Shown here piece after piece: positions 1 through 64,000 of a DNA stretch of 64,000 nucleotides. The DNA lies in the NCBI RefSeq assembly GCF_015689195.1, contig NZ_CP065044.1, positions 4,092,001-4,156,000 on the forward strand. Direction: 5' to 3'. This DNA comes from Pectobacterium aroidearum. GTDB taxonomy: Bacteria > Pseudomonadota > Gammaproteobacteria > Enterobacterales > Enterobacteriaceae. A program made the position numbers and the translations under genes. Numbering within the stretch: position 1 is the stretch's first letter; each line of letters opens with the position of its first letter. Below the pieces are notes generated by a model. The model saw only the letters and a program-made list of their open reading frames with translations, was not told the origin of the DNA and made no database searches.

Positions 1-6
1 TCATAT

Positions 7-22
7 TGTGACATACATCACT
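7..22. promoter_or_regulatory. Candidate CRP site upstream of acs
   Basis: The sequence TGTGACATACATCACT matches the CRP palindrome TGTGA-N6-TCACA at 9 of 10 conserved positions. It lies about 190 bp before the acs start. Control of acs by CRP is established in E. coli; use of this particular site is inference. Confidence 0.6.
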
Positions 23-206
23 TATCGCGTTTTGGCTACCACGAAAAAACTGCCTGTTTTCTGAACCAAAAGACTATCTTTTAAGTAACGCCTCACTGCT
101 TTTCCTGCATTGCGTGATCAATCGCGCAAAAAAGAAACAAAGATAACTGGTTAACTACAATTAACCATTATTTGACATAGCATTAACATGTTTAAGGAGA
201 AGCGCT

Positions 207-2168
207 ATGACACAACATAATAAACATGCCATTCCCACCGCAATTGCGGAAAATGCACTGATAAATGCCCAGCAATACGAAAATATGTATCGGCTGTCCG
301 TTGACGATCCCGCCGCTTTTTGGGGTGAGCAGGGAAAGATCGTCGATTGGATCAAACCCTATAAAACGATCAAGAACACCTCATTCGACCCTGGTCATAT
401 CAGTATTCGTTGGTTTGAAGACGGCACGCTAAACGTGGCGGCAAACTGTCTGGATCGCCATCTGGCCGAACGTGGTGATCAAACGGCCATCATCTGGGAA
501 GGTGATGACGCGACAGAAAGCAAGAAAGTCACCTATCGCGAACTGCATCAGTCCGTGTGCCGTTTCGCCAATGTGTTGAAGTCACAGGGCGTCAAGAAAG
601 GCGATGTTGTTGCCATTTATATGCCGATGGTGCCGGAAGCCGCCGTAGCCATGCTGGCCTGCGCCAGAATTGGGGCGATTCACTCGGTGATCTTCGGCGG
701 GTTCTCCCCTGAAGCCATTTCTGGGCGCATTATCGATTCCAGTGCCAAGCTGGTTATTACCGCCGATGAAGGCGTACGCGCCGGGCGGGTTATTCCACTG
801 AAGAAGAATATTGATGAAGCGTTAAAGAACCCGAACGTCACCACCATTTCCAGCGTTATCGTTTTCCGTCGTACAGGTAAGATCGGTGAGTGGAAAGAGG
901 GGCGCGATCTGTGGTGGCACGATCTGGTTGAAAAAGCAGACGATCATTGCCCGCCAGAAGAGATGAATGCGGAAGATCCGCTATTTATCCTTTATACATC
1001 AGGCTCGACCGGTAAACCCAAGGGCGTGTTGCACACCACGGGCGGCTATCTGGTTTATGCTGCACTGACTTTCAAATACGTCTTCGATTATCATCCCGGC
1101 GATATTTACTGGTGTACGGCAGATGTCGGCTGGGTCACAGGGCACAGCTACCTACTGTACGGCCCACTGGCATGCGGCGCGATTACGCTGATGTTCGAAG
1201 GTGTGCCAACCTGGCCAGACGCCAGACGCATGGCGCAAGTGGTCGATAAACATCAGGTCAATATTCTCTACACCGCTCCCACCGCGATCCGCGCGCTGAT
1301 GGCTGAAGGTGATAAAGCGATCGAAGGCACATCGCGTGAATCACTCAGGATCATGGGTTCCGTCGGTGAACCGATCAACCCGGAAGCCTGGGAATGGTAC
1401 TTTAACAAAATCGGCAACGGTAAATGTCCTATCGTCGACACCTGGTGGCAAACGGAAACGGGCGGTTTCATGATCACCCCACTGCCCGGCGCGATTGAAG
1501 CAAAAGCCGGCTCCGCGACACGTCCGTTCTTCGGTGTACAGCCTGCGCTCGTCGACAACCTCGGTAACCCGCAGGAAGGCACTGCGGAAGGCAATCTGGT
1601 CATCGTGGATTCCTGGCCGGGTCAGGCACGCACCCTGTTTGGCGATCACGATCGTTTCGAGCAAACCTACTTTTCTACCTTCAAAGGCATGTACTTCAGC
1701 GGTGACGGCGCGCGCCGTGACGAAGATGGCTATTACTGGATCACGGGCCGCGTTGACGACGTGCTGAACGTTTCCGGCCATCGTCTGGGGACGGCAGAAA
1801 TCGAGTCAGCACTCGTTGCCCATCCCAAAATTGCCGAAGCAGCAGTGGTTGGCATCCCACACCATATGAAAGGACAGGCTATTTACGCCTACATCACGCT
1901 GAACCACGGCGAAGAGCCGTCTAGCGAGCTGTATACGGAAGTTCGCAACTGGGTACGTAAAGAAATCGGCCCGATTGCGACTCCAGATATCCTGCACTGG
2001 ACTGACTCTTTACCGAAAACGCGATCCGGCAAAATCATGCGTCGTATTTTGCGTAAAATCGCCGCCGGTGATACCAGCAATCTGGGGGATACCTCAACGC
2101 TGGCCGATCCTGGCGTCGTCGAAAAACTGCTCGAAGAAAAGCAGGCCATGAGTACCGCCTCTCAATAA
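207..2168 (+). CDS. acs: Acetyl-coenzyme A synthetase
   Basis: The cytoplasmic AMP-forming enzyme activates acetate to acetyl-CoA through acetyl-AMP, for high-affinity acetate scavenging. The 653-residue product has the usual family length. The nucleotide-binding loop [11 protein letters not shown] lies near residue 263. The C-terminal SGKIMRR motif places the catalytic lysine at residue 609, the position acetylated in the E. coli enzyme. The ATG is preceded by AAGGAG at a good distance. It heads the acs-yjcH-actP unit, so uptake and activation of acetate are probably co-expressed. Nothing unusual is seen in the protein. Confidence 0.98.
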
Positions 2169-2194
2169 CCCTCTGATCCACCGCTCTCTCCATT

Positions 2195-2221
2195 CCCGTA
2201 AGCCATAACGTGGCTTGCGGG
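2195..2221 (+). other. Stem-loop in the acs-yjcH gap
   Basis: CCCGTAAGCCA and TGGCTTGCGGG form an 11-bp stem (one G-T pair) with a 5-base loop. No T-run follows, so it is unlikely to stop transcription fully. It could tune expression or RNA stability of yjcH-actP relative to acs; that role is inference. Confidence 0.5.
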
Positions 2222-2293
2222 GATGTGGCTGGCGATAAATCAGGTGGTGACGTCGCGGTAATACTCAACCCTACAGATTACTGGAGACTTACG

Positions 2294-2605
2294 ATGAATG
2301 ATGCCATTTATCAACGGATTGAAAGTAACCCCTTATTCAGAGAACTGGTCAACAAACGGCAGCGTTTCGCTGTTTTTCTCTCACTGATCATGCTGGTGCT
2401 TTATGTGGGTTTTATCCTGCTCATCGCCTTTGCACCTGGCTGGCTGGGAACGCCTATCAGCCCGGGTTCCAGCATTACCCGTGGTATTCCGATTGGTGTG
2501 GGATTGATTGCGATCTCCTTCATTCTGACAGGCATTTATGTCTACCGCGCTAACGGTGAATTTGATCGTCTGACCAAACAGTTACTGGATGAGGTAAAGC
2601 AATGA
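2294..2605 (+). CDS. yjcH: YjcH, DUF485 inner-membrane protein
   Basis: This 103-residue protein is almost always encoded with ActP. It has two hydrophobic segments, near residues 25-47 and 60-82, consistent with a small two-pass membrane protein. Its biochemical role is not firmly known, and partnership with ActP is inferred from gene order. A longer frame opens at 2210. The ATG at 2294 is chosen because GGAG lies just upstream and the resulting length matches the E. coli protein. Its stop overlaps the actP start as ATGA, implying translational coupling. Confidence 0.93.
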
Positions 2606-4260
2606 AAATACGCTTTATGATGCTGTTCGGGCTTTTGACGCTGCCGGTGCTTGCGTGGGCGGCAGATGCCCTCACGGGGGATGTTCAACGCCAGCCGTTG
2701 AATATTCAAGCCATCGTGATGTTTCTGTTGTTCGTCGGCGGTACGCTATATATCACCTATTGGGCGTCGAAGAAAACCCGTTCACGAAGCGATTATTATA
2801 CGGCTGGCGGCAACATTACCGGTTTCCAGAACGGGCTGGCGATTGCGGGTGACTACATGTCCGCCGCGTCCTTCCTCGGGATTTCTGCGCTGGTCTATAC
2901 CTCCGGCTACGACGGCCTGATCTACTCACTCGGCTTTTTGGTCGGCTGGCCAATTATTCTGTTTCTGATCGCTGAGCGGCTGCGCAACCTCGGACGTTAT
3001 ACCTTTGCTGACGTCGCCTCCTACCGTTTGCAACAGCGCCCGATCCGTAGCCTTTCCGCCTGCGGTTCACTGGTGGTTGTAGCCCTGTACCTCATTGCAC
3101 AAATGGTGGGCGCGGGGAAACTTATCGAACTGCTGTTCGGCCTCAACTACCATGTGGCTGTGATACTGGTCGGTATTCTGATGGTGATGTACGTCATGTT
3201 TGGCGGCATGCTCGCCACCACATGGGTACAGATTATTAAAGCCGTCCTGCTGCTATTCGGCGCCACCTTCATGGCCGTCATGGTCATGAAATCCGTCGGC
3301 TTCAGCTTTGACGCGCTGTTCAAGCAGGCAATGGCGGTTCACCCAAAAGGCGCTTCGATCATGAGCCCGGGCGGACTGGTTTCTGACCCCATCTCCGCGC
3401 TGTCCCTCGGGTTAGGCCTGATGTTCGGTACCGCCGGTCTGCCGCACATTCTGATGCGCTTCTTCACCGTCAGCGATGCCAAAGAAGCACGAAAGAGCGT
3501 GTTCTACGCCACCGGGTTCATGGGTTATTTCTACTTCCTGACCTTCATCATCGGCTTCGGCGCCATCCTGTTGGTCAGCGCTAATCCGGCGTTTAAGGAC
3601 GCGACAGGCGCACTCATCGGTGGCAATAACATGGCGGCGGTGCATCTGGCTGATGCGGTCGGCGGCGACTTCTTCCTCGGCTTTATCTCCGCTGTAGCCT
3701 TTGCCACCATTTTGGCGGTCGTCGCCGGTCTGACGCTGGCAGGTGCTTCTGCCGTGTCCCACGATCTCTACTCTAACGTGATCAAAAAAGGGAAAGCGAC
3801 AGAGCGTGATGAGCTGAAAGTCTCGAAAATCACCGTGCTGGTGCTGGGTGTCGTGGCGATTTCGCTCGGTATCCTGTTTGAGAACCAGAATATCGCCTTC
3901 ATGGTCGGTCTGGCCTTCTCCATCGCTGCCAGCTGTAACTTCCCGATCATTATCATCTCGATGTACTGGTCAAAGCTGACGACACGCGGCGCCATGATTG
4001 GCGGCTGGGCTGGGCTGCTTACGGCTGTTATTTTGATGATATTGGGGCCGACTATCTGGGTGAAAATCCTCGGTCACGCCACCCCCATTTACCCTTACGA
4101 TTATCCAGCGCTCTTCTCCATGCTGGTCGCGTTTATCGGTATCTGGTTCTTCTCCATCACCGATCGCTCCGAAGCGGGACAGCAGGAACGTGCACGTTTC
4201 CATGCGCAGTTTGTCCGTTCACAAACCGGCGTCGGCGCTTCAAAAGGCAGTTCCCACTAA
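2602..4260 (+). CDS. actP: Cation/acetate symporter ActP
   Basis: This is a sodium:solute symporter family permease for acetate and other short monocarboxylates in the inner membrane. The 552-residue product starts with a cleavable-looking signal segment ([20 protein letters not shown]) followed by about 13 hydrophobic segments. Sequence and length match E. coli ActP closely. It overlaps yjcH by 4 bp and is the last gene of the acetate unit, followed by a strong hairpin. In E. coli the region beyond actP leads to yjcE and ghxP; here a 29 kb block intervenes. Confidence 0.97.
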
Positions 4261-4270
4261 TCTCGCTCTT

Positions 4271-4294
4271 ATTGGCCCGCTTTCGCGGGCCAAT
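4271..4294 (+). terminator. Rho-independent terminator of acs-yjcH-actP
   Basis: ATTGGCCCGC and GCGGGCCAAT form a perfect 10-bp stem with loop TTTC, 10 bp after the actP stop. The tail TCTTCT is only moderately T-rich. rhiE converges from the other side and may share it. Confidence 0.8.
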
Positions 4295-4333
4295 TCTTCT
4301 CTGACTCCAACACTCCGCGTTATTAAAACTGGT

Positions 4334-6064
4334 TTACTCCTCGCTTAAGGTCACTACGTCGTACATCACGCTGCCGCCTTTTAATTGCAGTGTGATTGTG
4401 TTGTTGCCGTTTTTCAGCAAGTGGGATGACACAGGGATGCGGGCTACGTGATAACGACCGCTTTGTAGCGCACCGCGATAAATGGTTTTGTCGTTTTCGT
4501 AAGTCAGCGTTTCCAGCGTCTTGCCGTTTACCGCTACCGCCAGCTGTGGCATGGTCGGTTCACTCATGCCGCTATTGCTGGCTGCCGCCAATGCGATATT
4601 CAGGAAATAGTTTTTTTTCTCAGGTTGCAGGGCAAAACGGATATCCCATTTTCCCGGTTTGGTCTGCGCGTAATACCAGTCGCGTTGATAGTCGCTACGG
4701 CCAATATCGAACGTCAGATTGGCCGGCACCTCATGTTGCCAGCGGGTGTTGCGTGCCTCGTCGCCAAAGCGGAATTCACTCGCCTGCCGATTTGCCTGTC
4801 CAATCGCCCAGATAACGGGTTCGGCTTTAGGAAGAGCAATCACCGGCAGGGCTTGTTTATCACCAGAAACAGACAGCGTTTGTTCCGCCAATATTCCCGG
4901 CTGCGTACCGCTATTGGCGTAGACCGCAAGGTGGTAATTGCCCGGACGGACATGGGAAATCGCAAAATTCCCCTGTGTGTCTATCGTTGCCTGATACGAA
5001 TAACCGCGGGTTTGTACATCAAACGGTTCATCCAATGATGATGAAAGCACCACCGTCACCGGCTGCTGGCTGGCAACGCGTCCGCTAACCTGTGTGCGAT
5101 CGCGCACATAGCGGGAATCATCCACCCATTGGTACGGCCAACTGACAGCTTCCGTCAGCGCCTGACGCCGGGCATCTGCCAGCATCCGCTCGGTATCGCC
5201 CTGATTGATATACAGCAGCCACGGGCCGTAGAATTTTTTCCAGCCCGGAGGCGCTACCATATCTGGCGTACCGAAGTGTGAACCCGTCATGTAGTTCAAA
5301 ATGATCGCATCCTGATGCACCAGTAAATCCTGCTTGAGCGCATCACCGGAGAAATACTCCCGATTACCGTGAATCAACCACGCCCCGACGCCATTACCAA
5401 AAACACCCCAAAAAGGCGCAGCACGCATATAGCCAGCAAAATCATATTTGGAATAGATACTGCCATCCGGTAGCCGCCAGGTTTCATCTTGTACCTTCGG
5501 CGAGGCTTCAAGCTGGCTGTAGAGCAGCGGTTTACCCTGACGATCGCCGTTATAGAGATGGTCTAACCGGGCAGGATCGAAGCGGTATACGTTACGTAAT
5601 TCACTGACTTTAACGTCCTGACTGCCGCGATTCTCCGCCACTACATAGCTGTAAAGTCCACTAACGCCGCGACGCATAATCAGGTGATATTCAAGCCGCA
5701 ACAGCCCGTCCCGCTCGTCGATATAGGCGACATGCGCCATCTCACGATCGTTGCGCAGCACCTCTACCCGCTCGGGGACAAAATCTTTGACGCCTTTAGC
5801 ATGAACATCGTTGACATAATAATCGAGGTAAGCGCTACGAGTTTTGCTCGGATCGCGCGCCGCACCGGACAAATTCGTGACGATATTTTTGCCTCCCGTC
5901 ACCATACGCACCGCGCTGCCATCCTCGCCAAATGCGACGCTGAGTAAGCCGTTATCCAGCACGGTATTCAAACCAGAAACGGATAACGACACCGCATTAT
6001 CCTGCGCGCTATAGCTATAGGGCGCCAGCATGGCCCCCACCAACAACAAGACAGATCGCTTCAC
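4334..6064 (-). CDS. rhiE: Rhamnogalacturonate lyase, PL4 family, secreted
   Basis: The predicted enzyme cleaves the rhamnogalacturonan I backbone of pectin by beta-elimination and acts outside the cell. The 576-residue product has a signal peptide (MKRSVLLLVGAMLAPYSYS) and the three-part PL4 layout: a large N-terminal catalytic domain, a central fibronectin-like segment near residues 335-400, and a C-terminal carbohydrate-binding-like jelly roll. Overall sequence resembles Dickeya RhiE. The start codon is GTG, supported by AGAGGG at a proper distance. It stands alone at the downstream end of the minus-strand block. In relatives such genes respond to rhamnose and KdgR; no convincing operator was found here. 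Confidence 0.93.
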   Translation of the reverse strand: MKRSVLLLVGAMLAPYSYSAQDNAVSLSVSGLNTVLDNGLLSVAFGEDGSAVRMVTGGKNIVTNLSGAARDPSKTRSAYLDYYVNDVHAKGVKDFVPERVEVLRNDREMAHVAYIDERDGLLRLEYHLIMRRGVSGLYSYVVAENRGSQDVKVSELRNVYRFDPARLDHLYNGDRQGKPLLYSQLEASPKVQDETWRLPDGSIYSKYDFAGYMRAAPFWGVFGNGVGAWLIHGNREYFSGDALKQDLLVHQDAIILNYMTGSHFGTPDMVAPPGWKKFYGPWLLYINQGDTERMLADARRQALTEAVSWPYQWVDDSRYVRDRTQVSGRVASQQPVTVVLSSSLDEPFDVQTRGYSYQATIDTQGNFAISHVRPGNYHLAVYANSGTQPGILAEQTLSVSGDKQALPVIALPKAEPVIWAIGQANRQASEFRFGDEARNTRWQHEVPANLTFDIGRSDYQRDWYYAQTKPGKWDIRFALQPEKKNYFLNIALAAASNSGMSEPTMPQLAVAVNGKTLETLTYENDKTIYRGALQSGRYHVARIPVSSHLLKNGNNTITLQLKGGSVMYDVVTLSEE

Positions 6065-6131
6065 AGTCAGCCCTCTTGTATTCCACTGTTTAGACAGAAA
6101 CGTTTATCGCGATGATTCGGGCTACGGCAAA

Positions 6132-6207
6132 TGCCAGATATTAGGGGAAACACGGTGATGAGGTTCCCGCAGGGACACCTCGCACCGTGGTAGCCCCGTG
6201 TATCTCG
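6132..6207. repeat. 76-bp imperfect palindromic repeat, copy 1
   Basis: This interval matches the reverse complement of 43403-43478 along its whole 76-bp length with scattered substitutions. It is itself an imperfect palindrome: GGGG..CACGGTG..GAGGT..CCC-GCA-GGG..ACCTC..CACCGTG..CCCC. RNA from it would form a long hairpin. It behaves like a small non-coding dispersed element of the ERIC or MITE kind, though it does not look like ERIC itself. No gene is disrupted. Confidence 0.8.
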
Positions 6208-6318
6208 GTATGGCACCAAACCTTGTCGCTGAAATTAAAAATTTCTGCCATTTTAAATAGATAGGATAGGGATATCAGGAACAACATAATCGAGGGGATA
6301 AGCGCCCTCCTTCACGTC

Positions 6319-6347
6319 ACTGCCAGCAGAAACAGGAAGCTGGCAAT
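6319..6347 (-). terminator. Weak hairpin after the M50-HlyD gene
   Basis: TGCCAGC (6321-6327) pairs with GCTGGCA (6339-6345), with an outer CA/TG pair on each side. It lies about 45 bp beyond the stop of the last export gene. No T-run follows on the minus strand, so termination is uncertain and read-through into rhiE cannot be excluded. Confidence 0.35.
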
Positions 6348-6391
6348 GACAGGAAGAAAGTCAGGATCGACATCGCAGAAATCAAAACTGA

Positions 6392-8521
6392 TCAGAATGA
6401 CAGTTCGCGAATCAGTACCGCAGACACCACCTTCCAGCCGCGAACCAGCAGGCTTTGCGCCTCGCCGTCCATCACCACCGTGCCGCGCAGCACCTGCGGC
6501 TGAGCACGATAATCGTCCGGCAGACTGAGTAGCACGCGATAAACGGCCTGTTCAGGGTGCAGTTTGCGCTGTGCATCGCTCAGCGTGGCAATATCGCCGC
6601 CGTAAATCGATGCCAGCTCTGGCGCAGCGTTCAGATCGCGGGTGGCCGTGCTGGCGATCTCCACAATGGTGAGCGGCAGCGACAAGCGGCTGACATCCTG
6701 TAAATAAAACGTCCCCTTTGCGCCCGTGTGAAGTCGCTGCCAGTCTTTTTCCGACACGAACGCTTCCACCAACCCGCCGGTCGGCTTGGTGACAACCGCT
6801 AGCCATTCACCCTGCCCCAGCCACTCACCCGTTGCCAACGGCGTTGCCATGTCAGCCACCACGCCGTCTATCGGCGCACGTACCGTCAGTTGTTCTGACT
6901 GACGCTGCAATACCTGTAACTTTTGTAACGCCGCGTCGTGCTCCCGCTTCACTCGCAGGTGGTCACCAGCCGCTTCCTTGTTGAAAACCTGAAAGGAACT
7001 TTGCCAATTCAGCGTAGCGATTTGTCGCTCCAGCTGTTGCCGTTCGTGCACCAGCGCGTCAGACGACAGCGTAAATAGCGTCTGTCCCGCGCGCACAGGC
7101 TGACCCACCTGTACTTCAATGCGCTGAACCATCGCAGGCACTGGCATATACAGGCTGCTTTGCTGTTCCGCCCGCAGCAGAGCTGGCGCATACACACCGC
7201 GCTGCCAGGGAATCATCAGCAAGAGCAGAACTACAGCGCTCACGGTCAACGTTGTCGTCATATTACGGTTCATACGGTAATCCTTACGGCGTTTACTCCA
7301 TTCGCGTACTTCATTCACCACTGGCATCACTACGAAGTAGCCGATTTCAATGGCGAAAAGCAGCATCCCCAGCAGCTTGAACGCCATGTGGTAAACCAGA
7401 ATCGCGATACCGGTAAACAGGAAAAAACGGTATATCCACACCGCGAAGGCATACCCCACCAGCGTGCGTTGTAGCCAGCGGGGAAAGTGTTCCGGCGGCG
7501 CATCCCCCAAGCCAAACAGCCATTCCCGCATCTGCCAGCGGCCGATCGCAAAACCCCGATTTTGCAGGTTCGGCACCTGTAACCCATCGGAAAGCAGGAA
7601 ATAGCCATCGAAACGCATCAGCGGGCTGAGGTTAATCGCCAGCGTCATAATCCAGGTAGTCGTTGCCAGCATAAACGCCGCGCTGCGCAGCATACCGTCC
7701 GGCAAGAAGCTCCATGCCAGCGTCGCCCACGCCGCCAGCACCAGTTCGGTCATCATGCCTGCCGCACCAATCGCCATTCGCTGTCGGCGGCGGGTGAGTT
7801 TCCACGACCCAGAGGTATCGGTATACAGCACCGGCATCATCACCAGAAATGCGACACCCATCGTGGCAACCCGCGCACCAAAGCGCTTGCAGGTGTAGGC
7901 GTGGCCGAACTCATGCAGGATCTTGGTAAAACACAGCGTCAGCCCCGCCAGCGCTGCACCTTCCAGCGTGAAGAAATGCAGAAAGGTATGCTTGAACGTT
8001 TCCCACTGGCGTCCGGCAAGAAAGAGCCCCAGCACGGCCACCAGCAGCGTCAGTTTGAGGAAAGTCCGACTGAAAAACGGCTCAACCCACCGTAGCGTCG
8101 CGCCCAGAAAACGATCGGGATGCCATAAGGGAATACGGAAAAACAGATAGTTCTTCAACAGCTTGCGCCAAATGGAAACGCGCGACTGCTCTACCTGACG
8201 AGAAAATTGCGCCAGCGCGTCATCGCCGGAAACGCGCGTCAGGCTGTTAGCCTGCAAGAAACGGTTGAAATACTGCACATCGCTGTCATCGAGCGTTAGC
8301 GCAGAAGTTTGGTTAACCTCGGCCACAATCTGCGCCGCGTTCCCCATCGACCAACGCGATAACATCGCCATTTCTGCCCAACCGATACGGAAATAGAGAC
8401 CACGCAACGGATCTTCCAGCGTCCAACTGGGGGATCCGTCGCGATTAGCCGGCCCGGCGTGCAGGATCAGTTCATCGCGCAGCGGGCTGAGTCCGGCGGC
8501 TGGGGTCGCACCTCCGGCCAT
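6392..8521 (-). CDS. M50 site-2-type metalloprotease fused to HlyD-like adaptor
   Basis: This 709-residue inner-membrane protein joins two functions. Residues 1-110 form a small soluble domain with a faint PqqD/RRE-like look. Residues 150-430 are polytopic and carry an intact M50 zinc site: HEFGH at 203-207 and NLSPLMRFDG at 297-306 with Asp305 as likely third ligand. Residues 440-709 resemble an HlyD adaptor with a biotinyl-lipoyl segment split by a short coiled coil. It is last in the tolC-like, hlyD, GAF-hlyD, M50 gene set and starts 2 bp after the preceding stop. No ABC ATPase is present nearby, so it occupies the inner-membrane position of an export apparatus. Whether it cleaves, transports, or both is unknown. 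Confidence 0.85.
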   Translation of the reverse strand: MAGGATPAAGLSPLRDELILHAGPANRDGSPSWTLEDPLRGLYFRIGWAEMAMLSRWSMGNAAQIVAEVNQTSALTLDDSDVQYFNRFLQANSLTRVSGDDALAQFSRQVEQSRVSIWRKLLKNYLFFRIPLWHPDRFLGATLRWVEPFFSRTFLKLTLLVAVLGLFLAGRQWETFKHTFLHFFTLEGAALAGLTLCFTKILHEFGHAYTCKRFGARVATMGVAFLVMMPVLYTDTSGSWKLTRRRQRMAIGAAGMMTELVLAAWATLAWSFLPDGMLRSAAFMLATTTWIMTLAINLSPLMRFDGYFLLSDGLQVPNLQNRGFAIGRWQMREWLFGLGDAPPEHFPRWLQRTLVGYAFAVWIYRFFLFTGIAILVYHMAFKLLGMLLFAIEIGYFVVMPVVNEVREWSKRRKDYRMNRNMTTTLTVSAVVLLLLMIPWQRGVYAPALLRAEQQSSLYMPVPAMVQRIEVQVGQPVRAGQTLFTLSSDALVHERQQLERQIATLNWQSSFQVFNKEAAGDHLRVKREHDAALQKLQVLQRQSEQLTVRAPIDGVVADMATPLATGEWLGQGEWLAVVTKPTGGLVEAFVSEKDWQRLHTGAKGTFYLQDVSRLSLPLTIVEIASTATRDLNAAPELASIYGGDIATLSDAQRKLHPEQAVYRVLLSLPDDYRAQPQVLRGTVVMDGEAQSLLVRGWKVVSAVLIRELSF

Positions 8522-8523
8522 CG

Positions 8524-9879
8524 TTAAACCCCCAGCCAGACGCGCAGAGAGGCCAGCGGTTTACGCAGCAGGTAGACGAACAATACCGTGCGTTTCCCGT
8601 ACAGCTTAGCCGTCCCCTTCAGGCCCACGCGCAGCTGTGGATCATCCTGCGTAAAGCGAGCCCGCAACCGATAGGCCATCACATTATCCGGCGTTGGCGC
8701 GGCGCGGTAGCCAATCTGCTCAAGCCGCGCGTCCTGTGCCGAATTCGGTGCAACATTGAGGAACAAGCGCACATCCGCGCCGTTTTCCAGCGCAATCGCA
8801 TCCGCTGCGGGCAACTGGATCTCCAGTTCAACATCGTGCGGATCGGCGATCATCATGATGCGTTCTCCCACCGCCACCGAGCGCCCAATCCAGTCGTTGC
8901 TATCATCAAAAATCGCCACGCCGTCGCGCGGGGAAGTAAGCTGCATGCGTTCTTGCTGACGTTGGAGAAAATCCATGTCGCTCTGCGCCTGCTCGCGGCG
9001 GCTTTGCAGCACGGCCAGACTGGCTTTGCTATTGGCATCGAACAGCGCCTGCTGCTGTGCCTGACGATACTGGGCATCAGCCGTAGCGAACGCCTGCCGC
9101 GCGGATTCCAGCCGATTTTCCAGTTCGCGCACGTCCAGCCGCACCAGCGGCTGATTGGCACTGACACTCTGATTAGGACGAACCAGAATATCATCCACCA
9201 CGCCCGCCACAGGCGCACGCACCATTACCGGACGGTGTGCGACGATCTCTGCCGGTGCCAGCACCGACTGGCGAACCGGGATCAATAAGATCAACACCAG
9301 CGCCACGATCCCCGCCAGGATCAAACGACGTTTCTTCGGACTGGTGTTGGTCTGCCGACGACGTTGCTTCAGCAAACTCGACCAGGCGTGCGCGTAGGCG
9401 TCCGCCAGTTTTTCCAACAGCACGATCTCAGCAGGCAGCCACGCGCTGTCCCGCGCTAGTACCAGCACCAGCGGCGCATCACTCTGCGGTAAACGCAGCG
9501 GCAACCAAAGTAAAAACTCCGGCAGATGTTCCTGCCACAAAATTTGGTCATCGGCAGGCAGCTCGCGGCATTGCAGCGTCTGCGTTTGACGCCCTTCTTC
9601 CTGCCACTGGCGGCACAGGCGACTAAATTCGGTACAAAATGGCGCGTTGTGATCGAGCGATGCCAGCCCGGAAGCCGCCTGCAAGCGCTGTTTATCGCAG
9701 TCCCACAGCAGCGCCTGACGATACTTCACTACGTTATGCGTCTCGTTGACGATAAAAAACGCCAGTTCATCCAGCGTTTCACGCGCTCTGGCACGGCTTT
9801 GCAGTTGTAATAGTTCGGCCAGCAGCGCCAGCCGGATATCCTGTTCAGTTTGTGCTGCGGTCGTGTTCCGTTCGGTCAT
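8524..9879 (-). CDS. GAF-like domain fused to HlyD-type periplasmic adaptor
   Basis: The 451-residue protein has a cytoplasmic N-terminal part (about 1-180) resembling a GAF sensor domain, a basic stretch KKRR, one membrane helix at about 185-201, then a periplasmic adaptor with barrel-sandwich halves around a coiled coil (about 240-330). A cytoplasmic sensory domain on an export adaptor suggests that assembly or opening is gated by a ligand or partner; this is inference. The start overlaps the upstream adaptor gene by 4 bp (ATGA) and the stop lies 2 bp before the M50 gene, so the genes are tightly coupled. The GAF call rests on layout and weak similarity. Confidence 0.75.
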   Translation of the reverse strand: MTERNTTAAQTEQDIRLALLAELLQLQSRARARETLDELAFFIVNETHNVVKYRQALLWDCDKQRLQAASGLASLDHNAPFCTEFSRLCRQWQEEGRQTQTLQCRELPADDQILWQEHLPEFLLWLPLRLPQSDAPLVLVLARDSAWLPAEIVLLEKLADAYAHAWSSLLKQRRRQTNTSPKKRRLILAGIVALVLILLIPVRQSVLAPAEIVAHRPVMVRAPVAGVVDDILVRPNQSVSANQPLVRLDVRELENRLESARQAFATADAQYRQAQQQALFDANSKASLAVLQSRREQAQSDMDFLQRQQERMQLTSPRDGVAIFDDSNDWIGRSVAVGERIMMIADPHDVELEIQLPAADAIALENGADVRLFLNVAPNSAQDARLEQIGYRAAPTPDNVMAYRLRARFTQDDPQLRVGLKGTAKLYGKRTVLFVYLLRKPLASLRVWLGV

Positions 9880-10631
9880 GGCGACACGCTGCTTGCATCA
9901 GGCGGCACGATTTGCGCCACGCCGCTCATGCCCGGCAGCAATCCGGCGGTAGACTGGGTAATCCGGCCAAAGACTTTTACCGATTGACTGACCGGATCGA
10001 TCGCTGACGAGAGCCGACTAATTTCCGCCGGATAGCTCAGGCCGGTTTCATCCAATGTAACCTGAAACGCGCTGCCCTGCTTCAGCCACACCAGCCAGCG
10101 CGACGGCACGATCATTTCCAGCTCGAACGCGCTGTCATCATAAATTGCTAACAGCTCTTTGCCTTCCGGCACCGATTCCCAACGCTTCACTTTGGTTTCC
10201 GTTACGCGACCGGAGAACGGGGCTTTGATGGCACAGCGTTGCAACATGGCGCGATTGACGCCACTTTCGGCCTGCGCCATTGACACCGACGATCGCGCCT
10301 GATCGACATCCGACAGGCTGATCGAATTGAGCTTATCCAGCCGATCGGCAATCGCCAGCTTCTTACGCGCGGCATTCTCTGCGGCGTTTGAGTAGTTCAG
10401 CTTTTCGCGCAGCACGGTACAGTCAAACGTCACCAGCGTATCGCCCTGCTTGAAGTGTTCCCCCTCTTTCACCGCAATATCCGTCACTTTCCCGGCAATT
10501 TCGCTGGATAATACGGTATAACGCTGCGCGCTAAGCTGTACGCGAATGTCTCCCGTCGTCGCAGCCTGCCCCCACAGGGGCAGGCTTAACGCACTCACCA
10601 GTAACAGCGGACGCATCATGCCGACAGCCAT
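9876..10631 (-). CDS. Periplasmic adaptor (HlyD/RND type)
   Basis: This 251-residue exported protein has a signal peptide of about 23 residues ending near GQAA and a compact adaptor fold: lipoyl half (VLSSEIAGKVTDIAVKEGEHFKQGD), a short alpha hairpin, second lipoyl half (IKAPFSGRVTETKVKRWESV) and a beta barrel. It is smaller than typical HlyD and lacks an N-terminal membrane anchor. Its start overlaps the TolC-like gene stop as TAATG. It is one of three adaptor-type proteins in this unit, so it may bridge the channel to the membrane-bound adaptors. Confidence 0.82.
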   Translation of the reverse strand: MAVGMMRPLLLVSALSLPLWGQAATTGDIRVQLSAQRYTVLSSEIAGKVTDIAVKEGEHFKQGDTLVTFDCTVLREKLNYSNAAENAARKKLAIADRLDKLNSISLSDVDQARSSVSMAQAESGVNRAMLQRCAIKAPFSGRVTETKVKRWESVPEGKELLAIYDDSAFELEMIVPSRWLVWLKQGSAFQVTLDETGLSYPAEISRLSSAIDPVSQSVKVFGRITQSTAGLLPGMSGVAQIVPPDASSVSP

Positions 10632-12433
10632 TAACGCGAACCTCCGGCCTGTAGGGATTGCAGGTTATCCCACATATCCGTATTTACGACGCGGTATGGT
10701 TTCCCCGCGTTGGCCGATGGCGTTACCGCCACAGGCGTGATGGGTTTCGCGATAGCGGAACCTGTTGCAGAAGCGGTGACGGCAGGAGCCGTCGTGGTGG
10801 CTGGCGTAGCCGGTGTTGACAGGGACAGACGCGGAACCGCAACGCCACCTTTTTCAAGGTTCCCTGTGGTGCGGGCAATCGAGTTGCTCAGCGCCGCCAG
10901 ACTGACATCGTTCACGTTATCCGGCAACACATCCAGCCCAGCAGCCTGATACACCGCGCCCAGCGCGTTCTGCACATCGGCAAAGCTGCGGTCACGCGCT
11001 CGGGTGGTCAGAATGGTTTCGGTGCTGACGCGTACCTGCTCCATTTGCGTTTCGGCACGATGCTGTACGCTGAGCGTGGTCTGGTTGAGGATACCGCGCT
11101 GAATCCGCGCCAGTTCCTGATAGCGACCGAACATCCGCGTACTCTGCTGATACTCCTGCCAAGCAACGTTCACCTGCGTCAGCACCGCCATGCGTAGCGC
11201 CTGACGACGAACTTCCGCCAGATCTTCATTCGCCTGTCCGGCACGTTTAACCGACGACCACGACAGCACGTTCAGCAGGTTGCCGCTGACCTGAACGCCC
11301 GCGTTTGCCCACTGGTGATTGACCAGATAGCTGTTGCTGTCACCGTTGATACCGGCAAACAGCGATACACCCGGCAGCAGGCGCAGCAGCGATTTGCGGG
11401 TTTCCAGTACGCTATTGCGTGCCAGATAGCTCTCTTCACGCACTTCCGGGCGTTTAACCATCGAGAAGTTTTCCAGATCGTCGAGCGAGTAGGCCATCTT
11501 CGGCGCGACCAGACTGCTTTCGCTCGGTACAACGACATCGTATTTACTCGACGGCGGCAGGTTCATCAGCGCGGCCAGACGGGATTTCGCCACCACCAGA
11601 TCGCTGTCAACGATTTCCAACTGGCGTACCATCTCCAGCATGTTTTTCTGGAAACGCAGCGCCTCAACCGGTGCCAGCAGACGCTGTTGCTCAGTCTGAC
11701 GCGCGTATTCCAGCGCCTGACGCGCCTGCGTCAACGCAGTCGTCACTTCTGGCTGCAAACGCTGTGCCGTTGCGGCTTCCCAATAGGCTGTCCGCACCTG
11801 ACGGGTAATATCCGCGACCACACGACGACGACGCTCTTCCGCCGCCAGCGATTTGTTCGCTTGTACTTTGGCGTTGAAATAGCTGATACCAAAATCCAGC
11901 ACGTTCCAGCTCATCGTCAGATCGGCGGTGCGCTGGGTCTGATCCTGACTGGTGGACGCTTCCAGTGATTGCCGACCCGTAGTAACCGACTGGCTGCTGG
12001 AACCGGCGACGTTATCGCGGGTTTGCAGGCCAGCGCGGGCGGTCAGTTTGGGTAACAGCATGTCCAGATTCTGTACGCCCAACAGGTCATCTTCCATCGC
12101 CTGTTCCATCAGTGCGACCCGCTGTTGCAGGTTATATTTCAGCGCACGGGCAATCGCCTCATCCAGCGTGATCGTGCCGCGCACCGGTTCCTGATTGGCG
12201 AACATCTGCGTTCTGTCGCTCAACGCCTGTGCGACCTGCTGTTCGATCGTCACCGGCTCCGGCTTGACGGCACAGCCTGCCAGCCCCAAACAGGCAAGGG
12301 TCACCGCGATCCGTAACGCCCGGGAACCCGCGGTGCGTGGTGTAGCCTCGTGTTGAACGTTCTGATGCTGACTGTCGTGTTGCTGGCTATCCCAGAAATG
12401 CGCTATGTGCTGATTCACCCGGGTTCTCCCCAT
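10631..12433 (-). CDS. TolC-like outer-membrane channel lipoprotein
   Basis: The roughly 600-residue protein belongs to the outer-membrane efflux family. Unusually, about 40 hydrophilic residues precede a lipoprotein signal ending LACLGLAGC, so it is probably lipidated. The two long helical repeats of the TolC fold cover about 85-510. A Ser/Thr/Ala/Pro-rich tail of about 90 residues follows. A GTG at 12418 with GGGGAGA at good spacing is a competing start and would shorten the leader by 5 residues. It is the first gene after the giant protein and probably provides its exit channel. Confidence 0.85.
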   Translation of the reverse strand: MGRTRVNQHIAHFWDSQQHDSQHQNVQHEATPRTAGSRALRIAVTLACLGLAGCAVKPEPVTIEQQVAQALSDRTQMFANQEPVRGTITLDEAIARALKYNLQQRVALMEQAMEDDLLGVQNLDMLLPKLTARAGLQTRDNVAGSSSQSVTTGRQSLEASTSQDQTQRTADLTMSWNVLDFGISYFNAKVQANKSLAAEERRRRVVADITRQVRTAYWEAATAQRLQPEVTTALTQARQALEYARQTEQQRLLAPVEALRFQKNMLEMVRQLEIVDSDLVVAKSRLAALMNLPPSSKYDVVVPSESSLVAPKMAYSLDDLENFSMVKRPEVREESYLARNSVLETRKSLLRLLPGVSLFAGINGDSNSYLVNHQWANAGVQVSGNLLNVLSWSSVKRAGQANEDLAEVRRQALRMAVLTQVNVAWQEYQQSTRMFGRYQELARIQRGILNQTTLSVQHRAETQMEQVRVSTETILTTRARDRSFADVQNALGAVYQAAGLDVLPDNVNDVSLAALSNSIARTTGNLEKGGVAVPRLSLSTPATPATTTAPAVTASATGSAIAKPITPVAVTPSANAGKPYRVVNTDMWDNLQSLQAGGSR

Positions 12434-12460
12434 CTTCTATTTGTCTGTTCCCTTCATCTG

Positions 12461-12487
12461 GCAGGCGGTAAGTTGGTTACCGCCTGC
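12461..12487 (-). other. Hairpin between the giant gene and its export genes
   Basis: GCAGGCGGTAA and TTACCGCCTGC form a perfect 11-bp stem with loop GTTGG. No T-run follows on the minus strand. It may allow partial read-through or protect upstream mRNA, keeping export genes below the substrate gene; that is inference. Confidence 0.6.
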
Positions 12488-12563
12488 AAGCGCCTGGGTT
12501 AGTGGTTAAGTAATAAAATCTCGTCTCAGTATTCGATCTGCGCTTTACCAGATTTGCGCTTGG

Positions 12564-15500
12564 CTACGCACGCAGGCTGCTCAGTTCACTGAGCGCCGCC
12601 AGCAGCGCATCTTGTTCCGGCTGATGCTGACGCAGCTGTTCGGTAAAGGCGGTTTTCCCCGCAGGCGCTAACCGTTCGACATCCCGGCTTTCAGCGGGCT
12701 GTATCGTGGGGTTGGCTGGCCCTTGCATCGCACCACGGTCAGTCGCCATCTCGGTGCCAGCACCCTGTCCGGTTTGCAGCGTAATCGGTACGATCCGGCT
12801 GGTGCCATCTGCGGCCTGCGCTTTCAACGCCAGTTGAATCTGATTAACCTGCACGGCACTGGCATCGGTAATGCGCACCACGCCGCTGCGGGCATCAAAC
12901 TGCACCCACGCAGGCAGAGGACGACCGTTTGCCAGTTGCAGCGTCAGCGTGGCATTGCCTTCACGCACGCTGAACATACGCTGCGGCAGGCTAAAGGCGA
13001 GCGCGCCGGAGGCATCCGGCTGTAACGCGCCCTGCACGCTGCTGAATGCCGATTCCAGCGCCGTTGTCTGACCGCGCACGCTCAGGAATAGGTTGGAATC
13101 CGTCGGAGAAACGGCGGCGCTGTCACGCACGGTGGTACTGGCACGCGAAGAGAAGTTGACCTGATCCAGCGTCGGCATGAGCTGTGACATCACCGGATCG
13201 AGTACCCAAGGCGCATCCGACTGCCGTGTCGAACCCGCATCACGCTGCCGTGCAGGTTCAGCGACAATGTTGGTTGGTAGCGCTTGCGCCTCTGGGCGAG
13301 ACAGATCGGCAACAATCGCGCCCAGCGGCTGTTCACGCTCTCTTTCATCCGCATCGGTGGGCAGGCTCACGCCCTGCTGTACCAAAATCACCGGTGCCGC
13401 TGTGGCGGTGTTGTCAGGATTGGCCGGCTCCGTCGGCGTACCGGGATCAACCGGCGTCGACGCGGCGTTGACCGTCAGCGCCACATTCAGCGCCGTCGCG
13501 TTGCCCGCGCTGTCCGTAGCGGTAATCGTCAGGTTGAACATTCCTGCCGTTGACGGAGTACCGCTGAGAGTACGGCTTGCGCTATCAAAACGCACACCTT
13601 CAGGCAATTGCTTCTCATCAACAGTGAACGTCAGCGCATCGTTTTCAGGATCGGTGAACAGTGAATCCGGTAAGGTATAAGTCCAACTGGTGCCAACCTG
13701 TGCGGCAGGCGGGACAAAGGCATCGCTATTTCCCACAGGTGCATGATTCACACTATCGGAAATCGTCACCGTCACCTCATAAGGCGTGGAATCCTGTTCT
13801 CCGTCATTCAGCACCACGCGGAGTACCACTGAACTCTCACTAACCACGACTGTGCTACGCCAACCAATCTGGCGCACAAGAGCAGTCGCTTCATCACGAG
13901 AAAGACTGGCGGTAAACGTCACAGAAGCACGGCCATCAGCCTGACTCAACGTTGCCACAGGTTGCCCATCTTTACTGATAACGTTACCCGAGATGGTAAA
14001 ACCGTTGCCGGCAATCATCTCAAAACGATCGCTTGATGAAGGAGATTCACGCTGAAACACAACAGATGCCCCACGGTAATCCCCTGCCCCACCATTTGCG
14101 GCATCTAATTCCGCATCGCTTAAGGTCAATGTCGGTGCTGCCGCTACCGCAGAGCCCCCATTGGTATAAGAAGCACTGAGTGGAGTCTGACGCATAACCA
14201 CAACCGAATCGGCAAGGATGATGATCTCACCTCGTGGTGATACCGCTATTCTCCGGGCATCCGCCAGATTAGTCTGAGCATCAATGCGTCCCAACGTATC
14301 TGCCGAATAATAAGCCAAGGAACCATCGGATAAGGCGACATACAGCGTTTTATCATCCGCTGACAGTGAAATGTCTTCCACCGTCGCGGTGCCATTGATT
14401 GTGCCCAAATGCGTTAACGACCCTGCAGCGTTGAGGCGAAAAGCATCTATTTTCAATGGATGGTTGCTTACCGTGGTTTCCCCTGTCCATCCGTTAAAGG
14501 AGCTGGTACGGCTATTCGCGATAAAGATCGTTTGTCCGTCGGCACTGACAGATAAATGTTGCACATAGTCCAGATTCACGACCTTACCGGTGCTGTCCGT
14601 TTCCCCTGAATGGAGATAGGTCAGCGGAGTCAACTGACCCGTTTCACTATTACGTTGATAAACAATGAGTGATGAACCGTTGCTGGGGTTGGTGACCACA
14701 TAAACTTTATCCCCCTGCGTGATGACTTCCGCCGGTGCCCACAGATAAGGCGGTGCTGACATATCACTATCAAGATCTTGAAGATGGGTAAGCGTGCCAG
14801 TCGTGGTATCTCGTCCATAAACAACAATCGTCAGTTGAACCCTCAGATAAAGATTTTTACCATCATCCGACAATGTAATTTGTTCAGCATCCCAGACCTT
14901 TATCTGATCGCTTTGCTCTGTCAGATTACCTTCGCTATCGAGAGAAAAAGTAACAATAGTGCTTTCACTGCCATTTTTTTGCAGGGCGTATAAATTTGCA
15001 CCATCAGACGTCATTTGGAGTTGGATGACACCGCTGGCAATAGTACTCGTACGCGTGTGTGTCAGGGTGCCATCGGCATTGCGGGTAAATAGCGCAATGT
15101 GACCTTGCTGGTCAGCAATATATACGCGGCTACCGTCCGCAGACACCGCACTGTTCGTTGAACCCGTCAGCCCAAATGCCGACAATTCCAGAGTCTGCAA
15201 CCGATCCAAATCGCCAAATGACAGAACAGGATCGGTGTTGATGGCTGGAACATCATTAATCTGCGTAATGTCTATGATTAAGGCCGTAACCTGAGACTCC
15301 AGATAACGATCGGACAACGTCACCGTCACCGCAACCTGTGCGGCAGGCGTATGGCTGTCGCTGGAGTAGGTAATCTGACGTAGCGCGTTCTGCACATCTT
15401 CTGTGGTGGGGATGGTGCCAGCATTCGCGTTAAAGCGGATCGTCAACACACCGTCTTTATTACTGACCTGACCGATAGTAACGCCGTCTTTTTGCAGCGT

Positions 15501-18446
15501 ATCACCGGATAGCGTCAGGCCGTTACCCTCGTTAAAACCAAGCTTATCCAGTGCTGTTTTACCGTCACCCAGCGTAATCTTCAGCGTTGCACCGTCATAA
15601 TTACTCTTACCGCCGTTGAGTTTGTCCATCTGCGCATCGGACACCGTTGCATCAGGTACCAGCACGATAGGCGCGGCACGTTCGGTATACGTCGGAGTGG
15701 TAGCCGGCACGGTGATAATCGGCGCGGTATTGGTTTCTGACGCAGGCACCAGCGTTAAGGTAATTGCCTGCTCTAACGTGGTTTCCGGTGCGCTGCCACT
15801 ATAGTTATTCTCCTTGATCATCAAGGTAACATGGCGTTCCCCGCTAGCGTCGCTACCCAGATAGTTGTAGCCGATGCTGTCAATGATCTCAGCAGTGCCA
15901 CTACCGTCTTTCCCGACGTACAGGAGAACCGTTGCTTTACCGTCTTTCACCTCAACAGAATATTGCAACCCACTGGCGGTGCGCGGTGTACCGGTAGATT
16001 TTTCGAGCACGATCGTACTGCCATCGACGCTGATCGTCTCATTGGGCCCTGACACATCAAACGTCAGCACCACCTGCCAGATAGTTTGCCCGCTCTCAAT
16101 GGTGTCGATATGCGTATCTTTAAACAGCTTAACGAACTCGCCGTTGCCCGGAATCTGTGGATTCAGCACCGTCGTGGTCAGCACAGCCGGATCGTTTACG
16201 CCGATCAGACTAACCGTCACGTCCATCGTCGCAACATTATTGTCACCGTCATTAATGCTGAAGACGAATGTCGGCGCCGAGCCCGCATGTTCAGGATCCT
16301 GACTGGTGTTCTGGTAGGTAATCTGGCGCAGCACATTTTGCGCATCGACTTTTGTCACCGCAGCCGTAAAGGTCACCGTCAATACACCATCAACCTGCGT
16401 AAAGGTAGCGATCGTGGCACCATCTTTGACGATGTTGTTACCATCCAGCGCTAAACCGTTATCGGTCTTAAAGCCGAAGGTATCTTCCGGTAGGCCACCC
16501 TCTTGTCGGCCTACCGTGATGCTGGCACCGTTATAGTTACCCGCACCGTTATTTAACGCATCTAACTGTGGATCGGACAGACGGCCTGACGGCAGCAGCA
16601 CCGTTGCGTCAGTGTCTTCGGTATAGGAGGCACCTGCTGTCCCGACATTCAACACATGAACTTTATCGCCACCAATCAGGTACAGCTGCTTACCGTCTGC
16701 ACTCAGTTCTACATTTTGTAGATCCGAGAAGGAAATATTGAGCGGGCTATCCCAGCCGCCGCTAATCGTATGTTTCAGCGTCAGACTGCCATCCTCGGCA
16801 CGAGCGAAAACAGAAATATTCTTACCAATCACGAACAGCGCCGTGCCATCGGCAGAGACAACCAGACCGGTTGCCAGCGCTTCACCAGAATCCCCCCCGT
16901 CATTGACAAACGGCACCGTTGCGACCAGCGAGAGTGCCCCATCGGCCCCCACCGTTATCGTATTGAGCGTGTACTGAATGCCATCAGCATTAATCGCATA
17001 CAGGGTTTTGCCATCAGGTGAGAGGGCAAGTGAATTGATGTAGTACGGGTCATCGCCTTCAGCACGAATCTGGGAAACCTGAGTGAGCTTGCCCTCAGCA
17101 TCAATACTGAAACTAGTGACGCCAACGGTATCACCTGAACCCGACACGAACAGGTAACGCCCTTCAGGATCAAGCACGAGACGGCTCGCCCCGATCAGGT
17201 TATCGGTCTGAGAAACCGACGTCAGGGTACCGTCCGTCCCGCGCTTAAACACCAGCACGCTGCGGCTGTCATTATCACTGCCAGACTGGGCAGCGGTGAG
17301 ATAGAGGTAATCGCCTTGAGAAACAATGTGAGAACGCACATCCAGCGAATGGCCACCTAGTGCCGCCTGATCGAGGACACCGGCTTGCGTCAGTTCCCCA
17401 TCGCTGCCAACGCGGAAGAGGGTCACCGCGTTGCCTTCACTGCCTACCACATACAGGTACTGCCCATCGGCAGACAGGGTAACGTCTGATGCCCCCGCCA
17501 ACGCGGCATTGTCCACAATCTTATCAAGCTCTCTCGTTTCATCGTTATACACGGAGCGATAGTTATAGAAGGTCTTCGACAGGGTAAACTTGCCTTCTTC
17601 GTTACGGACAAACACGCTCAGTACCGCTGAACCACTATCCGGCGAACTGACAACGTAGAGCGTTTTTCCGTCAGCAGACAACGCGGTGTCTTTTACCCCT
17701 CTCAGTACATCCACATAATTATTAGAGTCATTGCCCTCAAGATTGTAATCATCCTGAAGGGCGCTAGATTCACCGCCGATCGTCGGGGTTTGTGCAGGGT
17801 CGGAGGCGGACACCACATTAATTTTGCTATCGATGGTGATGGTCGAGTGGATATTCAGATCGGCCGTGTCGCTCCCATCGCTCAGGCTTTTCAGCGTCAC
17901 CGTGACATCCCCGCCGGCCACGGTTTTATCGAGTGGCTTATAGGCAATACCGTCGATCAGCTTCGCGACATCATTAGGTTCAAATGCGCCAGATTCAGAT
18001 GAAGCGACGCTAACGGTGATGGTTGTCGTCCCACCACTAACCTCAACGGTATAGCCGTATTTTCCATCGCCTTCCGTCGTTTTTGCGCCATTAGCGGCTT
18101 CCAGCGTAATTTCCGTATCGTCGATGACGATTGCCTGATTCGCCCCCGTGCGATTGACGGTAATCACCAACTCTTTCAGCGCCTGCCCGCCTTTATCCGC
18201 TGACACGCTAACACCGCTGAACAGATCGATCGGTTCGAAGCTGCTGCTGGTGTCGGTAACGGTGACCGTTGCCTTAACTGGCGTGGCATCAACACCAGGC
18301 GCGGTATCCGTTGCGGCAACATGCGCAGCCACATCCACAGCAGTGGTCACAGCGGCGGCGTCAAACATCATGCGCGGTTCCAATACCCACGCCTGACGCG
18401 GCGTGCGCGTTAAGCCTGAACCAGATTTTGAGCGGGAAAAAGTCAT
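12564..18446 (-). CDS. Giant surface-type protein with N-terminal LEPR motif, beta-propellers and cadherin-like modules
   Basis: The product is about 1960 residues. Near residue 25 is the motif LEPRMMFDAA, of a kind I recall at the N-termini of other giant Gram-negative surface proteins; no classical signal peptide is seen. Then come a beta-rich module, a lactonase-type beta-propeller (repeats such as LSPDGKTLYAI), two cadherin/VCBS-like modules with LRQITY signatures, a second propeller, a third such module, a dystroglycan-type Ig domain, a Pro/Asn linker, a beta-rich domain and a short Leu-rich helical tail. There are no RTX nonapeptides. The start at 18446 is preferred over 18485 because AGGA precedes it at a suitable distance. 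It begins 58 bp after tadG and precedes the TolC-like gene. The likely role is adhesin or surface binding. Confidence 0.82.
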   Translation of the reverse strand: MTFSRSKSGSGLTRTPRQAWVLEPRMMFDAAAVTTAVDVAAHVAATDTAPGVDATPVKATVTVTDTSSSFEPIDLFSGVSVSADKGGQALKELVITVNRTGANQAIVIDDTEITLEAANGAKTTEGDGKYGYTVEVSGGTTTITVSVASSESGAFEPNDVAKLIDGIAYKPLDKTVAGGDVTVTLKSLSDGSDTADLNIHSTITIDSKINVVSASDPAQTPTIGGESSALQDDYNLEGNDSNNYVDVLRGVKDTALSADGKTLYVVSSPDSGSAVLSVFVRNEEGKFTLSKTFYNYRSVYNDETRELDKIVDNAALAGASDVTLSADGQYLYVVGSEGNAVTLFRVGSDGELTQAGVLDQAALGGHSLDVRSHIVSQGDYLYLTAAQSGSDNDSRSVLVFKRGTDGTLTSVSQTDNLIGASRLVLDPEGRYLFVSGSGDTVGVTSFSIDAEGKLTQVSQIRAEGDDPYYINSLALSPDGKTLYAINADGIQYTLNTITVGADGALSLVATVPFVNDGGDSGEALATGLVVSADGTALFVIGKNISVFARAEDGSLTLKHTISGGWDSPLNISFSDLQNVELSADGKQLYLIGGDKVHVLNVGTAGASYTEDTDATVLLPSGRLSDPQLDALNNGAGNYNGASITVGRQEGGLPEDTFGFKTDNGLALDGNNIVKDGATIATFTQVDGVLTVTFTAAVTKVDAQNVLRQITYQNTSQDPEHAGSAPTFVFSINDGDNNVATMDVTVSLIGVNDPAVLTTTVLNPQIPGNGEFVKLFKDTHIDTIESGQTIWQVVLTFDVSGPNETISVDGSTIVLEKSTGTPRTASGLQYSVEVKDGKATVLLYVGKDGSGTAEIIDSIGYNYLGSDASGERHVTLMIKENNYSGSAPETTLEQAITLTLVPASETNTAPIITVPATTPTYTERAAPIVLVPDATVSDAQMDKLNGGKSNYDGATLKITLGDGKTALDKLGFNEGNGLTLSGDTLQKDGVTIGQVSNKDGVLTIRFNANAGTIPTTEDVQNALRQITYSSDSHTPAAQVAVTVTLSDRYLESQVTALIIDITQINDVPAINTDPVLSFGDLDRLQTLELSAFGLTGSTNSAVSADGSRVYIADQQGHIALFTRNADGTLTHTRTSTIASGVIQLQMTSDGANLYALQKNGSESTIVTFSLDSEGNLTEQSDQIKVWDAEQITLSDDGKNLYLRVQLTIVVYGRDTTTGTLTHLQDLDSDMSAPPYLWAPAEVITQGDKVYVVTNPSNGSSLIVYQRNSETGQLTPLTYLHSGETDSTGKVVNLDYVQHLSVSADGQTIFIANSRTSSFNGWTGETTVSNHPLKIDAFRLNAAGSLTHLGTINGTATVEDISLSADDKTLYVALSDGSLAYYSADTLGRIDAQTNLADARRIAVSPRGEIIILADSVVVMRQTPLSASYTNGGSAVAAAPTLTLSDAELDAANGGAGDYRGASVVFQRESPSSSDRFEMIAGNGFTISGNVISKDGQPVATLSQADGRASVTFTASLSRDEATALVRQIGWRSTVVVSESSVVLRVVLNDGEQDSTPYEVTVTISDSVNHAPVGNSDAFVPPAAQVGTSWTYTLPDSLFTDPENDALTFTVDEKQLPEGVRFDSASRTLSGTPSTAGMFNLTITATDSAGNATALNVALTVNAASTPVDPGTPTEPANPDNTATAAPVILVQQGVSLPTDADEREREQPLGAIVADLSRPEAQALPTNIVAEPARQRDAGSTRQSDAPWVLDPVMSQLMPTLDQVNFSSRASTTVRDSAAVSPTDSNLFLSVRGQTTALESAFSSVQGALQPDASGALAFSLPQRMFSVREGNATLTLQLANGRPLPAWVQFDARSGVVRITDASAVQVNQIQLALKAQAADGTSRIVPITLQTGQGAGTEMATDRGAMQGPANPTIQPAESRDVERLAPAGKTAFTEQLRQHQPEQDALLAALSELSSLRA

Positions 18447-18504
18447 CGTGTCATGTCCTGTAATAAAAGGGGCAAAGCGCGTCATTCCTGGCTACATTCA
18501 GCGA

Positions 18505-20136
18505 TCATTCAACCAGCCGAACATAGCCGCCCTCGGTTTCGATCTGGCCGGCGATACGATCCAACCGTTGAATCAATTGATCCTCAACGCCCTCTGCGCC
18601 GAAGCCTGCACCATCGATAAAGCTCATGCGTTTTTCGCCCTCGGTACAGACCAGCAGGCCCGGCGTCGCTTCTCTGTCGAACAGGTTGCGGCCAAAGTCT
18701 TCAGGGTCGCCGGGACGAATACCGACAAAATAAAATTTGATGTTGCGCGCGCGGAAGCTGGAACACAGATCCTGGAAGCGCTGTGCGGCAAAGGAACGGG
18801 CAGGATCCGTTCCGGTCGAGCCACGAAATTCGTTACGATTGAAGTTGTAGCTGTCGGTGTCGAACCAGTTACCGATGGTGTTAGCCATCATGACGATCAC
18901 CTTTTGCCCATCACCATTGCCGTCCAGATTGAAATCCAGCGGTAGCGTCGTATCACCCCAGCCGTCTGAACCTCGCATGTTGGGTGACAGCGCCGCCCCT
19001 GCCCATGACATTGCGATCGCATAGTTGGTGTTAAAGCGTGGGGTAAACTCGGCAATACGCTGATTCAACTTGCTTTCTTCATTAGTCAGCGGCATCAATG
19101 CCGCATTCGGGCACCCTCGATCCGCGACGATAAAGCGGGTGTCTACGGCATCGGAGTTGTTATCCCACGGATAGAGATCGGGGTTAGGGCCACGCCAGGT
19201 AATCGGTGGTGCGCCGGGGCTGCCGTTTTGCGGCAAATCGTGGCGGTAGTACACGCGGAATTGCCCAACGGGCGGCTCGTCCCAGAAGAAGTTTTCTTCT
19301 CGGCCCAGCCCACGGTACATGCACAGCAAATTCGCCCGGCGATCCGGGAAACGACGATCGGCAAGGCTACTGACAACCCCGCTGGCAAACAGTGAACGCA
19401 ACTCCGGTGGGTTTAACGCACTCGGCGTAGACCAGCGACGAATGCGATTCGCGTCTTCCGCGTCATACACGTTCACCGACTGACTGTACGGCACCAGTGA
19501 GAGCCACAGGTTGTCGCGTTTACCGTCCGCGCTGCTTAGCATGCGTTCGACAAATGAGCGGCTAACGATTTTCAGCGAACGGATATCGGCATCACTCATA
19601 TCCCCCGTCACTGGCATAACAAGGGCAATTTCAGTCGGACGGTTGATGACCTCAGAAGTCGAATACACTTCCTGCTTTCTCGCCCCGAGGCTCATCAGGC
19701 TGGGTTTGGTTTCGAAAGCGACAGTGACGGTATAGGTTTTACGCGTCGCGCTGTTACGTCCTTCCGCAACGGATACATCACTCGCCACCAGTTTTTCACT
19801 TAGGGCCTTATTCATCCCCAGATTATTTTTGACGTATTCATACGCCAGTTTATTGATATCTTCCTGACTGTATTCTTCACCATTAATGGTCGCCTGATGC
19901 CCGACAGCCAGCGCAGCGGCATCCGTCGCACGTTTGATTTGCGTCGCATCACCGGTTGCCGTAGAGGTATCGACGATAAAAGCCGCCGTCACCAATAAGG
20001 CCATCGCGCCCAGCACATAAAACCCTGTGCCTGCACCCTTTTCCTGCTGAATAAAAGCAGACAGGTGTTCACGCCAGAACAGAGAGGTTCTGCTATCGTC
20101 TTTTTTTACTCTTCTGTTCTGTAAGGTTTTTTTCAT
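18505..20136 (-). CDS. tadG: TadG-like pilus assembly protein with VWA-like domain
   Basis: This 543-residue protein has a basic N-terminus, one hydrophobic segment (about 40-60) followed by the TadE/G pattern, and a large C-terminal region with a von Willebrand A-like fold. The expected MIDAS motif DxSxS reads MPVTGDMSD, so metal binding is probably lost or altered. It is the last gene of the tad set and is preceded by a 177-bp gap without a clear terminator. Tad pseudopilins TadE/F and TadG are needed for Flp pilus assembly in other species. The giant surface gene follows after 58 bp. Confidence 0.85.
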   Translation of the reverse strand: MKKTLQNRRVKKDDSRTSLFWREHLSAFIQQEKGAGTGFYVLGAMALLVTAAFIVDTSTATGDATQIKRATDAAALAVGHQATINGEEYSQEDINKLAYEYVKNNLGMNKALSEKLVASDVSVAEGRNSATRKTYTVTVAFETKPSLMSLGARKQEVYSTSEVINRPTEIALVMPVTGDMSDADIRSLKIVSRSFVERMLSSADGKRDNLWLSLVPYSQSVNVYDAEDANRIRRWSTPSALNPPELRSLFASGVVSSLADRRFPDRRANLLCMYRGLGREENFFWDEPPVGQFRVYYRHDLPQNGSPGAPPITWRGPNPDLYPWDNNSDAVDTRFIVADRGCPNAALMPLTNEESKLNQRIAEFTPRFNTNYAIAMSWAGAALSPNMRGSDGWGDTTLPLDFNLDGNGDGQKVIVMMANTIGNWFDTDSYNFNRNEFRGSTGTDPARSFAAQRFQDLCSSFRARNIKFYFVGIRPGDPEDFGRNLFDREATPGLLVCTEGEKRMSFIDGAGFGAEGVEDQLIQRLDRIAGQIETEGGYVRLVE

Positions 20137-20313
20137 TCCTTCCTATCCTGTATACCTGGATTCAGCGCGTACTCAACCCGCCCATCAAGCGGGAAAATAA
20201 AAACGACATGGCTCACACGTTATTTGTCTTAATGGTTTCGTTATTTCGGTAACGAGGCTCTCGCTACCGTTTGCGGTCTATTTGCCGCTTCTGTATTTTC
20301 TATAAAACCGTAG

Positions 20314-20964
20314 CTATTGATCTTTTTCTTCCAGACCGGCCTCTTTTCTGAGTACGTCATCCAGTTCAACCACACCGATAGCCACCCGGTTGACCGACGA
20401 GGCGTGCAGCAGTCCCCCCAGCGACAACCCGCCCAACAGGCTCACATCTTTCCCCTGACGACAGATCTCGACCACCATCATGGAGGTGTTCTTGCTGCCT
20501 TCCTTAGGATCCTTTTCTGGTAGTTCAGGGAGATACTCTTCATCCGGCAGCGTTTCACTTTCCGCACACAGCGACTCTGCTGTCCCTTTGCTTAACTGCC
20601 AGTACAGCTCGCCGGTCTGACGCACGTTGCTGATTAACAGTTGATAATTGCCTAACCCTTCCGTTGGCAGCACCGTATCGAGCAGACCTTGCAAGCCTTT
20701 CTCATCCAGCTTCTGCTGCATCGCCAGTATTGACGCGATGGCACCCGCACGCTGTTCCATACGCGTACGCTCCAGCCCGACGGTGTAGATATCCGCACAC
20801 AGCGAACCAATCGCCAACACAATCGGAAACGCCAGCGCGGTTTCTACCGCAGTAGAAGCACAACGAGAAAACCAGAAGCGGCGGAGTCCATTCAGGAAAT
20901 AACCCGTTTTCAACGAACGGCTGGTTTTCAATGAACGACCGGTTTTCAATGAACGATCAGTCAT
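20314..20964 (-). CDS. tadF: TadF-like pseudopilin
   Basis: The 216-residue protein has an N-terminal basic segment, then a TadE-like hydrophobic helix with the processing-type motif STAVETALAFPIVLA (Glu at the usual position), then a soluble domain. The ATG at 20964 is chosen, overlapping tadE by 8 bp; an upstream ATG at 20988 would lie deeper in tadE. The leader carries three near-identical 6-residue repeats (RSLKTG type), encoded by an 18-bp tandem repeat. The pseudopilin is probably matured by TadV. Confidence 0.8.
   Translation of the reverse strand: MTDRSLKTGRSLKTSRSLKTGYFLNGLRRFWFSRCASTAVETALAFPIVLAIGSLCADIYTVGLERTRMEQRAGAIASILAMQQKLDEKGLQGLLDTVLPTEGLGNYQLLISNVRQTGELYWQLSKGTAESLCAESETLPDEEYLPELPEKDPKEGSKNTSMMVVEICRQGKDVSLLGGLSLGGLLHASSVNRVAIGVVELDDVLRKEAGLEEKDQ
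20905..20957 (-). repeat. 18-bp in-frame tandem repeat in tadF leader
   Basis: Three consecutive units of the type GGTTTTCAATGAACGACC start at about 20905, 20923 and 20941. They encode RSLKTG-like hexapeptides in the cytoplasmic leader, and copy number could vary without shifting frame. Confidence 0.75.
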
Positions 20965-21517
20965 TGCGCAGTTCCGTCCCAAACACATGCTTGTACTGAT
21001 AGCGGAAGGTGTCTCCCAGCGTTAACACCTCCGGCAGTGGCGTAATAAACGCCTTTTTAATCTGCACCGTCACGGACCACACGGGGAGCGTTGTCGTCTC
21101 TTCGCCATTGGGGTTGTCCTGACTGCTATTGCCGTTCGTCAGCCCGCCAAGCTGGCTCAAATTGTCGAAGTGCAATACGCTGACGGTTAAATCATCTTCC
21201 TTGAGGTAGCCGTATCCCGCTTCAACCATCCGTGCCTTTAGGCGCGTTCCCATCTGTTCCGCGCTGTCCGACGCCAGATTGTCGAGGCGGAAAGCCTGCA
21301 CCGCTTTATCCAGCGCAGCGCTGCCAGCGGCAATCACCAGCCCGATGCGCGCCAGTTCAAACAGCATCATCACCCCGACCAGCACTACCGGCACCAGAAA
21401 CGCCACTTCCGTCGCGATCACGCCGTGCGTGCTGCGCCAGTGACGTTCATGGCGCGGCACGATTCCTTGCACGGTGCCTTCATCACGCCACGGGCCGAGA
21501 TTACGAAGCCACGCCAT
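20957..21517 (-). CDS. tadE: TadE-like pseudopilin
   Basis: The 186-residue protein has a hydrophobic segment at about 38-62 preceded by HGVIATEVAFLVPVVLV, the TadE pattern with a glutamate five residues after the conserved glycine. This fits a pseudopilin cleaved by TadV. Its start overlaps the tadD stop as TAATG and its end overlaps tadF, implying coupled translation. Confidence 0.85.
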   Translation of the reverse strand: MAWLRNLGPWRDEGTVQGIVPRHERHWRSTHGVIATEVAFLVPVVLVGVMMLFELARIGLVIAAGSAALDKAVQAFRLDNLASDSAEQMGTRLKARMVEAGYGYLKEDDLTVSVLHFDNLSQLGGLTNGNSSQDNPNGEETTTLPVWSVTVQIKKAFITPLPEVLTLGDTFRYQYKHVFGTELRND

Positions 21518-22383
21518 TACTCAGGCGAACTCAATTGCAGGCGTTGACGGCTGGACAGCAGCAGCGCTTCGCCACGGGATTTATCCTGTTGCATCTGCTG
21601 TAGACGCTGATGGAGCTCGTCAATCAAGCCATCAATACGCTGTGGCTGTGCAATGGTCGCCAACGCCGAACGTGCGTCATCCTCTCTGCCGCCAGAAAGG
21701 TAGGCCAGCGCCAGATTCAGTCTGCCGGTTGCATTACTCTCATCCACCGAGCGCAGCAGAGAAATGGCTTTATCCGCGTTGCCGCTTGCCAGCCATGAGA
21801 GCGCCAGGTTGTTGAGTGCCGCGACATCTGCCGGGTTTATCTGCAACGCTTTTTCAAACAGCTGGCGCGCTTCTGCGTGTTTACCTGAGGCATCCATCAC
21901 CACGCCCATGCCGTTAAGAGCGCCTGCATCGTTCGGCTGTGCTTTTAGCGCACAGGCAAAGTCGGCTTGCGCCATCGAATTACGTCCTAATGCCAGCTGC
22001 GCACGCCCCATTCCAAGACACACCGCCAGCGCTTCTTCCGGCGTCATTTTGTTGGTATCGCCGCCCAACGCCTGACGTGCTCGCCCGTACAGTTCCAGCG
22101 TTTGCTGCGGTGAACGCGCCAGCGCTGCGACGCTGGCATACTCCAGCATCTCTGCGCCTTTCAGCGCATCGCGGCTGTCGAGACGCGCGTACACTTCCGT
22201 CGCGGCCTCAACACGTCCCTGATCGCGCAGCAGGCGTGCCAGACGCAGGCCTTCATCTTTACTGCCTTTAATCGCCATCGAGCTGCCGCATCCCGCCAGC
22301 ACGGTGCTGACAATCAGCAGTGCCAGCATGGGCGCGCCGCGCTTAAGTTTTGCTACCAGATCGACCATCTTCGATAACTCCAT
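21517..22383 (-). CDS. tadD: TadD TPR lipoprotein
   Basis: The protein of about 288 residues has a lipoprotein signal (LLIVSTVLAGC) and several tetratricopeptide repeats, clearest at about 120-220 (ALNGMGVVMDASGKHAEARQLFEKAL). TadD proteins are thought to help secretin assembly, like other pilotin-type lipoproteins. An internal ATG at 22368 with GGAG upstream is an alternative start and gives a signal peptide of more usual length. It is followed directly by tadE. Confidence 0.86.
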   Translation of the reverse strand: MELSKMVDLVAKLKRGAPMLALLIVSTVLAGCGSSMAIKGSKDEGLRLARLLRDQGRVEAATEVYARLDSRDALKGAEMLEYASVAALARSPQQTLELYGRARQALGGDTNKMTPEEALAVCLGMGRAQLALGRNSMAQADFACALKAQPNDAGALNGMGVVMDASGKHAEARQLFEKALQINPADVAALNNLALSWLASGNADKAISLLRSVDESNATGRLNLALAYLSGGREDDARSALATIAQPQRIDGLIDELHQRLQQMQQDKSRGEALLLSSRQRLQLSSPE

Positions 22384-22458
22384 CGGTTGTCACCGCCGTG
22401 ATTTCCGGCACATACCGGGAATCGATGTTTTAAAAATCAATGTGTTGTAAATAAAATG

Positions 22459-23418
22459 CTATTGCGCCAGCAGGCGGACCACTCGCACCAATGCAGGCGA
22501 CGCCATAATGGCGATAATCGGTGGCAGAATGAGTGCCATCAGCGGCACGCTCAGCTGCGCTGGCAATTTACCCGCCTTCTCTTCCAGACTCAGAATCAGC
22601 GTCTTGCGGCTTTCATCCGCAATCGTGCGCAACGCCTGAGACAGCGGCGTACCGTAGCGCTCCGCCTGAATCAGCGTCGCCACCATACTTTCGATCTCGC
22701 TGACGCGGGTTCGCTCCGCCAGATGTTTCATCGCCAGCGTACGATCCGACAGGATCTGTAATTCGGCGGCGGTATAGTGCAGTTCATCCGCCATCTCCGG
22801 TGAAGACAGCCCCAGCTCCTTCGATACCACCTGCAACACGCGCCCGATAGGCAGACCGGCTTCGGCACAGACCACCATCAGATCCAGCGCATCCGGCACC
22901 GCTCGCGCCAGCTTTTCGCCCCGGCTTGCCGCACGCCACTTCAGCCACCACTCCGGCACCATAGAACCGACAAAGAAGCCAATCAGCCCCGCCGCAACGC
23001 CCGTCAGCCCCGCACGGTCAGCAGGCGGCAACCATCCCCACACCAGCGCGATAGCGAACAGCGCACCGGCGGCAAATTTTCCCATCACCAGCCAGCCTAC
23101 CGCTTCGTTGCGACGGATCCCGGCCAGATCCAGCAGGCGGCGCAGGTTGCGGCGATCGCGCTCCGATCCCGACAGGCGCTCGCCCTGCGTGGCAACGGGC
23201 TGCAACAGCTTCTCTAGCAGGGGAGATAATGTGGTTCCCTGGCCTCTCAGGATGTTTTCCTGAGAGGCCGCCTCTATAGAGGCGACGGGCAGATGCCCGC
23301 GCATGCGAATTTCCAACTGCTTGTATTGCTGTGTTTTATGCTGTGTACGTGCCAGGTAAATCCCGACCACCATCAGCACAAGCGCCAGCAGCAGTAAGGG
23401 ATCGTCAAAAACAGTCAT
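22459..23418 (-). CDS. tadC: TadC inner-membrane platform protein
   Basis: The 319-residue protein belongs to the type II secretion F family. It has an N-terminal membrane segment, two segments near 110-160 and one at the C-terminus, with the cytoplasmic F domain between them (about 170-290). With TadB it forms the inner-membrane platform that the TadA ATPase works on. RBS GGGAG precedes the ATG. It lies 14 bp after tadB. Confidence 0.92.
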   Translation of the reverse strand: MTVFDDPLLLLALVLMVVGIYLARTQHKTQQYKQLEIRMRGHLPVASIEAASQENILRGQGTTLSPLLEKLLQPVATQGERLSGSERDRRNLRRLLDLAGIRRNEAVGWLVMGKFAAGALFAIALVWGWLPPADRAGLTGVAAGLIGFFVGSMVPEWWLKWRAASRGEKLARAVPDALDLMVVCAEAGLPIGRVLQVVSKELGLSSPEMADELHYTAAELQILSDRTLAMKHLAERTRVSEIESMVATLIQAERYGTPLSQALRTIADESRKTLILSLEEKAGKLPAQLSVPLMALILPPIIAIMASPALVRVVRLLAQ

Positions 23419-23432
23419 GAATGGCTCTCCCT

Positions 23433-24413
23433 TTACCCTATTCGCTTAACCATCACGTGCGTGATCAACATGCCGACTGAGACGCTGCACAAAGCATAAA
23501 TCAGCACCGACGTTCCCACCGGATCAGAAAACAAGAAACTGAAATCGTCCGGCGACTTCATGTACAAATAGGCCAGACAGCCGGGGAACAGCGCCGCGAC
23601 AATCTTGGCGGATGCCCGCGCTTCCGACGTTTTGGATTGCACTTTCAACTGCAACTCGCGACGTTCACGCAGCGTGGCCGACAGACGCTCCAGCGTTTCC
23701 CCCAGTCGTCCACCCGCTTCCTGATTGATGATCAGAATCACCACGAAGAAACGGTATTCGGACATCGGCACCCGCGTAGCAGAAGCCTGAATCACCTGAC
23801 GCAGCGGAATCCCCAGCCGCAACCAGTGATCTATCGTCTTGAATTCATTCGCCAGCGGCCCGGTCAGGTGCTCAGCGACAATAGAGAAGGTGTTAGCAAC
23901 CGGGACACCAGCACGGCAGCTGCGGGTTATCGCATCAATCGCTTCCGGCAGGCTCTCACGCAGCGCTTTCAGATGTTTTTGCAACGTCGAACGGAACAGC
24001 AGCATGCCGATACTGACAAACAGCACCAGCGTAAAAATCAGCCCCATCGTGAGCGGCAGCAGGGTGCGCTGCCCCAGAATCATGCCGAGTATCAGGCTAA
24101 CCGCCGCCAGCGCAAGAGAGCGTTGAAGCAGGTTCTTTTTCCAGCCAATGAACGTCATCTGCGCCCACAGGATCGCCAGCCAACGTCCGATCACTGGGAC
24201 ACCCATCAGCGGCGTTCTGATCTCATCACGCAGGATCGAATCAGATGCCACTGCGGCAGCCGACGGGCTGACCTCGTTCAAAATCTGCTGCCAGCGTTGT
24301 TCGCGCTGCATGCGCTGCTGCCGTGATTTTCTCCAGGCGTTGACCGCCAGAAGCAGCATCAGCACGCTGCAAAACACCAGCAGCGTAATCAGGTTCAGAC
24401 GTGCGTCACTCAT
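23433..24413 (-). CDS. tadB: TadB inner-membrane platform protein
   Basis: This 326-residue F-family protein is a paralogue of TadC. Membrane segments lie near residues 10-25, 92-137 and the C-terminal end. The conserved F-domain stretch with ITRSCRAGVPVANTFSIVAEHLTGPLANEF is typical of TadB. It is encoded between tadA and tadC, the standard order. Confidence 0.92.
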   Translation of the reverse strand: MSDARLNLITLLVFCSVLMLLLAVNAWRKSRQQRMQREQRWQQILNEVSPSAAAVASDSILRDEIRTPLMGVPVIGRWLAILWAQMTFIGWKKNLLQRSLALAAVSLILGMILGQRTLLPLTMGLIFTLVLFVSIGMLLFRSTLQKHLKALRESLPEAIDAITRSCRAGVPVANTFSIVAEHLTGPLANEFKTIDHWLRLGIPLRQVIQASATRVPMSEYRFFVVILIINQEAGGRLGETLERLSATLRERRELQLKVQSKTSEARASAKIVAALFPGCLAYLYMKSPDDFSFLFSDPVGTSVLIYALCSVSVGMLITHVMVKRIG

Positions 24414-24431
24414 CAGCGTCTCCTCAACCCA

Positions 24432-25835
24432 TCACTGCGCATCAAACAGATGCGATTTGTCGCTGTAGAACTGCGGGCGCTGAATGTGCTGAACATATTC
24501 CCCCGTCAACAGCCCCTGTCCATCCATCCCCTGAATGTTGAAGCTGAACAGATCCTGAAGCTGGATCACTTCGTTCTCCATGCCACACACTTCTGTGATG
24601 GACACCACGCGGCGCATACCGTCGCGCATACGTTCGATCTGCACGATCAGGTGAACCGCGCTGGCGATCTGGCGGCGGATCGCCATCAGCGGCAGTTGCA
24701 TGTTCGCCATCATCACCATATTTTCCAGACGCTGTATCGCATCGCGCGAGGTGTTGGCGTGTACCGTACATAGCGAACCGTCGTGGCCGGTGTTCATCGC
24801 CTGCAACATGTCAAAGCTCTCGCCGCCGCGCACCTCACCCAGAATGATGCGGTCGGGCCGCATACGCAGGGCGTTACGCATCAGATCGCGCTGATCGACG
24901 CGGCCAGTACCTTCGGCGCTGACAGGACGCGTTTCCAGTCTCACCACGTGCTCCTGCTGCAATTGCAGTTCGGCGGCATCTTCGATGGTAATGATGCGAT
25001 CGGTGCTGCCGATCTTCTGCGACAGCGCATTCAGCAAGGTGGTTTTACCCGCGCCCGTTCCGCCGGAGACGATCACGTTAACGCGCGCCTGCATCGCTTT
25101 GTTCAGCACATCCGCCATCGCGTAGGACATGCAGCGGCGCTCTGCCAGCATTTCCAGCGACAGGTTGCGGCGCATAAATTTACGGATCGAGATCGTGGTG
25201 CCGTCAATCGCCAGCGGATAGGTGATGACGTTGACGCGGCTACCGTCAGGCAGACGCGCATCCACCATCGGGCTGGCTTCGTCGATACGACGCCCCACTG
25301 CGGCAGCAATACGCTGCGCGGTGTTAAATACATGTTCTTCGTCAATGAAGGTAATCGGCGACAGTTCTAGTTTGCCAAAGCGCTCGACAAACACCTGCCC
25401 CGCACCGTTAACCAGAATATCGTTGACCGTGTCATCCGACAGCAGCGGCTGGATCGGCCCGATCCCGGTCATCTCGTCCAGCATTTCGGCGGCGATGGCT
25501 TCCTCTTCCTGCCGGGAAAGCTGTAAGCGCTGCTCATCACAGATGCGGCGGATCACCGTCTCGATCTGCACCAGCAGCTTGTCACGCCCCATCATCGCCG
25601 CTTTACCCGCGTCGATCTGATCGTAGAGCTGTGCGCGGATAATCCGGCGCTGGCTGGTTCGGCTGTCAGTCTGGCGCGCGGCTGGAGCGGATCCAGACGC
25701 GGAGCTCGCCGCAGGCTGTGTACGGTTCTCCGCAGCCGGACGCGTTTTCAGTTCTGCCACATTGGCAGCAGGCGCAGGCTGAGGCGTGCTTTTTCCTGCT
25801 TCACTTTTTTGCAGGTTATTCTTGCGAATCAACAT
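24432..25835 (-). CDS. tadA: TadA/CpaF pilus assembly ATPase
   Basis: This cytoplasmic hexameric ATPase powers Flp pilus extension (and in some systems retraction). The 467-residue product has a Pro/Ala-rich linker in the first 60 residues, a Walker A motif GGTGAGKTT, an Asp-box IITIEDAAELQL, a Walker B region MRPDRIILGEVRGGE and the histidine box TGHDGSLCTVHAN. The ATG at 25835 is preferred to a TTG 15 bp upstream. It is followed by tadB after 18 bp. Confidence 0.95.
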   Translation of the reverse strand: MLIRKNNLQKSEAGKSTPQPAPAANVAELKTRPAAENRTQPAASSASGSAPAARQTDSRTSQRRIIRAQLYDQIDAGKAAMMGRDKLLVQIETVIRRICDEQRLQLSRQEEEAIAAEMLDEMTGIGPIQPLLSDDTVNDILVNGAGQVFVERFGKLELSPITFIDEEHVFNTAQRIAAAVGRRIDEASPMVDARLPDGSRVNVITYPLAIDGTTISIRKFMRRNLSLEMLAERRCMSYAMADVLNKAMQARVNVIVSGGTGAGKTTLLNALSQKIGSTDRIITIEDAAELQLQQEHVVRLETRPVSAEGTGRVDQRDLMRNALRMRPDRIILGEVRGGESFDMLQAMNTGHDGSLCTVHANTSRDAIQRLENMVMMANMQLPLMAIRRQIASAVHLIVQIERMRDGMRRVVSITEVCGMENEVIQLQDLFSFNIQGMDGQGLLTGEYVQHIQRPQFYSDKSHLFDAQ

Positions 25836-25895
25836 AATCCTGAACCCCAAAAAACAGTCTGTAACCCGTTGAAAAACGGCGAGCGCTTAACATCA

Positions 25896-27095
25896 TCAGG
25901 CACGTTTTAACCAACGCGAGAACCAGCGTTTTTCCGCCGGTCTGGCGCGTACGCCGCAGGCCAGATCGACCAACTGGCGTAATCCCTGCTGGAAAGCGGG
26001 TGCCGCAGCCAGATTCAGTGCGCCGAGCGTCAGGCTTTGCGACAGCGCGTGGCCCGCGTTCGGCAGCACGACATCAATCTTCCGGCCAGTAAATTGTTCA
26101 AACTGCTCGCGGCTTAGCGGCGCGGTCGAGGCAAAACGGCTCTGGTTATGTACCAGCAACAGGCGTTGCCCTTCGCTTTCGTCGCCGATTTCATTCAGCA
26201 CGCGCCGCACATTACGCGCATCCTGAAGCGTCAATTCCGTCACGATGATGCGCAGATCCGCGTAGGTCAGTACGTCCAGCGCCCCGGTCGGGTAACTGCT
26301 GGGCAGATCCCAGATCACCTGGTTGAACATGCGGCACAGCGCCCCGCCGAGATTCAGTACGTTATCCACGTCCACCGGGCTCAATTCACCCAGTTCCGGC
26401 TTTTGCGCCAGCAGATGCAAACGGGTATCCACACGCAGCATGGCGCGCTGGAGCAGTCGGGTATCCAGCTCCTGAGTTTCCAACACCGCCGCCAGCCCTG
26501 CATCATCGGTTTGCCCTTGCAGCAGCAGTTGATCGCCGTTACGACGATCGAAATCCACCAGCGCGACGGGCAAATGACGCTCGCCGGACAGCAGGCGGCT
26601 CAGCCCCATCGCGACGGTACTTGCCCCACTTCCGCCGCTGGCGCCGACGACCGCAATCGTCCTGCCCATGCGGGCATATTCCGGCCCGGCCTGTTGGCCT
26701 TCACATTTCGCCAGCGTTGCTGCCAGCAGATCCAGCGTGAACGGCTTGACCAGATAATCCACCACGCCAGCCTGAAGCAGCGCGCGGTACAAGCCGACAT
26801 CCTGCTCTTTGCCCGTCGCAATCACCTGGCTGGTGGGACCACAGACGCTCAGCAGCTCTTCCAGTGCCGGAAGCGGCCAGTGCGCGCCTTCCAGATCCAC
26901 CAGTAAAATACGTGGCGGAACATTCAGCTCACACCATTGACGAGCAGCCGCAATACCGCCGGACATCACCGGTACATCCGGCTGTTTCAGGCGAGTGAAA
27001 AGATCGCTGATATCGGCCACATCGCGTACGTCATTGGCGAACGCCACCAGCGGTAGCGCCAGTTCTTCACCATCGTTAGGGGTAATTTCACTCAT
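25896..27095 (-). CDS. tadZ: TadZ/CpaE localisation ATPase
   Basis: The 399-residue protein has an N-terminal receiver-like domain (about 12-130) and a C-terminal MinD/ParA-type ATPase domain. The Walker A loop reads GASGGSGAST and lacks the usual lysines, as known for atypical TadZ proteins. TadZ proteins place the Tad machine at the cell pole in other bacteria. It sits between the CpaD-like gene and tadA. Confidence 0.9.
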   Translation of the reverse strand: MSEITPNDGEELALPLVAFANDVRDVADISDLFTRLKQPDVPVMSGGIAAARQWCELNVPPRILLVDLEGAHWPLPALEELLSVCGPTSQVIATGKEQDVGLYRALLQAGVVDYLVKPFTLDLLAATLAKCEGQQAGPEYARMGRTIAVVGASGGSGASTVAMGLSRLLSGERHLPVALVDFDRRNGDQLLLQGQTDDAGLAAVLETQELDTRLLQRAMLRVDTRLHLLAQKPELGELSPVDVDNVLNLGGALCRMFNQVIWDLPSSYPTGALDVLTYADLRIIVTELTLQDARNVRRVLNEIGDESEGQRLLLVHNQSRFASTAPLSREQFEQFTGRKIDVVLPNAGHALSQSLTLGALNLAAAPAFQQGLRQLVDLACGVRARPAEKRWFSRWLKRA

Positions 27096-27109
27096 GGAAT
27101 GTCACGCCC

Positions 27110-27796
27110 TTAATCTTCTTCAAAGTTAATGTCGATGAGCTCTTTCACTTCACCTTTGTGATAGCGTTCGATGCTATTGACCGCCGCTACGCCATCCGCA
27201 TCATCCAGCGCTTTCGCCTGAATCAGATCGCGTGGTTCGGCGACCATCATCGCCAGATTGTTTTGTGTGGCGCAGCCAAGAGAACCAATGGCTTCATAAG
27301 GCTTCACCATCAACTGGTTGGGATCATTAATCGTACAGCGGGTGGTTTTGACCACCAGCGCCTCGGAGATCACTTCCAGATCGCCGTTCTGACCACTCGC
27401 CGTAGAACGGCGCATCTGTTTCACATTCTGTGGATTAGCGCCGGCATTTTTCAGCACGGTCGCCAGTCGCCCAGCCATCTGCTCACCGCTCGCACTGTGC
27501 GGAATCAGCGTGATCGTTTGTGCCGATAACCGCCCCTGATCCTTCAGCATGATATTGAGCTGCTTTAACGACTCAGGGAGGAAACCCCGCCCGTTCGGCG
27601 CAGCCAGTAACGGCACGGACACCGATGACGGCTGGACGGCGATGGGTTGCAGAGCAGGTTGGTCAAAACGCTGCATACGTACATCGTTAATCGGTTTATT
27701 CCATCCGCAGCCTGCCAGCAGAAAAACGGCGGTCAGTACCGCTGCACGCAGGGGCAGAGGACGAAACGGAGGGTGGTTGCTATTGATCGTTTTCAT
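27110..27796 (-). CDS. CpaD/RcpB-like pilus lipoprotein
   Basis: This 228-residue protein has a lipoprotein signal ending VFLLAGC and a periplasmic or outer-membrane domain with the pattern expected for CpaD (ITLIPHSASGEQMAGRLATVLKNAGANPQNV). It sits directly after the secretin gene, where rcpB or cpaD is found in other tad loci. It probably assists the secretin. RcpB and CpaD naming cannot be settled from sequence alone. Confidence 0.82.
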   Translation of the reverse strand: MKTINSNHPPFRPLPLRAAVLTAVFLLAGCGWNKPINDVRMQRFDQPALQPIAVQPSSVSVPLLAAPNGRGFLPESLKQLNIMLKDQGRLSAQTITLIPHSASGEQMAGRLATVLKNAGANPQNVKQMRRSTASGQNGDLEVISEALVVKTTRCTINDPNQLMVKPYEAIGSLGCATQNNLAMMVAEPRDLIQAKALDDADGVAAVNSIERYHKGEVKELIDINFEED

Positions 27797-27817
27797 GTGT
27801 TATTTCCCCTCGCGAAC

Positions 27818-29254
27818 TCAGTAGAGATAGCCGATAGATGCAGAACGTGGCATGGACGAATCCAGCATTTTTACGCCTTGCCCCGGCGTCTGAAGATCGC
27901 CTGCATTAACCGGTTCAACCACATAAGCGGTCGCGATAATCACCAATTCCGTTTCTTCCTGACTGGTGGCTTCGCTTTCAAACAGGCGGCCAAACATTGG
28001 GACGCTACTCAGCCCTGGCACGCCGTTGATTGTCTGGCTACCGGCGCTACGCAACATCCCCGCCAGTGCAAAGCTCTGTCCGCTGGCCAGCTCTACCGTG
28101 GTATCCGCACGACGTACCGTTAAGGCCGGAATACGCGATCCGCCCTCCAGCTGTACGGAACCGACGTCCGTGAGTTCACTGACTTCCGGTGCAATGTGCA
28201 GGCTGATACGGTTGGCAGACAGCAGCGTTGGCGTCATGCGCAGAATCACGCCGTAGGATTTGTAATCGATGCTGACGCTGTTGTTGGTGATCAAAACGAT
28301 AGGTACTTCACCACCCGCAGCAAACGCGGCGGTTTCCCCTGACATCGCCGTCAGGTTGGGTTCGGCCAATACGGTCGCCATGCCCTGCTGGTTCATGGCG
28401 GTTAACAACCCACTCAGTCTGGAGCGGCCGAAGTTCAGGAAGCCAGAATCTGTTGGGTTAGAAAATCGTCCGGTTGTAGCGTTGAACAGATTCAGACGCG
28501 AACCGCTGCCCGCACTCATATTCCCGCTGCCGGTGCTCAGCGATGCCGCCCAGTTGAAGCCCAGTTCGCTGGTCAACTTGCGGGACACTTCCACCACACG
28601 CACCTGAATATTGATTTGCGAAGGTGTTTTAATTTTCAGTTGGTTGATCACCTTGCCGGAGGATTCGCTGGAGCCTGGCAATTTTTCGCCACCGCCTCCA
28701 CCACCGCCCTGCCCGCCCGAGGACGCGCTGATGTAAGCCTGTATGCTGTCGATGACGCGTTTGGCATCCTGCGGGGTATCCACGCTGCCGCGCACAATGA
28801 CACCGCTGGGAATCGAGGCTTCCAGTTGGATATCCGCACCGGGGAATTCACGCTTCATGCGTTCACCCAGCGCTTTCAAATCATGTTCAGACACCAGGCG
28901 AATGGCATTGATGACATTGCCATTTTCATCCATCGCATAGAGCGTGGTGACACCGACACTTTTGGCGTAAACGAACAGGTTACCCGGCGAAGGCAGTTCA
29001 AAACTGGCGATATTCGGATCGGCCACCAGCACGCTATCCGGTGTATCAGCAAGTTGGAGTAACCGTCCCTGATTGACCGTTAGGTGAACTTCATCAGTGA
29101 TAGGCGCTGTAGATACCCCAGCAGCTAGTGTGGTCGCAGGCAACATCATCGTCGTTAGCGTGACAGGCAATACCGCATTAAACAGGCAAGCAGCCAGCAA
29201 TCGTTTGCACGTACCCCGAAAGTCCGATTTCAAAAACAGCGAAAACATCGTCAT
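27818..29254 (-). CDS. rcpA: RcpA/CpaC outer-membrane secretin
   Basis: The 478-residue secretin forms the outer-membrane pore for the Flp pilus. It has a signal peptide ending near TTLAA, a pilus-type N-terminal domain with BON-like segment (about 110-165), a Gly-rich spacer at about 183-195, and a secretin domain with VAEPNLTAMSGETAAFAAGGEVPI, the conserved secretin core. An ATG two codons downstream is equally possible as start. It follows rcpC after 80 bp. Confidence 0.93.
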   Translation of the reverse strand: MTMFSLFLKSDFRGTCKRLLAACLFNAVLPVTLTTMMLPATTLAAGVSTAPITDEVHLTVNQGRLLQLADTPDSVLVADPNIASFELPSPGNLFVYAKSVGVTTLYAMDENGNVINAIRLVSEHDLKALGERMKREFPGADIQLEASIPSGVIVRGSVDTPQDAKRVIDSIQAYISASSGGQGGGGGGGEKLPGSSESSGKVINQLKIKTPSQINIQVRVVEVSRKLTSELGFNWAASLSTGSGNMSAGSGSRLNLFNATTGRFSNPTDSGFLNFGRSRLSGLLTAMNQQGMATVLAEPNLTAMSGETAAFAAGGEVPIVLITNNSVSIDYKSYGVILRMTPTLLSANRISLHIAPEVSELTDVGSVQLEGGSRIPALTVRRADTTVELASGQSFALAGMLRSAGSQTINGVPGLSSVPMFGRLFESEATSQEETELVIIATAYVVEPVNAGDLQTPGQGVKMLDSSMPRSASIGYLY

Positions 29255-29334
29255 TTACTTAATTTCCGTAATGGGCTTCATTGTTCTATGAGCAGCTCGC
29301 GGCTCCCCGCAGGCTGTCAGATTGCGTACTCGTC

Positions 29335-30279
29335 TTATCGGGAGGGGAACGTCACCACGTCTTTTTGCTCACCGCGATAGACCTTCACTTTGTGTCCGCC
29401 GGATCCTGCAGATAGCGCCCCGTAGATATCGGTTGCTAGTGGAACCGTAGTCACGCTCTGTCGTTCCTTCAGCGGATCGACAACATCATCCTGCGTGGCA
29501 CTGCGCAGCGATAAATGCAGAATTCCCAGTTCTTTAGCGACGGTCAGTGCCTCAGCCTGCTGCGGCGTGACTTCCAACGTGACGGTTTGATAGGTAGCAG
29601 GACGAGAACGCACGGCTGACTCACGACTCTTGGCTGCGGCATCAAGCGTCGCGCCATCTTCCATCGCATCCAAACGTGGATATACCGGCGTACCGACCTT
29701 ATCATTCAGTGCCAGCACTCTCAGATCGCGAACAATGGTCTGCGAAGCCAAAAGTGGCATCACAACTGGCTGGTTACGGCTAACGGGTAACTCTGACTGA
29801 TCGTCTCGTCTCATGCTGAGGATCACATCAACACGATCGCCTGCTGAGACTAGCCCAGCATTGCTCGCAATCGCGCTGGTAGGAACGGAGATAGCCCGCA
29901 TCCCTTTATGCAGCACGGCGGCAACAAAGCCCGGTTCATTGGGCTTCACAACAACATTACTGCTAAGCTGTGTCCCCTCCTTTACCGTTTCACGCAGGGT
30001 TGCGCCAAATAGCAGAAACTGACTATCCCGGCCGCGAACGAAGTTAAACGAACGGGAAACTGATTCATCAGTGGTTTGCCAGCGTACTGAGCTAGAATCA
30101 ATGAAATCACCGGGATGCAGATCTTTTGCTGCCACCAAGACAGCGATTTTTTCCGGCGCTTTAGCCACTACCGGAGGCGGCGCAGGGGGTTCAGAAGAGA
30201 GATGGCTACGCACCACCAGCGCAACAATGCCTGCCAGCACGAGCGCGCCTGACAGTACGTATGTAGAGTTCACTTTCAT
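29335..30279 (-). CDS. rcpC: RcpC/CpaB pilus assembly protein
   Basis: The 314-residue protein has one N-terminal membrane segment (about 8-26), a Pro-rich linker, and an SAF domain (about 46-115: ILVAAKDLHPGDFID-type opening), typical of CpaB/RcpC. It is periplasmic and works with the secretin. It is encoded between tadV and rcpA, the canonical order. Confidence 0.9.
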   Translation of the reverse strand: MKVNSTYVLSGALVLAGIVALVVRSHLSSEPPAPPPVVAKAPEKIAVLVAAKDLHPGDFIDSSSVRWQTTDESVSRSFNFVRGRDSQFLLFGATLRETVKEGTQLSSNVVVKPNEPGFVAAVLHKGMRAISVPTSAIASNAGLVSAGDRVDVILSMRRDDQSELPVSRNQPVVMPLLASQTIVRDLRVLALNDKVGTPVYPRLDAMEDGATLDAAAKSRESAVRSRPATYQTVTLEVTPQQAEALTVAKELGILHLSLRSATQDDVVDPLKERQSVTTVPLATDIYGALSAGSGGHKVKVYRGEQKDVVTFPSR

Positions 30280-30325
30280 TTCAACTTGCCTACCCTAGCG
30301 TGTGTGTCTTAAAGCTGCGACAGAA

Positions 30326-30877
30326 TTAAAACAAGGGAAAAATCAGGACATACATCGCGCCAAACGCAATGGCGACGCCGTAAGGTATGCCTTGAGAAAG
30401 GTCGGCGGGCAACGCGGGTGGCATAGGCAACCGACTCTTGAATATCCGGTTGGTGGTTTGAATGCCCATCGCCACAGCTGTGGGTACGGTATTCAGCAGC
30501 GGCAGGCTAAGCGCCAACACACCGCCAGCCAGCGCCGTCACCATGACGAAAACGATCTGGTGCCCTTGCCCAACCCACAGGCACAGCACACTCATCAGCT
30601 TGACATCCCCGGCACCTAGTCTGCCGGTGAGGAAAAGCAAAAAACCCACAACCAATACCGCCGCCGCACCTGGCAGCGCCCAAAGCGTTTTCCGTAATGC
30701 CAACATATCTAACGCACCGGATTGCAGGACATGTGAAGCGCTGAAGAACAGCCAGCCCAGCAATAAAATCAGTACCGCCCGATTGGTAATTTTGCGTACT
30801 AACAGGTCGGTACTGATGCACCACAGCAGGCAGCCCATCAGCAATGCCGTCTGCGGCCAGTGCGTGTAATCCGCCAT
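30326..30877 (-). CDS. tadV: TadV/CpaA prepilin peptidase
   Basis: This short A24 aspartyl protease processes Flp and the TadE/F pseudopilins. The 183-residue product carries both catalytic aspartates: the first in CISTDLLVRKITN, the second in the GxGD motif GAGDVKLMS. Six hydrophobic segments are predicted. A longer frame opens at 30961, inside flp; the ATG at 30877 gives the usual TadV length and begins 7 bp after the flp stop. Confidence 0.9.
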   Translation of the reverse strand: MADYTHWPQTALLMGCLLWCISTDLLVRKITNRAVLILLLGWLFFSASHVLQSGALDMLALRKTLWALPGAAAVLVVGFLLFLTGRLGAGDVKLMSVLCLWVGQGHQIVFVMVTALAGGVLALSLPLLNTVPTAVAMGIQTTNRIFKSRLPMPPALPADLSQGIPYGVAIAFGAMYVLIFPLF

Positions 30878-30884
30878 CTCGCGT

Positions 30885-31106
30885 TTATTTCGCTGCGCCG
30901 GATGTACCGCCGCTGGTGCCCGTACCGGTAATTTGATCGGCGATTTGGCTGAATTTCTCATTCAACGCTTTCACGAAGATACCGTCACCGCCGAAAATAG
31001 CGCCAATTGCCGCCGCCATTGCAGCTGCAAGAATGCCGTATTCGATTGCCGTTACACCGCTTTCGTCACGCAGGAAAGAACGTAATTTTGCTTTCATGTT
31101 TTTCAT
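30885..31106 (-). CDS. flp: Flp-family type IVb prepilin
   Basis: The 73-residue major pilin precursor has the leader MKNMKAKLRSFLRDESG and a cleavage site G|VTAIEYG, with Glu at mature position 5 and Tyr at 6, the Flp hallmark. A hydrophobic helix follows, then a short Gly/Thr/Ser-rich tail. GAGG lies 8 bp before the chosen ATG; a longer frame reaching 31226 has no support. Only one flp copy is present. Its promoter region overlaps a Fur-like site. Confidence 0.95.
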   Translation of the reverse strand: MKNMKAKLRSFLRDESGVTAIEYGILAAAMAAAIGAIFGGDGIFVKALNEKFSQIADQITGTGTSGGTSGAAK

Positions 31107-31419
31107 GGGAAGAGCCTCTAATCCGCAGCCAAAGAAATCATGGCCTACTCGGGAATTCGGGGGCGCCATGATGATAATAAGATTAATAATGAGACTTATT
31201 ATCAAGCGTCGCAAGCAGCAGAACATTAATATTCGTTAATCTTTCCATACAAAAAATTATCAATATAAATCAATAATTAACACAAATTCCGTTACAGAGA
31301 AAATTAATAGATATTCATATTTTTTGAAGGGATATTCATAAGAAATCGAGAGAGGCGTGTCGTGGCAAGCTGGGGGAAAATCGCTCGCCACATGTCTGTT
31401 CATCGTAAGAAAAAGCGCA
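31107..31419 (-). promoter_or_regulatory. flp promoter region with Fur-like box and 21-bp-phased direct repeats
   Basis: This 313-bp AT-rich gap separates the kinase gene from flp. A minus-strand promoter is proposed: -35 TTGCGA (31214-31209), 17-bp spacer, -10 CATTAT (31191-31186). AATAATGAGACTTATTATC at 31185-31203 matches the Fur consensus at 15 of 19 positions and covers the -10 and spacer. Further upstream GATATTCATA occurs twice (31310-31319 and 31331-31340), start to start 21 bp, a possible site for the adjacent OmpR-type regulator. Confidence 0.55.
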
Positions 31420-32919
31420 TTAACAGCGATTAAGGCATAGGTAGACGTTCAGGCCCGGCTCAGAGGAGTCCAGATAGAGCTTGCCGCCGTGCAGGTCGGT
31501 AATCGCCTGTACCAAAGACAGCCCCAACCCATAACCGGACTGAAACCAGGTATCCAGCCGCTGAAAACGCTGTAGCGCTTTGGTATGAAGCGCAGGCGGA
31601 ATCCCCGGGCCACGGTCAGCGACGCTCAGGGCGATCCAGCCGCGATACAGCGTCACGCTCAAGGTGATGTATTTCCCCTGTGCCGCGTATTTCAGCGCGT
31701 TCTCCACCAGATTGGCCAACGCCTGAAACAGCAGCGCACGGTCGCCAAAGAGTTGGATTCCGGCTTTGATTTCAATTTTCAGCCGACAGCCGCGTTCTTC
31801 CGCCAGCGGCTGATAATATTCGGCAATTTCTTCCAGCAGTTGGCGCGCTTCAATGTTCTCAAACTGGTGCACACAGCGCCCGCTTTCGATTTCACCGATG
31901 CGCATCACGGTACGGAACAGACCGAGGATTTTGTGCACCTCGTCCACCGCCAGATTCAATTCATCACGCACGTCGTTATCCAGCCCTGCACGTTCCGTCA
32001 GGTTGAAAAGACGATTTTGCAAATGCGTCAACGGTGTACGCAGTTCATGCGCGACATGGCTTGATGTGTTGCGCACCTGTTCCATCAGGCGTTCAATCCG
32101 CTCCAGATTCTGGTTAATGTCGGCGCTCAGGCTGTCAAAATCATCGTCATAAGGCGACAGCGGCATGCGCACCTGCTGCTCGCCGCTGCTGTAGCGATGC
32201 AGCGCCGCACGAATTTTCTCCACGCTGCGCAAACTGCGTAAACTGAAATGGCGGCTGACAAACAGGCAGAAGAGCAGCACGATAAACAGTCCCGCTCCCG
32301 CCACAAGCGGGATCGTCCTCACCCGTTCCAACATGGGTCGGATGTTGTAGGCGGTAAACAGCACACCTCCATCATCCAGCATGACGGACAACCCGATCAG
32401 ATTGGGGTCGTCTGGGCTGGAAATTTCGGCCTTAAGACAGCTGACATCCATCCGGCAATCGGTACGCTGCCGCATTTCCAGACGATGCGTATTGAAAGAA
32501 TCGCTACTTAAAGGATGCGTTCTTAGAGGGTGATTGTGATACAGAATATCGCCCTGTTTATCCATCACCAGAAACAGCGGTAATTCATCCCCTTTCGCTC
32601 GATTATCCTGACGTAATTGCGTAATCAGACTGTCAGCATTCGTTAAACGCGACTGCATTGAGTAATCGTAAATATTACCCAGAATAACTTCACGGACATG
32701 CGTTCTAATCAACGTTTCGCTGAGTGAACTGAAGCCGACAATACACATCAGCATCATCAATAAGAACAGAAAAACAATGGTTATTGCCTGACGAAAATTA
32801 GAGGTACATAAAAAGCCGGGATATTGGCTTGCCCCGAGTAATTGCCAGTGTTTTATTTTTACCTGCCAGCGCTGCCCCAGCTTCTTTATTTTTATTTTAT
32901 TCAGCGTGGCTGCCAACAT
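31420..32919 (-). CDS. Sensor histidine kinase
   Basis: The 499-residue kinase has membrane helices at about 45-66 and 205-222 flanking a periplasmic sensor of about 140 residues, which contains a Cys-x5-Cys pair (155 and 161). A HAMP-like segment follows, then the H box SSHVAHELRTPLT with His291, the N box NLVENALKYA and the G1 box VADRGPGIP. It overlaps the regulator gene by 23 bp. Its position directly before flp suggests control of the tad genes; the signal is unknown, and the Cys pair could be redox or metal responsive. Confidence 0.9.
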   Translation of the reverse strand: MLAATLNKIKIKKLGQRWQVKIKHWQLLGASQYPGFLCTSNFRQAITIVFLFLLMMLMCIVGFSSLSETLIRTHVREVILGNIYDYSMQSRLTNADSLITQLRQDNRAKGDELPLFLVMDKQGDILYHNHPLRTHPLSSDSFNTHRLEMRQRTDCRMDVSCLKAEISSPDDPNLIGLSVMLDDGGVLFTAYNIRPMLERVRTIPLVAGAGLFIVLLFCLFVSRHFSLRSLRSVEKIRAALHRYSSGEQQVRMPLSPYDDDFDSLSADINQNLERIERLMEQVRNTSSHVAHELRTPLTHLQNRLFNLTERAGLDNDVRDELNLAVDEVHKILGLFRTVMRIGEIESGRCVHQFENIEARQLLEEIAEYYQPLAEERGCRLKIEIKAGIQLFGDRALLFQALANLVENALKYAAQGKYITLSVTLYRGWIALSVADRGPGIPPALHTKALQRFQRLDTWFQSGYGLGLSLVQAITDLHGGKLYLDSSEPGLNVYLCLNRC

Positions 32920-33607
32920 CAGTTTTTTCCTTATCTACCGCGCCTAATGCGTAGCCCATCGCCCTCAACGTTTTAATTAATGGACGCGGGAAGCCTTTAT
33001 CAATTTTCGCCCGCAGCTTTGACATATGAACGTCGATCAGATTGGTTTGCGGATCAAAATTGTAACCCCATACGCGCTCTAACAGCATGGTGCGCGTAAT
33101 GGCCTGCTCCGGATTTTCCATCAATATAATCAGTAACTTGATTTCTTTATCGGTCAAATCGATACGCTTGCCGCCGCGCCATGCAACTCGCTGCATACGG
33201 TCAAGCTGCAGGTCTTCAAAAGTCAGCATAGAAGGATTATCCACGTGGCGTTTACCGCGCCGCGCCATAATATCCAGACGTAATCTAAGCTCATTAAAAT
33301 TAAAAGGCTTGCCGAGATAATCTTCTGCGCCAAGCTCTAAGCCCATCACCCGATCGACATCACGATCCAGTGCGGAAAGCAGCATAATAGGGGGATGACG
33401 CGAGCCTTGTAATTCACGTAATACCGTAAATCCGTCCATGATGGGTAACATTCTGTCTAACAGAACGACATCATAAACTTCATCCTTGATCGCTTTTAAT
33501 GCGTGTGCGCCATCGTGCACCATTCGGCAAGAATGGCCGTGGGAATGTAATTTAGACCCCAGCCAATGGCACAGCACAGAATCATCATCAACCACTAATA
33601 CACGCAT
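32897..33607 (-). CDS. OmpR/PhoB-family response regulator
   Basis: The 236-residue regulator has a receiver domain with the acidic pocket VVDDDS, phospho-acceptor Asp51 (LLDRMLP), a switch Ser near 78 and Lys100, then a winged-helix DNA-binding domain with ERVWGYNFDPQTNLIDVHMSKLR. RBS GGGGA precedes the ATG. It is the first gene of the two-component pair and lies about 190 bp downstream of a Fur-box promoter. It is the best candidate for a pathway-specific regulator of the Tad island. Confidence 0.92.
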   Translation of the reverse strand: MRVLVVDDDSVLCHWLGSKLHSHGHSCRMVHDGAHALKAIKDEVYDVVLLDRMLPIMDGFTVLRELQGSRHPPIMLLSALDRDVDRVMGLELGAEDYLGKPFNFNELRLRLDIMARRGKRHVDNPSMLTFEDLQLDRMQRVAWRGGKRIDLTDKEIKLLIILMENPEQAITRTMLLERVWGYNFDPQTNLIDVHMSKLRAKIDKGFPRPLIKTLRAMGYALGAVDKEKTDVGSHAE

Positions 33608-33796
33608 AATTTTCCCCTATAAACGTGGCTTATTACCTAATTAATTCAGGGTTAATGTCCGTTTATTTTTATCTGGTCCTTCAAACAGCCATTCACCCCA
33701 CACGATGTTGATACCGTGCGGGCCGTTTTGTGCTTCTGGTTTTTTACTTTTCTGCTTTTTACTGCTCTACTTTTCACCTATGAGAAAAGTCCTACG

Positions 33797-33827
33797 GATA
33801 ATAACAATCATTATCATTTAGTGACAA
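33797..33827 (-). promoter_or_regulatory. Fur-box promoter of the two-component genes
   Basis: GATAATAACAATCATTATC at 33797-33815 matches the Fur consensus GATAATGATAATCATTATC at 17 of 19 positions. A minus-strand promoter overlaps it: -35 TTGTCA (33827-33822), 18-bp spacer, -10 TATTAT (33803-33798). This is the layout of classical iron-repressed promoters. The match is seen directly; binding is inference. Confidence 0.7.
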
Positions 33828-33867
33828 GCAGTTTACAATCGCCTGACGTCGTTCTTAGACTGGACGC

Positions 33868-33903
33868 ATAAAAAACATCCCCATCACTTACGCCATGGGG
33901 ATG
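33868..33903 (-). terminator. Rho-independent terminator of yjcE
   Basis: CATCCCCAT and ATGGGGATG form a 9-bp stem with a 10-base loop, followed on the minus strand by six T residues. It lies about 60 bp beyond the yjcE stop. Confidence 0.85.
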
Positions 33904-33964
33904 CAGAGGAAGAAAAGAGAAAAGAAAGAAATCAACGCGGTAACGGGGATCGCCTCACCGCGTT

Positions 33965-35611
33965 TTACTCATTTTCGATCAGAAGCGCTTCCATCAGATC
34001 GAGATCGCGCAGCATTTTTTGCAACGTCTCATTGCTTATCTGCTGCGTGGCACGCAGGTGATACAGCTCCGCACGTTCGGAGTTCAGCGCGGTCAAACGG
34101 AAACGCCGCTCCAGATTCTCGATCAGCAGGCCGTTTTCAGGATCGTCTTTATCGATTAGCCTTCGGCGTAAGTTACCGATGACGCGCGCGCTGACTTCTT
34201 TCAGCACCTGCTCATCAATGTTTTCCTCTCGATCGGCCGCCAGACGCTCCTCCATTTTGTGCATACTTTTTATCGCCACTTCTGCCACCGCCATACGTGC
34301 CATGCGGATTTCTTTGGCGTGTGCGGCTTTATCCGCCACCACCACACCGCGCAGTAGAAATGGCAAGGCCAGCACGCCGCACAGCAGAGAAAACAGAATG
34401 ACGCCCGTGGCGATAAACACTAACTGATAACGTGACGGGAACGCGGTGCCATCAGTCAGCAGCAGCGGAATAGACAGCACACCCGCCAGCGTAATCGCCC
34501 CTCGCACACCGGCAAAGGACGCGATCCACAGTTCGCGCGTAGAAAACTCGGCGAAGATCATCGGGCGCTTTTTCTGGATGTGCATGCTGTATCTTTTCAT
34601 CACCCACAGCCAGCAGAAACGCAGCAGCAGCAGAGCACCGTAGATGATCGCGATATCGGTAAACAACATCCAGGTTTCAACCGTTGGGTCCAATTCCGCC
34701 TGCGTCACCGAAGTTTCCAGAATGTCAGGCAATTGCAGACCCAGCATGATGAATACCATGCCGTTAAACACGAATTCCAGCATCGACCACACGCCGTTTG
34801 CACGCAGCCGCATCGCCAGTGGTGCGCTACGGATGACGCCCGATTGACCGATCGTCATCCCCGCCGCCACCGCAGCCAGAATACCCGACACACCAATGTG
34901 TTCCGCAATCAGATACGACGCGAAAGGCAACAGCAGCAGCAGCACGATCTGCGTCGCAGCATCGTCACCGCTCCAGCGGCTGATAATGCGCAGCGATTTA
35001 CCGAATATCCAGGTCACGCCGACGCCCGCCAGCAGCCCGCCCAGCGCCACCTGCATGAACTCCAGTGTGGCACCGGAAACCGTAAACACCATCGTACCCA
35101 TCGCAATCGCAACGGCAAATTTTAGCGACACCAGACCGGACGCATCGTTCATCAACGCTTCGCCCTGCAAAATGCCCATCAGTTTTTTCGGAATACGATC
35201 TTCACCCACGATGCCAGAGAGTGCGACGGCATCCGTTGGTGACAACACAGCAGCCAGCGCGAAGGCCGCAATCAGCGGCATGCCCGGCACCATCCAGTAG
35301 ATGAAATAGCCGATGCCCACCACGGTAATCAGTACCAGAACCAGCGCCAAACCAATAATTTCCCGACCGTGTCTCAGAAACTCACGCGTAGGCGTTTTCC
35401 AGCCGTCGGCAAACAGCAGAGGCGGAATGAAAAGCACCATAAACAGCTCGGGATTGAAATCAACGTGCAAACCGAACTGAGGCCAGGCCAGGATGGCACC
35501 CAGCGCGATTTGCATTAAAGGCAGGGGAATTTGAAAAGGTAAAATGCGGGTAACTACCCCGGACAGGGATACAACCAGGGTCAAAATAAGAATCGTAAAA
35601 AATATTTCCAT
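33965..35611 (-). CDS. yjcE: CPA1-family Na+/H+ antiporter
   Basis: The 548-residue inner-membrane antiporter has about 12 hydrophobic segments in the first 410 residues and a charged C-terminal cytoplasmic tail. The paired-helix region LSPTDAVALSGIVGED carries the conserved acidic ion site of CPA1 exchangers. In E. coli yjcE lies near actP and ghxP, and the same neighbours recur here at a distance. It has its own terminator. Ion selectivity is not known from sequence. Confidence 0.92.
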   Translation of the reverse strand: MEIFFTILILTLVVSLSGVVTRILPFQIPLPLMQIALGAILAWPQFGLHVDFNPELFMVLFIPPLLFADGWKTPTREFLRHGREIIGLALVLVLITVVGIGYFIYWMVPGMPLIAAFALAAVLSPTDAVALSGIVGEDRIPKKLMGILQGEALMNDASGLVSLKFAVAIAMGTMVFTVSGATLEFMQVALGGLLAGVGVTWIFGKSLRIISRWSGDDAATQIVLLLLLPFASYLIAEHIGVSGILAAVAAGMTIGQSGVIRSAPLAMRLRANGVWSMLEFVFNGMVFIMLGLQLPDILETSVTQAELDPTVETWMLFTDIAIIYGALLLLRFCWLWVMKRYSMHIQKKRPMIFAEFSTRELWIASFAGVRGAITLAGVLSIPLLLTDGTAFPSRYQLVFIATGVILFSLLCGVLALPFLLRGVVVADKAAHAKEIRMARMAVAEVAIKSMHKMEERLAADREENIDEQVLKEVSARVIGNLRRRLIDKDDPENGLLIENLERRFRLTALNSERAELYHLRATQQISNETLQKMLRDLDLMEALLIENE

Positions 35612-35848
35612 GCTTTCCTTAGACGTACTCCTAAATCAAAAAATTCTGCCTGTTAGCGAGCAAACACCCCTTCCATATTTAACGCATTTAGTCCGGTATG
35701 AAAATGGATTTTTGGCCGAAATTTAGATTAATAACAAGATTGATTATCACACAAGTGACATCAACCCAAAGCCAATAAAAGGGCACATAAAATCGCGTTT
35801 GGCGTGAGAAATAATAGAGAAGGAAAAGAGGAAGGAAAGACGAGGAAT

Positions 35849-35882
35849 AACAGACCTTCTGAACGGCGCCAGAAGGTCTGTT
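35849..35882 (-). terminator. Rho-independent terminator of ghxP
   Basis: AACAGACCTTCTG and CAGAAGGTCTGTT form a perfect 13-bp stem with an 8-base loop, 9 bp after the ghxP stop. The tail on the minus strand, TTATTCC, is moderately T-rich. Confidence 0.8.
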
Positions 35883-35890
35883 AGAAGGGA

Positions 35891-37246
35891 TTACAGCGCC
35901 CAGCCGCCAGCGTAGAACACCACCAACGCGACAGCGATAATAACGGTACCAATGTTCAGTTTACGCCATTCGCCAGCGCAGATACGGCCTAATACCAGCG
36001 CGCCAAAGCCCAGCATAATACCGGTCACGATGTTACAGGTCAGTACGATGAATACGGCACATACCAGACCGGACATCGCGTCCACAAAGTCATCAAAGTT
36101 CAGTTTGGAAACGTTGCCCAACATCAGCAGGCCGACATACATCAGCGCGGGCGCTGTGGCATAGCCAGGCACCAGATACGCTAACGGAGAGACAAACAGC
36201 AGCAACAGGAACAGCACACCCACTACGGTTGCCGTTAGGCCAGTTTTGCCCCCCGCCGCCGTACCCGCTGCGGATTCGATGTAGACCGCTGCCGGTGATG
36301 TTCCGACCAGACTGGAGAAAATACTGCTCACGGAGTCTGCGGTCAGTGCCTTACCACCGTTGATGATTTGTCCGTCTTTATCCAACAGATTCGCCTGTCC
36401 GGCTACGGCACGGATCGTACCGGTAGCATCGAACACCGCTGTCATCACCAGCGCCAGTACGCTCGGCAGAACCATCGGCTGCAATGCACCCATGATATCC
36501 AGACTGAAGATCAGCGACGAACCGTCAGCCGCCGTCAGGCTCGGCAACGCAAAGAAGCCAGAGAATTTTACATTCGGGTCAAAAATCAGCCCCAGAATAG
36601 AGATCGCGATGATAACCAGCAGGATACCGCCCGGTACGCGACGCTTCTCTAAACCGATGGTCGCCGCCAGCCCCAGCAGGGACATAACGACAGGGAAAGA
36701 AGTGAAATTGCCCAGTGCGACCGGCAAGCCATCAATCGGGTTTTTTACCACCAAGCCCACACCGTTAGCGGCAATAATCAGCAGAAACAGGCCAATACCA
36801 ATCCCCGTTCCGTGCGCCACGCCCATCGGCAGGTTACGCAAAATCCAAGAACGGATGCCAGTGACGGAAATGATGGTAAACAGAACGCCCATCAGGAAGA
36901 TCGCACCCAACGCCACAGGAATGCTGATTTGCTGCCCCAGCACCAGACTGAATGCGGTAAACGCCGTCAGTGAAATCGCACAACCAATCGCCATTGGCAG
37001 ATTAGCCCACAACCCCATCAACAGCGATCCCAGACCGGCAACCAGACAGGTTGCAACAAATACGGCCGCAGGCGGGAAGCCGGCCTTGCCCAGCATACTC
37101 GGCACCACAATCACCGAGTAAACCATCGCCAGAAACGTCGTCAGGCCAGCTAACACTTCCTGACGCACATTACTGCCGCGCTGTGTAATTTTGAAAAAAG
37201 CATCAAGCGTGCCCTGCGAGCCTGCCTGACGGGTGGTGTTTGACAT
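35891..37246 (-). CDS. ghxP: Guanine/hypoxanthine permease
   Basis: This NCS2 purine:H+ symporter (AzgA-like subfamily) imports guanine and hypoxanthine. The 451-residue product has about 13 hydrophobic segments and the motifs [20 protein letters not shown] and [25 protein letters not shown] typical of this group. AGGGGA lies 7 bp before the ATG at 37246, which is chosen over an earlier start at 37285. A PurR-like operator lies about 115 bp upstream, in line with purine repression in E. coli. Confidence 0.93.
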
Positions 37247-37359
37247 GGTGGTATCCCCTGAAATGCCATTATTATTTAAGATCAATTTGACCGGTTCCCG
37301 CAGCCTTGCTCCGCGAATGCACCCACATCACTGGCGCATCATGAACCGTATGGCTCCGC

Positions 37360-37375
37360 CCGCAAACGATTAACT
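37360..37375. promoter_or_regulatory. PurR-like operator of ghxP
   Basis: CCGCAAACGATTAACT fits the PurR pattern ANGCAANCGNTTNCNT at 9 of 11 fixed positions. It sits upstream of a purine permease that is PurR-controlled in E. coli. Confidence 0.6.
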
Positions 37376-37404
37376 CGCTGAATGCAAAACCGGAAAACGT
37401 TGTT

Positions 37405-37480
37405 GTATCAAAACATTACCGTATAAAGACATTGCTGTATCAAAACAGGCGGTACTAAAACGAGCTGGATAAAACGGCGT
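37405..37480. repeat. Degenerate 15-16 bp tandem repeat
   Basis: About five units of the form GTATCAAAACA plus 4-5 bases begin at 37405, 37421, 37437, 37452 and 37467, the last two more diverged. The phasing is 15-16 bp. No function is evident. Confidence 0.6.
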
Positions 37481-37715
37481 CTGGCAATGTGAAGCGCACG
37501 ATTATCCCGCTTCACCCGCGCGTATTTCAACTGCTAATCGAGACAATTTACCTATCTTACTTAATCTGTCCGATAAGGACGCCTTCAGCCAGTACACCTA
37601 ACGTTCAATCGGGCAACTCGCTGAAAACGCGTCAGTATGAAGAAAAAGCAGAAACGGTTTTTAGACGGAAATCAAAACAGCGGTTTACTCCTCACAAACT
37701 GATCGTTCATTTTTT

Positions 37716-37731
37716 TGTGATTCTCATCACA
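37716..37731. promoter_or_regulatory. Perfect-consensus CRP site
   Basis: TGTGATTCTCATCACA matches all ten conserved CRP positions and is flanked by T-runs and A-runs that extend the palindrome. It lies 6 bp upstream of the proposed -35 at 37738. Confidence 0.85.
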
Positions 37732-37737
37732 AAAAAG

Positions 37738-37766
37738 TTGACCACCCGTATCAGTGCGAGTATTCT
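37738..37766 (+). promoter_or_regulatory. Sigma-70 promoter of the micro-ORF pair
   Basis: -35 TTGACC (37738-37743), 17-bp spacer, -10 TATTCT (37761-37766); a start near 37773 would give about 48 bases of leader. The CRP site just upstream suggests activation. Confidence 0.65.
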
Positions 37767-37821
37767 TAAAAACGTGAACAGCATCACAGAAAAACAATCA
37801 ACTAACAATGAGGAAATGACC

Positions 37822-37893
37822 ATGAAACTGCTGAACAAAATCATCGCTATGTTTGAAAACATCAACATCAACTTTGGTACTTTCAACCAATAA
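37822..37893 (+). CDS. Micro-ORF 1, 23-residue peptide
   Basis: The 23-residue peptide begins MKLLNKIIAMFENI and ends FGTFNQ. GAGG lies 8 bp before this ATG; an in-frame ATG 6 bp upstream is too close to it. The N-terminal half could form an amphipathic membrane-binding helix. Its start pattern (M-K-L-x-x-K-I-x-x-M-F) recalls E. coli AzuC. I do not recognise an established family. It lies under a CRP-type promoter and is followed 28 bp later by micro-ORF 2. Confidence 0.6.
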   Translation: MKLLNKIIAMFENININFGTFNQ

Positions 37894-37921
37894 TTATTTA
37901 AGAATCGTGGGGATAAAAAAG

Positions 37922-38008
37922 ATGCGCGTTGTCCGCAAAATCAATCAAATATTAAAAGCGTTGGGCAAAACCTATCGCGGTGTTAACCCCCACGCTATCT
38001 TCCGTTAA
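37922..38008 (+). CDS. Micro-ORF 2, AzuC-like small protein
   Basis: The 28-residue basic peptide starts MRVVRKINQILKALGKTYRG and ends in IFR. From memory, E. coli AzuC is also 28 residues and shares the pattern RKI, KT(F/Y), V-x-P and a final FR. AzuC is a CRP-controlled membrane-associated peptide whose mRNA also acts as a regulatory RNA; the perfect CRP site upstream fits. GGGGA precedes the ATG by 8 bp and a strong terminator follows. The relationship is tentative because so few residues can be compared. Confidence 0.6.
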   Translation: MRVVRKINQILKALGKTYRGVNPHAIFR

Positions 38009-38034
38009 TCGTACTCAGTACGTTAACCACCATA

Positions 38035-38067
38035 AAATGGCTGCCATCCGGCGGCCATTTTTGTTTT
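38035..38067 (+). terminator. Rho-independent terminator of the micro-ORF transcript
   Basis: AAATGGCTGCC and GGCGGCCATTT form an 11-bp stem (one G-T pair) with loop ATCC, followed by TTGTTTT. It ends a transcript of about 290 bases, the size of a small-RNA gene. Confidence 0.85.
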
Positions 38068-38148
38068 ACACGATACGTAACGAATTCTGCCATCACCAAT
38101 ACAGCGATGGCGCAGAAGCGCCATCAGATATCACACGTGCTGATGCCA

Positions 38149-39072
38149 TCAGGCGTAGAGCGACACTTCCCCAGCCGGGCGCGTTTTAAAGCGACGGTGC
38201 AGCCAGAGATACTGCTCAGGCGCACGCATGATTTCTTTCTCAATCACCTTATTCATATAACACGCCGCAGCCTGTTCATCATGATAAGGGTAATCCTGTA
38301 ATTCGGGCTGAATCACCAGCTGATAGCCAGAGGCATCAGGCTTACGAATCAGCACCGTCGTCATCATCGCCGGTTTTGCCAGACGACTGATCGTGTACGT
38401 GCCGCTGGTTGTCGCCGCATTTTTCACTGCAAAGAACGGGGCAAACACGCTGCCTTTAGGGCCGTAATCCTGATCGGGCGCGAACCAAACGGCTTCTCCG
38501 CGTTTCAGTGCTTGCACCATGCCACGCAGATCTTTACGGTCGATCATCGCCTTGTTCGAACGAGAACGTCCCCAGGTTTGCACCATTTCCATCGCTTTAT
38601 TATTGTGCGGACGGTACATCGCCATCATCGGCCGACATAGCCCCATCGCCCTGCCGCCCAGTTCCAGCGACATAAAGTGAATACCAATCACCATCACGCC
38701 CTGGCCTTTTGCTGTAGCCTGATGTAAATGCTCCAGTCCCGAAACATCAAACCAGTGACGCACGCGACGATCGGACCAGAACCAGGCCATGCCCGTTTCG
38801 ACCAATGCCATTCCAAGCGACGCAAAGTTGCTGTCGATCATCGCTTCCTTTTCGTCGTCGGAGATCGTAGGGAAGCATAATTCAAGGTTACGTCTGGCAA
38901 TCGACACCCGACGTTTAAGAAAAACGCGGGACAAGCGACCCGCATTGCTCCCGATTTTCATCAGCAGCGGATAAGGAAGTTGAACTAATAAAAACAGCAC
39001 GCCAAGGCCGAACCAAGTCGTCCAATAGCGTGGGTGGAGTAATGCCCTGGTAAAAGTTTGCTTAATTTTCAT
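38149..39072 (-). CDS. lpxP: Lipid A palmitoleoyl/lauroyl acyltransferase, LpxP type
   Basis: This inner-membrane enzyme adds a secondary acyl chain to Kdo2-lipid IVA. The 307-residue product has one N-terminal membrane segment and the catalytic H-x4-E motif HFMSLE. Long stretches (SLGMALVETGMAWFW, GEAVWFAPDQDYG, APEQYLW) are closer to E. coli LpxP than LpxL, so the cold-induced palmitoleoyl enzyme is favoured. The ATG at 39072 matches the family length; the ribosome-binding site is weak. Confidence 0.9.
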   Translation of the reverse strand: MKIKQTFTRALLHPRYWTTWFGLGVLFLLVQLPYPLLMKIGSNAGRLSRVFLKRRVSIARRNLELCFPTISDDEKEAMIDSNFASLGMALVETGMAWFWSDRRVRHWFDVSGLEHLHQATAKGQGVMVIGIHFMSLELGGRAMGLCRPMMAMYRPHNNKAMEMVQTWGRSRSNKAMIDRKDLRGMVQALKRGEAVWFAPDQDYGPKGSVFAPFFAVKNAATTSGTYTISRLAKPAMMTTVLIRKPDASGYQLVIQPELQDYPYHDEQAAACYMNKVIEKEIMRAPEQYLWLHRRFKTRPAGEVSLYA

Positions 39073-39448
39073 GATACTCGTCTTTAAGTGATTAACAGCG
39101 TACCGCATAAAGAGTCGTACTCATCGCGCTACATCTATCATGACACTTATTTATAGGAATCGTTTCAGCTGTGTGGAAAACTAGTTCTGACCGTTATCAC
39201 GCATGAGGTTAAAAAGCAGGATGAACATGCTGATAACACAGAGGGGATGTTGAGCAACCGATGAACGGTTGACGGCAGAAGAATCATACCCGATTCATTC
39301 TTAATAAAGGAGTGGTCGGATAAGAAATATTCGCAATATCGCGTAGTCTAACGTTAACATCTTGGCATATATCAAAAAAGCGATTCGCTCCCTGGCGTTA
39401 AGACAGCGTCGATGACAAATAATAAGATAATCAAGGATTTGATGGAAA
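39073..39448. other. Divergent gap between lpxP and the DUF1176 gene
   Basis: This 376-bp region must hold both promoters. It is AT-rich near the plus-strand gene, but I see no convincing operator, RNA gene or open frame in it. Confidence 0.5.
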
Positions 39449-40516
39449 ATGACGATTTCTCTCCCTTCCCGCCTCCCTATACTAGCCGCTCTCATCGCGA
39501 GTATCCCGGCCCTGGCGTTTGCCACAACATTCACCGATAGTTCTTTCTCTCATAAAGACTGGGAAGTGGTCTGTGATAACACGCTGACGTGCCGAGCAGC
39601 CGGCTACTCATCCGAAGAGCAGTACGCGGGGGAAGAGCAAGATGTTCCTGGAATTTCACTGCTTCTCACACGTCATGCCGGGCAAAATACGCCAATAACG
39701 GCAGACGTCATGCTCGCTGAGGTATACCAAGCGATTCCTAAAGGCACCACACTCACGCTAACCATTGATGGCGTGGATAAAGGCCTGCTCACCCCGACCA
39801 GAGACAATCTCTGGCAGCTAAATGAGAAACAAATTCCCGTCGTATTGCAGGCTCTAAAAGGAAGCGGGAAAGTAGCTTTTCGTCACAATGGTGCCGTTTC
39901 CGAACTGTCCGGGGCCGGTGCCTACGCCGTACTGTTAAAAATGGATGAGAAACAAGGTCGCATTGGTACAACAGACGCCATCACCAAAAAAGGAAATAAA
40001 AGCAGTGCGTTACCTGCCGTACCAACCCCTGTTATCTACGCAGCAGTCACTAAACAGGTGCCATCGCGAAATCTGACAGACGCAGAACAGTCGGCTATCC
40101 AGAAAAAACTGCTTAAAACGCTAAATAGCGACTGCGATAGATTGCTACCGCAAGATGACCAAAAAGCGGAGCCTATTGAGCTCACTCCACTAAATGACAG
40201 CCTGTCTCTGCTCAGCACCCTTTGTTGGCGCGCGGCTTACAACGAAGGCTACGCCTACTGGATCATCGATAACGCCATGCAGACTCAGCCACAGCTCGTG
40301 ACGACAGATGGCACAGATTACGAAAATGGTGAAATTACCTCTGCACATAAAGGACGCGGACTCGCGGACTGCATGAGCTATGAATCCTGGACATGGGATG
40401 GCAAAACATTCCAGCAAAGCAGTGTATCGACCACAGGTTCATGCCGCATGATTCAACTTGGCGGCACCTGGGATTTACCCAGTTGGACGACAACCGTGGT
40501 GCAGCCGGGTAAATGA
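39449..40516 (+). CDS. DUF1176 periplasmic protein
   Basis: The 355-residue protein has a signal peptide (MTISLPSRLPILAALIASIPALAFA). The mature part shows the DUF1176 pattern: a start region with KDWEVVCDNTLTCRAAGY and a C-terminal region ending in LADCMSYESWTWDGKTFQQSSVSTTGSCRMI. Several cysteines suggest disulfides. Function is unknown for the family. It appears monocistronic. Confidence 0.85.
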   Translation: MTISLPSRLPILAALIASIPALAFATTFTDSSFSHKDWEVVCDNTLTCRAAGYSSEEQYAGEEQDVPGISLLLTRHAGQNTPITADVMLAEVYQAIPKGTTLTLTIDGVDKGLLTPTRDNLWQLNEKQIPVVLQALKGSGKVAFRHNGAVSELSGAGAYAVLLKMDEKQGRIGTTDAITKKGNKSSALPAVPTPVIYAAVTKQVPSRNLTDAEQSAIQKKLLKTLNSDCDRLLPQDDQKAEPIELTPLNDSLSLLSTLCWRAAYNEGYAYWIIDNAMQTQPQLVTTDGTDYENGEITSAHKGRGLADCMSYESWTWDGKTFQQSSVSTTGSCRMIQLGGTWDLPSWTTTVVQPGK

Positions 40517-40607
40517 AAGGAATTGAGGTCATGCTATGACCTCAAATTCAATCATGGGAAAAGCTGTCGCGGAAGAATAAAACCACGCCTGAATTGACTA
40601 AACAAAA

Positions 40608-41000
40608 TCAGTCAAGCAGCGTTGTTCCATAGGAGTTATCAACGGTGCAAAGCCAGTTCCCATCAGCGTCTTTCCTGAACACATAGGTAGCTCGCCGGGT
40701 GGTTGTGACAATACTGCCCTGCTCATCTGGATAATGCAGAACGGTTTCCATGATAACTAAAGCGTCTCCACCGCCCTCGATGACCTGCATATTGCCTTGT
40801 TCAACAACTAATTGATTTTTAAAATAATCGGCAATAGCGATAAATGCTTTTCTTATGTCATCTTTGCCTCTTGCAACCATGCCTGGCTTGATAACAAGTG
40901 CGGCATCCTCGGCGTAATAACGCATCAGAGCATCAAAATCTCGCTCAGATATTGCTTTATCGCAGGCCTCAATAATTTCGCGTATCGGATGTGGCTTCAT
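40608..41000 (-). CDS. NTF2-like/SnoaL-type small protein
   Basis: The 130-residue protein has the cone-shaped NTF2-like fold pattern: helical start (IREIIEACDKAISERDFDALMRYYAEDAALVI) and a beta sheet with the ending DGNWLCTVDNSYG. Close relatives are annotated as YybH/DUF4440 proteins. Without catalytic residues that can be assigned, no reaction is claimed. It is transcribed away from the cupin gene. Confidence 0.75.
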   Translation of the reverse strand: MKPHPIREIIEACDKAISERDFDALMRYYAEDAALVIKPGMVARGKDDIRKAFIAIADYFKNQLVVEQGNMQVIEGGGDALVIMETVLHYPDEQGSIVTTTRRATYVFRKDADGNWLCTVDNSYGTTLLD

Positions 41001-41123
41001 AAGCGTTGACCTCAGTAAAGTGACATAGAATATTCTGGTTTGAAAAAGACCTATCCATCTGCTGCTAATAATATAATTACCACGTCATAACAACGTTAAT
41101 GCATACAAAAAGGAGGTTACTCA

Positions 41124-41462
41124 ATGATTTCGAAGGATAACGCAGAGCACTACGTCTGGGGCGATAACTGTGATGGATGGTATCTCGTCAAAAGACAGGA
41201 TATGAGTATCATTCATGAAAGGATGCCATCAGGAGCTAAGGAAAAACGTCATTATCACTCAGAATCAAGACAGTTCTTCTTTGTGCTTGCTGGTACCCTA
41301 ACGATTGAATTAGAAGGAGAAGCACACATAATCACTGAACATCAAGGTCTTGAGATTCCTCCCAGTGCAAAACATCAGGCCAAAAATGAATCAGATGATG
41401 ATGTTGATTTCATTGTCGTCTCACACCCGACGACTCGGGGAGACCGTATCGACCTTCTATAG
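41124..41462 (+). CDS. Cupin-domain protein
   Basis: The 112-residue protein is a single small beta-barrel cupin. The first motif region reads MPSGAKEKRHYHSESRQFFFVLAGTLTIE, with His-x-His and a downstream glutamine in place of the usual glutamate; the second motif includes IPPSAKHQAKNES. It may bind a metal. RBS AGGAGG lies 9 bp upstream. No substrate can be inferred, and it may be paired with the neighbouring NTF2-like gene. Confidence 0.78.
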   Translation: MISKDNAEHYVWGDNCDGWYLVKRQDMSIIHERMPSGAKEKRHYHSESRQFFFVLAGTLTIELEGEAHIITEHQGLEIPPSAKHQAKNESDDDVDFIVVSHPTTRGDRIDLL

Positions 41463-41619
41463 GTCATTCAGCATATAGGATGTAGCGTGACATCATGTCC
41501 TATACATTCTGAGGTATAAATTTCGCTAGCCGCGTTTTTCCCGAATGACTGAAAAATAGCGGTAAATCTTGTGATTACTGGATTTGTTGGACTTGGGTGG
41601 ACGTTGAGAGAAGTGTAAT

Positions 41620-41693
41620 TGGAGCGAGTGAAGGGAATCGAACCCTCGTATGCAGCTTGGGAAGCTGCCGTTCTACCATTGAACTACACTCGC
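41620..41693 (-). tRNA. glyU: tRNA-Gly (anticodon CCC)
   Basis: A 74-base cloverleaf with encoded CCA reads on the minus strand from GCGAGTGTAGTTC to CACTCGCTCCA. The anticodon loop TTCCCAA gives CCC, and the T-arm GAGGGTTCGATTCCCTT is standard. Sequence matches E. coli glyU outside the acceptor stem. Confidence 0.97.
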
Positions 41694-41774
41694 ACACAGA
41701 AGCGAATGGCATTATAGCGCTGTGCCGTTGCCGAGCAAGTAAAAAACCCGGCAACATGTTGATATTTTAGCCGG

Positions 41775-42458
41775 TTATTCAGCCGTGGAGAGCGGCAGAA
41801 ACAGCGTCTCATAGCCGCTGGAAATAACGTGCCAGGCAAAGTAGGCAAATAACAGCGTGGAAATCAGGCTGCAATAGAATGAGATACGCTCTTTCAGCAG
41901 CCGCTGACCGTACTTCACCAATGCGGCGAGGAAGAATGTCCACAGCACGCCGCCCAAGAAAAAGCCCAGCAGAAACAGGCTGATCATGAAAGCTGAGCCA
42001 TCGGTAGACTGCGCGATGATAGTGCCGCCAATCGCCGCAAACCACAGCAACGCCGTTGGTGACGCCAGCGCCATGCCGACGCCGCTGAAAAACTCGGTAT
42101 AGCGGGCAGGTGGCGCAGTAAAATCCGCCCCATTCGCTGTCGCAGAAAGGTCGGCGAAGCGTTTAACCTGATAGTCACGCCATGCTGCGCGCGCCATACT
42201 GAACGTCATCCAGATCAGAATCAGCCCGCCGCCAATCCACAGCACCCAGCGCACGGGCGTCAGATTAAAGACGACCGCCAGACCCAGTACCGACAGCGTG
42301 GCATAAAATAGATCGCCGAAACAGGATCCCAGCCCGATATAAAATGCCGAGCGCGGCCCATACCGCAGCCCACGGTTAATAATCGCGGTATTGACCATCC
42401 CCAAATCGAGACACAGCGACAGGGATAGCAGCATCCCCGTAAACACAACCAACAGCAT
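41775..42458 (-). CDS. LysE-family transporter
   Basis: The 227-residue protein has six hydrophobic segments and the LysE/RhtB layout, with an N-terminal stretch LSLSLCLDLGMVNTAIINRGLRYG typical of the family. Substrates of such exporters are amino acids or related compounds, but this one cannot be assigned. The ATG at 42458 has AGGGA 7 bp before it, making it better than the upstream in-frame start at 42524. An AraC-family regulator lies directly upstream on the same strand and may control it. Confidence 0.85.
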   Translation of the reverse strand: MLLVVFTGMLLSLSLCLDLGMVNTAIINRGLRYGPRSAFYIGLGSCFGDLFYATLSVLGLAVVFNLTPVRWVLWIGGGLILIWMTFSMARAAWRDYQVKRFADLSATANGADFTAPPARYTEFFSGVGMALASPTALLWFAAIGGTIIAQSTDGSAFMISLFLLGFFLGGVLWTFFLAALVKYGQRLLKERISFYCSLISTLLFAYFAWHVISSGYETLFLPLSTAE

Positions 42459-42520
42459 GGCATTCCCTTCAAACAATAAGCAATAACGCGAGTCTAGAGC
42501 CCAAGGGAAACGCTGTATTG

Positions 42521-43276
42521 TCAAAAATTGATACGGCGGAACTGCCCCGGTGTCATGGCGTTATAGCGGTTGAAGGCTTTCGTGAAATGCGCCTGATCGG
42601 CAAACCCGACATCGCCCGCGACCTGACTAATCGCAGTCCCCTGCCGCAGCAGTTCCCGCGCTTTACACATGCGCCGCTGCATCAGCCATGCCAGCGGCGG
42701 CAACCCAACCGCCTGATTAAACGAGCGTACCAGATGAGCGACCGACAGATTCTCCTGCTGCGCAAGCTGGTCGAGCGTGGGAACATCACTGAGATCGCTC
42801 AGCAATCCATCTTTGATCCGCGTGATCCGCTCTGCTTCTTTAACCTGACTTTGAAATGGCTCGTGATGCTGGTTTTCCATCAACCCCGCGAGCAGCAGGA
42901 TAATGCGTTCCTGACGCGTGCTGTCGTCCAAATCAGAGATGACCAGCTGTTTTAACTCGGCTGCCAATTGCGGCGACGGATTCCAGCCCCGTGAGAATCG
43001 AAAGGTTTGGTGGAAATAATGCTCAAACGCCTGCGGGTGAACGTACAGCGATGCGCACTGCCAGCGGTCAAACGCGTTCTCGCTGCCTTGCAGTTGGTTG
43101 GGATTGTAGGTTGTCACCATATCGTTGGTGGCAACAAAGGTTTCTCCATCCAGCCAGACCGTTTCCAACCCGCTGAGATTGGCACTGATGACGAACTCAT
43201 CGTGCGTATGTCGTGGAAAACTGCGGCCGTTGGTTAACAGCGCCAGTTCGAACCAGGCATCGCGGTACGTCATCAT
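42521..43276 (-). CDS. AraC-family transcriptional regulator
   Basis: The 251-residue protein has an N-terminal cupin-type sensing domain (about 1-140, with FPRHTHDEFVI) and a C-terminal pair of helix-turn-helix motifs (about 155-250: ISQVAGDVGFADQAHFTKAFNRYNAMTPGQFR). The ATG pair at 43276/43273 is preferred to a TTG at 43354. It is followed by the LysE-type exporter gene after 62 bp, a common regulator-exporter pairing. Confidence 0.88.
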   Translation of the reverse strand: MMTYRDAWFELALLTNGRSFPRHTHDEFVISANLSGLETVWLDGETFVATNDMVTTYNPNQLQGSENAFDRWQCASLYVHPQAFEHYFHQTFRFSRGWNPSPQLAAELKQLVISDLDDSTRQERIILLLAGLMENQHHEPFQSQVKEAERITRIKDGLLSDLSDVPTLDQLAQQENLSVAHLVRSFNQAVGLPPLAWLMQRRMCKARELLRQGTAISQVAGDVGFADQAHFTKAFNRYNAMTPGQFRRINF

Positions 43277-43402
43277 GATGGGTGTTCCGGCAGTGAATGA
43301 ATGCCTGAAAATATCATCTTCCCCCGTTGGGCGACAATCACAGAATGACGGCAAGAATGCGGAGATAAAACGGGATAAGTGAAGAGACTATCGAGGTGAG
43401 AT

Positions 43403-43478
43403 CGAGATAAACGGGGATACCACGGTGAGAGATGTCCCAACGGGAATCTCATCCCCGTGTTTTCCCTAATATTTGGCA
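43403..43478. repeat. 76-bp imperfect palindromic repeat, copy 2
   Basis: This copy is inverted relative to the one at 6132-6207 and matches it along its whole length with scattered differences. Shared blocks include GAGATAAACGGGGATACCAC against its counterpart. It lies between the AraC gene and the lysS terminator. See copy 1 for the palindrome layout. Confidence 0.8.
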
Positions 43479-43487
43479 TTATCGATA

Positions 43488-43516
43488 ATAAAAAAACCGG
43501 TGCAGTTGCACCGGTT
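43488..43516 (-). terminator. Rho-independent terminator of lysS
   Basis: AACCGGTGC and GCACCGGTT form a 9-bp stem with loop AGTT, followed on the minus strand by TTTTTTATT. It lies about 50 bp beyond the lysS stop. Confidence 0.9.
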
Positions 43517-43564
43517 CAATAAAGTATGACAACAATATCAGGCTGGCTTTTTACGCTCAGCTGC

Positions 43565-45082
43565 TTACTTCTGTGGACGCATCGCCGGGAACAGGATCAC
43601 GTCGCGGATGGTGTGGCTGTTAGTGAACAACATCACCATACGGTCGATACCGATACCCAGACCCGCAGTCGGCGGCAGGCCGTGTTCCAGCGCCGTCACG
43701 TAGTCTTCGTCATAGAACATCGCTTCGTCATCGCCCGCGTCTTTCGCATTCACCTGCTGAGCAAAACGCTCTGCCTGATCTTCGGCATCATTCAGCTCGG
43801 AGAAGCCGTTACCGATTTCACGGCCGCCGATGAAGAACTCAAAGCGATCGGTGATTTCTGGGTTCTGATCGTTACGACGCGCCAACGGCGACACTTCAGC
43901 TGGATATTCGGTGATGAAGGTCGGTTGGATCAGGCTGCTTTCTGCCGTCTCTTCGAAGATCTCGGTAACGATACGGCCCAGACCCCAGCTTTTCTCGATC
44001 TTGATCCCCAGAGATTGAGCGATCGCAGTCGCTTTCTCCAGATCGTCCAGATCGGCGACGTTGGTTTCAGGACGGTATTTGCAGATCGCTTCACGCATCG
44101 TCAGCTTCTCGAACGGCTTACCGAAGTCGAATGTCTGGTCACCGTATTGCACCGTCGTCGAGCCCAGCACGTCCTGCGTCAGCGTACGGAACAGGTTTTC
44201 CGTCAACACAATCAGGTCTTTATAATCGGCATACGCCATATAAAGTTCCATCATGGTGAATTCAGGGTTGTGACGTGGGGAAACGCCTTCGTTACGGAAG
44301 TTACGGTTGATTTCGAACACGCGTTCAAATCCACCAACGACCAGACGCTTCAGGTACAGTTCCGGCGCAATACGCAGGTACATATCGATGTCCAGCGCGT
44401 TATGGTGCGTGATGAACGGACGGGCAGATGCACCGCCTGGGATCACCTGCATCATCGGCGTTTCAACTTCCATGAAGCCGTGATCGACCATAAAGCTACG
44501 GATCGCCGCCATCACTTTGGAACGAATACGGAAGGTATTGCGAGATTCGTCGTTAGCGATCAGATCCAGATAGCGCTGGCGATAGCGGGTTTCCTGATCG
44601 GCAAGGCCGTGGAATTTATCCGGCAGCGGACGCAGCGCTTTAGTCAGCAGACGCAGTTCGGTGCAGTGGATGGACAGTTCGCCGGTTTTGGTTTTGAACA
44701 GCTTACCGCGCGCGCCCAGAATATCGCCCAGATCCCACTTCTTGAACTGCTCGTTATAGATGCCTTCCGCCAGATCGTCGCGGGAAACATACAGCTGAAT
44801 ACGGCCACCGACGTCCTGCAAGGTCACAAAAGAAGCTTTACCCATGATGCGACGGGTCATCATACGGCCCGCTACGGTCACTTCAACGCCCAGTTCTTCC
44901 AGCTCTTCGTTCTCTTTGCCATCGAACTCAGCGTGCAGACGATCGGACGTGCTGTCACGGCGGAAATCATTCGGGAATGCGATCCCGGTTTCACGCAGCG
45001 CCACCAGCTTCTCACGACGCGTTTTTAATTCGTTATTCAGATCCTGCGCCTGATCGGCACCCTGTGATTGTGATTCAGCCAT
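43565..45082 (-). CDS. lysS: Lysyl-tRNA synthetase (class II)
   Basis: The 505-residue enzyme charges tRNA-Lys. It has an N-terminal anticodon-binding OB fold (about 65-150) and a class II catalytic core with motif 2 [15 protein letters not shown] and motif 3 [15 protein letters not shown]. It follows prfB after 8 bp and is the last gene of the xerD-dsbC-recJ-prfB-lysS group, as in E. coli. Confidence 0.98.
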
Positions 45083-45090
45083 GTGAATTC

Positions 45091-46189
45091 TTATAACCCC
45101 GCTTTTAAACTTGCTTCAATAAATTTGTCCAGATCGCCATCCAGTACGGCCTGAGTGTTACGTGTTTCCACTCCGGTACGTAAGTCTTTGATGCGCGAAT
45201 CATCCAGAACATAGGAACGAATCTGGCTGCCCCAGCCGATATCAGATTTGTTGTCTTCCATCGCCTGTTTCTCAGCATTTTTCTTTTGCATCTCAAACTC
45301 GTACAGCTTGGCTTTCAGCTGTTTCATCGCCTGATCTTTGTTTTTATGCTGAGAACGATCGTTCTGACACTGCGTGACAATACCGGTAGGCATGTGGGTA
45401 ATACGCACCGCAGATTCTGTCCGGTTAACGTGCTGACCACCCGCACCGGATGCGCGGTAAACGTCAATACGCAGGTCTGCCGGATTGATTTCGATATCGA
45501 TATCGTCCTCAACTTCCGGGTAAACGAACGCGGAGCTAAATGAGGTATGGCGGCGGCCGCCGGAATCGAACGGGCTCTTACGTACCAGACGGTGCACGCC
45601 GGTTTCGGTGCGCAGCCAGCCAAATGCATAGTCACCGATGATCTTGATGGTGGCGGATTTCGTACCAGCCACGTCACCGTCTGACTCTTCAATAATTTCG
45701 GTTTTAAACCCTTTGGCTTCCGCCCAACGCAGGTACATACGCACCAGCATGCTGGCCCAGTCCTGCGCTTCCGTACCGCCAGAACCTGCCTGAATATCCA
45801 GGTAACAATCCGCACTGTCGTACTGGCCGGAGAACATGCGACGGAATTCGAGCTGGCCTAATTTATTTTCCAGCGCGTCCAGTTCTACCGTGGTGTCATT
45901 GAACGTATCTTCGTCGTCTTCTTCCACCGCGAGCTCAAGCAGACCGGCTACATCTTCCAGACCCTGAGTCAGTTGATCGATGGTATCTACGATGGCTTCC
46001 AGCGAGGAGCGCTCTTTTCCCAATGCCTGAGCACGTTCAGGCTCATTCCAGACATCAGGCTGCTCCAGTTCGGCGTTTACTTCTTCGAGGCGTTCTTTCT
46101 TGGCATCATAGTCAAAGATACCCCCTAAGAACGGCACTACGTTCAGACAGATCCTGAATGCGGTTTTTTACCGGATTAATTTCAAACAT
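45091..46189 (-). CDS. prfB: Peptide chain release factor 2, programmed +1 frameshift
   Basis: RF2 reads UGA and UAA stops. The gene starts at 46189 ([14 protein letters not shown]) and runs 25 codons to an in-frame TGA at 46114-46112. Reading continues in the +1 frame from 46113 to the stop at 45091, giving 365 residues, exactly the E. coli length. The tripeptide SPF that reads UGA appears as the usual [12 protein letters not shown]-adjacent segment, and the GGQ motif ([16 protein letters not shown]) for peptide release is intact. A frame beginning at 46137 is an artefact of the shift. Confidence 0.97.
46111..46126 (-). promoter_or_regulatory. prfB frameshift site
   Basis: The minus strand reads AGGGGGTATCTTTGAC: an internal Shine-Dalgarno sequence, a 3-base spacer, the slippery CTT and stop TGA followed by C. 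This is the classical autoregulatory signal; low RF2 lets the ribosome slip to the +1 frame. Confidence 0.97.
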
Positions 46190-46303
46190 GATTTTTTATA
46201 TTCTTACGTTAAGTCGTTGACAACGGAATGGTGTAACCCGCCATTCTAGCGGATAAAAGGCCCATTTTATAGACTTTCTGCCCGCGGTATTCAGTTCACA
46301 CGG

Positions 46304-48064
46304 CTAGCGCGGCCACAGATGTTGAATCAACAATTGCACCGAACGTTTACCGCGAAACTCGTTAATATCCAGCCGGTACACGATTTCCACTTCTTTGATA
46401 CTCGGATCCGGCCAGATGCTGGTATCAACATTAAACGCGATGCCATCCAACAACGGCACCTGCCCTGTCGTGCCGACCGGTTCAAACATCGCTTTTAAAT
46501 GACGTTCTTTGAGTAGACGGGGTTGCAGAATCCGAAAGCGCCCATCAAATGTCGGCTCAGGGAATGACTGGCCCCACGGCCCCGCATAACGCAGCATTTC
46601 TGCTGTTGAGAGCAGATCCAGTTCCGGCAGTACCAGTTCACCGTCGGACCAGACGACGCCTTCCAGTTGAGACGGATCGAGCCATTCGCCAACCAGCTCG
46701 CCGAAGCGCTGACGGAAATCCTCGAACCGATCTTCGTGCAGAGATAATCCTGCCGCCATCGCATGTCCGCCGAATTTTTCCATCATACCGGGATACAGCG
46801 TATCCAGCCGTTCCAGCGCATCGCGCAGATGCAAACCCGCAATGGAGCGCCCTGACCCTTTCAGCATGCCGTCGCCCGCAGGCGCAAAGGCAATCACCGG
46901 GCGATGAAAACGCTCTTTAATACGCGACGCCAGAATACCGACAACGCCCTGATGCCACTCCGGGTGGTACATCGCCAGCCCGTATGGTAACTCAGTACGG
47001 GTGCGTTCCAGCGATTCGCACAGATGCAGCGCTTCTGCCTGCATTCCCTGCTCAATGTCCCGCCTGTCCTGATTCATGTCATTCAGTTCGTTGGCAAGGA
47101 TGCGCGCTTGTACGATGTCATCGCTGAGCAGTAATTCGACGCCGATCTTCATGTCGTGTAGTCGACCGGCGGCGTTCAGCCGTGGGCCTAACGCAAAGCC
47201 TAAATCGCTGGAGACCAGTTGGCTGGCATCGCGGTTCGCCACTTCCAGCAGCGCCCGAATACCCGGACGACATTCGCCCGCACGAATGCGGTTCAGCCCC
47301 TGCGCCACCAGAATTCGGTTATTGGCATCCAGCGGTACGACGTCTGCGACCGTGCCCAGCGCCACCAAATCCAGTAATTCGGTGAGATTCGGTTTCACCA
47401 GCCCCTGTTGCGTAAACAAGGGTTGCGTAAACCAGTCACTATCACGCAGGCGCACGAACAGCGCCATCATCAGATAAAACGCGACACCTACGCCCGCCAG
47501 CGCCTTAGAGGGAAACTGGCAGTCAGGCAGATTGGGGTTAATCATGGCGTCGGCGTCAGGCAATATTTCGCCCGGCAGGTGGTGATCGGTCACCAGCACG
47601 GTGATACCACGGCGATGCGCATCCTCGACGCCCGCGTGAGAAGAGATTCCGTTATCCACGGTCACAATCACTTCTGCACCTAGTGCAGCAGCCTGCGCCA
47701 CGACTTCCGGACTGAGCCCGTAACCGTCTTCAAAACGGTTAGGCACCAGATATTTCACGTTCACGCAGCCCATGCTGCGCAGCGCTAATACAGTAAGCGC
47801 AGTGCTGGTAGCGCCGTCGGCATCAAAATCGCCAACGATGACAATACAGCGCTTCTCAGCCAGCATTTTTTGCAGCAGGTCGACCGCGTTATCAATTCCA
47901 CTTAGTAACCGGTAATTGAGTAAACCACTCAGGCTACGTTCCAGCTCCTGAGCCGCTTTAACGCCACGCTGCGCATAGAGGCGACGCAGCAAAGGCGGAA
48001 GGGTGTCAGGTAAATCAATGTCCTCCGCCAGCGGACGCCGACGGAGTTGGGTAATCATATCCAC
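46304..48064 (-). CDS. recJ: Single-stranded-DNA-specific exonuclease RecJ
   Basis: The 586-residue 5'-3' exonuclease acts in recombination and mismatch repair. DHH-family motifs are intact: VGDFDADGATSTAL, VTDHHLPG and the DHHA1-region glycine motif SGRSIAGLHLRDAL with KFGGHAMAAGLSL. It starts 6 bp after the dsbC stop. Length matches E. coli RecJ closely. Confidence 0.97.
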   Translation of the reverse strand: MDMITQLRRRPLAEDIDLPDTLPPLLRRLYAQRGVKAAQELERSLSGLLNYRLLSGIDNAVDLLQKMLAEKRCIVIVGDFDADGATSTALTVLALRSMGCVNVKYLVPNRFEDGYGLSPEVVAQAAALGAEVIVTVDNGISSHAGVEDAHRRGITVLVTDHHLPGEILPDADAMINPNLPDCQFPSKALAGVGVAFYLMMALFVRLRDSDWFTQPLFTQQGLVKPNLTELLDLVALGTVADVVPLDANNRILVAQGLNRIRAGECRPGIRALLEVANRDASQLVSSDLGFALGPRLNAAGRLHDMKIGVELLLSDDIVQARILANELNDMNQDRRDIEQGMQAEALHLCESLERTRTELPYGLAMYHPEWHQGVVGILASRIKERFHRPVIAFAPAGDGMLKGSGRSIAGLHLRDALERLDTLYPGMMEKFGGHAMAAGLSLHEDRFEDFRQRFGELVGEWLDPSQLEGVVWSDGELVLPELDLLSTAEMLRYAGPWGQSFPEPTFDGRFRILQPRLLKERHLKAMFEPVGTTGQVPLLDGIAFNVDTSIWPDPSIKEVEIVYRLDINEFRGKRSVQLLIQHLWPR

Positions 48065-48070
48065 GTAGCA

Positions 48071-48787
48071 TTAACCGCCGGTTTTCTTCGAGGCTTTATG
48101 TGCTTCCAGCATCGCCAGCATTTCTTTTGGCCCTTGGTATCCCGGCACGACCATACCGTCTTGCAGCACGATAGCAGGAGTGCCCTGCACGCCAAATTGG
48201 ATGCCCAGTTGGTAATGTGCGGCGATATCGGTTTTGCACGTTGCTGGCGAGATCGCGTCGCCCTTCATCGCGCTATCAAACGCTTTATTACGATCGGCCA
48301 CGCACCAGATAGACTGCATATCTTTTGCTGCTGGCGATTTCATGCCCTGACGCGGGAAGGCCAGATAACGCACGGTAATGCCCAGCGCGTTGTAATCTTT
48401 CATCTGTTCATGCAGTTTGTGGCAATAGCCGCAGGTGATGTCAGTGAAAACAGTAATAACGTGTTTTTCCTGCGCGGCTTTATAAACAATCATTTGTTCC
48501 TGTAGCGCATCCATCTTGCCGATCAGGATTTTATTGGTGGTGTTGACCGGCATGGTGCCGCTCACGTCATAAAGCGGGCCTTGCAGCAAATGCTTGCCGT
48601 CTTCGCTGATATACAGCACGCCACTATCGGTAATGACGGTTTTCATACCCGCCATCGGCGAAGGCAGGATTTCCGCCCCCTGCATATCCAGACGCGTCAA
48701 CGTCTGTTTGATCGCGGCATCATCGGCGTGAGCAAAGTTGGTTGCCGTCGCTACTAGTAAAGAAAGCAGTAATAACCCTTTTTTCAT
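48071..48787 (-). CDS. dsbC: Thiol:disulfide isomerase DsbC
   Basis: This periplasmic isomerase corrects wrong disulfides. The 238-residue precursor has a signal peptide of about 20 residues (MKKGLLLLSLLVATATNFAHA), an N-terminal dimerisation domain and a thioredoxin domain with active site CGYC (DITCGYCHKLHEQ). A longer frame reaches 48841; the ATG at 48787 gives a proper signal peptide and has AGGA upstream. Confidence 0.96.
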   Translation of the reverse strand: MKKGLLLLSLLVATATNFAHADDAAIKQTLTRLDMQGAEILPSPMAGMKTVITDSGVLYISEDGKHLLQGPLYDVSGTMPVNTTNKILIGKMDALQEQMIVYKAAQEKHVITVFTDITCGYCHKLHEQMKDYNALGITVRYLAFPRQGMKSPAAKDMQSIWCVADRNKAFDSAMKGDAISPATCKTDIAAHYQLGIQFGVQGTPAIVLQDGMVVPGYQGPKEMLAMLEAHKASKKTGG

Positions 48788-48912
48788 TTCATCAATCCTG
48801 TTTGTGTCGCAACGCCATGGTGAATACGTCGCTCGTAGCAATACGCCAAGGTGGTTGGCGAGAGGCCCCGCCAGTCAGATAACATCCTGTTACTCTGTCT
48901 ACTTACTCTATG

Positions 48913-49812
48913 CTATGCGCGCGGATGGTGCTGCTGGTGAAGCTGTTTCAGCCGCTCCGTCGCCACATGGGTGTAAATCTGCGTCGTGGAAAGATCGCTG
49001 TGCCCCAAGAGCATCTGTACGACCCGTAAATCCGCGCCGTGGTTCAATAAATGGGTAGCAAACGCGTGGCGCAAGACGTGCGGTGAGAGCTTTTCGCTGT
49101 CGATGGACGCCAGTACCGCATAATACTTGATACGGTGCCAGAACGTCTGGCGCGTCATTTGCCGTGCTCGATTGCTGGGAAACAGCACATCGAGCGTTTG
49201 CCCATTCAGCAGCCACGGGCGACCATGTTCCAGATAATACTCGATCCAGTACACCGCTTCTTCACCGAGCGGCACCAATCGTTCTTTATTGCCTTTTCCC
49301 AGCACGCGAACCACGCCCTGCCGCAGGCTGACATCGCTCATCGTCAAACCGACCAGCTCAGAAACACGCAGCCCCGTCGCATACAATACCTCAAGCATGG
49401 CCTTATCGCGTAATTCCAGCGGCTGTTCAATGCTTGGTGCGTTAAGCAACGCATCAACCTGCGCCTCGCTCAAATCTTTGGGTAGACGCTGCGGCAGTTT
49501 CGGGGAGGATAGCACCGCACTGGGATCGTCGCTGCGCAGCTTTTCCCGATAAAGGTACTGGAAGAAGCGACGCATCGCGCTCAACAAACGGGCCGAACTG
49601 GTCGCCTTGTAGCCGCCATCAACCCTATCGGCGAGAAACGCCTGAAGATCGAGCGCCTGCGCCTGCAATAAGTCGTTATCATGATGTGCAAGCCATTCCG
49701 CAAGCGTTCGCAGATCCAACCGATAAGACGCCAGCGTATTCTCGGCCAGATTTCTTTCCAGCCACAGCGCATCGAGAAACTGTTCGATAAGCGCCTGATC
49801 GTGTTCTTGCAT
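48913..49812 (-). CDS. xerD: Site-specific tyrosine recombinase XerD
   Basis: With XerC it resolves chromosome dimers at dif. The 299-residue product has the N-terminal SAM-like DNA-binding domain and the catalytic domain with the R-K-H-x-x-R-H-Y set visible in ATGLRVSELVG, GKGNKERLVPLG, LSPHVLRHAFATHLL and LGHSDLSTTQIYTHV. The ATG at 49812 has AGGAAGGA at ideal spacing; a GTG 18 bp upstream is less likely. Confidence 0.97.
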   Translation of the reverse strand: MQEHDQALIEQFLDALWLERNLAENTLASYRLDLRTLAEWLAHHDNDLLQAQALDLQAFLADRVDGGYKATSSARLLSAMRRFFQYLYREKLRSDDPSAVLSSPKLPQRLPKDLSEAQVDALLNAPSIEQPLELRDKAMLEVLYATGLRVSELVGLTMSDVSLRQGVVRVLGKGNKERLVPLGEEAVYWIEYYLEHGRPWLLNGQTLDVLFPSNRARQMTRQTFWHRIKYYAVLASIDSEKLSPHVLRHAFATHLLNHGADLRVVQMLLGHSDLSTTQIYTHVATERLKQLHQQHHPRA

Positions 49813-50123
49813 CGCGGTGTCCTTCCTCACTGATTGGCAATATTATGCCGATGAAGCGGCGACTTTACACCTTCATCAAGACCGTATTCTCTCGCAGCCA
49901 GAATTGTGCGCGTTCTCACATATCCCGCGAACATCAACATCGCCATAACATTCTCCGGCAAAAATAAGGCTGTGGCACATTATATTTTATGTATTGAGAA
50001 TATATCGGAACAGGCTCCTTGAAGCCGCGTGCCGACTGGCATTGCCCTTACTTAATCAACGTTGAAAAGCCGATTTTTCTGTGCGTAGAATGGTCGTTCG
50101 TGTTGTTAAAATAAAGAAACATT
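49813..50123. other. Divergent gap between xerD and yhjE
   Basis: This 311-bp stretch must hold both promoters. I see no operator, RNA gene or repeat in it. Confidence 0.5.
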
Positions 50124-51452
50124 ATGCAAGCCACCACCATCACTCCCACGCTCGATGCCGAAGCGGAAGCGCCACCCGTAAACTCACGCAACAAAGTGAT
50201 TGTTGCGTCGCTGATTGGCACCGCCATCGAATTTTTCGATTTTTATATCTATGCCACTGCCGCGGTGCTAGTTTTCCCGCACATTTTCTTCCCGCAGGGC
50301 GATCCGACTGCCGCAACGCTACAGTCGTTGGCCACCTTTGCGATTGCCTTTGTAGCCCGCCCTATTGGCTCGGCGGTGTTCGGTCACTTCGGCGACCGTG
50401 TCGGACGTAAAGTCACGCTGGTCGCTTCTCTGCTGACCATGGGGATTTCAACCGTTCTGATTGGACTGTTACCGACCTACGAAACCATTGGTATTTTTGC
50501 ACCAATTCTTCTGGCACTGGCACGCTTCGGTCAGGGTCTGGGACTGGGCGGTGAATGGGGTGGCGCGGCGCTGCTAGCGACGGAGAATGCCCCATCCCAT
50601 AAACGTGCGCTGTATGGGTCGTTCCCCCAGCTTGGCGCACCGATTGGCTTCTTCTTCGCAAACGGCACCTTCCTGCTGTTATCCTGGCTGCTGACGGAAG
50701 AGCAGTTCATGAGTTGGGGCTGGCGCGTACCGTTCGTCGCATCCGCCGCGCTGGTGCTGGTTGGCCTGTATGTTCGTATCTCTCTGCATGAAGCCCCGGT
50801 CTTTACCAAAGCGGTCAAAGCTGGCAAACAGGTGCGTATGCCGCTGGGAACGTTGCTTAGCAAACATATGAAAGTCACGATCCTCGGCACCTTCATCATG
50901 CTGGCGACCTACACGCTGTTCTACATCATGACCGTTTATTCCATGACGTACGGCACTTCGCCTGTGCCTAAAGGGCTTGGCTTCTCACGTAACAGTTTCC
51001 TGTTGATGCTGATGATCGCGGTGATCGGCTTTGGTCTGATGGTGCCGGTTGCAGGCTATCTGGCAGATGCCTTTGGCCGCCGTAAGACCATGATTACCAT
51101 TACTTGCCTCATGATCGTCTTTGCCATGCTGTTCCCTTATATGCTTGGTTCAGGCAATCAGGCGCTGGTGATGGGCTTCCTGGTGCTGGGTCTGAGTATC
51201 ATGGGACTGACGTTCGGCCCGATGGGTGCCTTGCTGCCAGAGCTGTTTCCGACAGAAGTACGCTACACCGGCGCGTCATTCTCCTATAACGTCTCGTCGA
51301 TTCTGGGTGCATCAGTCGCACCGTACATCGCAGCGTGGTTGACGGCCAACTACGGCCTGTTCTACGTCGGCGTTTATCTGGCGGCCATGGCGTCACTGAC
51401 GCTGATTGCGCTGCTGGCGACCAGAGAAACACGTCACCAGTCTTTGGGATAA
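50124..51452 (+). CDS. yhjE: MFS metabolite transporter, YhjE-like
   Basis: The 442-residue permease of the metabolite:H+ symporter subfamily of MFS has 12 hydrophobic segments. Typical stretches are VASLIGTAIEFFDFYIYATAA at the start, the loop FGDRVGRK and ALLATENAP. It is very similar to E. coli YhjE, whose substrate is not established. In E. coli xerD is next to fldB; here this gene lies between them. Confidence 0.9.
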   Translation: MQATTITPTLDAEAEAPPVNSRNKVIVASLIGTAIEFFDFYIYATAAVLVFPHIFFPQGDPTAATLQSLATFAIAFVARPIGSAVFGHFGDRVGRKVTLVASLLTMGISTVLIGLLPTYETIGIFAPILLALARFGQGLGLGGEWGGAALLATENAPSHKRALYGSFPQLGAPIGFFFANGTFLLLSWLLTEEQFMSWGWRVPFVASAALVLVGLYVRISLHEAPVFTKAVKAGKQVRMPLGTLLSKHMKVTILGTFIMLATYTLFYIMTVYSMTYGTSPVPKGLGFSRNSFLLMLMIAVIGFGLMVPVAGYLADAFGRRKTMITITCLMIVFAMLFPYMLGSGNQALVMGFLVLGLSIMGLTFGPMGALLPELFPTEVRYTGASFSYNVSSILGASVAPYIAAWLTANYGLFYVGVYLAAMASLTLIALLATRETRHQSLG

Positions 51453-51462
51453 ATGTCCCTTC

Positions 51463-51484
51463 AGTGAGGGCCACGGCCCTCACT
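51463..51484 (+). terminator. Terminator-like hairpin after yhjE
   Basis: AGTGAGGGC and GCCCTCACT form a perfect 9-bp stem with loop CACG, 10 bp after the yhjE stop. The T-tract that follows is short (CACCTTTCCTT). Confidence 0.65.
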
Positions 51485-51614
51485 GCACCTTTCCTTACGC
51501 CAGTTCTCCTTTTAGAATACCGACATCCGGCGGCATCATTCGCCTGTCACATACTCTCTGTGACCTAAAGCGAACACGCTCTTCTTGATAAAAATTGTTT
51601 ATAAAGAACTGAAT

Positions 51615-52133
51615 ATGAAAATCGGTCTGTTTTACGGCTCAAGCACCTGCTACACCGAAATGGCGGCGGAAAAAATTCGCGACATTCTGGGCGAAGAACT
51701 GGTGGATCTGCACAACCTTAAGGATGTCGAACCTCAACGTATGGAAGACTACAGTACGCTGATTCTCGGCATCCCAACCTGGGATTTCGGTGAGATTCAG
51801 GAAGACTGGGAGAACATCTGGGGTCAATTAGCGACGCTAAACCTCAAAGGAAAAGTCGTGGCGCTCTACGGTATGGGCGACCAGCTTGGTTACAGCGAAT
51901 GGTTCCTTGATGCGTTGGGCATGCTACATGACCAACTGCTGCCGCTGGGTGTCACATTCGTTGGATACTGGCCGACAGAAGGCTATGACTTCATCAGTCC
52001 AAAACCGCTGGCCGCTGACGGTAAACACTTTGTCGGGCTGGCGCTGGACGAAGTGAACCAATACGATCTCAGCGATGAACGGTTAGAGCAGTGGTGCGAA
52101 CAGATCCTGCAAGAAATGGCGTCACTACTGTAA
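51615..52133 (+). CDS. fldB: Flavodoxin FldB
   Basis: This is a small FMN electron carrier. The 172-residue product begins [16 protein letters not shown], containing the phosphate-binding loop, and carries the FMN-flanking segments [15 protein letters not shown] and [13 protein letters not shown]. Close similarity to E. coli FldB separates it from FldA. A longer frame begins at 51585, but this ATG matches the family start. It is followed 28 bp later by a lipoprotein gene. Confidence 0.95.
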
Positions 52134-52161
52134 ACAGTAAGACTCAACAGAGGTAAGCACG

Positions 52162-52485
52162 ATGAAAATGTTACTCATAGCGGTCGCAGGATTGTTGCTT
52201 GCCGGTTGTGCTCAAACAGATACGCAGGAATACGCCAGAAATCTGGGCGGTAAATGCGATGTGCCGCAATATTACGCTATCGATTTCTCAAGGTTTGATG
52301 AAACTGCGCAGCAAATCGCGCACGCAACGGGCTGTGGCATCATCACCGATACCACGCTGACTGGCGCGATTAAGCCGCATCCCGTCAAAGGCTATCTGAC
52401 CAGACGGGAAGCGGTGTTTATGGCGATTCAGGGAACGTCGTTGAAGGTGACCCAGCAGGAACCGGATACGATTACCGTTGAGTAA
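52162..52485 (+). CDS. STN-domain lipoprotein
   Basis: The 107-residue protein has a lipoprotein signal ending LLLAGC. The mature part resembles the STN (secretin/TonB short N-terminal) domain: YYAIDFSRFDETAQQIAHATGCGIITD then LTRREAVFMAIQGTSLKVTQQEPDTITV. Such domains are normally the front part of TonB receptors or secretins; here it stands alone. AGAGG lies 8 bp before the ATG. Function is unknown. It may be cotranscribed with fldB. Confidence 0.75.
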   Translation: MKMLLIAVAGLLLAGCAQTDTQEYARNLGGKCDVPQYYAIDFSRFDETAQQIAHATGCGIITDTTLTGAIKPHPVKGYLTRREAVFMAIQGTSLKVTQQEPDTITVE

Positions 52486-52493
52486 TACGTTCA

Positions 52494-52514
52494 CGGATAC
52501 CTTACCGGTATCCG
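52494..52514. terminator. Hairpin between the convergent STN and rlmF genes
   Basis: CGGATACC and GGTATCCG form an 8-bp stem with loop TTACC between two convergent stops. No T-run is present on either side, so termination strength is doubtful. Confidence 0.45.
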
Positions 52515-52530
52515 CATCCGTTGAAGTGGC

Positions 52531-53466
52531 TTAGCGCTTTTGTAACCAGCGGGTACGCGCGGCGGTATCAAGGAAACTCCACGCAACAAAGCGGCTTTGC
52601 TTCTGGCCTTGCGCCATATCAATGGTTCTGACCTTTTCCGCGTCAACCGCTTCCAGCGCGCGATAAATCTCCGGCAGGTTCTCTTTGCGTGACACCAGCG
52701 ACGTAAACCACAGGCACTGGCGGGCAAAACCGGCACTCTCCTTGATCATCTGGCCAATGAAAGCTGACTCGCCGCCCTCACACCACAGCTCATCCTGCTG
52801 GCCGCCAAAATTCAGCGGTGAGCGTTTATCCAGCCCCAGGTTATGCAGTTTGCGCTGCGATCCCTGACGCGCATCCTCAGCGGAGGCGTGGAATGGCGGA
52901 TTACACATGACCGCATCAAACGTCTCGTTCTTGTGAATAATCCCTGCGAGTATCGCTGTGCTGCTTTTCTGACGGCGCAGGCGAATCGCTCGGTTCAAAC
53001 CGGGATTAGCCTCAATCGTCTGGTTGGCCGCTTTCATCGCTATCGGATTAATTTCGCTGCCGGTAAAACGCCAGCCGTATTCACGATACCCAATCAGCGG
53101 ATAAATGCAGTTGGCGCCGCAGCCGATATCCAGCACGGACGCCTCTCGCGGCACCACCGAGTGGTTATCTTCCGCCAGCAAATCAGCCAGATGGTGAATG
53201 TAGTCGGCACGGCCAGGAATCGGTGGGCACAAAAAGCCGTCTGGAATTTCCCAATGTTCAATCTGATAAAAATGCTGTAACAGCGCCTGATTCAGCGTTT
53301 TCACCGCTTCGGGATTAGCAAAATCCACTGACTCATCGCCGTAGGCGTTCACCGTGACAAACGGGACAAGCGCGGGATAGCTCTGTTTGAGCGTGGGAAA
53401 ATCATAACGGTCGCGATGGCGATTACGAGGATGCAGACCATTTTTTTGCACTGCGGGCTTAGTCAT
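52531..53466 (-). CDS. rlmF: 23S rRNA (adenine-1618-N6)-methyltransferase
   Basis: The 311-residue SAM-dependent enzyme methylates A1618 of 23S rRNA. Evidence is the start region [15 protein letters not shown], the SAM loop [15 protein letters not shown] and the catalytic motif NPPFHAS for N6-adenine methylation. It closely follows E. coli YbiN/RlmF. Confidence 0.93.
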
Positions 53467-53535
53467 CAGTTATATCCAATCAATTTCAAAGTACGGCCAG
53501 ACGATGACCCAATAAAGCCTATGTTCAACACACCG

Positions 53536-53949
53536 CTATCTCGCCCAGTTTTTCTGCTGCAAAAGAAGCTGACGCAGATGACGCCATTCGTCATCGCCCA
53601 TGCTGTCCGATGCCAGCCACAGCTGCTGTCTGTCTTTACCGTTCACTGCCTGCAATGACAGCAATACGCCATTTTTCAGCAACCACGGTCGTTTAACGAT
53701 CTGCCATTCCTGCTGCCGCCAGTTCAGGGTCGTTTCGCTGAGCAAAACGATTTCCCCCTGCCGGGATTTGATATTCCTTTGGCTACGGATAAAACCGAAC
53801 ATCACCATCGTGACCAGGCATAGCCACAGCCATGCATAGCCGTCCGGCCACGGCGCCAGAAGAATGAGCAATACTAATAGGCCATGCACAATCAATGAAA
53901 GCAGTTGCATACGCCAGGAAACGCGAAGATCACATTGCCACTGGGCCAC
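53536..53949 (-). CDS. ygfX: YgfX, membrane protein paired with SdhE
   Basis: The 137-residue protein has two membrane segments at about 15-52 and a soluble C-terminal domain. It is always found with SdhE (YgfY). In E. coli the pair has been described both as a toxin-antitoxin-like unit acting on cytoskeleton proteins (CptA/CptB) and as an SdhE-linked gene; the second view of SdhE is now better supported. It overlaps sdhE by 20 bp. Confidence 0.88.
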
Positions 53950-54196
53950 GATCTTTATTTCGCGTTTGAATAAGAGAAATCATGCGTTTCAGCTCTCCGT
54001 CTTTCGGCTCGCCGTGGTTCATCAGCCAGTTGAATAAATCGGGATCATCGCTTTGTAACAGGCGCACAAAGGTGCGCTTATCGCTGTCACTGAGTGTGTC
54101 GTAGTCATGCTCAAAAAACGGCATGATCGCGATATCCAACTCACGCATACCCCGGCGGCATGCCCAATGAATGCGTGATTTATTATCGATTTCCAT
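53930..54196 (-). CDS. sdhE: FAD assembly factor SdhE
   Basis: The 88-residue protein promotes covalent flavin attachment to succinate dehydrogenase and fumarate reductase. It contains the RGxxE signature RRGMRELD, expected to contact the flavoprotein. It is divergently encoded from ygfZ, as in E. coli. Confidence 0.95.
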
Positions 54197-54431
54197 GTTT
54201 CATGTCCACCTTGTTATCGCAACTTGCCGCTAGTGTACTCCGATTCCGGTAGCGGGTATCAACTAATAGTAACATTTTGACATAGTTTACCCGCGTGCGC
54301 CGTGCCGAGCGCGCCGATCGGTATCAGGATGTGCTATGCAATAACGCTGCGTGAATAACCACTTGCAAACCCTGAGCGCTCTTTTACCATTAAGCCATTC
54401 GGGTATCGCCCTTAGCGCAGGATTGTACTAT

Positions 54432-55433
54432 ATGGTTAACCAACATACGGCTCATCAGCTTCCTTTTGCATCACAACCCCCATTGGCTTCCGCTCAGTTG
54501 GCTCCCACGCTCATCTCGCTGGATGACTGGGCGCTGGCCACGATGGTCGGGCCGGATACCGTCAAATACCTTCAGGGACAGGTCACCGCAGATGTCAGCG
54601 CACTCGCTGACGATCGGCACATCCTTTGCGCCCACTGCGACGCGAAAGGGAAAATGTGGAGCAACCTGCGCCTGTTCCATCACGGCGAAGGCTTTGCTTT
54701 TATTGAACGTCGTAACCTACGTGACGCCCAACTTAGCGAACTGAAAAAATACGCCGTTTTCTCGAAAACCACCATCGCACCGGACGACAATGCTGTACTG
54801 CTTGGTGCGGCAGGGGCGGGCATCCGCGAACTGCTGGCCTCTGCATTTAGCCAGCTTCCAGACGCCGATCACCCTGTTGTTCAGCACGCAGGGGCAACCT
54901 TACTGCATTTTGCCCATCCCGCAGAACGTTTCCTGCTGGTGCTGTCTCCTGAACAAAGCGCTTCGCTGCTTGAGCAGCTCGGCGATAAAGTCAGCCTGAA
55001 TGACAGCCGCCAATGGTTGACGCTGGATATCGAAGCAGGTCAGCCCATCATTGACAGCGCAAACAGCGCGCAGTTCATCCCGCAAGCGACTAATTTACAG
55101 GCATTAAATGGGATTAGCTTCAGCAAAGGGTGCTATACCGGTCAGGAAATGGTCGCTCGGGCAAAATATCGTGGGGCGAACAAGCGTGCGCTTTACTGGC
55201 TGGCGGGTAAGGCCAATCAGGTGCCGCAAGCGGGGGACGATCTCGAATTGCAGCTCGGCGAGAATTGGCGTCGTACCGGTACGGTGTTGGCGGCTAGCCA
55301 ATTGCAGAACGGCGAGGTGTGGGTACAGGCGGTGCTGAATAACGATCTCACCGCAGAGAACGTCCTGCGCGTACGTGAAGATGCCGACAGCCAGATCACC
55401 GTTCAGCCTCTGCCGTATGAAATAACGGATTAA
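54432..55433 (+). CDS. ygfZ: Folate-binding Fe-S assembly protein YgfZ
   Basis: The 333-residue protein of the COG0354 family binds tetrahydrofolate and helps keep certain Fe-S enzymes active. The signature KGCYTGQE carries the conserved cysteine. A frame runs back to 54351, but the ATG at 54432 has AGGA upstream and gives the family length. It is followed by a hairpin shared with convergent trhA. Confidence 0.94.
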
Positions 55434-55449
55434 TTCGGCGGGTGACATC

Positions 55450-55480
55450 GCGCATGAACCAAACGGGTTCATGCGCTTTA
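55450..55480 (+). terminator. Terminator between ygfZ and trhA
   Basis: GCGCATGAACC and GGTTCATGCGC form a perfect 11-bp stem with loop AAACG, then TTTAC. It lies 16 bp after ygfZ. Confidence 0.7.
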
Positions 55481-55487
55481 CACAGGC

Positions 55488-56135
55488 TTAAATATAAAGA
55501 TAAATCGCCAGAAAGTGGCAGACGCTCCCACCCAATACAAACCCGTGCCAAATCGCGTGATTATAAGGAATACGCTTGCAGGCGTAGAAAATCACCCCCA
55601 GCGTGTACACCACGCCGCCGACTGCCAGCAGCGTCACACTCCCTGGCGCCAGTTTCATCACCATCTGATAAATCACCACCAGCGACAGCCAGCCCATCAC
55701 CAGATAGGTAATCAATGACAGCACTTCAAAACGGTGGGCAAACGCCAGTTTGAAGATCACACCCAGCAGCGCCATCCCCCAGATAACAACCATCAGACCA
55801 TGCGCCAGCGGTGAATCCAGCCCCACCAGCAAAAACGGCGTATAGGTTCCGGCAATCAACAGATAGATGGCGCAGTGGTCGAATTTTTTCAGCCACGGCT
55901 TAATACGCTGAGACGGTATCGCGTGATACAGCGTCGACGCCAAAAATAGCAGGATAATACTGCCGCCATAGAGGCTGTAGCTGGTAATCGCCACGCTGCC
56001 GGCGTCATTGTTGACCGCCTGAACCAGCAATAAAACCAGACCCACAATCCCGAAAATCACACCGATTCCATGGCTTATGCTATTCGCAATTTCCTCTGCC
56101 AGAGAGTAATCCGGCATCTGTGCATTTTTTGACAT
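55488..56135 (-). CDS. trhA: Hemolysin III/PAQR family membrane protein TrhA
   Basis: The 215-residue protein has seven hydrophobic segments and the PAQR metal-site motifs: an N-terminal SISHGIG region, SxxxH in [12 protein letters not shown] and the C-terminal [19 protein letters not shown]. coli YqfA (TrhA) affects membrane fluidity or energetics. The ATG at 56135 is preferred to an upstream start at 56168 because of GGA at 8 bp and similarity of the N-terminus. Confidence 0.9.
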
Positions 56136-56547
56136 CAATAGATTCCGCAATATTCGGCAACGATACACATTTCACATCATCATGCGCTGGCGTTATCCGC
56201 CTTACCTTTCCCGGTTTCATGCAAGGAAAGCTAGCGCAGGTGTTTAACCTTTGAGCAGAGTAACTGAGAATAGTTTCAGTGTACACGTGTAAGCTAAAAT
56301 AATTATTCTCCCATAACCTCTCTGACTTAACGTGTAATCATGCATGTCAATCTCGGGCAACATCCCCTACAATGATCGACCTTGATATCTCCCTGTTTTT
56401 TGAAGGGCTCTGCCGTTTTTACCGGTTATTCGCATCAACGGTCATCCGGTTCTGACGCTCACAGCGCCTTCCCGTGGTTTTCACTACATCACGTTTTCAT
56501 TGCATGATTTTTACTGCATCGTTTTCACTGCAAGAGGTAAGCTTTTC
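56136..56547. other. Gap between trhA and the HD-domain gene with a short repeat
   Basis: This 412-bp divergent gap is non-coding. Just before the HD gene (about 56477-56535) lie four imperfect copies of GTTTTCACTGCATC at 13-16 bp spacing. No operator or RNA gene is clear. Confidence 0.55.
56477..56535 (+). repeat. Four imperfect 13-16 bp tandem units
   Basis: Units start near 56477, 56493, 56508 and 56521, each a variant of GTTTTCACTGCATC. They end at the ribosome-binding site of the following gene, so they form its 5' leader. Confidence 0.6.
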
Positions 56548-57156
56548 ATGTCATCTTCCCCATCCACTCTGAATTTCGGCTCCATGACCGATGTTTTCGG
56601 CTTTCTGATAGAAATCGATAAATTAAAAAGTGTGCAGCGCCGTAACAAAATCATCGGCAGCGAACGTCACGAAGACTCTGCCGAACACAGCTGGCATTTC
56701 GCCGTCGCCGCGATGGCGCTGGCACCTTATGCGGGTGAAGGCGTGGATATTCAGCGCGTGATCCAAATGGCCCTGATTCACGACATCGTCGAAATCGATG
56801 CAGGCGATGTGATCGTTTACGATCTTTCCGCCCGTCTGGCGATTCACGATCAGGAAGTCGCCGCCGCCGCCCGCATTTTTGGCCTGTTGCCGGAGCCGCA
56901 GCGCCAGCAATTCCACGATCTGTGGGAAGAGTACGAAGCCAATGAAACGCCCAGCGCCCAATTCGCTATGGTGCTCGACCGCGTTATGCCGATGCTGATG
57001 AACCTGTCGAATGCGGGTCAAAGCTGGGTGGAAAACGGTATTCGTCTGGAACAGGTTCTTGAGCGGGCGGAGTTCATTGCCGCGATCAACCCAGAGCTGT
57101 GGCAATACCTGAAACAGCATCTGGAAGAGGCCAAAGCCAAAGGGTGGTTGCTATAA
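56548..57156 (+). CDS. HD-domain phosphohydrolase, HDDC2/YfbR-like
   Basis: The 202-residue protein has the metal-binding HD set: ERHEDSAEHSWHFAVAAMAL, MALIHDIVEIDAGD and a later aspartate in VLDRVMPML. It fits 5'-deoxynucleotidases of the HDDC2/YfbR group, but it is not the YfbR orthologue itself. The ATG at 56548 follows AGAGG; the frame extends to 56500. The LacI gene follows after 43 bp and may be cotranscribed. Confidence 0.82.
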   Translation: MSSSPSTLNFGSMTDVFGFLIEIDKLKSVQRRNKIIGSERHEDSAEHSWHFAVAAMALAPYAGEGVDIQRVIQMALIHDIVEIDAGDVIVYDLSARLAIHDQEVAAAARIFGLLPEPQRQQFHDLWEEYEANETPSAQFAMVLDRVMPMLMNLSNAGQSWVENGIRLEQVLERAEFIAAINPELWQYLKQHLEEAKAKGWLL

Positions 57157-57199
57157 TTCGGTTTTCCCGCTAGCCGGGCATCCACGTCAGGAGAGGGTG

Positions 57200-58204
57200 A
57201 TGTCTTTAAAAACAATCGCGAATAACCTGGGTTTGTCCGTAGCAGCGGTGAGCCGTGCTCTGAACGGCCATCGGGATATCTCCGATGCCACGCGCCAGCG
57301 TATTCAGGAAGAAGCGGAGCGTATCGGCTATCGGCCCAATACCCATGCGCGTCGCCTGAAAATGGGTAAAAGCAACGCCGTCGGGCTGGTCTACCCCTAC
57401 GCCTCTTCTCTGAGTAACGATATCTTTTTTGAGATGATTGGCGCGATCAGCCACAAGCTGGCACAGCATGAGGTCGATTTTCTCCTGCTGGCCGACGAGC
57501 AAGATGCCTGTCAGGGTGCTGCCCGGCTGATCGCCAGCCACCGCATTGATGCGTTGATTGTGGCGCATACGTGCGAACAGGATGCACGACTGGCGCTATT
57601 GCAACGCCACAACGCGCCTTTTCTGGCGCTGGGGCGCAGCCAACTCCCCCACCCTTACGCCTGGTTCGATTTTGACAACCGTGAGGGCATGGCGCTGGCG
57701 ACCGAACACCTGATCGCGCTCGGCCATCGCCGTATCGCTATTTTAACTGAAGACCATCCACAGGCGTTCATCATGCAGCGTCGTCAGGGCTATCGCGATG
57801 CGCTACAACGCCACAACCTGCCGTTTCACGATGCCTATCTGTGCTGTGTCAGCCCCACGCGCCGTGCAGGATATCAGGCCATGATCGACCTTCTGGCGCT
57901 GCCTGAACCGCCAACGGCGATAGTGATGGATGGCAATGTGCACGGCGACGGTGCCGTTGCCGCGTTACAGCAGGCAGGCCGGCTTTCTGGTTCTCATCCC
58001 ATCGCTCTCGTGATGTACGATGGCCTGCCGCAGGACAGCCTGACCGACCTCAACGTGACTGCGATAGAACAGGCCACGCGCGAGCAGGTTGGTGAACAGA
58101 TTGCCAGCATGACGCTGGCGCTTATCGCAGGCGAAGCCGTAGAAAATTTGCAGGTGTTATGGCAACCGACGTTACGCATCGGTAAGACGAGCTTTCCCGC
58201 CTAA
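57200..58204 (+). CDS. LacI-family transcriptional regulator
   Basis: The 334-residue regulator has an N-terminal LacI helix-turn-helix with hinge (LKTIANNLGLSVAAVSRALN, then RIGYRPNTHARRL) and a periplasmic-binding-like effector domain from about residue 60. The ATG at 57200 fits GGAG at 6 bp. It lies 215 bp upstream of the alpha-galactosidase gene, which has two LacI-type operators in front of it, so it probably represses that gene until an alpha-galactoside or derived sugar is present. Confidence 0.9.
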   Translation: MSLKTIANNLGLSVAAVSRALNGHRDISDATRQRIQEEAERIGYRPNTHARRLKMGKSNAVGLVYPYASSLSNDIFFEMIGAISHKLAQHEVDFLLLADEQDACQGAARLIASHRIDALIVAHTCEQDARLALLQRHNAPFLALGRSQLPHPYAWFDFDNREGMALATEHLIALGHRRIAILTEDHPQAFIMQRRQGYRDALQRHNLPFHDAYLCCVSPTRRAGYQAMIDLLALPEPPTAIVMDGNVHGDGAVAALQQAGRLSGSHPIALVMYDGLPQDSLTDLNVTAIEQATREQVGEQIASMTLALIAGEAVENLQVLWQPTLRIGKTSFPA

Positions 58205-58250
58205 TCTATTCCGCCCTCTTCCACCTTTTATAAAGACATCAGTTGGTTTA

Positions 58251-58278
58251 TTGACACCAGCCGCCAGCGAGATATTCT
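58251..58278 (+). promoter_or_regulatory. Promoter of the alpha-galactosidase gene
   Basis: -35 TTGACA (58251-58256), 16-bp spacer and -10 TATTCT (58273-58278). Transcription would start near 58285, placing the twin operators about 55-90 bases downstream. Confidence 0.6.
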
Positions 58279-58338
58279 TCACATCTTCATCGCAACCTTT
58301 CTCTCTTCCTTAACGATTATTTTAACAAAATCACATTT

Positions 58339-58373
58339 CTTAAACGTTTAAGTTGATGGCTTAAACGTTTAAG
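58339..58373. promoter_or_regulatory. Twin LacI-type operators
   Basis: The perfect palindrome CTTAAACGTTTAAG occurs at 58339-58352 and again at 58360-58373. Centres are exactly 21 bp apart, two helical turns, so two dimers could bind the same face. The central CG and length are typical of LacI-family operators, and a LacI gene is adjacent. Confidence 0.85.
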
Positions 58374-58419
58374 TTCTCACTCAGAGGAACTAATCAAGTT
58401 GTAATTGGGAGCCTTCCTC

Positions 58420-60564
58420 ATGATGCGTGATCTTGTTCAATTAACCAGCGCGCGGTGCGATGTCATCGTACGTTGCTCCCCGGCGGCGGAAATTCTCTAC
58501 TGGGGGCCACGGTTACGTGGTTTTTCGCCAGAGGATATTGTTTCTCTGCAACGTCCCGTGGCGAATGGTCGTCTGGATGTGGATCTTCCTCTGACGCTGG
58601 CGATGGAATACGGACGTGGTCAGTTCGGTTCACCGGGGATTGAAGGGCACCGCTCAGGTTATGACGCCGCGCCGATCTTCACGACAACGCAGGCTGACGT
58701 TCAGGGCAATACGCTAACCATCACGGCAGAAGATACCCTGGCAGGACTGCGTCTCACCAGCGAACTGCGTCTGGATCCGCAGACCGATGTGCTGCAACTG
58801 CGCCACACGCTACAGAATCTGCGTGCTGATGTCTGGCAAGTACAGCGTCTGGCCGTCACGCTCCCCGTCCCGGAACGGGCGAGCGACGTCATGGCGTTTC
58901 ACGGCCGCTGGCTACGTGAGTTTCAGACTCACCGTCTCACGTTGCAGCACGGCGGCTTTATTCAGGAAAGCCGTCGGGGAAGAAGTTCCCACGAATATTT
59001 CCCCGCGTTTATCCTCGGTGAACCCGCGTTCAACGAGCAACATGGCTCAGTATGGGGCGTGCATTTAGGCTGGAGCGGTAACCACCGCCTGCGTGCCGAT
59101 ATCAAAACAGACGGACGCCGCGTTATGCAGGCGGAAGCCCTGTATCTGCCGGGCGAAATCACGCTGATGCAGTCGGAATCTCTCACTACACCGTGGGTCT
59201 ACGCGGCTTTCTCAGATAGCGGCTTGAACGGCATGAGCCAGCGCTATCACGCCTTCCTGCGTCAGTCCCTCATCCAATTCTGTGGTGATAAGCCACGTCC
59301 GGTGCACCTCAATACGTGGGAAGGAATCTATTTCGATCACGACCCTGAATACATCATGCAGATGGCGAGCAAGGCCGCCGACGTCGGCGTGGAGCGCTTT
59401 ATTATTGATGACGGCTGGTTCCGTGGGCGTCACCACGACCGAGCCGCGCTCGGCGACTGGTATCTCGACGAGGAAAAATACCCGAACGGGCTGATGCCAG
59501 TCATCGAGCATGTCAAAGCACTGGGGATGGAATTCGGCATTTGGGTCGAACCGGAGATGATCAACCCCGATTCCGACCTGTTCCGCGCCCATCCCGACTG
59601 GGTGCTGCAATTGCCCGGCTACGCACAGCCTACGGGACGCTATCAGTACGTGCTGAATTTAAATCAGCCCGATGCTTTCACTTACCTGCTGGAGCGGCTG
59701 AGCTGGCTGCTGGGCGAACATCCTGTCGATTATGTGAAATGGGATATGAACCGTGAGCTGGTGCAGCCCGGTCATGAAGGGCGGCTGGCCGCCGATACGC
59801 AAACCCGACAGTTCTATCGTCTGCTCGATACCCTGCGCCAACGCTTTCCTCATGTTGAGTTTGAATCCTGCGCGTCCGGCGGTGGTCGTATCGACTACGG
59901 CGTGCTGGAACGCACCCAGCGGTTCTGGGTGTCGGATAACAACGACGCGCTGGAACGCCAGACCATTCAACGCGGCATGAGTTACTTCTTTCCGCCCGAG
60001 GTGATGGGGCAACACATCGGGCATGCACGGTGCCATGCCACATATCGACGTCACACCATCGCCTTCCGCGGCCTGACCGCCCTGTTCGGCCATATGGGCA
60101 TCGAGCTGGATCCTGTAAAGGCCGATGACGGCGAGCTGGAAGGCTATCGTCACTACATCCAGTTGCATAAAACCCTGCGTCCGCTGCTGCACAGCGGCAC
60201 CACCTGGCGGGTCGACATGGCGGACGATACGGTGCAGGCCACTGGCGTGGTAAGCCACGATCGGCAGCACGCTGTTTTTCAGGTAGCGCAGCTGCGTATG
60301 CCGGAGTATTCACTGGCGGGCACGCTTCGCTTCCCCGGCCTGCAGCCCGACGTTCGCTATGAAGTCACACTGCTGGATGGCCCGGAAATCAAAACGGTGC
60401 GCGAAGGCGGCGGTACAATGCGCGAGCTCCCGCCCTGGTTACGCCAGCCAATCGTGGTTTCGGGAGATTGGCTAATGCAGGCCGGACTTGCCCTCCCCGT
60501 TCTGACGCCGGAGACCGCCATTCTGATCGGGCTTTCCGCGGTGACGGATACCGCTGGCAGCTAG
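58420..60564 (+). CDS. Alpha-galactosidase, GH36
   Basis: The enzyme hydrolyses terminal alpha-galactosides such as melibiose or raffinose. The 714-residue product has an N-terminal beta-supersandwich, a TIM barrel and a C-terminal beta domain, as in GH36. The nucleophile is Asp442 in KWDMNR and the acid/base is Asp506 in SDNND; the CASGGGR motif is also present. No signal peptide is seen, so it acts in the cytoplasm. The ATG at 58420 has GGGAG 8 bp upstream and is preferred to a TTG at 58405. Confidence 0.94.
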   Translation: MMRDLVQLTSARCDVIVRCSPAAEILYWGPRLRGFSPEDIVSLQRPVANGRLDVDLPLTLAMEYGRGQFGSPGIEGHRSGYDAAPIFTTTQADVQGNTLTITAEDTLAGLRLTSELRLDPQTDVLQLRHTLQNLRADVWQVQRLAVTLPVPERASDVMAFHGRWLREFQTHRLTLQHGGFIQESRRGRSSHEYFPAFILGEPAFNEQHGSVWGVHLGWSGNHRLRADIKTDGRRVMQAEALYLPGEITLMQSESLTTPWVYAAFSDSGLNGMSQRYHAFLRQSLIQFCGDKPRPVHLNTWEGIYFDHDPEYIMQMASKAADVGVERFIIDDGWFRGRHHDRAALGDWYLDEEKYPNGLMPVIEHVKALGMEFGIWVEPEMINPDSDLFRAHPDWVLQLPGYAQPTGRYQYVLNLNQPDAFTYLLERLSWLLGEHPVDYVKWDMNRELVQPGHEGRLAADTQTRQFYRLLDTLRQRFPHVEFESCASGGGRIDYGVLERTQRFWVSDNNDALERQTIQRGMSYFFPPEVMGQHIGHARCHATYRRHTIAFRGLTALFGHMGIELDPVKADDGELEGYRHYIQLHKTLRPLLHSGTTWRVDMADDTVQATGVVSHDRQHAVFQVAQLRMPEYSLAGTLRFPGLQPDVRYEVTLLDGPEIKTVREGGGTMRELPPWLRQPIVVSGDWLMQAGLALPVLTPETAILIGLSAVTDTAGS

Positions 60565-60572
60565 CTTTTTCC

Positions 60573-60601
60573 CGCCCCGTTGAGCCAGTATCAACGGGGC
60601 G
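60573..60601. other. Perfect inverted repeat between convergent genes
   Basis: CGCCCCGTTGA and TCAACGGGGCG form an 11-bp stem with a 7-base loop. The only T-run lies upstream of the stem on the plus strand, so it is not a canonical terminator in either direction, though it probably separates the convergent transcripts. Confidence 0.6.
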
Positions 60602-60609
60602 AGATGCCC

Positions 60610-61917
60610 TTATTTCACGTCCCGCAGCGCGGTTTTATCCACATAAGGCTTCATGATGCCGTCCGCCTCTTTTTGTGCAGCGGCAGCGGCATCATCAACC
60701 TTTTTCGCCGGATCGTTTAGCAGCGCCGCCAGCTGATTTTCCATCGCTTTACGCACCGCGACCGTCTCATAGGTTGCATACCACGGATGGGCATATTGCA
60801 GCTGTGACAGCGCAATCGCCGCACGCGGATCTTTCGCCAGATAATCCTTCATTTCCGGCAAATCATAGGCCGCCATACGCGGCGCGAAGTAGCCGGTAAA
60901 ACGGCTCCAGTTGCCGCTAACTTCCGGGCTGACCAGATAGTTCATGAACTGCCAGGCCGCTTTCTTCTGCTCTTCGGAAATCCCTTTGAAGCTCACCAGA
61001 CTCGCCCCGCCGATGGTCACGCCGCGACGCTCTTTTTCCGGCATCATCGCCACACCCAACTGAAAATCTTTGGTATTTTCGCGCATAAAGCCCAGCGCAC
61101 CGGTGCTCAGCATCGTCATACCCAATTTACCGGAGAAAAACGCGGCGCTGATCTGTTTGGAGTTCAGCACGCCAGCCGGCATCACTTTGTCGCGGTACAC
61201 CAAATCACGCCAGAACTGGAGCGCACCTTTGGTCGATGCCGTGTTGTAATAGACTTCGCCTGGGTAGTCAGCATTGTAATACGCCCCGCCGTTAGCACGC
61301 GTCAACGCAGACAGCATCCAGCCGCCGTAGTCATCATTCGTGGACGGAATCATGATGCCCCACTGCCCCTTCGCCGGATCGGTCAGCTTTTTCGCGACCG
61401 CAACCACCTCATCCCAGTTTTTCGGCGGTTCGTTAAAGCCCGCCTTCTTCAGCATGTCTTCGTTGTAATAGAGGATCGGCGTCGAGTTATGGAATGGGAT
61501 CGCGTAGGTCACTCCCATCACCTGCGCATTCTGGTGCAGCGCAGGCCAGAAATTTTTGGTCAGGAAAGGCGTGGCTTTTTCGTTGCCGTATTTGAACAGT
61601 TCATCCATCGGCAGGATTTCATCTTTGATGACCAGATCGGCGGTGAAGTTGGCCGACATGATCACCAGCGCTGGCGGATCGCCCGCTTTGGCGGCAGCTT
61701 CCGCTTTCACTTTGGTCGTGTCGTAATTGCCGGTGAAGATCCCGCGCACTTCAACCTGATCCTGCGATTGGTTGTACTCTTTGATGATGCGCGTCATTTC
61801 CATCGTCAGCTTGCCATCAACCGGTGCGGGGAACATAAAATCAATATTCTGTTTTGCCAACGCCGAGCCAGACATCAGCAAGGTGATTGCCAGCGCCATC
61901 ATACGAGGCTTACGCAT
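60610..61917 (-). CDS. Extracellular solute-binding protein, UgpB-like
   Basis: The 435-residue periplasmic binding protein (family 1) has a signal peptide of about 22 residues ending SGSALA. The mature protein has the two-lobe pattern of sugar and glycerol-phosphate binding proteins (e.g. IPFHNSTPILYYNEDMLKKAGF). AGGAG lies 7 bp before the ATG at 61917; the frame continues upstream to 62070 inside the ATPase gene. It overlaps the ATPase gene by 8 bp. The nearby GpdQ-type gene favours glycerophosphodiesters as ligand. Confidence 0.87.
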   Translation of the reverse strand: MRKPRMMALAITLLMSGSALAKQNIDFMFPAPVDGKLTMEMTRIIKEYNQSQDQVEVRGIFTGNYDTTKVKAEAAAKAGDPPALVIMSANFTADLVIKDEILPMDELFKYGNEKATPFLTKNFWPALHQNAQVMGVTYAIPFHNSTPILYYNEDMLKKAGFNEPPKNWDEVVAVAKKLTDPAKGQWGIMIPSTNDDYGGWMLSALTRANGGAYYNADYPGEVYYNTASTKGALQFWRDLVYRDKVMPAGVLNSKQISAAFFSGKLGMTMLSTGALGFMRENTKDFQLGVAMMPEKERRGVTIGGASLVSFKGISEEQKKAAWQFMNYLVSPEVSGNWSRFTGYFAPRMAAYDLPEMKDYLAKDPRAAIALSQLQYAHPWYATYETVAVRKAMENQLAALLNDPAKKVDDAAAAAQKEADGIMKPYVDKTALRDVK

Positions 61918-62998
61918 GTCTTTTCTCCTGGGATAAATTACGGGCGGTTTGCCCGGAAAACCAATGACAATCCTGCGGTGAAAAATGAAGCACAACGGAC
62001 GCGCCAACATCCGGCACGCCATCGCGATTTGGCCGACGGTAGCGAATATTGCCCAACGGCGTATCCACATGTATCAGATACTCCGCGCCAAACAGCTCCC
62101 GCTGCTTCACCGTTCCCGGCAATGACAACTCGCCGTCTGACGCGGCGTGTTCGGTAATATGCTCAGGGCGAATCCCTAGCAGCACATGGGTTAATGAATG
62201 CGTTTCGTCACTGGCAGGCAGCGCCATGGGCAGCGTCTGTAAAATCGCGTGGCCGTCGGTGCAGGGCAGTGTTACGAGGTTCATCGCGGGCGTACCGATA
62301 AATCCGGCGACAAAGACGTTAGCCGGATGCGAATACAGCTGCTCCGGTGTGCCGACCTGTTGCAAGACTCCGCGATCGAGCACGGCGATCCTGTCAGCCA
62401 TCGTCATCGCCTCAATCTGATCGTGCGTGACGTAAACGGTGGTCGTTTTCAACTGCCGATGCAGATCCATAATGCCGTCCCGCACATCGCTGCGCAGACG
62501 GGCATCGAGATTCGACAGCGGCTCATCCATCAGAAATAAATGCGGATCGCGTACGATCGCCCGCGCCATCGCCACACGCTGCCGCTGGCCGCCGGACAGT
62601 TTTCCCGGTTTGCGTTTCAGTAGTGGCTCAAGCTGAAGCAGGCTGGCAACGCGCTGCACACGCTGTGGATAGTCCGCTTTCGGCTCACCGCGCATCCGCA
62701 TCCCGAACGTGATGTTCTGCTCGACCGTCAGGTGCGGAAACAACGCATAGTTCTGGAAAATCATCGAGAAATTGCGCTGCTTCGGGCTCCACGTCGTAAT
62801 GTCGTCATCACCCAGCAGAATTTGCCCGTCACTCACCTCTTCCAGTCCGGCCAGCATGCGCAGCAGCGTACTTTTGCCACAGCCAGACGGCCCGACCAGC
62901 ACCAGAAATTCGCCGTCAGCAATATCCAGCGACAGCGATGCCAGCGCCTGCGTATGCTCGAAGCGTTTGCTGATATTACGTAACTGAATCACGGCCAT
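61910..62998 (-). CDS. ugpC: ABC transporter ATPase, UgpC/MalK type
   Basis: The 362-residue ATPase has Walker [10 protein letters not shown], the signature [15 protein letters not shown], Walker [14 protein letters not shown] and a C-terminal MalK-type OB domain (about 235-362). It energises import of the ligand caught by the adjacent binding protein. It overlaps the GpdQ gene stop as TAATG, and its 3' end overlaps the binding protein gene. The choice of UgpC over another sugar ATPase is from context. Confidence 0.88.
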
Positions 62999-63822
62999 TA
63001 CGCATCCACCGGACAGCTGATTCGCGGATCGTAGAGGTAAGGCCCGGAGTTCGAGGCGATCGACTGGCTATAGCTCACTAGCCCGGTGACCGGCACATAG
63101 CGGTGCATCACTACGCTGGCAGGCTCCAGGTTGTAGTACGACGTGTCGTCATAGTAGAAATATGGCACCTGATGGACAGTGCCCGGTACAGTGGCAATAA
63201 TCGCCTGCCGATGCTGCGTCATAATCAAACGGTGCGTATGGCCGCAGAAGATCCGCGTAAGCTGCGGGAAACGTTCGATCAGCGTCAGCAACTCGCTCCC
63301 ATTTTCGCAGGCGATCCGATCCATATGCGCCGATCCCAACGGCAGCGGCGGATGGTGCATGAAGATCGCCGTTTCGCGCGTGCTGTGCTCTTGCAATTGC
63401 TGCTCCAGCCAGCCCAGCGTGGACGGCGTCAGCCAGCCTTTCGCCTGCCCGGCCAGACTGGTGTCAATGAACAGCAGGCGCATCGGGAAGTCATCTACCG
63501 CATAGCGGATATTTTCGGGATCATCGCCCAATTGCGGGCAAAGTGGACGCATCGCGTTGAGAAAATGCTGTTTGTCATCATGGTTGCCCGGGATCACGTA
63601 CATCGGGTAATCCAGCATCTGCAACACGCGTTGTGCCACTTGATACTCCTGCGGGCTTCCGCAGTTGACGATATCGCCGCTAATCACCACCGCGTCCGGC
63701 CGCTCGCTCAGCGCGTTGAGCTGATTAATGACTTTGGCATTTTCCCCGTTAATATCAATAAATTCATAGAGCTTGCGCCCCTCACTGCGAAAATGCAGAT
63801 CGGAAATCTGTGCCAACAACAT
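62998..63822 (-). CDS. gpdQ: Glycerophosphodiester phosphodiesterase, GpdQ type
   Basis: The 274-residue metallophosphoesterase hydrolyses glycerophosphodiesters. Metal-binding motifs are intact: [25 protein letters not shown] and CGHTH. Similarity to the Enterobacter GpdQ enzyme extends to the C-terminus (LYDPRISCP). The ATG at 63822 follows AGAGG at 8 bp and matches the family start; a GTG 9 bp upstream is possible. It lies between permease and ATPase genes of the ABC operon. Confidence 0.92.
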
Positions 63823-63859
63823 AACCACCACCTCTATCGTTATTTCGCCCGTTGGCGAT

Positions 63860-64000
63860 TCACTTAATGCCCGAGAAGCCGAAGCTGCTCAGGAACTGCT
63901 TCTGGAACACTACGAAGGCCACCATCAGCGGCAGGCACACCAGCAGCGTACCCGCGCAGATCAATCCCCACTGCCCGCCGGACTCCGCCCCCATAGCAAA
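63860..64000 (-). CDS. ABC transporter permease, C-terminal end only
   Basis: The last 46 codons before the stop read a membrane helix ([20 protein letters not shown]) and end [14 protein letters not shown], typical of MalG/UgpE-type permeases. The gene runs off the right edge, so its start and partner are not visible. It precedes gpdQ by 37 bp in the same operon. Confidence 0.85.

Follow-up and report, generated by a model that had tools for sequence, protein, structure and literature searches.

A five-gene module around a LEPR-tagged giant

The window (the whole 64,000-nucleotide stretch of Pectobacterium aroidearum contig NZ_CP065044.1 that was analyzed) carries on its minus strand a single cluster in which the gene for a giant protein is followed by genes for a TolC-like lipoprotein, a HlyD adaptor and two fusion proteins, GAF-HlyD and M50-HlyD (Table 1). 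HlyD-family membrane fusion proteins and a TolC-family channel are both encoded, and the GAF fold is present in the second adaptor. The operon encodes no ABC transporter, no RND, MFS, MacB or EmrB pump is found among the module proteins, and the window holds no other ORF of at least 850 residues. A first-pass annotation had described an export module with no ABC or RND gene beside it; the five genes, encoding the giant, the TolC-like protein and three HlyD-type proteins, proved to be a real and recurrent unit, and no ABC gene recurs as a part of it in relatives. A scan for promoters and terminators performed no better than on shuffled sequences.

Table 1. Coordinates of the module features within the window
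Feature	Position	Strand	Remarks
Giant LEPR-tagged protein, 1960 aa	12564..18446	-	Alternative start 18485; presumed cargo
LEPR tag of the giant, residues 18-41, QAWVLEPRMMFDAAAVTTAVDVAA	18324..18395	-	NF012209 LEPR-8K match
TolC/OEP family outer-membrane channel, 600 aa	10631..12433	-	Lipobox LACLGLAGC
Small periplasmic HlyD-type adaptor, 251 aa	9876..10631	-	N-terminus signal-peptide-like
GAF domain + one hydrophobic (TM) helix + HlyD adaptor, 451 aa	8524..9879	-	
M50-HlyD, 709 aa: N-terminal β3-α3 domain + polytopic M50 site-2-type protease + HlyD adaptor	6392..8521	-	

The giant is a very long, Cys-free, repetitive, surface-type protein without a clear Sec signal, and comprises an N-terminal tag (core LEPRMMFDAA), lactonase-type β-propeller repeats, a He_PIG Ig domain and a C-terminal GKTAFTEQL motif. 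RTX repeats had been noted as absent from it, and a count of zero GGxGxD motifs agrees; some relatives carry them. Used as a query, the 37-residue tag segment matched NCBIfam NF012209 (LEPR-XLL) at 18.1 bits (cut-off 17); this family was not listed at E ≤ 0.01 when the whole 1960-residue protein was scanned. A strong hydrophobic core is missing from the LEPR tag. At the C-terminus, 36 of 47 giants, several of them from near-identical species, share the motif [FLV]xxQ[LVFIM], mostly within GKxxFxxQL, when it is counted as [FLV][STNHADG]xQ[LVFIM] in the last 75 residues (longer form in 27 of 47); 1000 shuffles gave a mean of 5 and a maximum of 12 of 47.

The zinc site of the window M50-HlyD protein (HExxH, NxxPxxRFDG) lies in TM helices and is intact, as had been read from the sequence at first pass. 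A PDB search with this protein returned MJ0392 (E 9.5e-5) and, weakly, RseP (E 0.019). The closest curated M50 families are those that process RiPP leaders, with scores below their cut-offs: NF041824 (daptide M50) matches residues 69 to 399 at E 1.9e-42 and 145.8 bits against a cut-off of 300, so the protein is not a member. A structural model places the β3-α3 element at residues 19 to 91; the matches from structure comparison mostly cover residues 428 to 692, the HlyD half only, so that the lack of PqqD and M50 folds among them does not bear on the rest of the protein.

A second, diverged module lies at C1:4337333-4352352 of the same genome, also without an ABC gene and with a different gene order: HlyD, GAF-HlyD, M50-HlyD, a tail-collar protein, a 2551-residue giant with the tag GFVLESRVLFDGAI, and OEP. 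Its M50-HlyD is 40% identical to that of the window. This second copy, together with occurrence in many genera, rules out a pairing peculiar to a single operon.

Pairing of LEPR tags with M50-HlyD proteins

In a tree of 50 rows, M50-HlyD proteins separate into two clades, A and B, at 100/100 (six of the eight type B loci that were read are included; L158, L159, L161, L164, L165 and L214 were excluded by a motif filter). The two clades match two types of tag, ALEPRxMFDAA (type A) with clade A and ExLEPRxLLSAD (type B) with clade B, an example from the clade B operons being YVFEDLEPRLLLSADLS. Tags of loci related to the window are ALE[PSQ]RxMFDAA variants, read in 28 ORFs (the window, its paralogue and 24 of 80 named loci), with one outlier, LEKRLMLDAS in L085; reading was confined to ORFs of at least 600 residues, or cut by the locus end, with less than 9% Arg, and in most other loci the start of the giant lies beyond the stored flank. 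NF012209 matches 19 of 20 type A and all 8 type B tags (the first of which scores 29.2 bits), and PF07595 lists four of the eight type B tags weakly (best E 0.0019) and one of the 20 type A tags (E 0.1). The type A tag is a second flavour beside type B, whose pattern resembles the Planctomycete motif.

The association was surveyed by profile searches in a class sample of 369 genomes, with thresholds of E ≤ 1e-30 for M50-HlyD and E ≤ 0.01 for tags. M50-HlyD is present in 57 genomes, including 12 of the 14 with a type A tag and all 27 with a type B tag. It was expected at first pass that M50-HlyD would co-occur with LEPR giants, and this was borne out: the union of both tag types gives 38 of 40 tag-bearing genomes with M50-HlyD (Fisher 5e-35, a p-value that overstates independence because the genomes are related by descent), and, once the eight genomes behind the type B profile are removed, 19 of 19 for type B. 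A tag match occurs in only 2 of 312 M50-HlyD-negative class genomes (E ≤ 0.01), which rules out that the LEPR matches arise by chance. These two are G270, an assembly of 470 contigs whose congener G384 has M50-HlyD, and G391, which is 99% complete and has the tag LEKRIVFDAAA, a LapB-type ABC and no M50-HlyD. Weak type B matches (0.01 < E ≤ 0.05) occur in seven genomes, two with and five without M50-HlyD. The converse concern, that M50-HlyD fusions might be common without LEPR proteins, is partly true, since 19 of the 57 M50-HlyD genomes, several of them incomplete, have no tag match at E ≤ 0.01, and G340 and G381 carry solitary M50-HlyD genes without adjoining partners (that of G381 is cut by a contig end); the pairing otherwise holds.

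Among 118 Nitrospirota genomes, the 15 with M50-HlyD are the same 15 that have a type A tag; several rows of the type A profile come from Nitrospira relatives. Five of these phylum members have an extra, lower-scoring M50-HlyD, taken as clade B, and are five of the six carriers of a type B tag. The sixth, G648, has a type B tag (E 0.001) without M50-HlyD, and in G677 the type B tag is on another contig. For 50 of the 80 named clade A loci the genomes behind them were searched as well, and the type A tag was detected in 49 (worst best-E 0.0011), or 41 of the 42 outside the profile; the sole miss is a Micavibrio with LEKRLMLDAS adjoining. We regard the tag-machine pairing as strongly supported in two phyla by these sequence matches.

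The genes are also close together. Contig coordinates placed the tag near M50-HlyD in 40 of the 50 clade A genomes. The stricter demands of a shared strand, a distance of no more than 16 kb and an M50 coordinate above 20 kb left 25 of these, a lower bound for the 50. In 75 of 80 loci the ORF ending just upstream of M50-HlyD has at least 300 residues, and 60 of these ORFs are complete and 430 to 500 residues long, like GAF-HlyD. Clustering of neighborhood ORFs found the OEP family in 60 of 82 loci. Gene order varies among relatives, with the giant first or last.

Tag type follows machine clade even within single genomes: in G533, G605, G656 and G667, a stretch of about 10 kb contains a second M50-HlyD, a SecA-like gene and a type B tag. 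Three named plasmids outside the profile have the order giant, DUF3467, adaptor, "PqqD family" M50-HlyD and SecA-like gene: a Pontibrevibacter plasmid with a 31.8 kb giant gene annotated "LEPR-XLL domain-containing protein", a Pseudosulfitobacter plasmid with a 38.2 kb giant gene whose product begins ETFEPRVLLSAD, and a Methylosinus plasmid whose giant begins DTLEPRVLLNAD.

HExxH is invariant in 56 clade A M50-HlyD sequences (the RFDGY part was required by the sequence selection itself). Of 20 clade B loci, 17 match both patterns and two, L151 and L164, HExxH only, making 19 with HExxH; L214 gave no match. Conservation of HExxH in both clades argues for catalysis. At the N-terminus, the Pfam cut-off for PqqD is passed by the clade B protein of L230 (24.1 versus 23.4) and missed by that of L151, and NCBI names several clade B proteins "PqqD family"; Pfam found PqqD in none of the 56 clade A proteins, and a PDB search with a clade B PqqD-like N-terminus gave no significant match. 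When clade A proteins are aligned to the full-length family profile, their N-terminus falls on the PqqD-like region of clade B, and by this homology the N-terminal domain of the window M50-HlyD may be PqqD/RRE-like. PqqD-type domains bind leader peptides in RiPP pathways.

ABC and SecA genes as candidate motors

ABC genes were surveyed with LapB- and PrtD-type models in the 14 class genomes with a type A tag and in 14 control genomes. In 11 of the 14 tagged genomes, neither type gives a match over cut-off. Among the 12 that have both a type A tag and M50-HlyD, the window genome (two LapB-type and two PrtD-type ABCs) and G468 exceed the cut-off and ten do not; of these ten, G263 has a full-length match below cut-off, which leaves 9 of 12 without even that, and in G370 there is a partial match in a 767-residue frame. 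These 9 of 12 genomes rule out a LapB- or PrtD-type ABC acting in trans as the sole motor. It had been stated at first pass that an ABC ATPase consistently required elsewhere in the genome would count against the proposal; for the LapB and PrtD types, the 11 of 14 genomes without either did not refute it. Some ABC match is found in all 14 tagged genomes and in all 14 controls; MsbA-like ABCs match in every genome, and one of these could still take part.

The flanks of 11 of 80 loci contain 13 ORFs with ABC motifs. Ten of these were scanned (L056 and the second ORFs of L038 and L061 were left out), and only that of L023, from Serratia, is exporter-type, on the opposite strand. RND-like ORFs were seen by eye in the flanks of L024 and L032; no RND or MFS family recurs as a cluster. 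No separate inner-membrane translocator recurs among the clustered neighborhood ORFs of relatives.

Clade B operons encode, right after M50-HlyD, a SecA-like protein of about 650 residues with SecA_DEAD, SecA P-loop and preprotein cross-linking domains (SecA_DEAD E 6e-68 to 1e-103 in six proteins scanned); five clade B proteins also match the secA2 model TIGR03714 (E 1e-111 to 1e-152), though with scores that fall short of the model's cut-off. We surveyed SecA in 52 hand-picked genomes, with clades assigned by tree, score band, tag or identity. In 14 of 18 clade B genomes a SecA_DEAD match lies at most 300 bp from the M50-HlyD match, a figure that is not an unbiased rate because most of these genomes had already been seen to carry an ORF of about 660 residues after M50-HlyD. 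A second SecA is present in 16 of the 18, elsewhere in the genome in G228 and G455, and is lacking in G494 and G352. A single SecA was found in all 21 clade A genomes, including the window genome, and in all 13 genomes without M50-HlyD, and full-length SecA is present in all 52. Neither the window genome nor the 20 other clade A genomes have a dedicated SecA_DEAD ATPase in the module.

The first-pass annotation had proposed that the protease-adaptor itself takes the place of the pump. As stated this found no support, as the sister clade encodes a SecA-like ATPase beside M50-HlyD; we know of no energy source in a membrane protease, and M50-HlyD as the pump itself was dropped for lack of one. 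The best hint to the energy source is the SecA-like gene of clade B, whose presence would imply, by extension, housekeeping SecA as the motor for the window module.

A proposed export machine and its relation to known systems

The sequences show the parts, how they are linked, the pairing of tag and machine in two phyla, the match of tag type to clade and the clade B SecA-like gene; export, tag binding, cleavage, use of a motor and gating are what we infer. We propose that the module serves as an envelope-spanning exporter dedicated to giant surface proteins with a LEPR tag and works without an ABC, RND or MFS pump, and put the probability of this reading at roughly 0.6. The same machine travels with tag-sharing giants across many bacteria, so the tag is probably an export signal. 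It would be read at the cytoplasmic face by the PqqD/RRE-like N-terminal domain of M50-HlyD, and the unfolded chain would be pushed by a SecA-type ATPase. In clade B this would be the dedicated short SecA; clade A and the window would presumably use housekeeping SecA, either together with SecYEG or on its own. Through their HlyD parts the three adaptors would bridge the TolC-like channel and the inner-membrane complex. The M50 site would probably clip the tag and so release or commit the chain, and the GAF domain of the second adaptor may gate the machine via a small cytoplasmic ligand.

A reading that overlaps with this proposal, which leaves SecYEG open, is a two-step route, in which SecA and SecYEG take the chain across the inner membrane with LEPR as an unusual signal, M50 clips it in the membrane, and the adaptors and TolC-like channel carry it from periplasm to surface; our estimates for the alternatives overlap and are not exclusive. 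The SecA-like gene of clade B and the universal full-length SecA fit this route, as does the fact that M50 proteases normally cut in or near membranes. We nevertheless hold it to be somewhat unlikely, given a tag without a strong hydrophobic core, a periplasmic chain of at least 2000 residues that is hard to envisage, and two adaptors of which one carries a GAF domain and the other a membrane protease. LapA-type adhesins have an N-terminal retention module, and classical type I signals are C-terminal. LEPR could by analogy be a plug or anchor that holds the giant until M50-HlyD cuts it free under GAF control, which would suit the N-terminal position of the tag, the C-terminal motif of the giants and the GAF domain. 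Against this reading, no separate inner-membrane translocator recurs among the clustered neighborhood ORFs, and the tag pairing extends to operons with a gene for a SecA-like motor, a sign of transport; we consider retention unlikely.

An ordinary type I system with a shared ABC encoded elsewhere, to which M50-HlyD would add only an adaptor and a processing protease, would be compatible with the four LapB- and PrtD-type ABCs of the window genome, with the tagged genome G391, which has a LapB-type ABC and no M50-HlyD, and with the ABC matches in all tagged genomes (also in all controls). The nine tag-and-machine genomes with no full-length LapB or PrtD match even below cut-off, the single exporter-type ABC on the other strand among the scanned ORFs of 80 loci and the lack of RTX repeats in the window giant make it quite improbable. 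That tag and protease merely share the ancestry of a mobile operon, with no functional tie, appears more improbable still: the genes are operonic, some copies are on plasmids and the genomes are not independent, but gene order varies and tag type tracks machine clade inside the single genomes G533, G605, G656 and G667.

If the preferred reading of a dedicated export machine holds, a known yet unexplained N-terminal tag of giant surface proteins would be tied to a concrete machine, in two phyla and with matching flavours. The machine would be a tripartite exporter built on a protease-adaptor, with a SecA-like motor in one clade, and not on an ABC, RND or MFS protein, and it would account for how proteins of 2000 to more than 10,000 residues without clear Sec signals arrive at the surface. 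Recognition of LEPR-type signals would become directly testable. More tentatively, and at somewhat less than even odds, this may be an undescribed class of diderm secretion that combines PqqD-like tag reading, SecA drive, a HlyD/TolC path and tag removal by M50, with the machine family as the missing receptor for the Planctomycete motif of 2004.

We found no description of the combined machine in open-access PubMed Central, as searched by titles and the starts of abstracts, and the text of PMC3767616, on the Pectobacterium Flp/Tad cluster, contains neither "HlyD" nor "tadG"; the assembly matches no described system that we found in open-access text. Like type I secretion systems (HlyB-HlyD-TolC, LapBCE), it has HlyD adaptors and a TolC-family channel encoded with a long, Cys-free, repetitive protein. 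Unlike them, the window module lacks an ABC gene, the energised inner-membrane part expected of type I secretion, and it has three adaptors, one of which carries GAF and another M50; the window giant has a conserved N-terminal tag and no RTX repeats. Whether or not it acts as one, the conserved C-terminal motif of the giants sits where type I substrates have their uncleaved secretion signal. MacAB-TolC, EmrAB-TolC and RND pumps differ in that the module has no MacB, EmrB or RND protein and includes a gene for a protein cargo. With the daptide (NF041824) and LiaK/YydH (NF058609) RiPP M50 families it shares the HExxH...NPxxRFDGY core, but the window M50 is fused to HlyD and is encoded with a TolC-like channel and a giant, not a small peptide.

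SecA2 pairs with SecY2 in accessory Sec systems. Clade B resembles these in that a second SecA-family ATPase adjoins the presumed cargo and its partners; its SecA-like protein is far shorter (about 650 residues), is paired with M50-HlyD and TolC, and is absent in clade A. NF012209 (LEPR-XLL) and the Planctomycete motif RRLxxExLExRxLLA (PF07595) are, like the tags here, N-terminal tags of large surface proteins, and the type B core ExLEPRxLLSA follows the same pattern as the Planctomycete motif, with weak agreement to PF07595 itself. A 2021 proteomics paper (PMC8567305, citing Studholme 2004) treats that motif as a presumed export signal at the N-terminus, and its passages on the motif name no machine for it. 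The PEP-CTERM/exosortase system concerns another signal, C-terminal where ours is N-terminal, and another protein family; as set out in the accessible part of PMC1569441, it is the precedent for a sorting signal tied to a membrane protein family through matching phylogenetic profiles.

Exceptions to the pairing of tag and M50-HlyD

A giant bearing the N-terminal tag LEKRIVFDAAA (locus L231) is an exception to the pairing of the tag with the M50-HlyD protease-adaptor fusion: a LapB-type ABC protein is present in its genome, G391, and no M50-HlyD match was found there. Conversely, the M50-HlyD genes of L237 (genome G340) and L238 (G381) are solitary, with no GAF-HlyD, OEP or giant gene beside them; the G381 copy is cut by a contig end.

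Neighboring and recurrent genes

A Tad/Flp pilus locus, seemingly complete as judged by eye, adjoins the window giant gene on its upstream side, with 58 bp separating TadG from the giant gene, and the two may possibly share one transcript. No Tad genes were seen among the neighboring ORFs read around the paralogous module (C1:4337333-4352352). The window module is followed, in the same orientation, by a rhamnogalacturonate lyase gene, typical of pectinolytic plant-associated bacteria. A phage tail-collar-like protein repeatedly adjoins clade A modules (L004, in the window genome, and eight other loci, a 9-locus cluster). In three clade B plasmid operons, the giant gene and the gene for the GAF-HlyD-type adaptor are separated by a DUF3467 gene (about 93-113 aa), whose product is a possible cargo chaperone.

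Features of the window and related loci
Feature	Location	Strand	Remark
Tad/Flp pilus locus	window 18505-31226	-	by eye
Rhamnogalacturonate lyase	window 4334-6064	-	PL4 domains
C-terminal motif, window giant	window 12564-12700	-	conserved; also in relatives
DUF3467 genes	L214:12753-13094; L215:9726-10046; L230:13848-14129		clade B plasmid operons
Phage tail-collar-like (MTP) protein	L004:12040-12870 = C1:4342039-4342869		named by eye
Tag-bearing giant	L231 = G391:C76:3000-15945		tag LEKRIVFDAAA

Size and C terminus of the giants

Tagged open frames reach 14,112 (G386:C84) and 13,848 residues (G200:C1), and the tagged gene on a Pseudosulfitobacter plasmid (L214) spans 38.2 kb (about 12,700 aa). 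A conserved C-terminal motif, mostly GKxxFxxQL...LL, is carried by 36 of 47 giants; it might act as a further signal or serve to retain the protein at the outer membrane.
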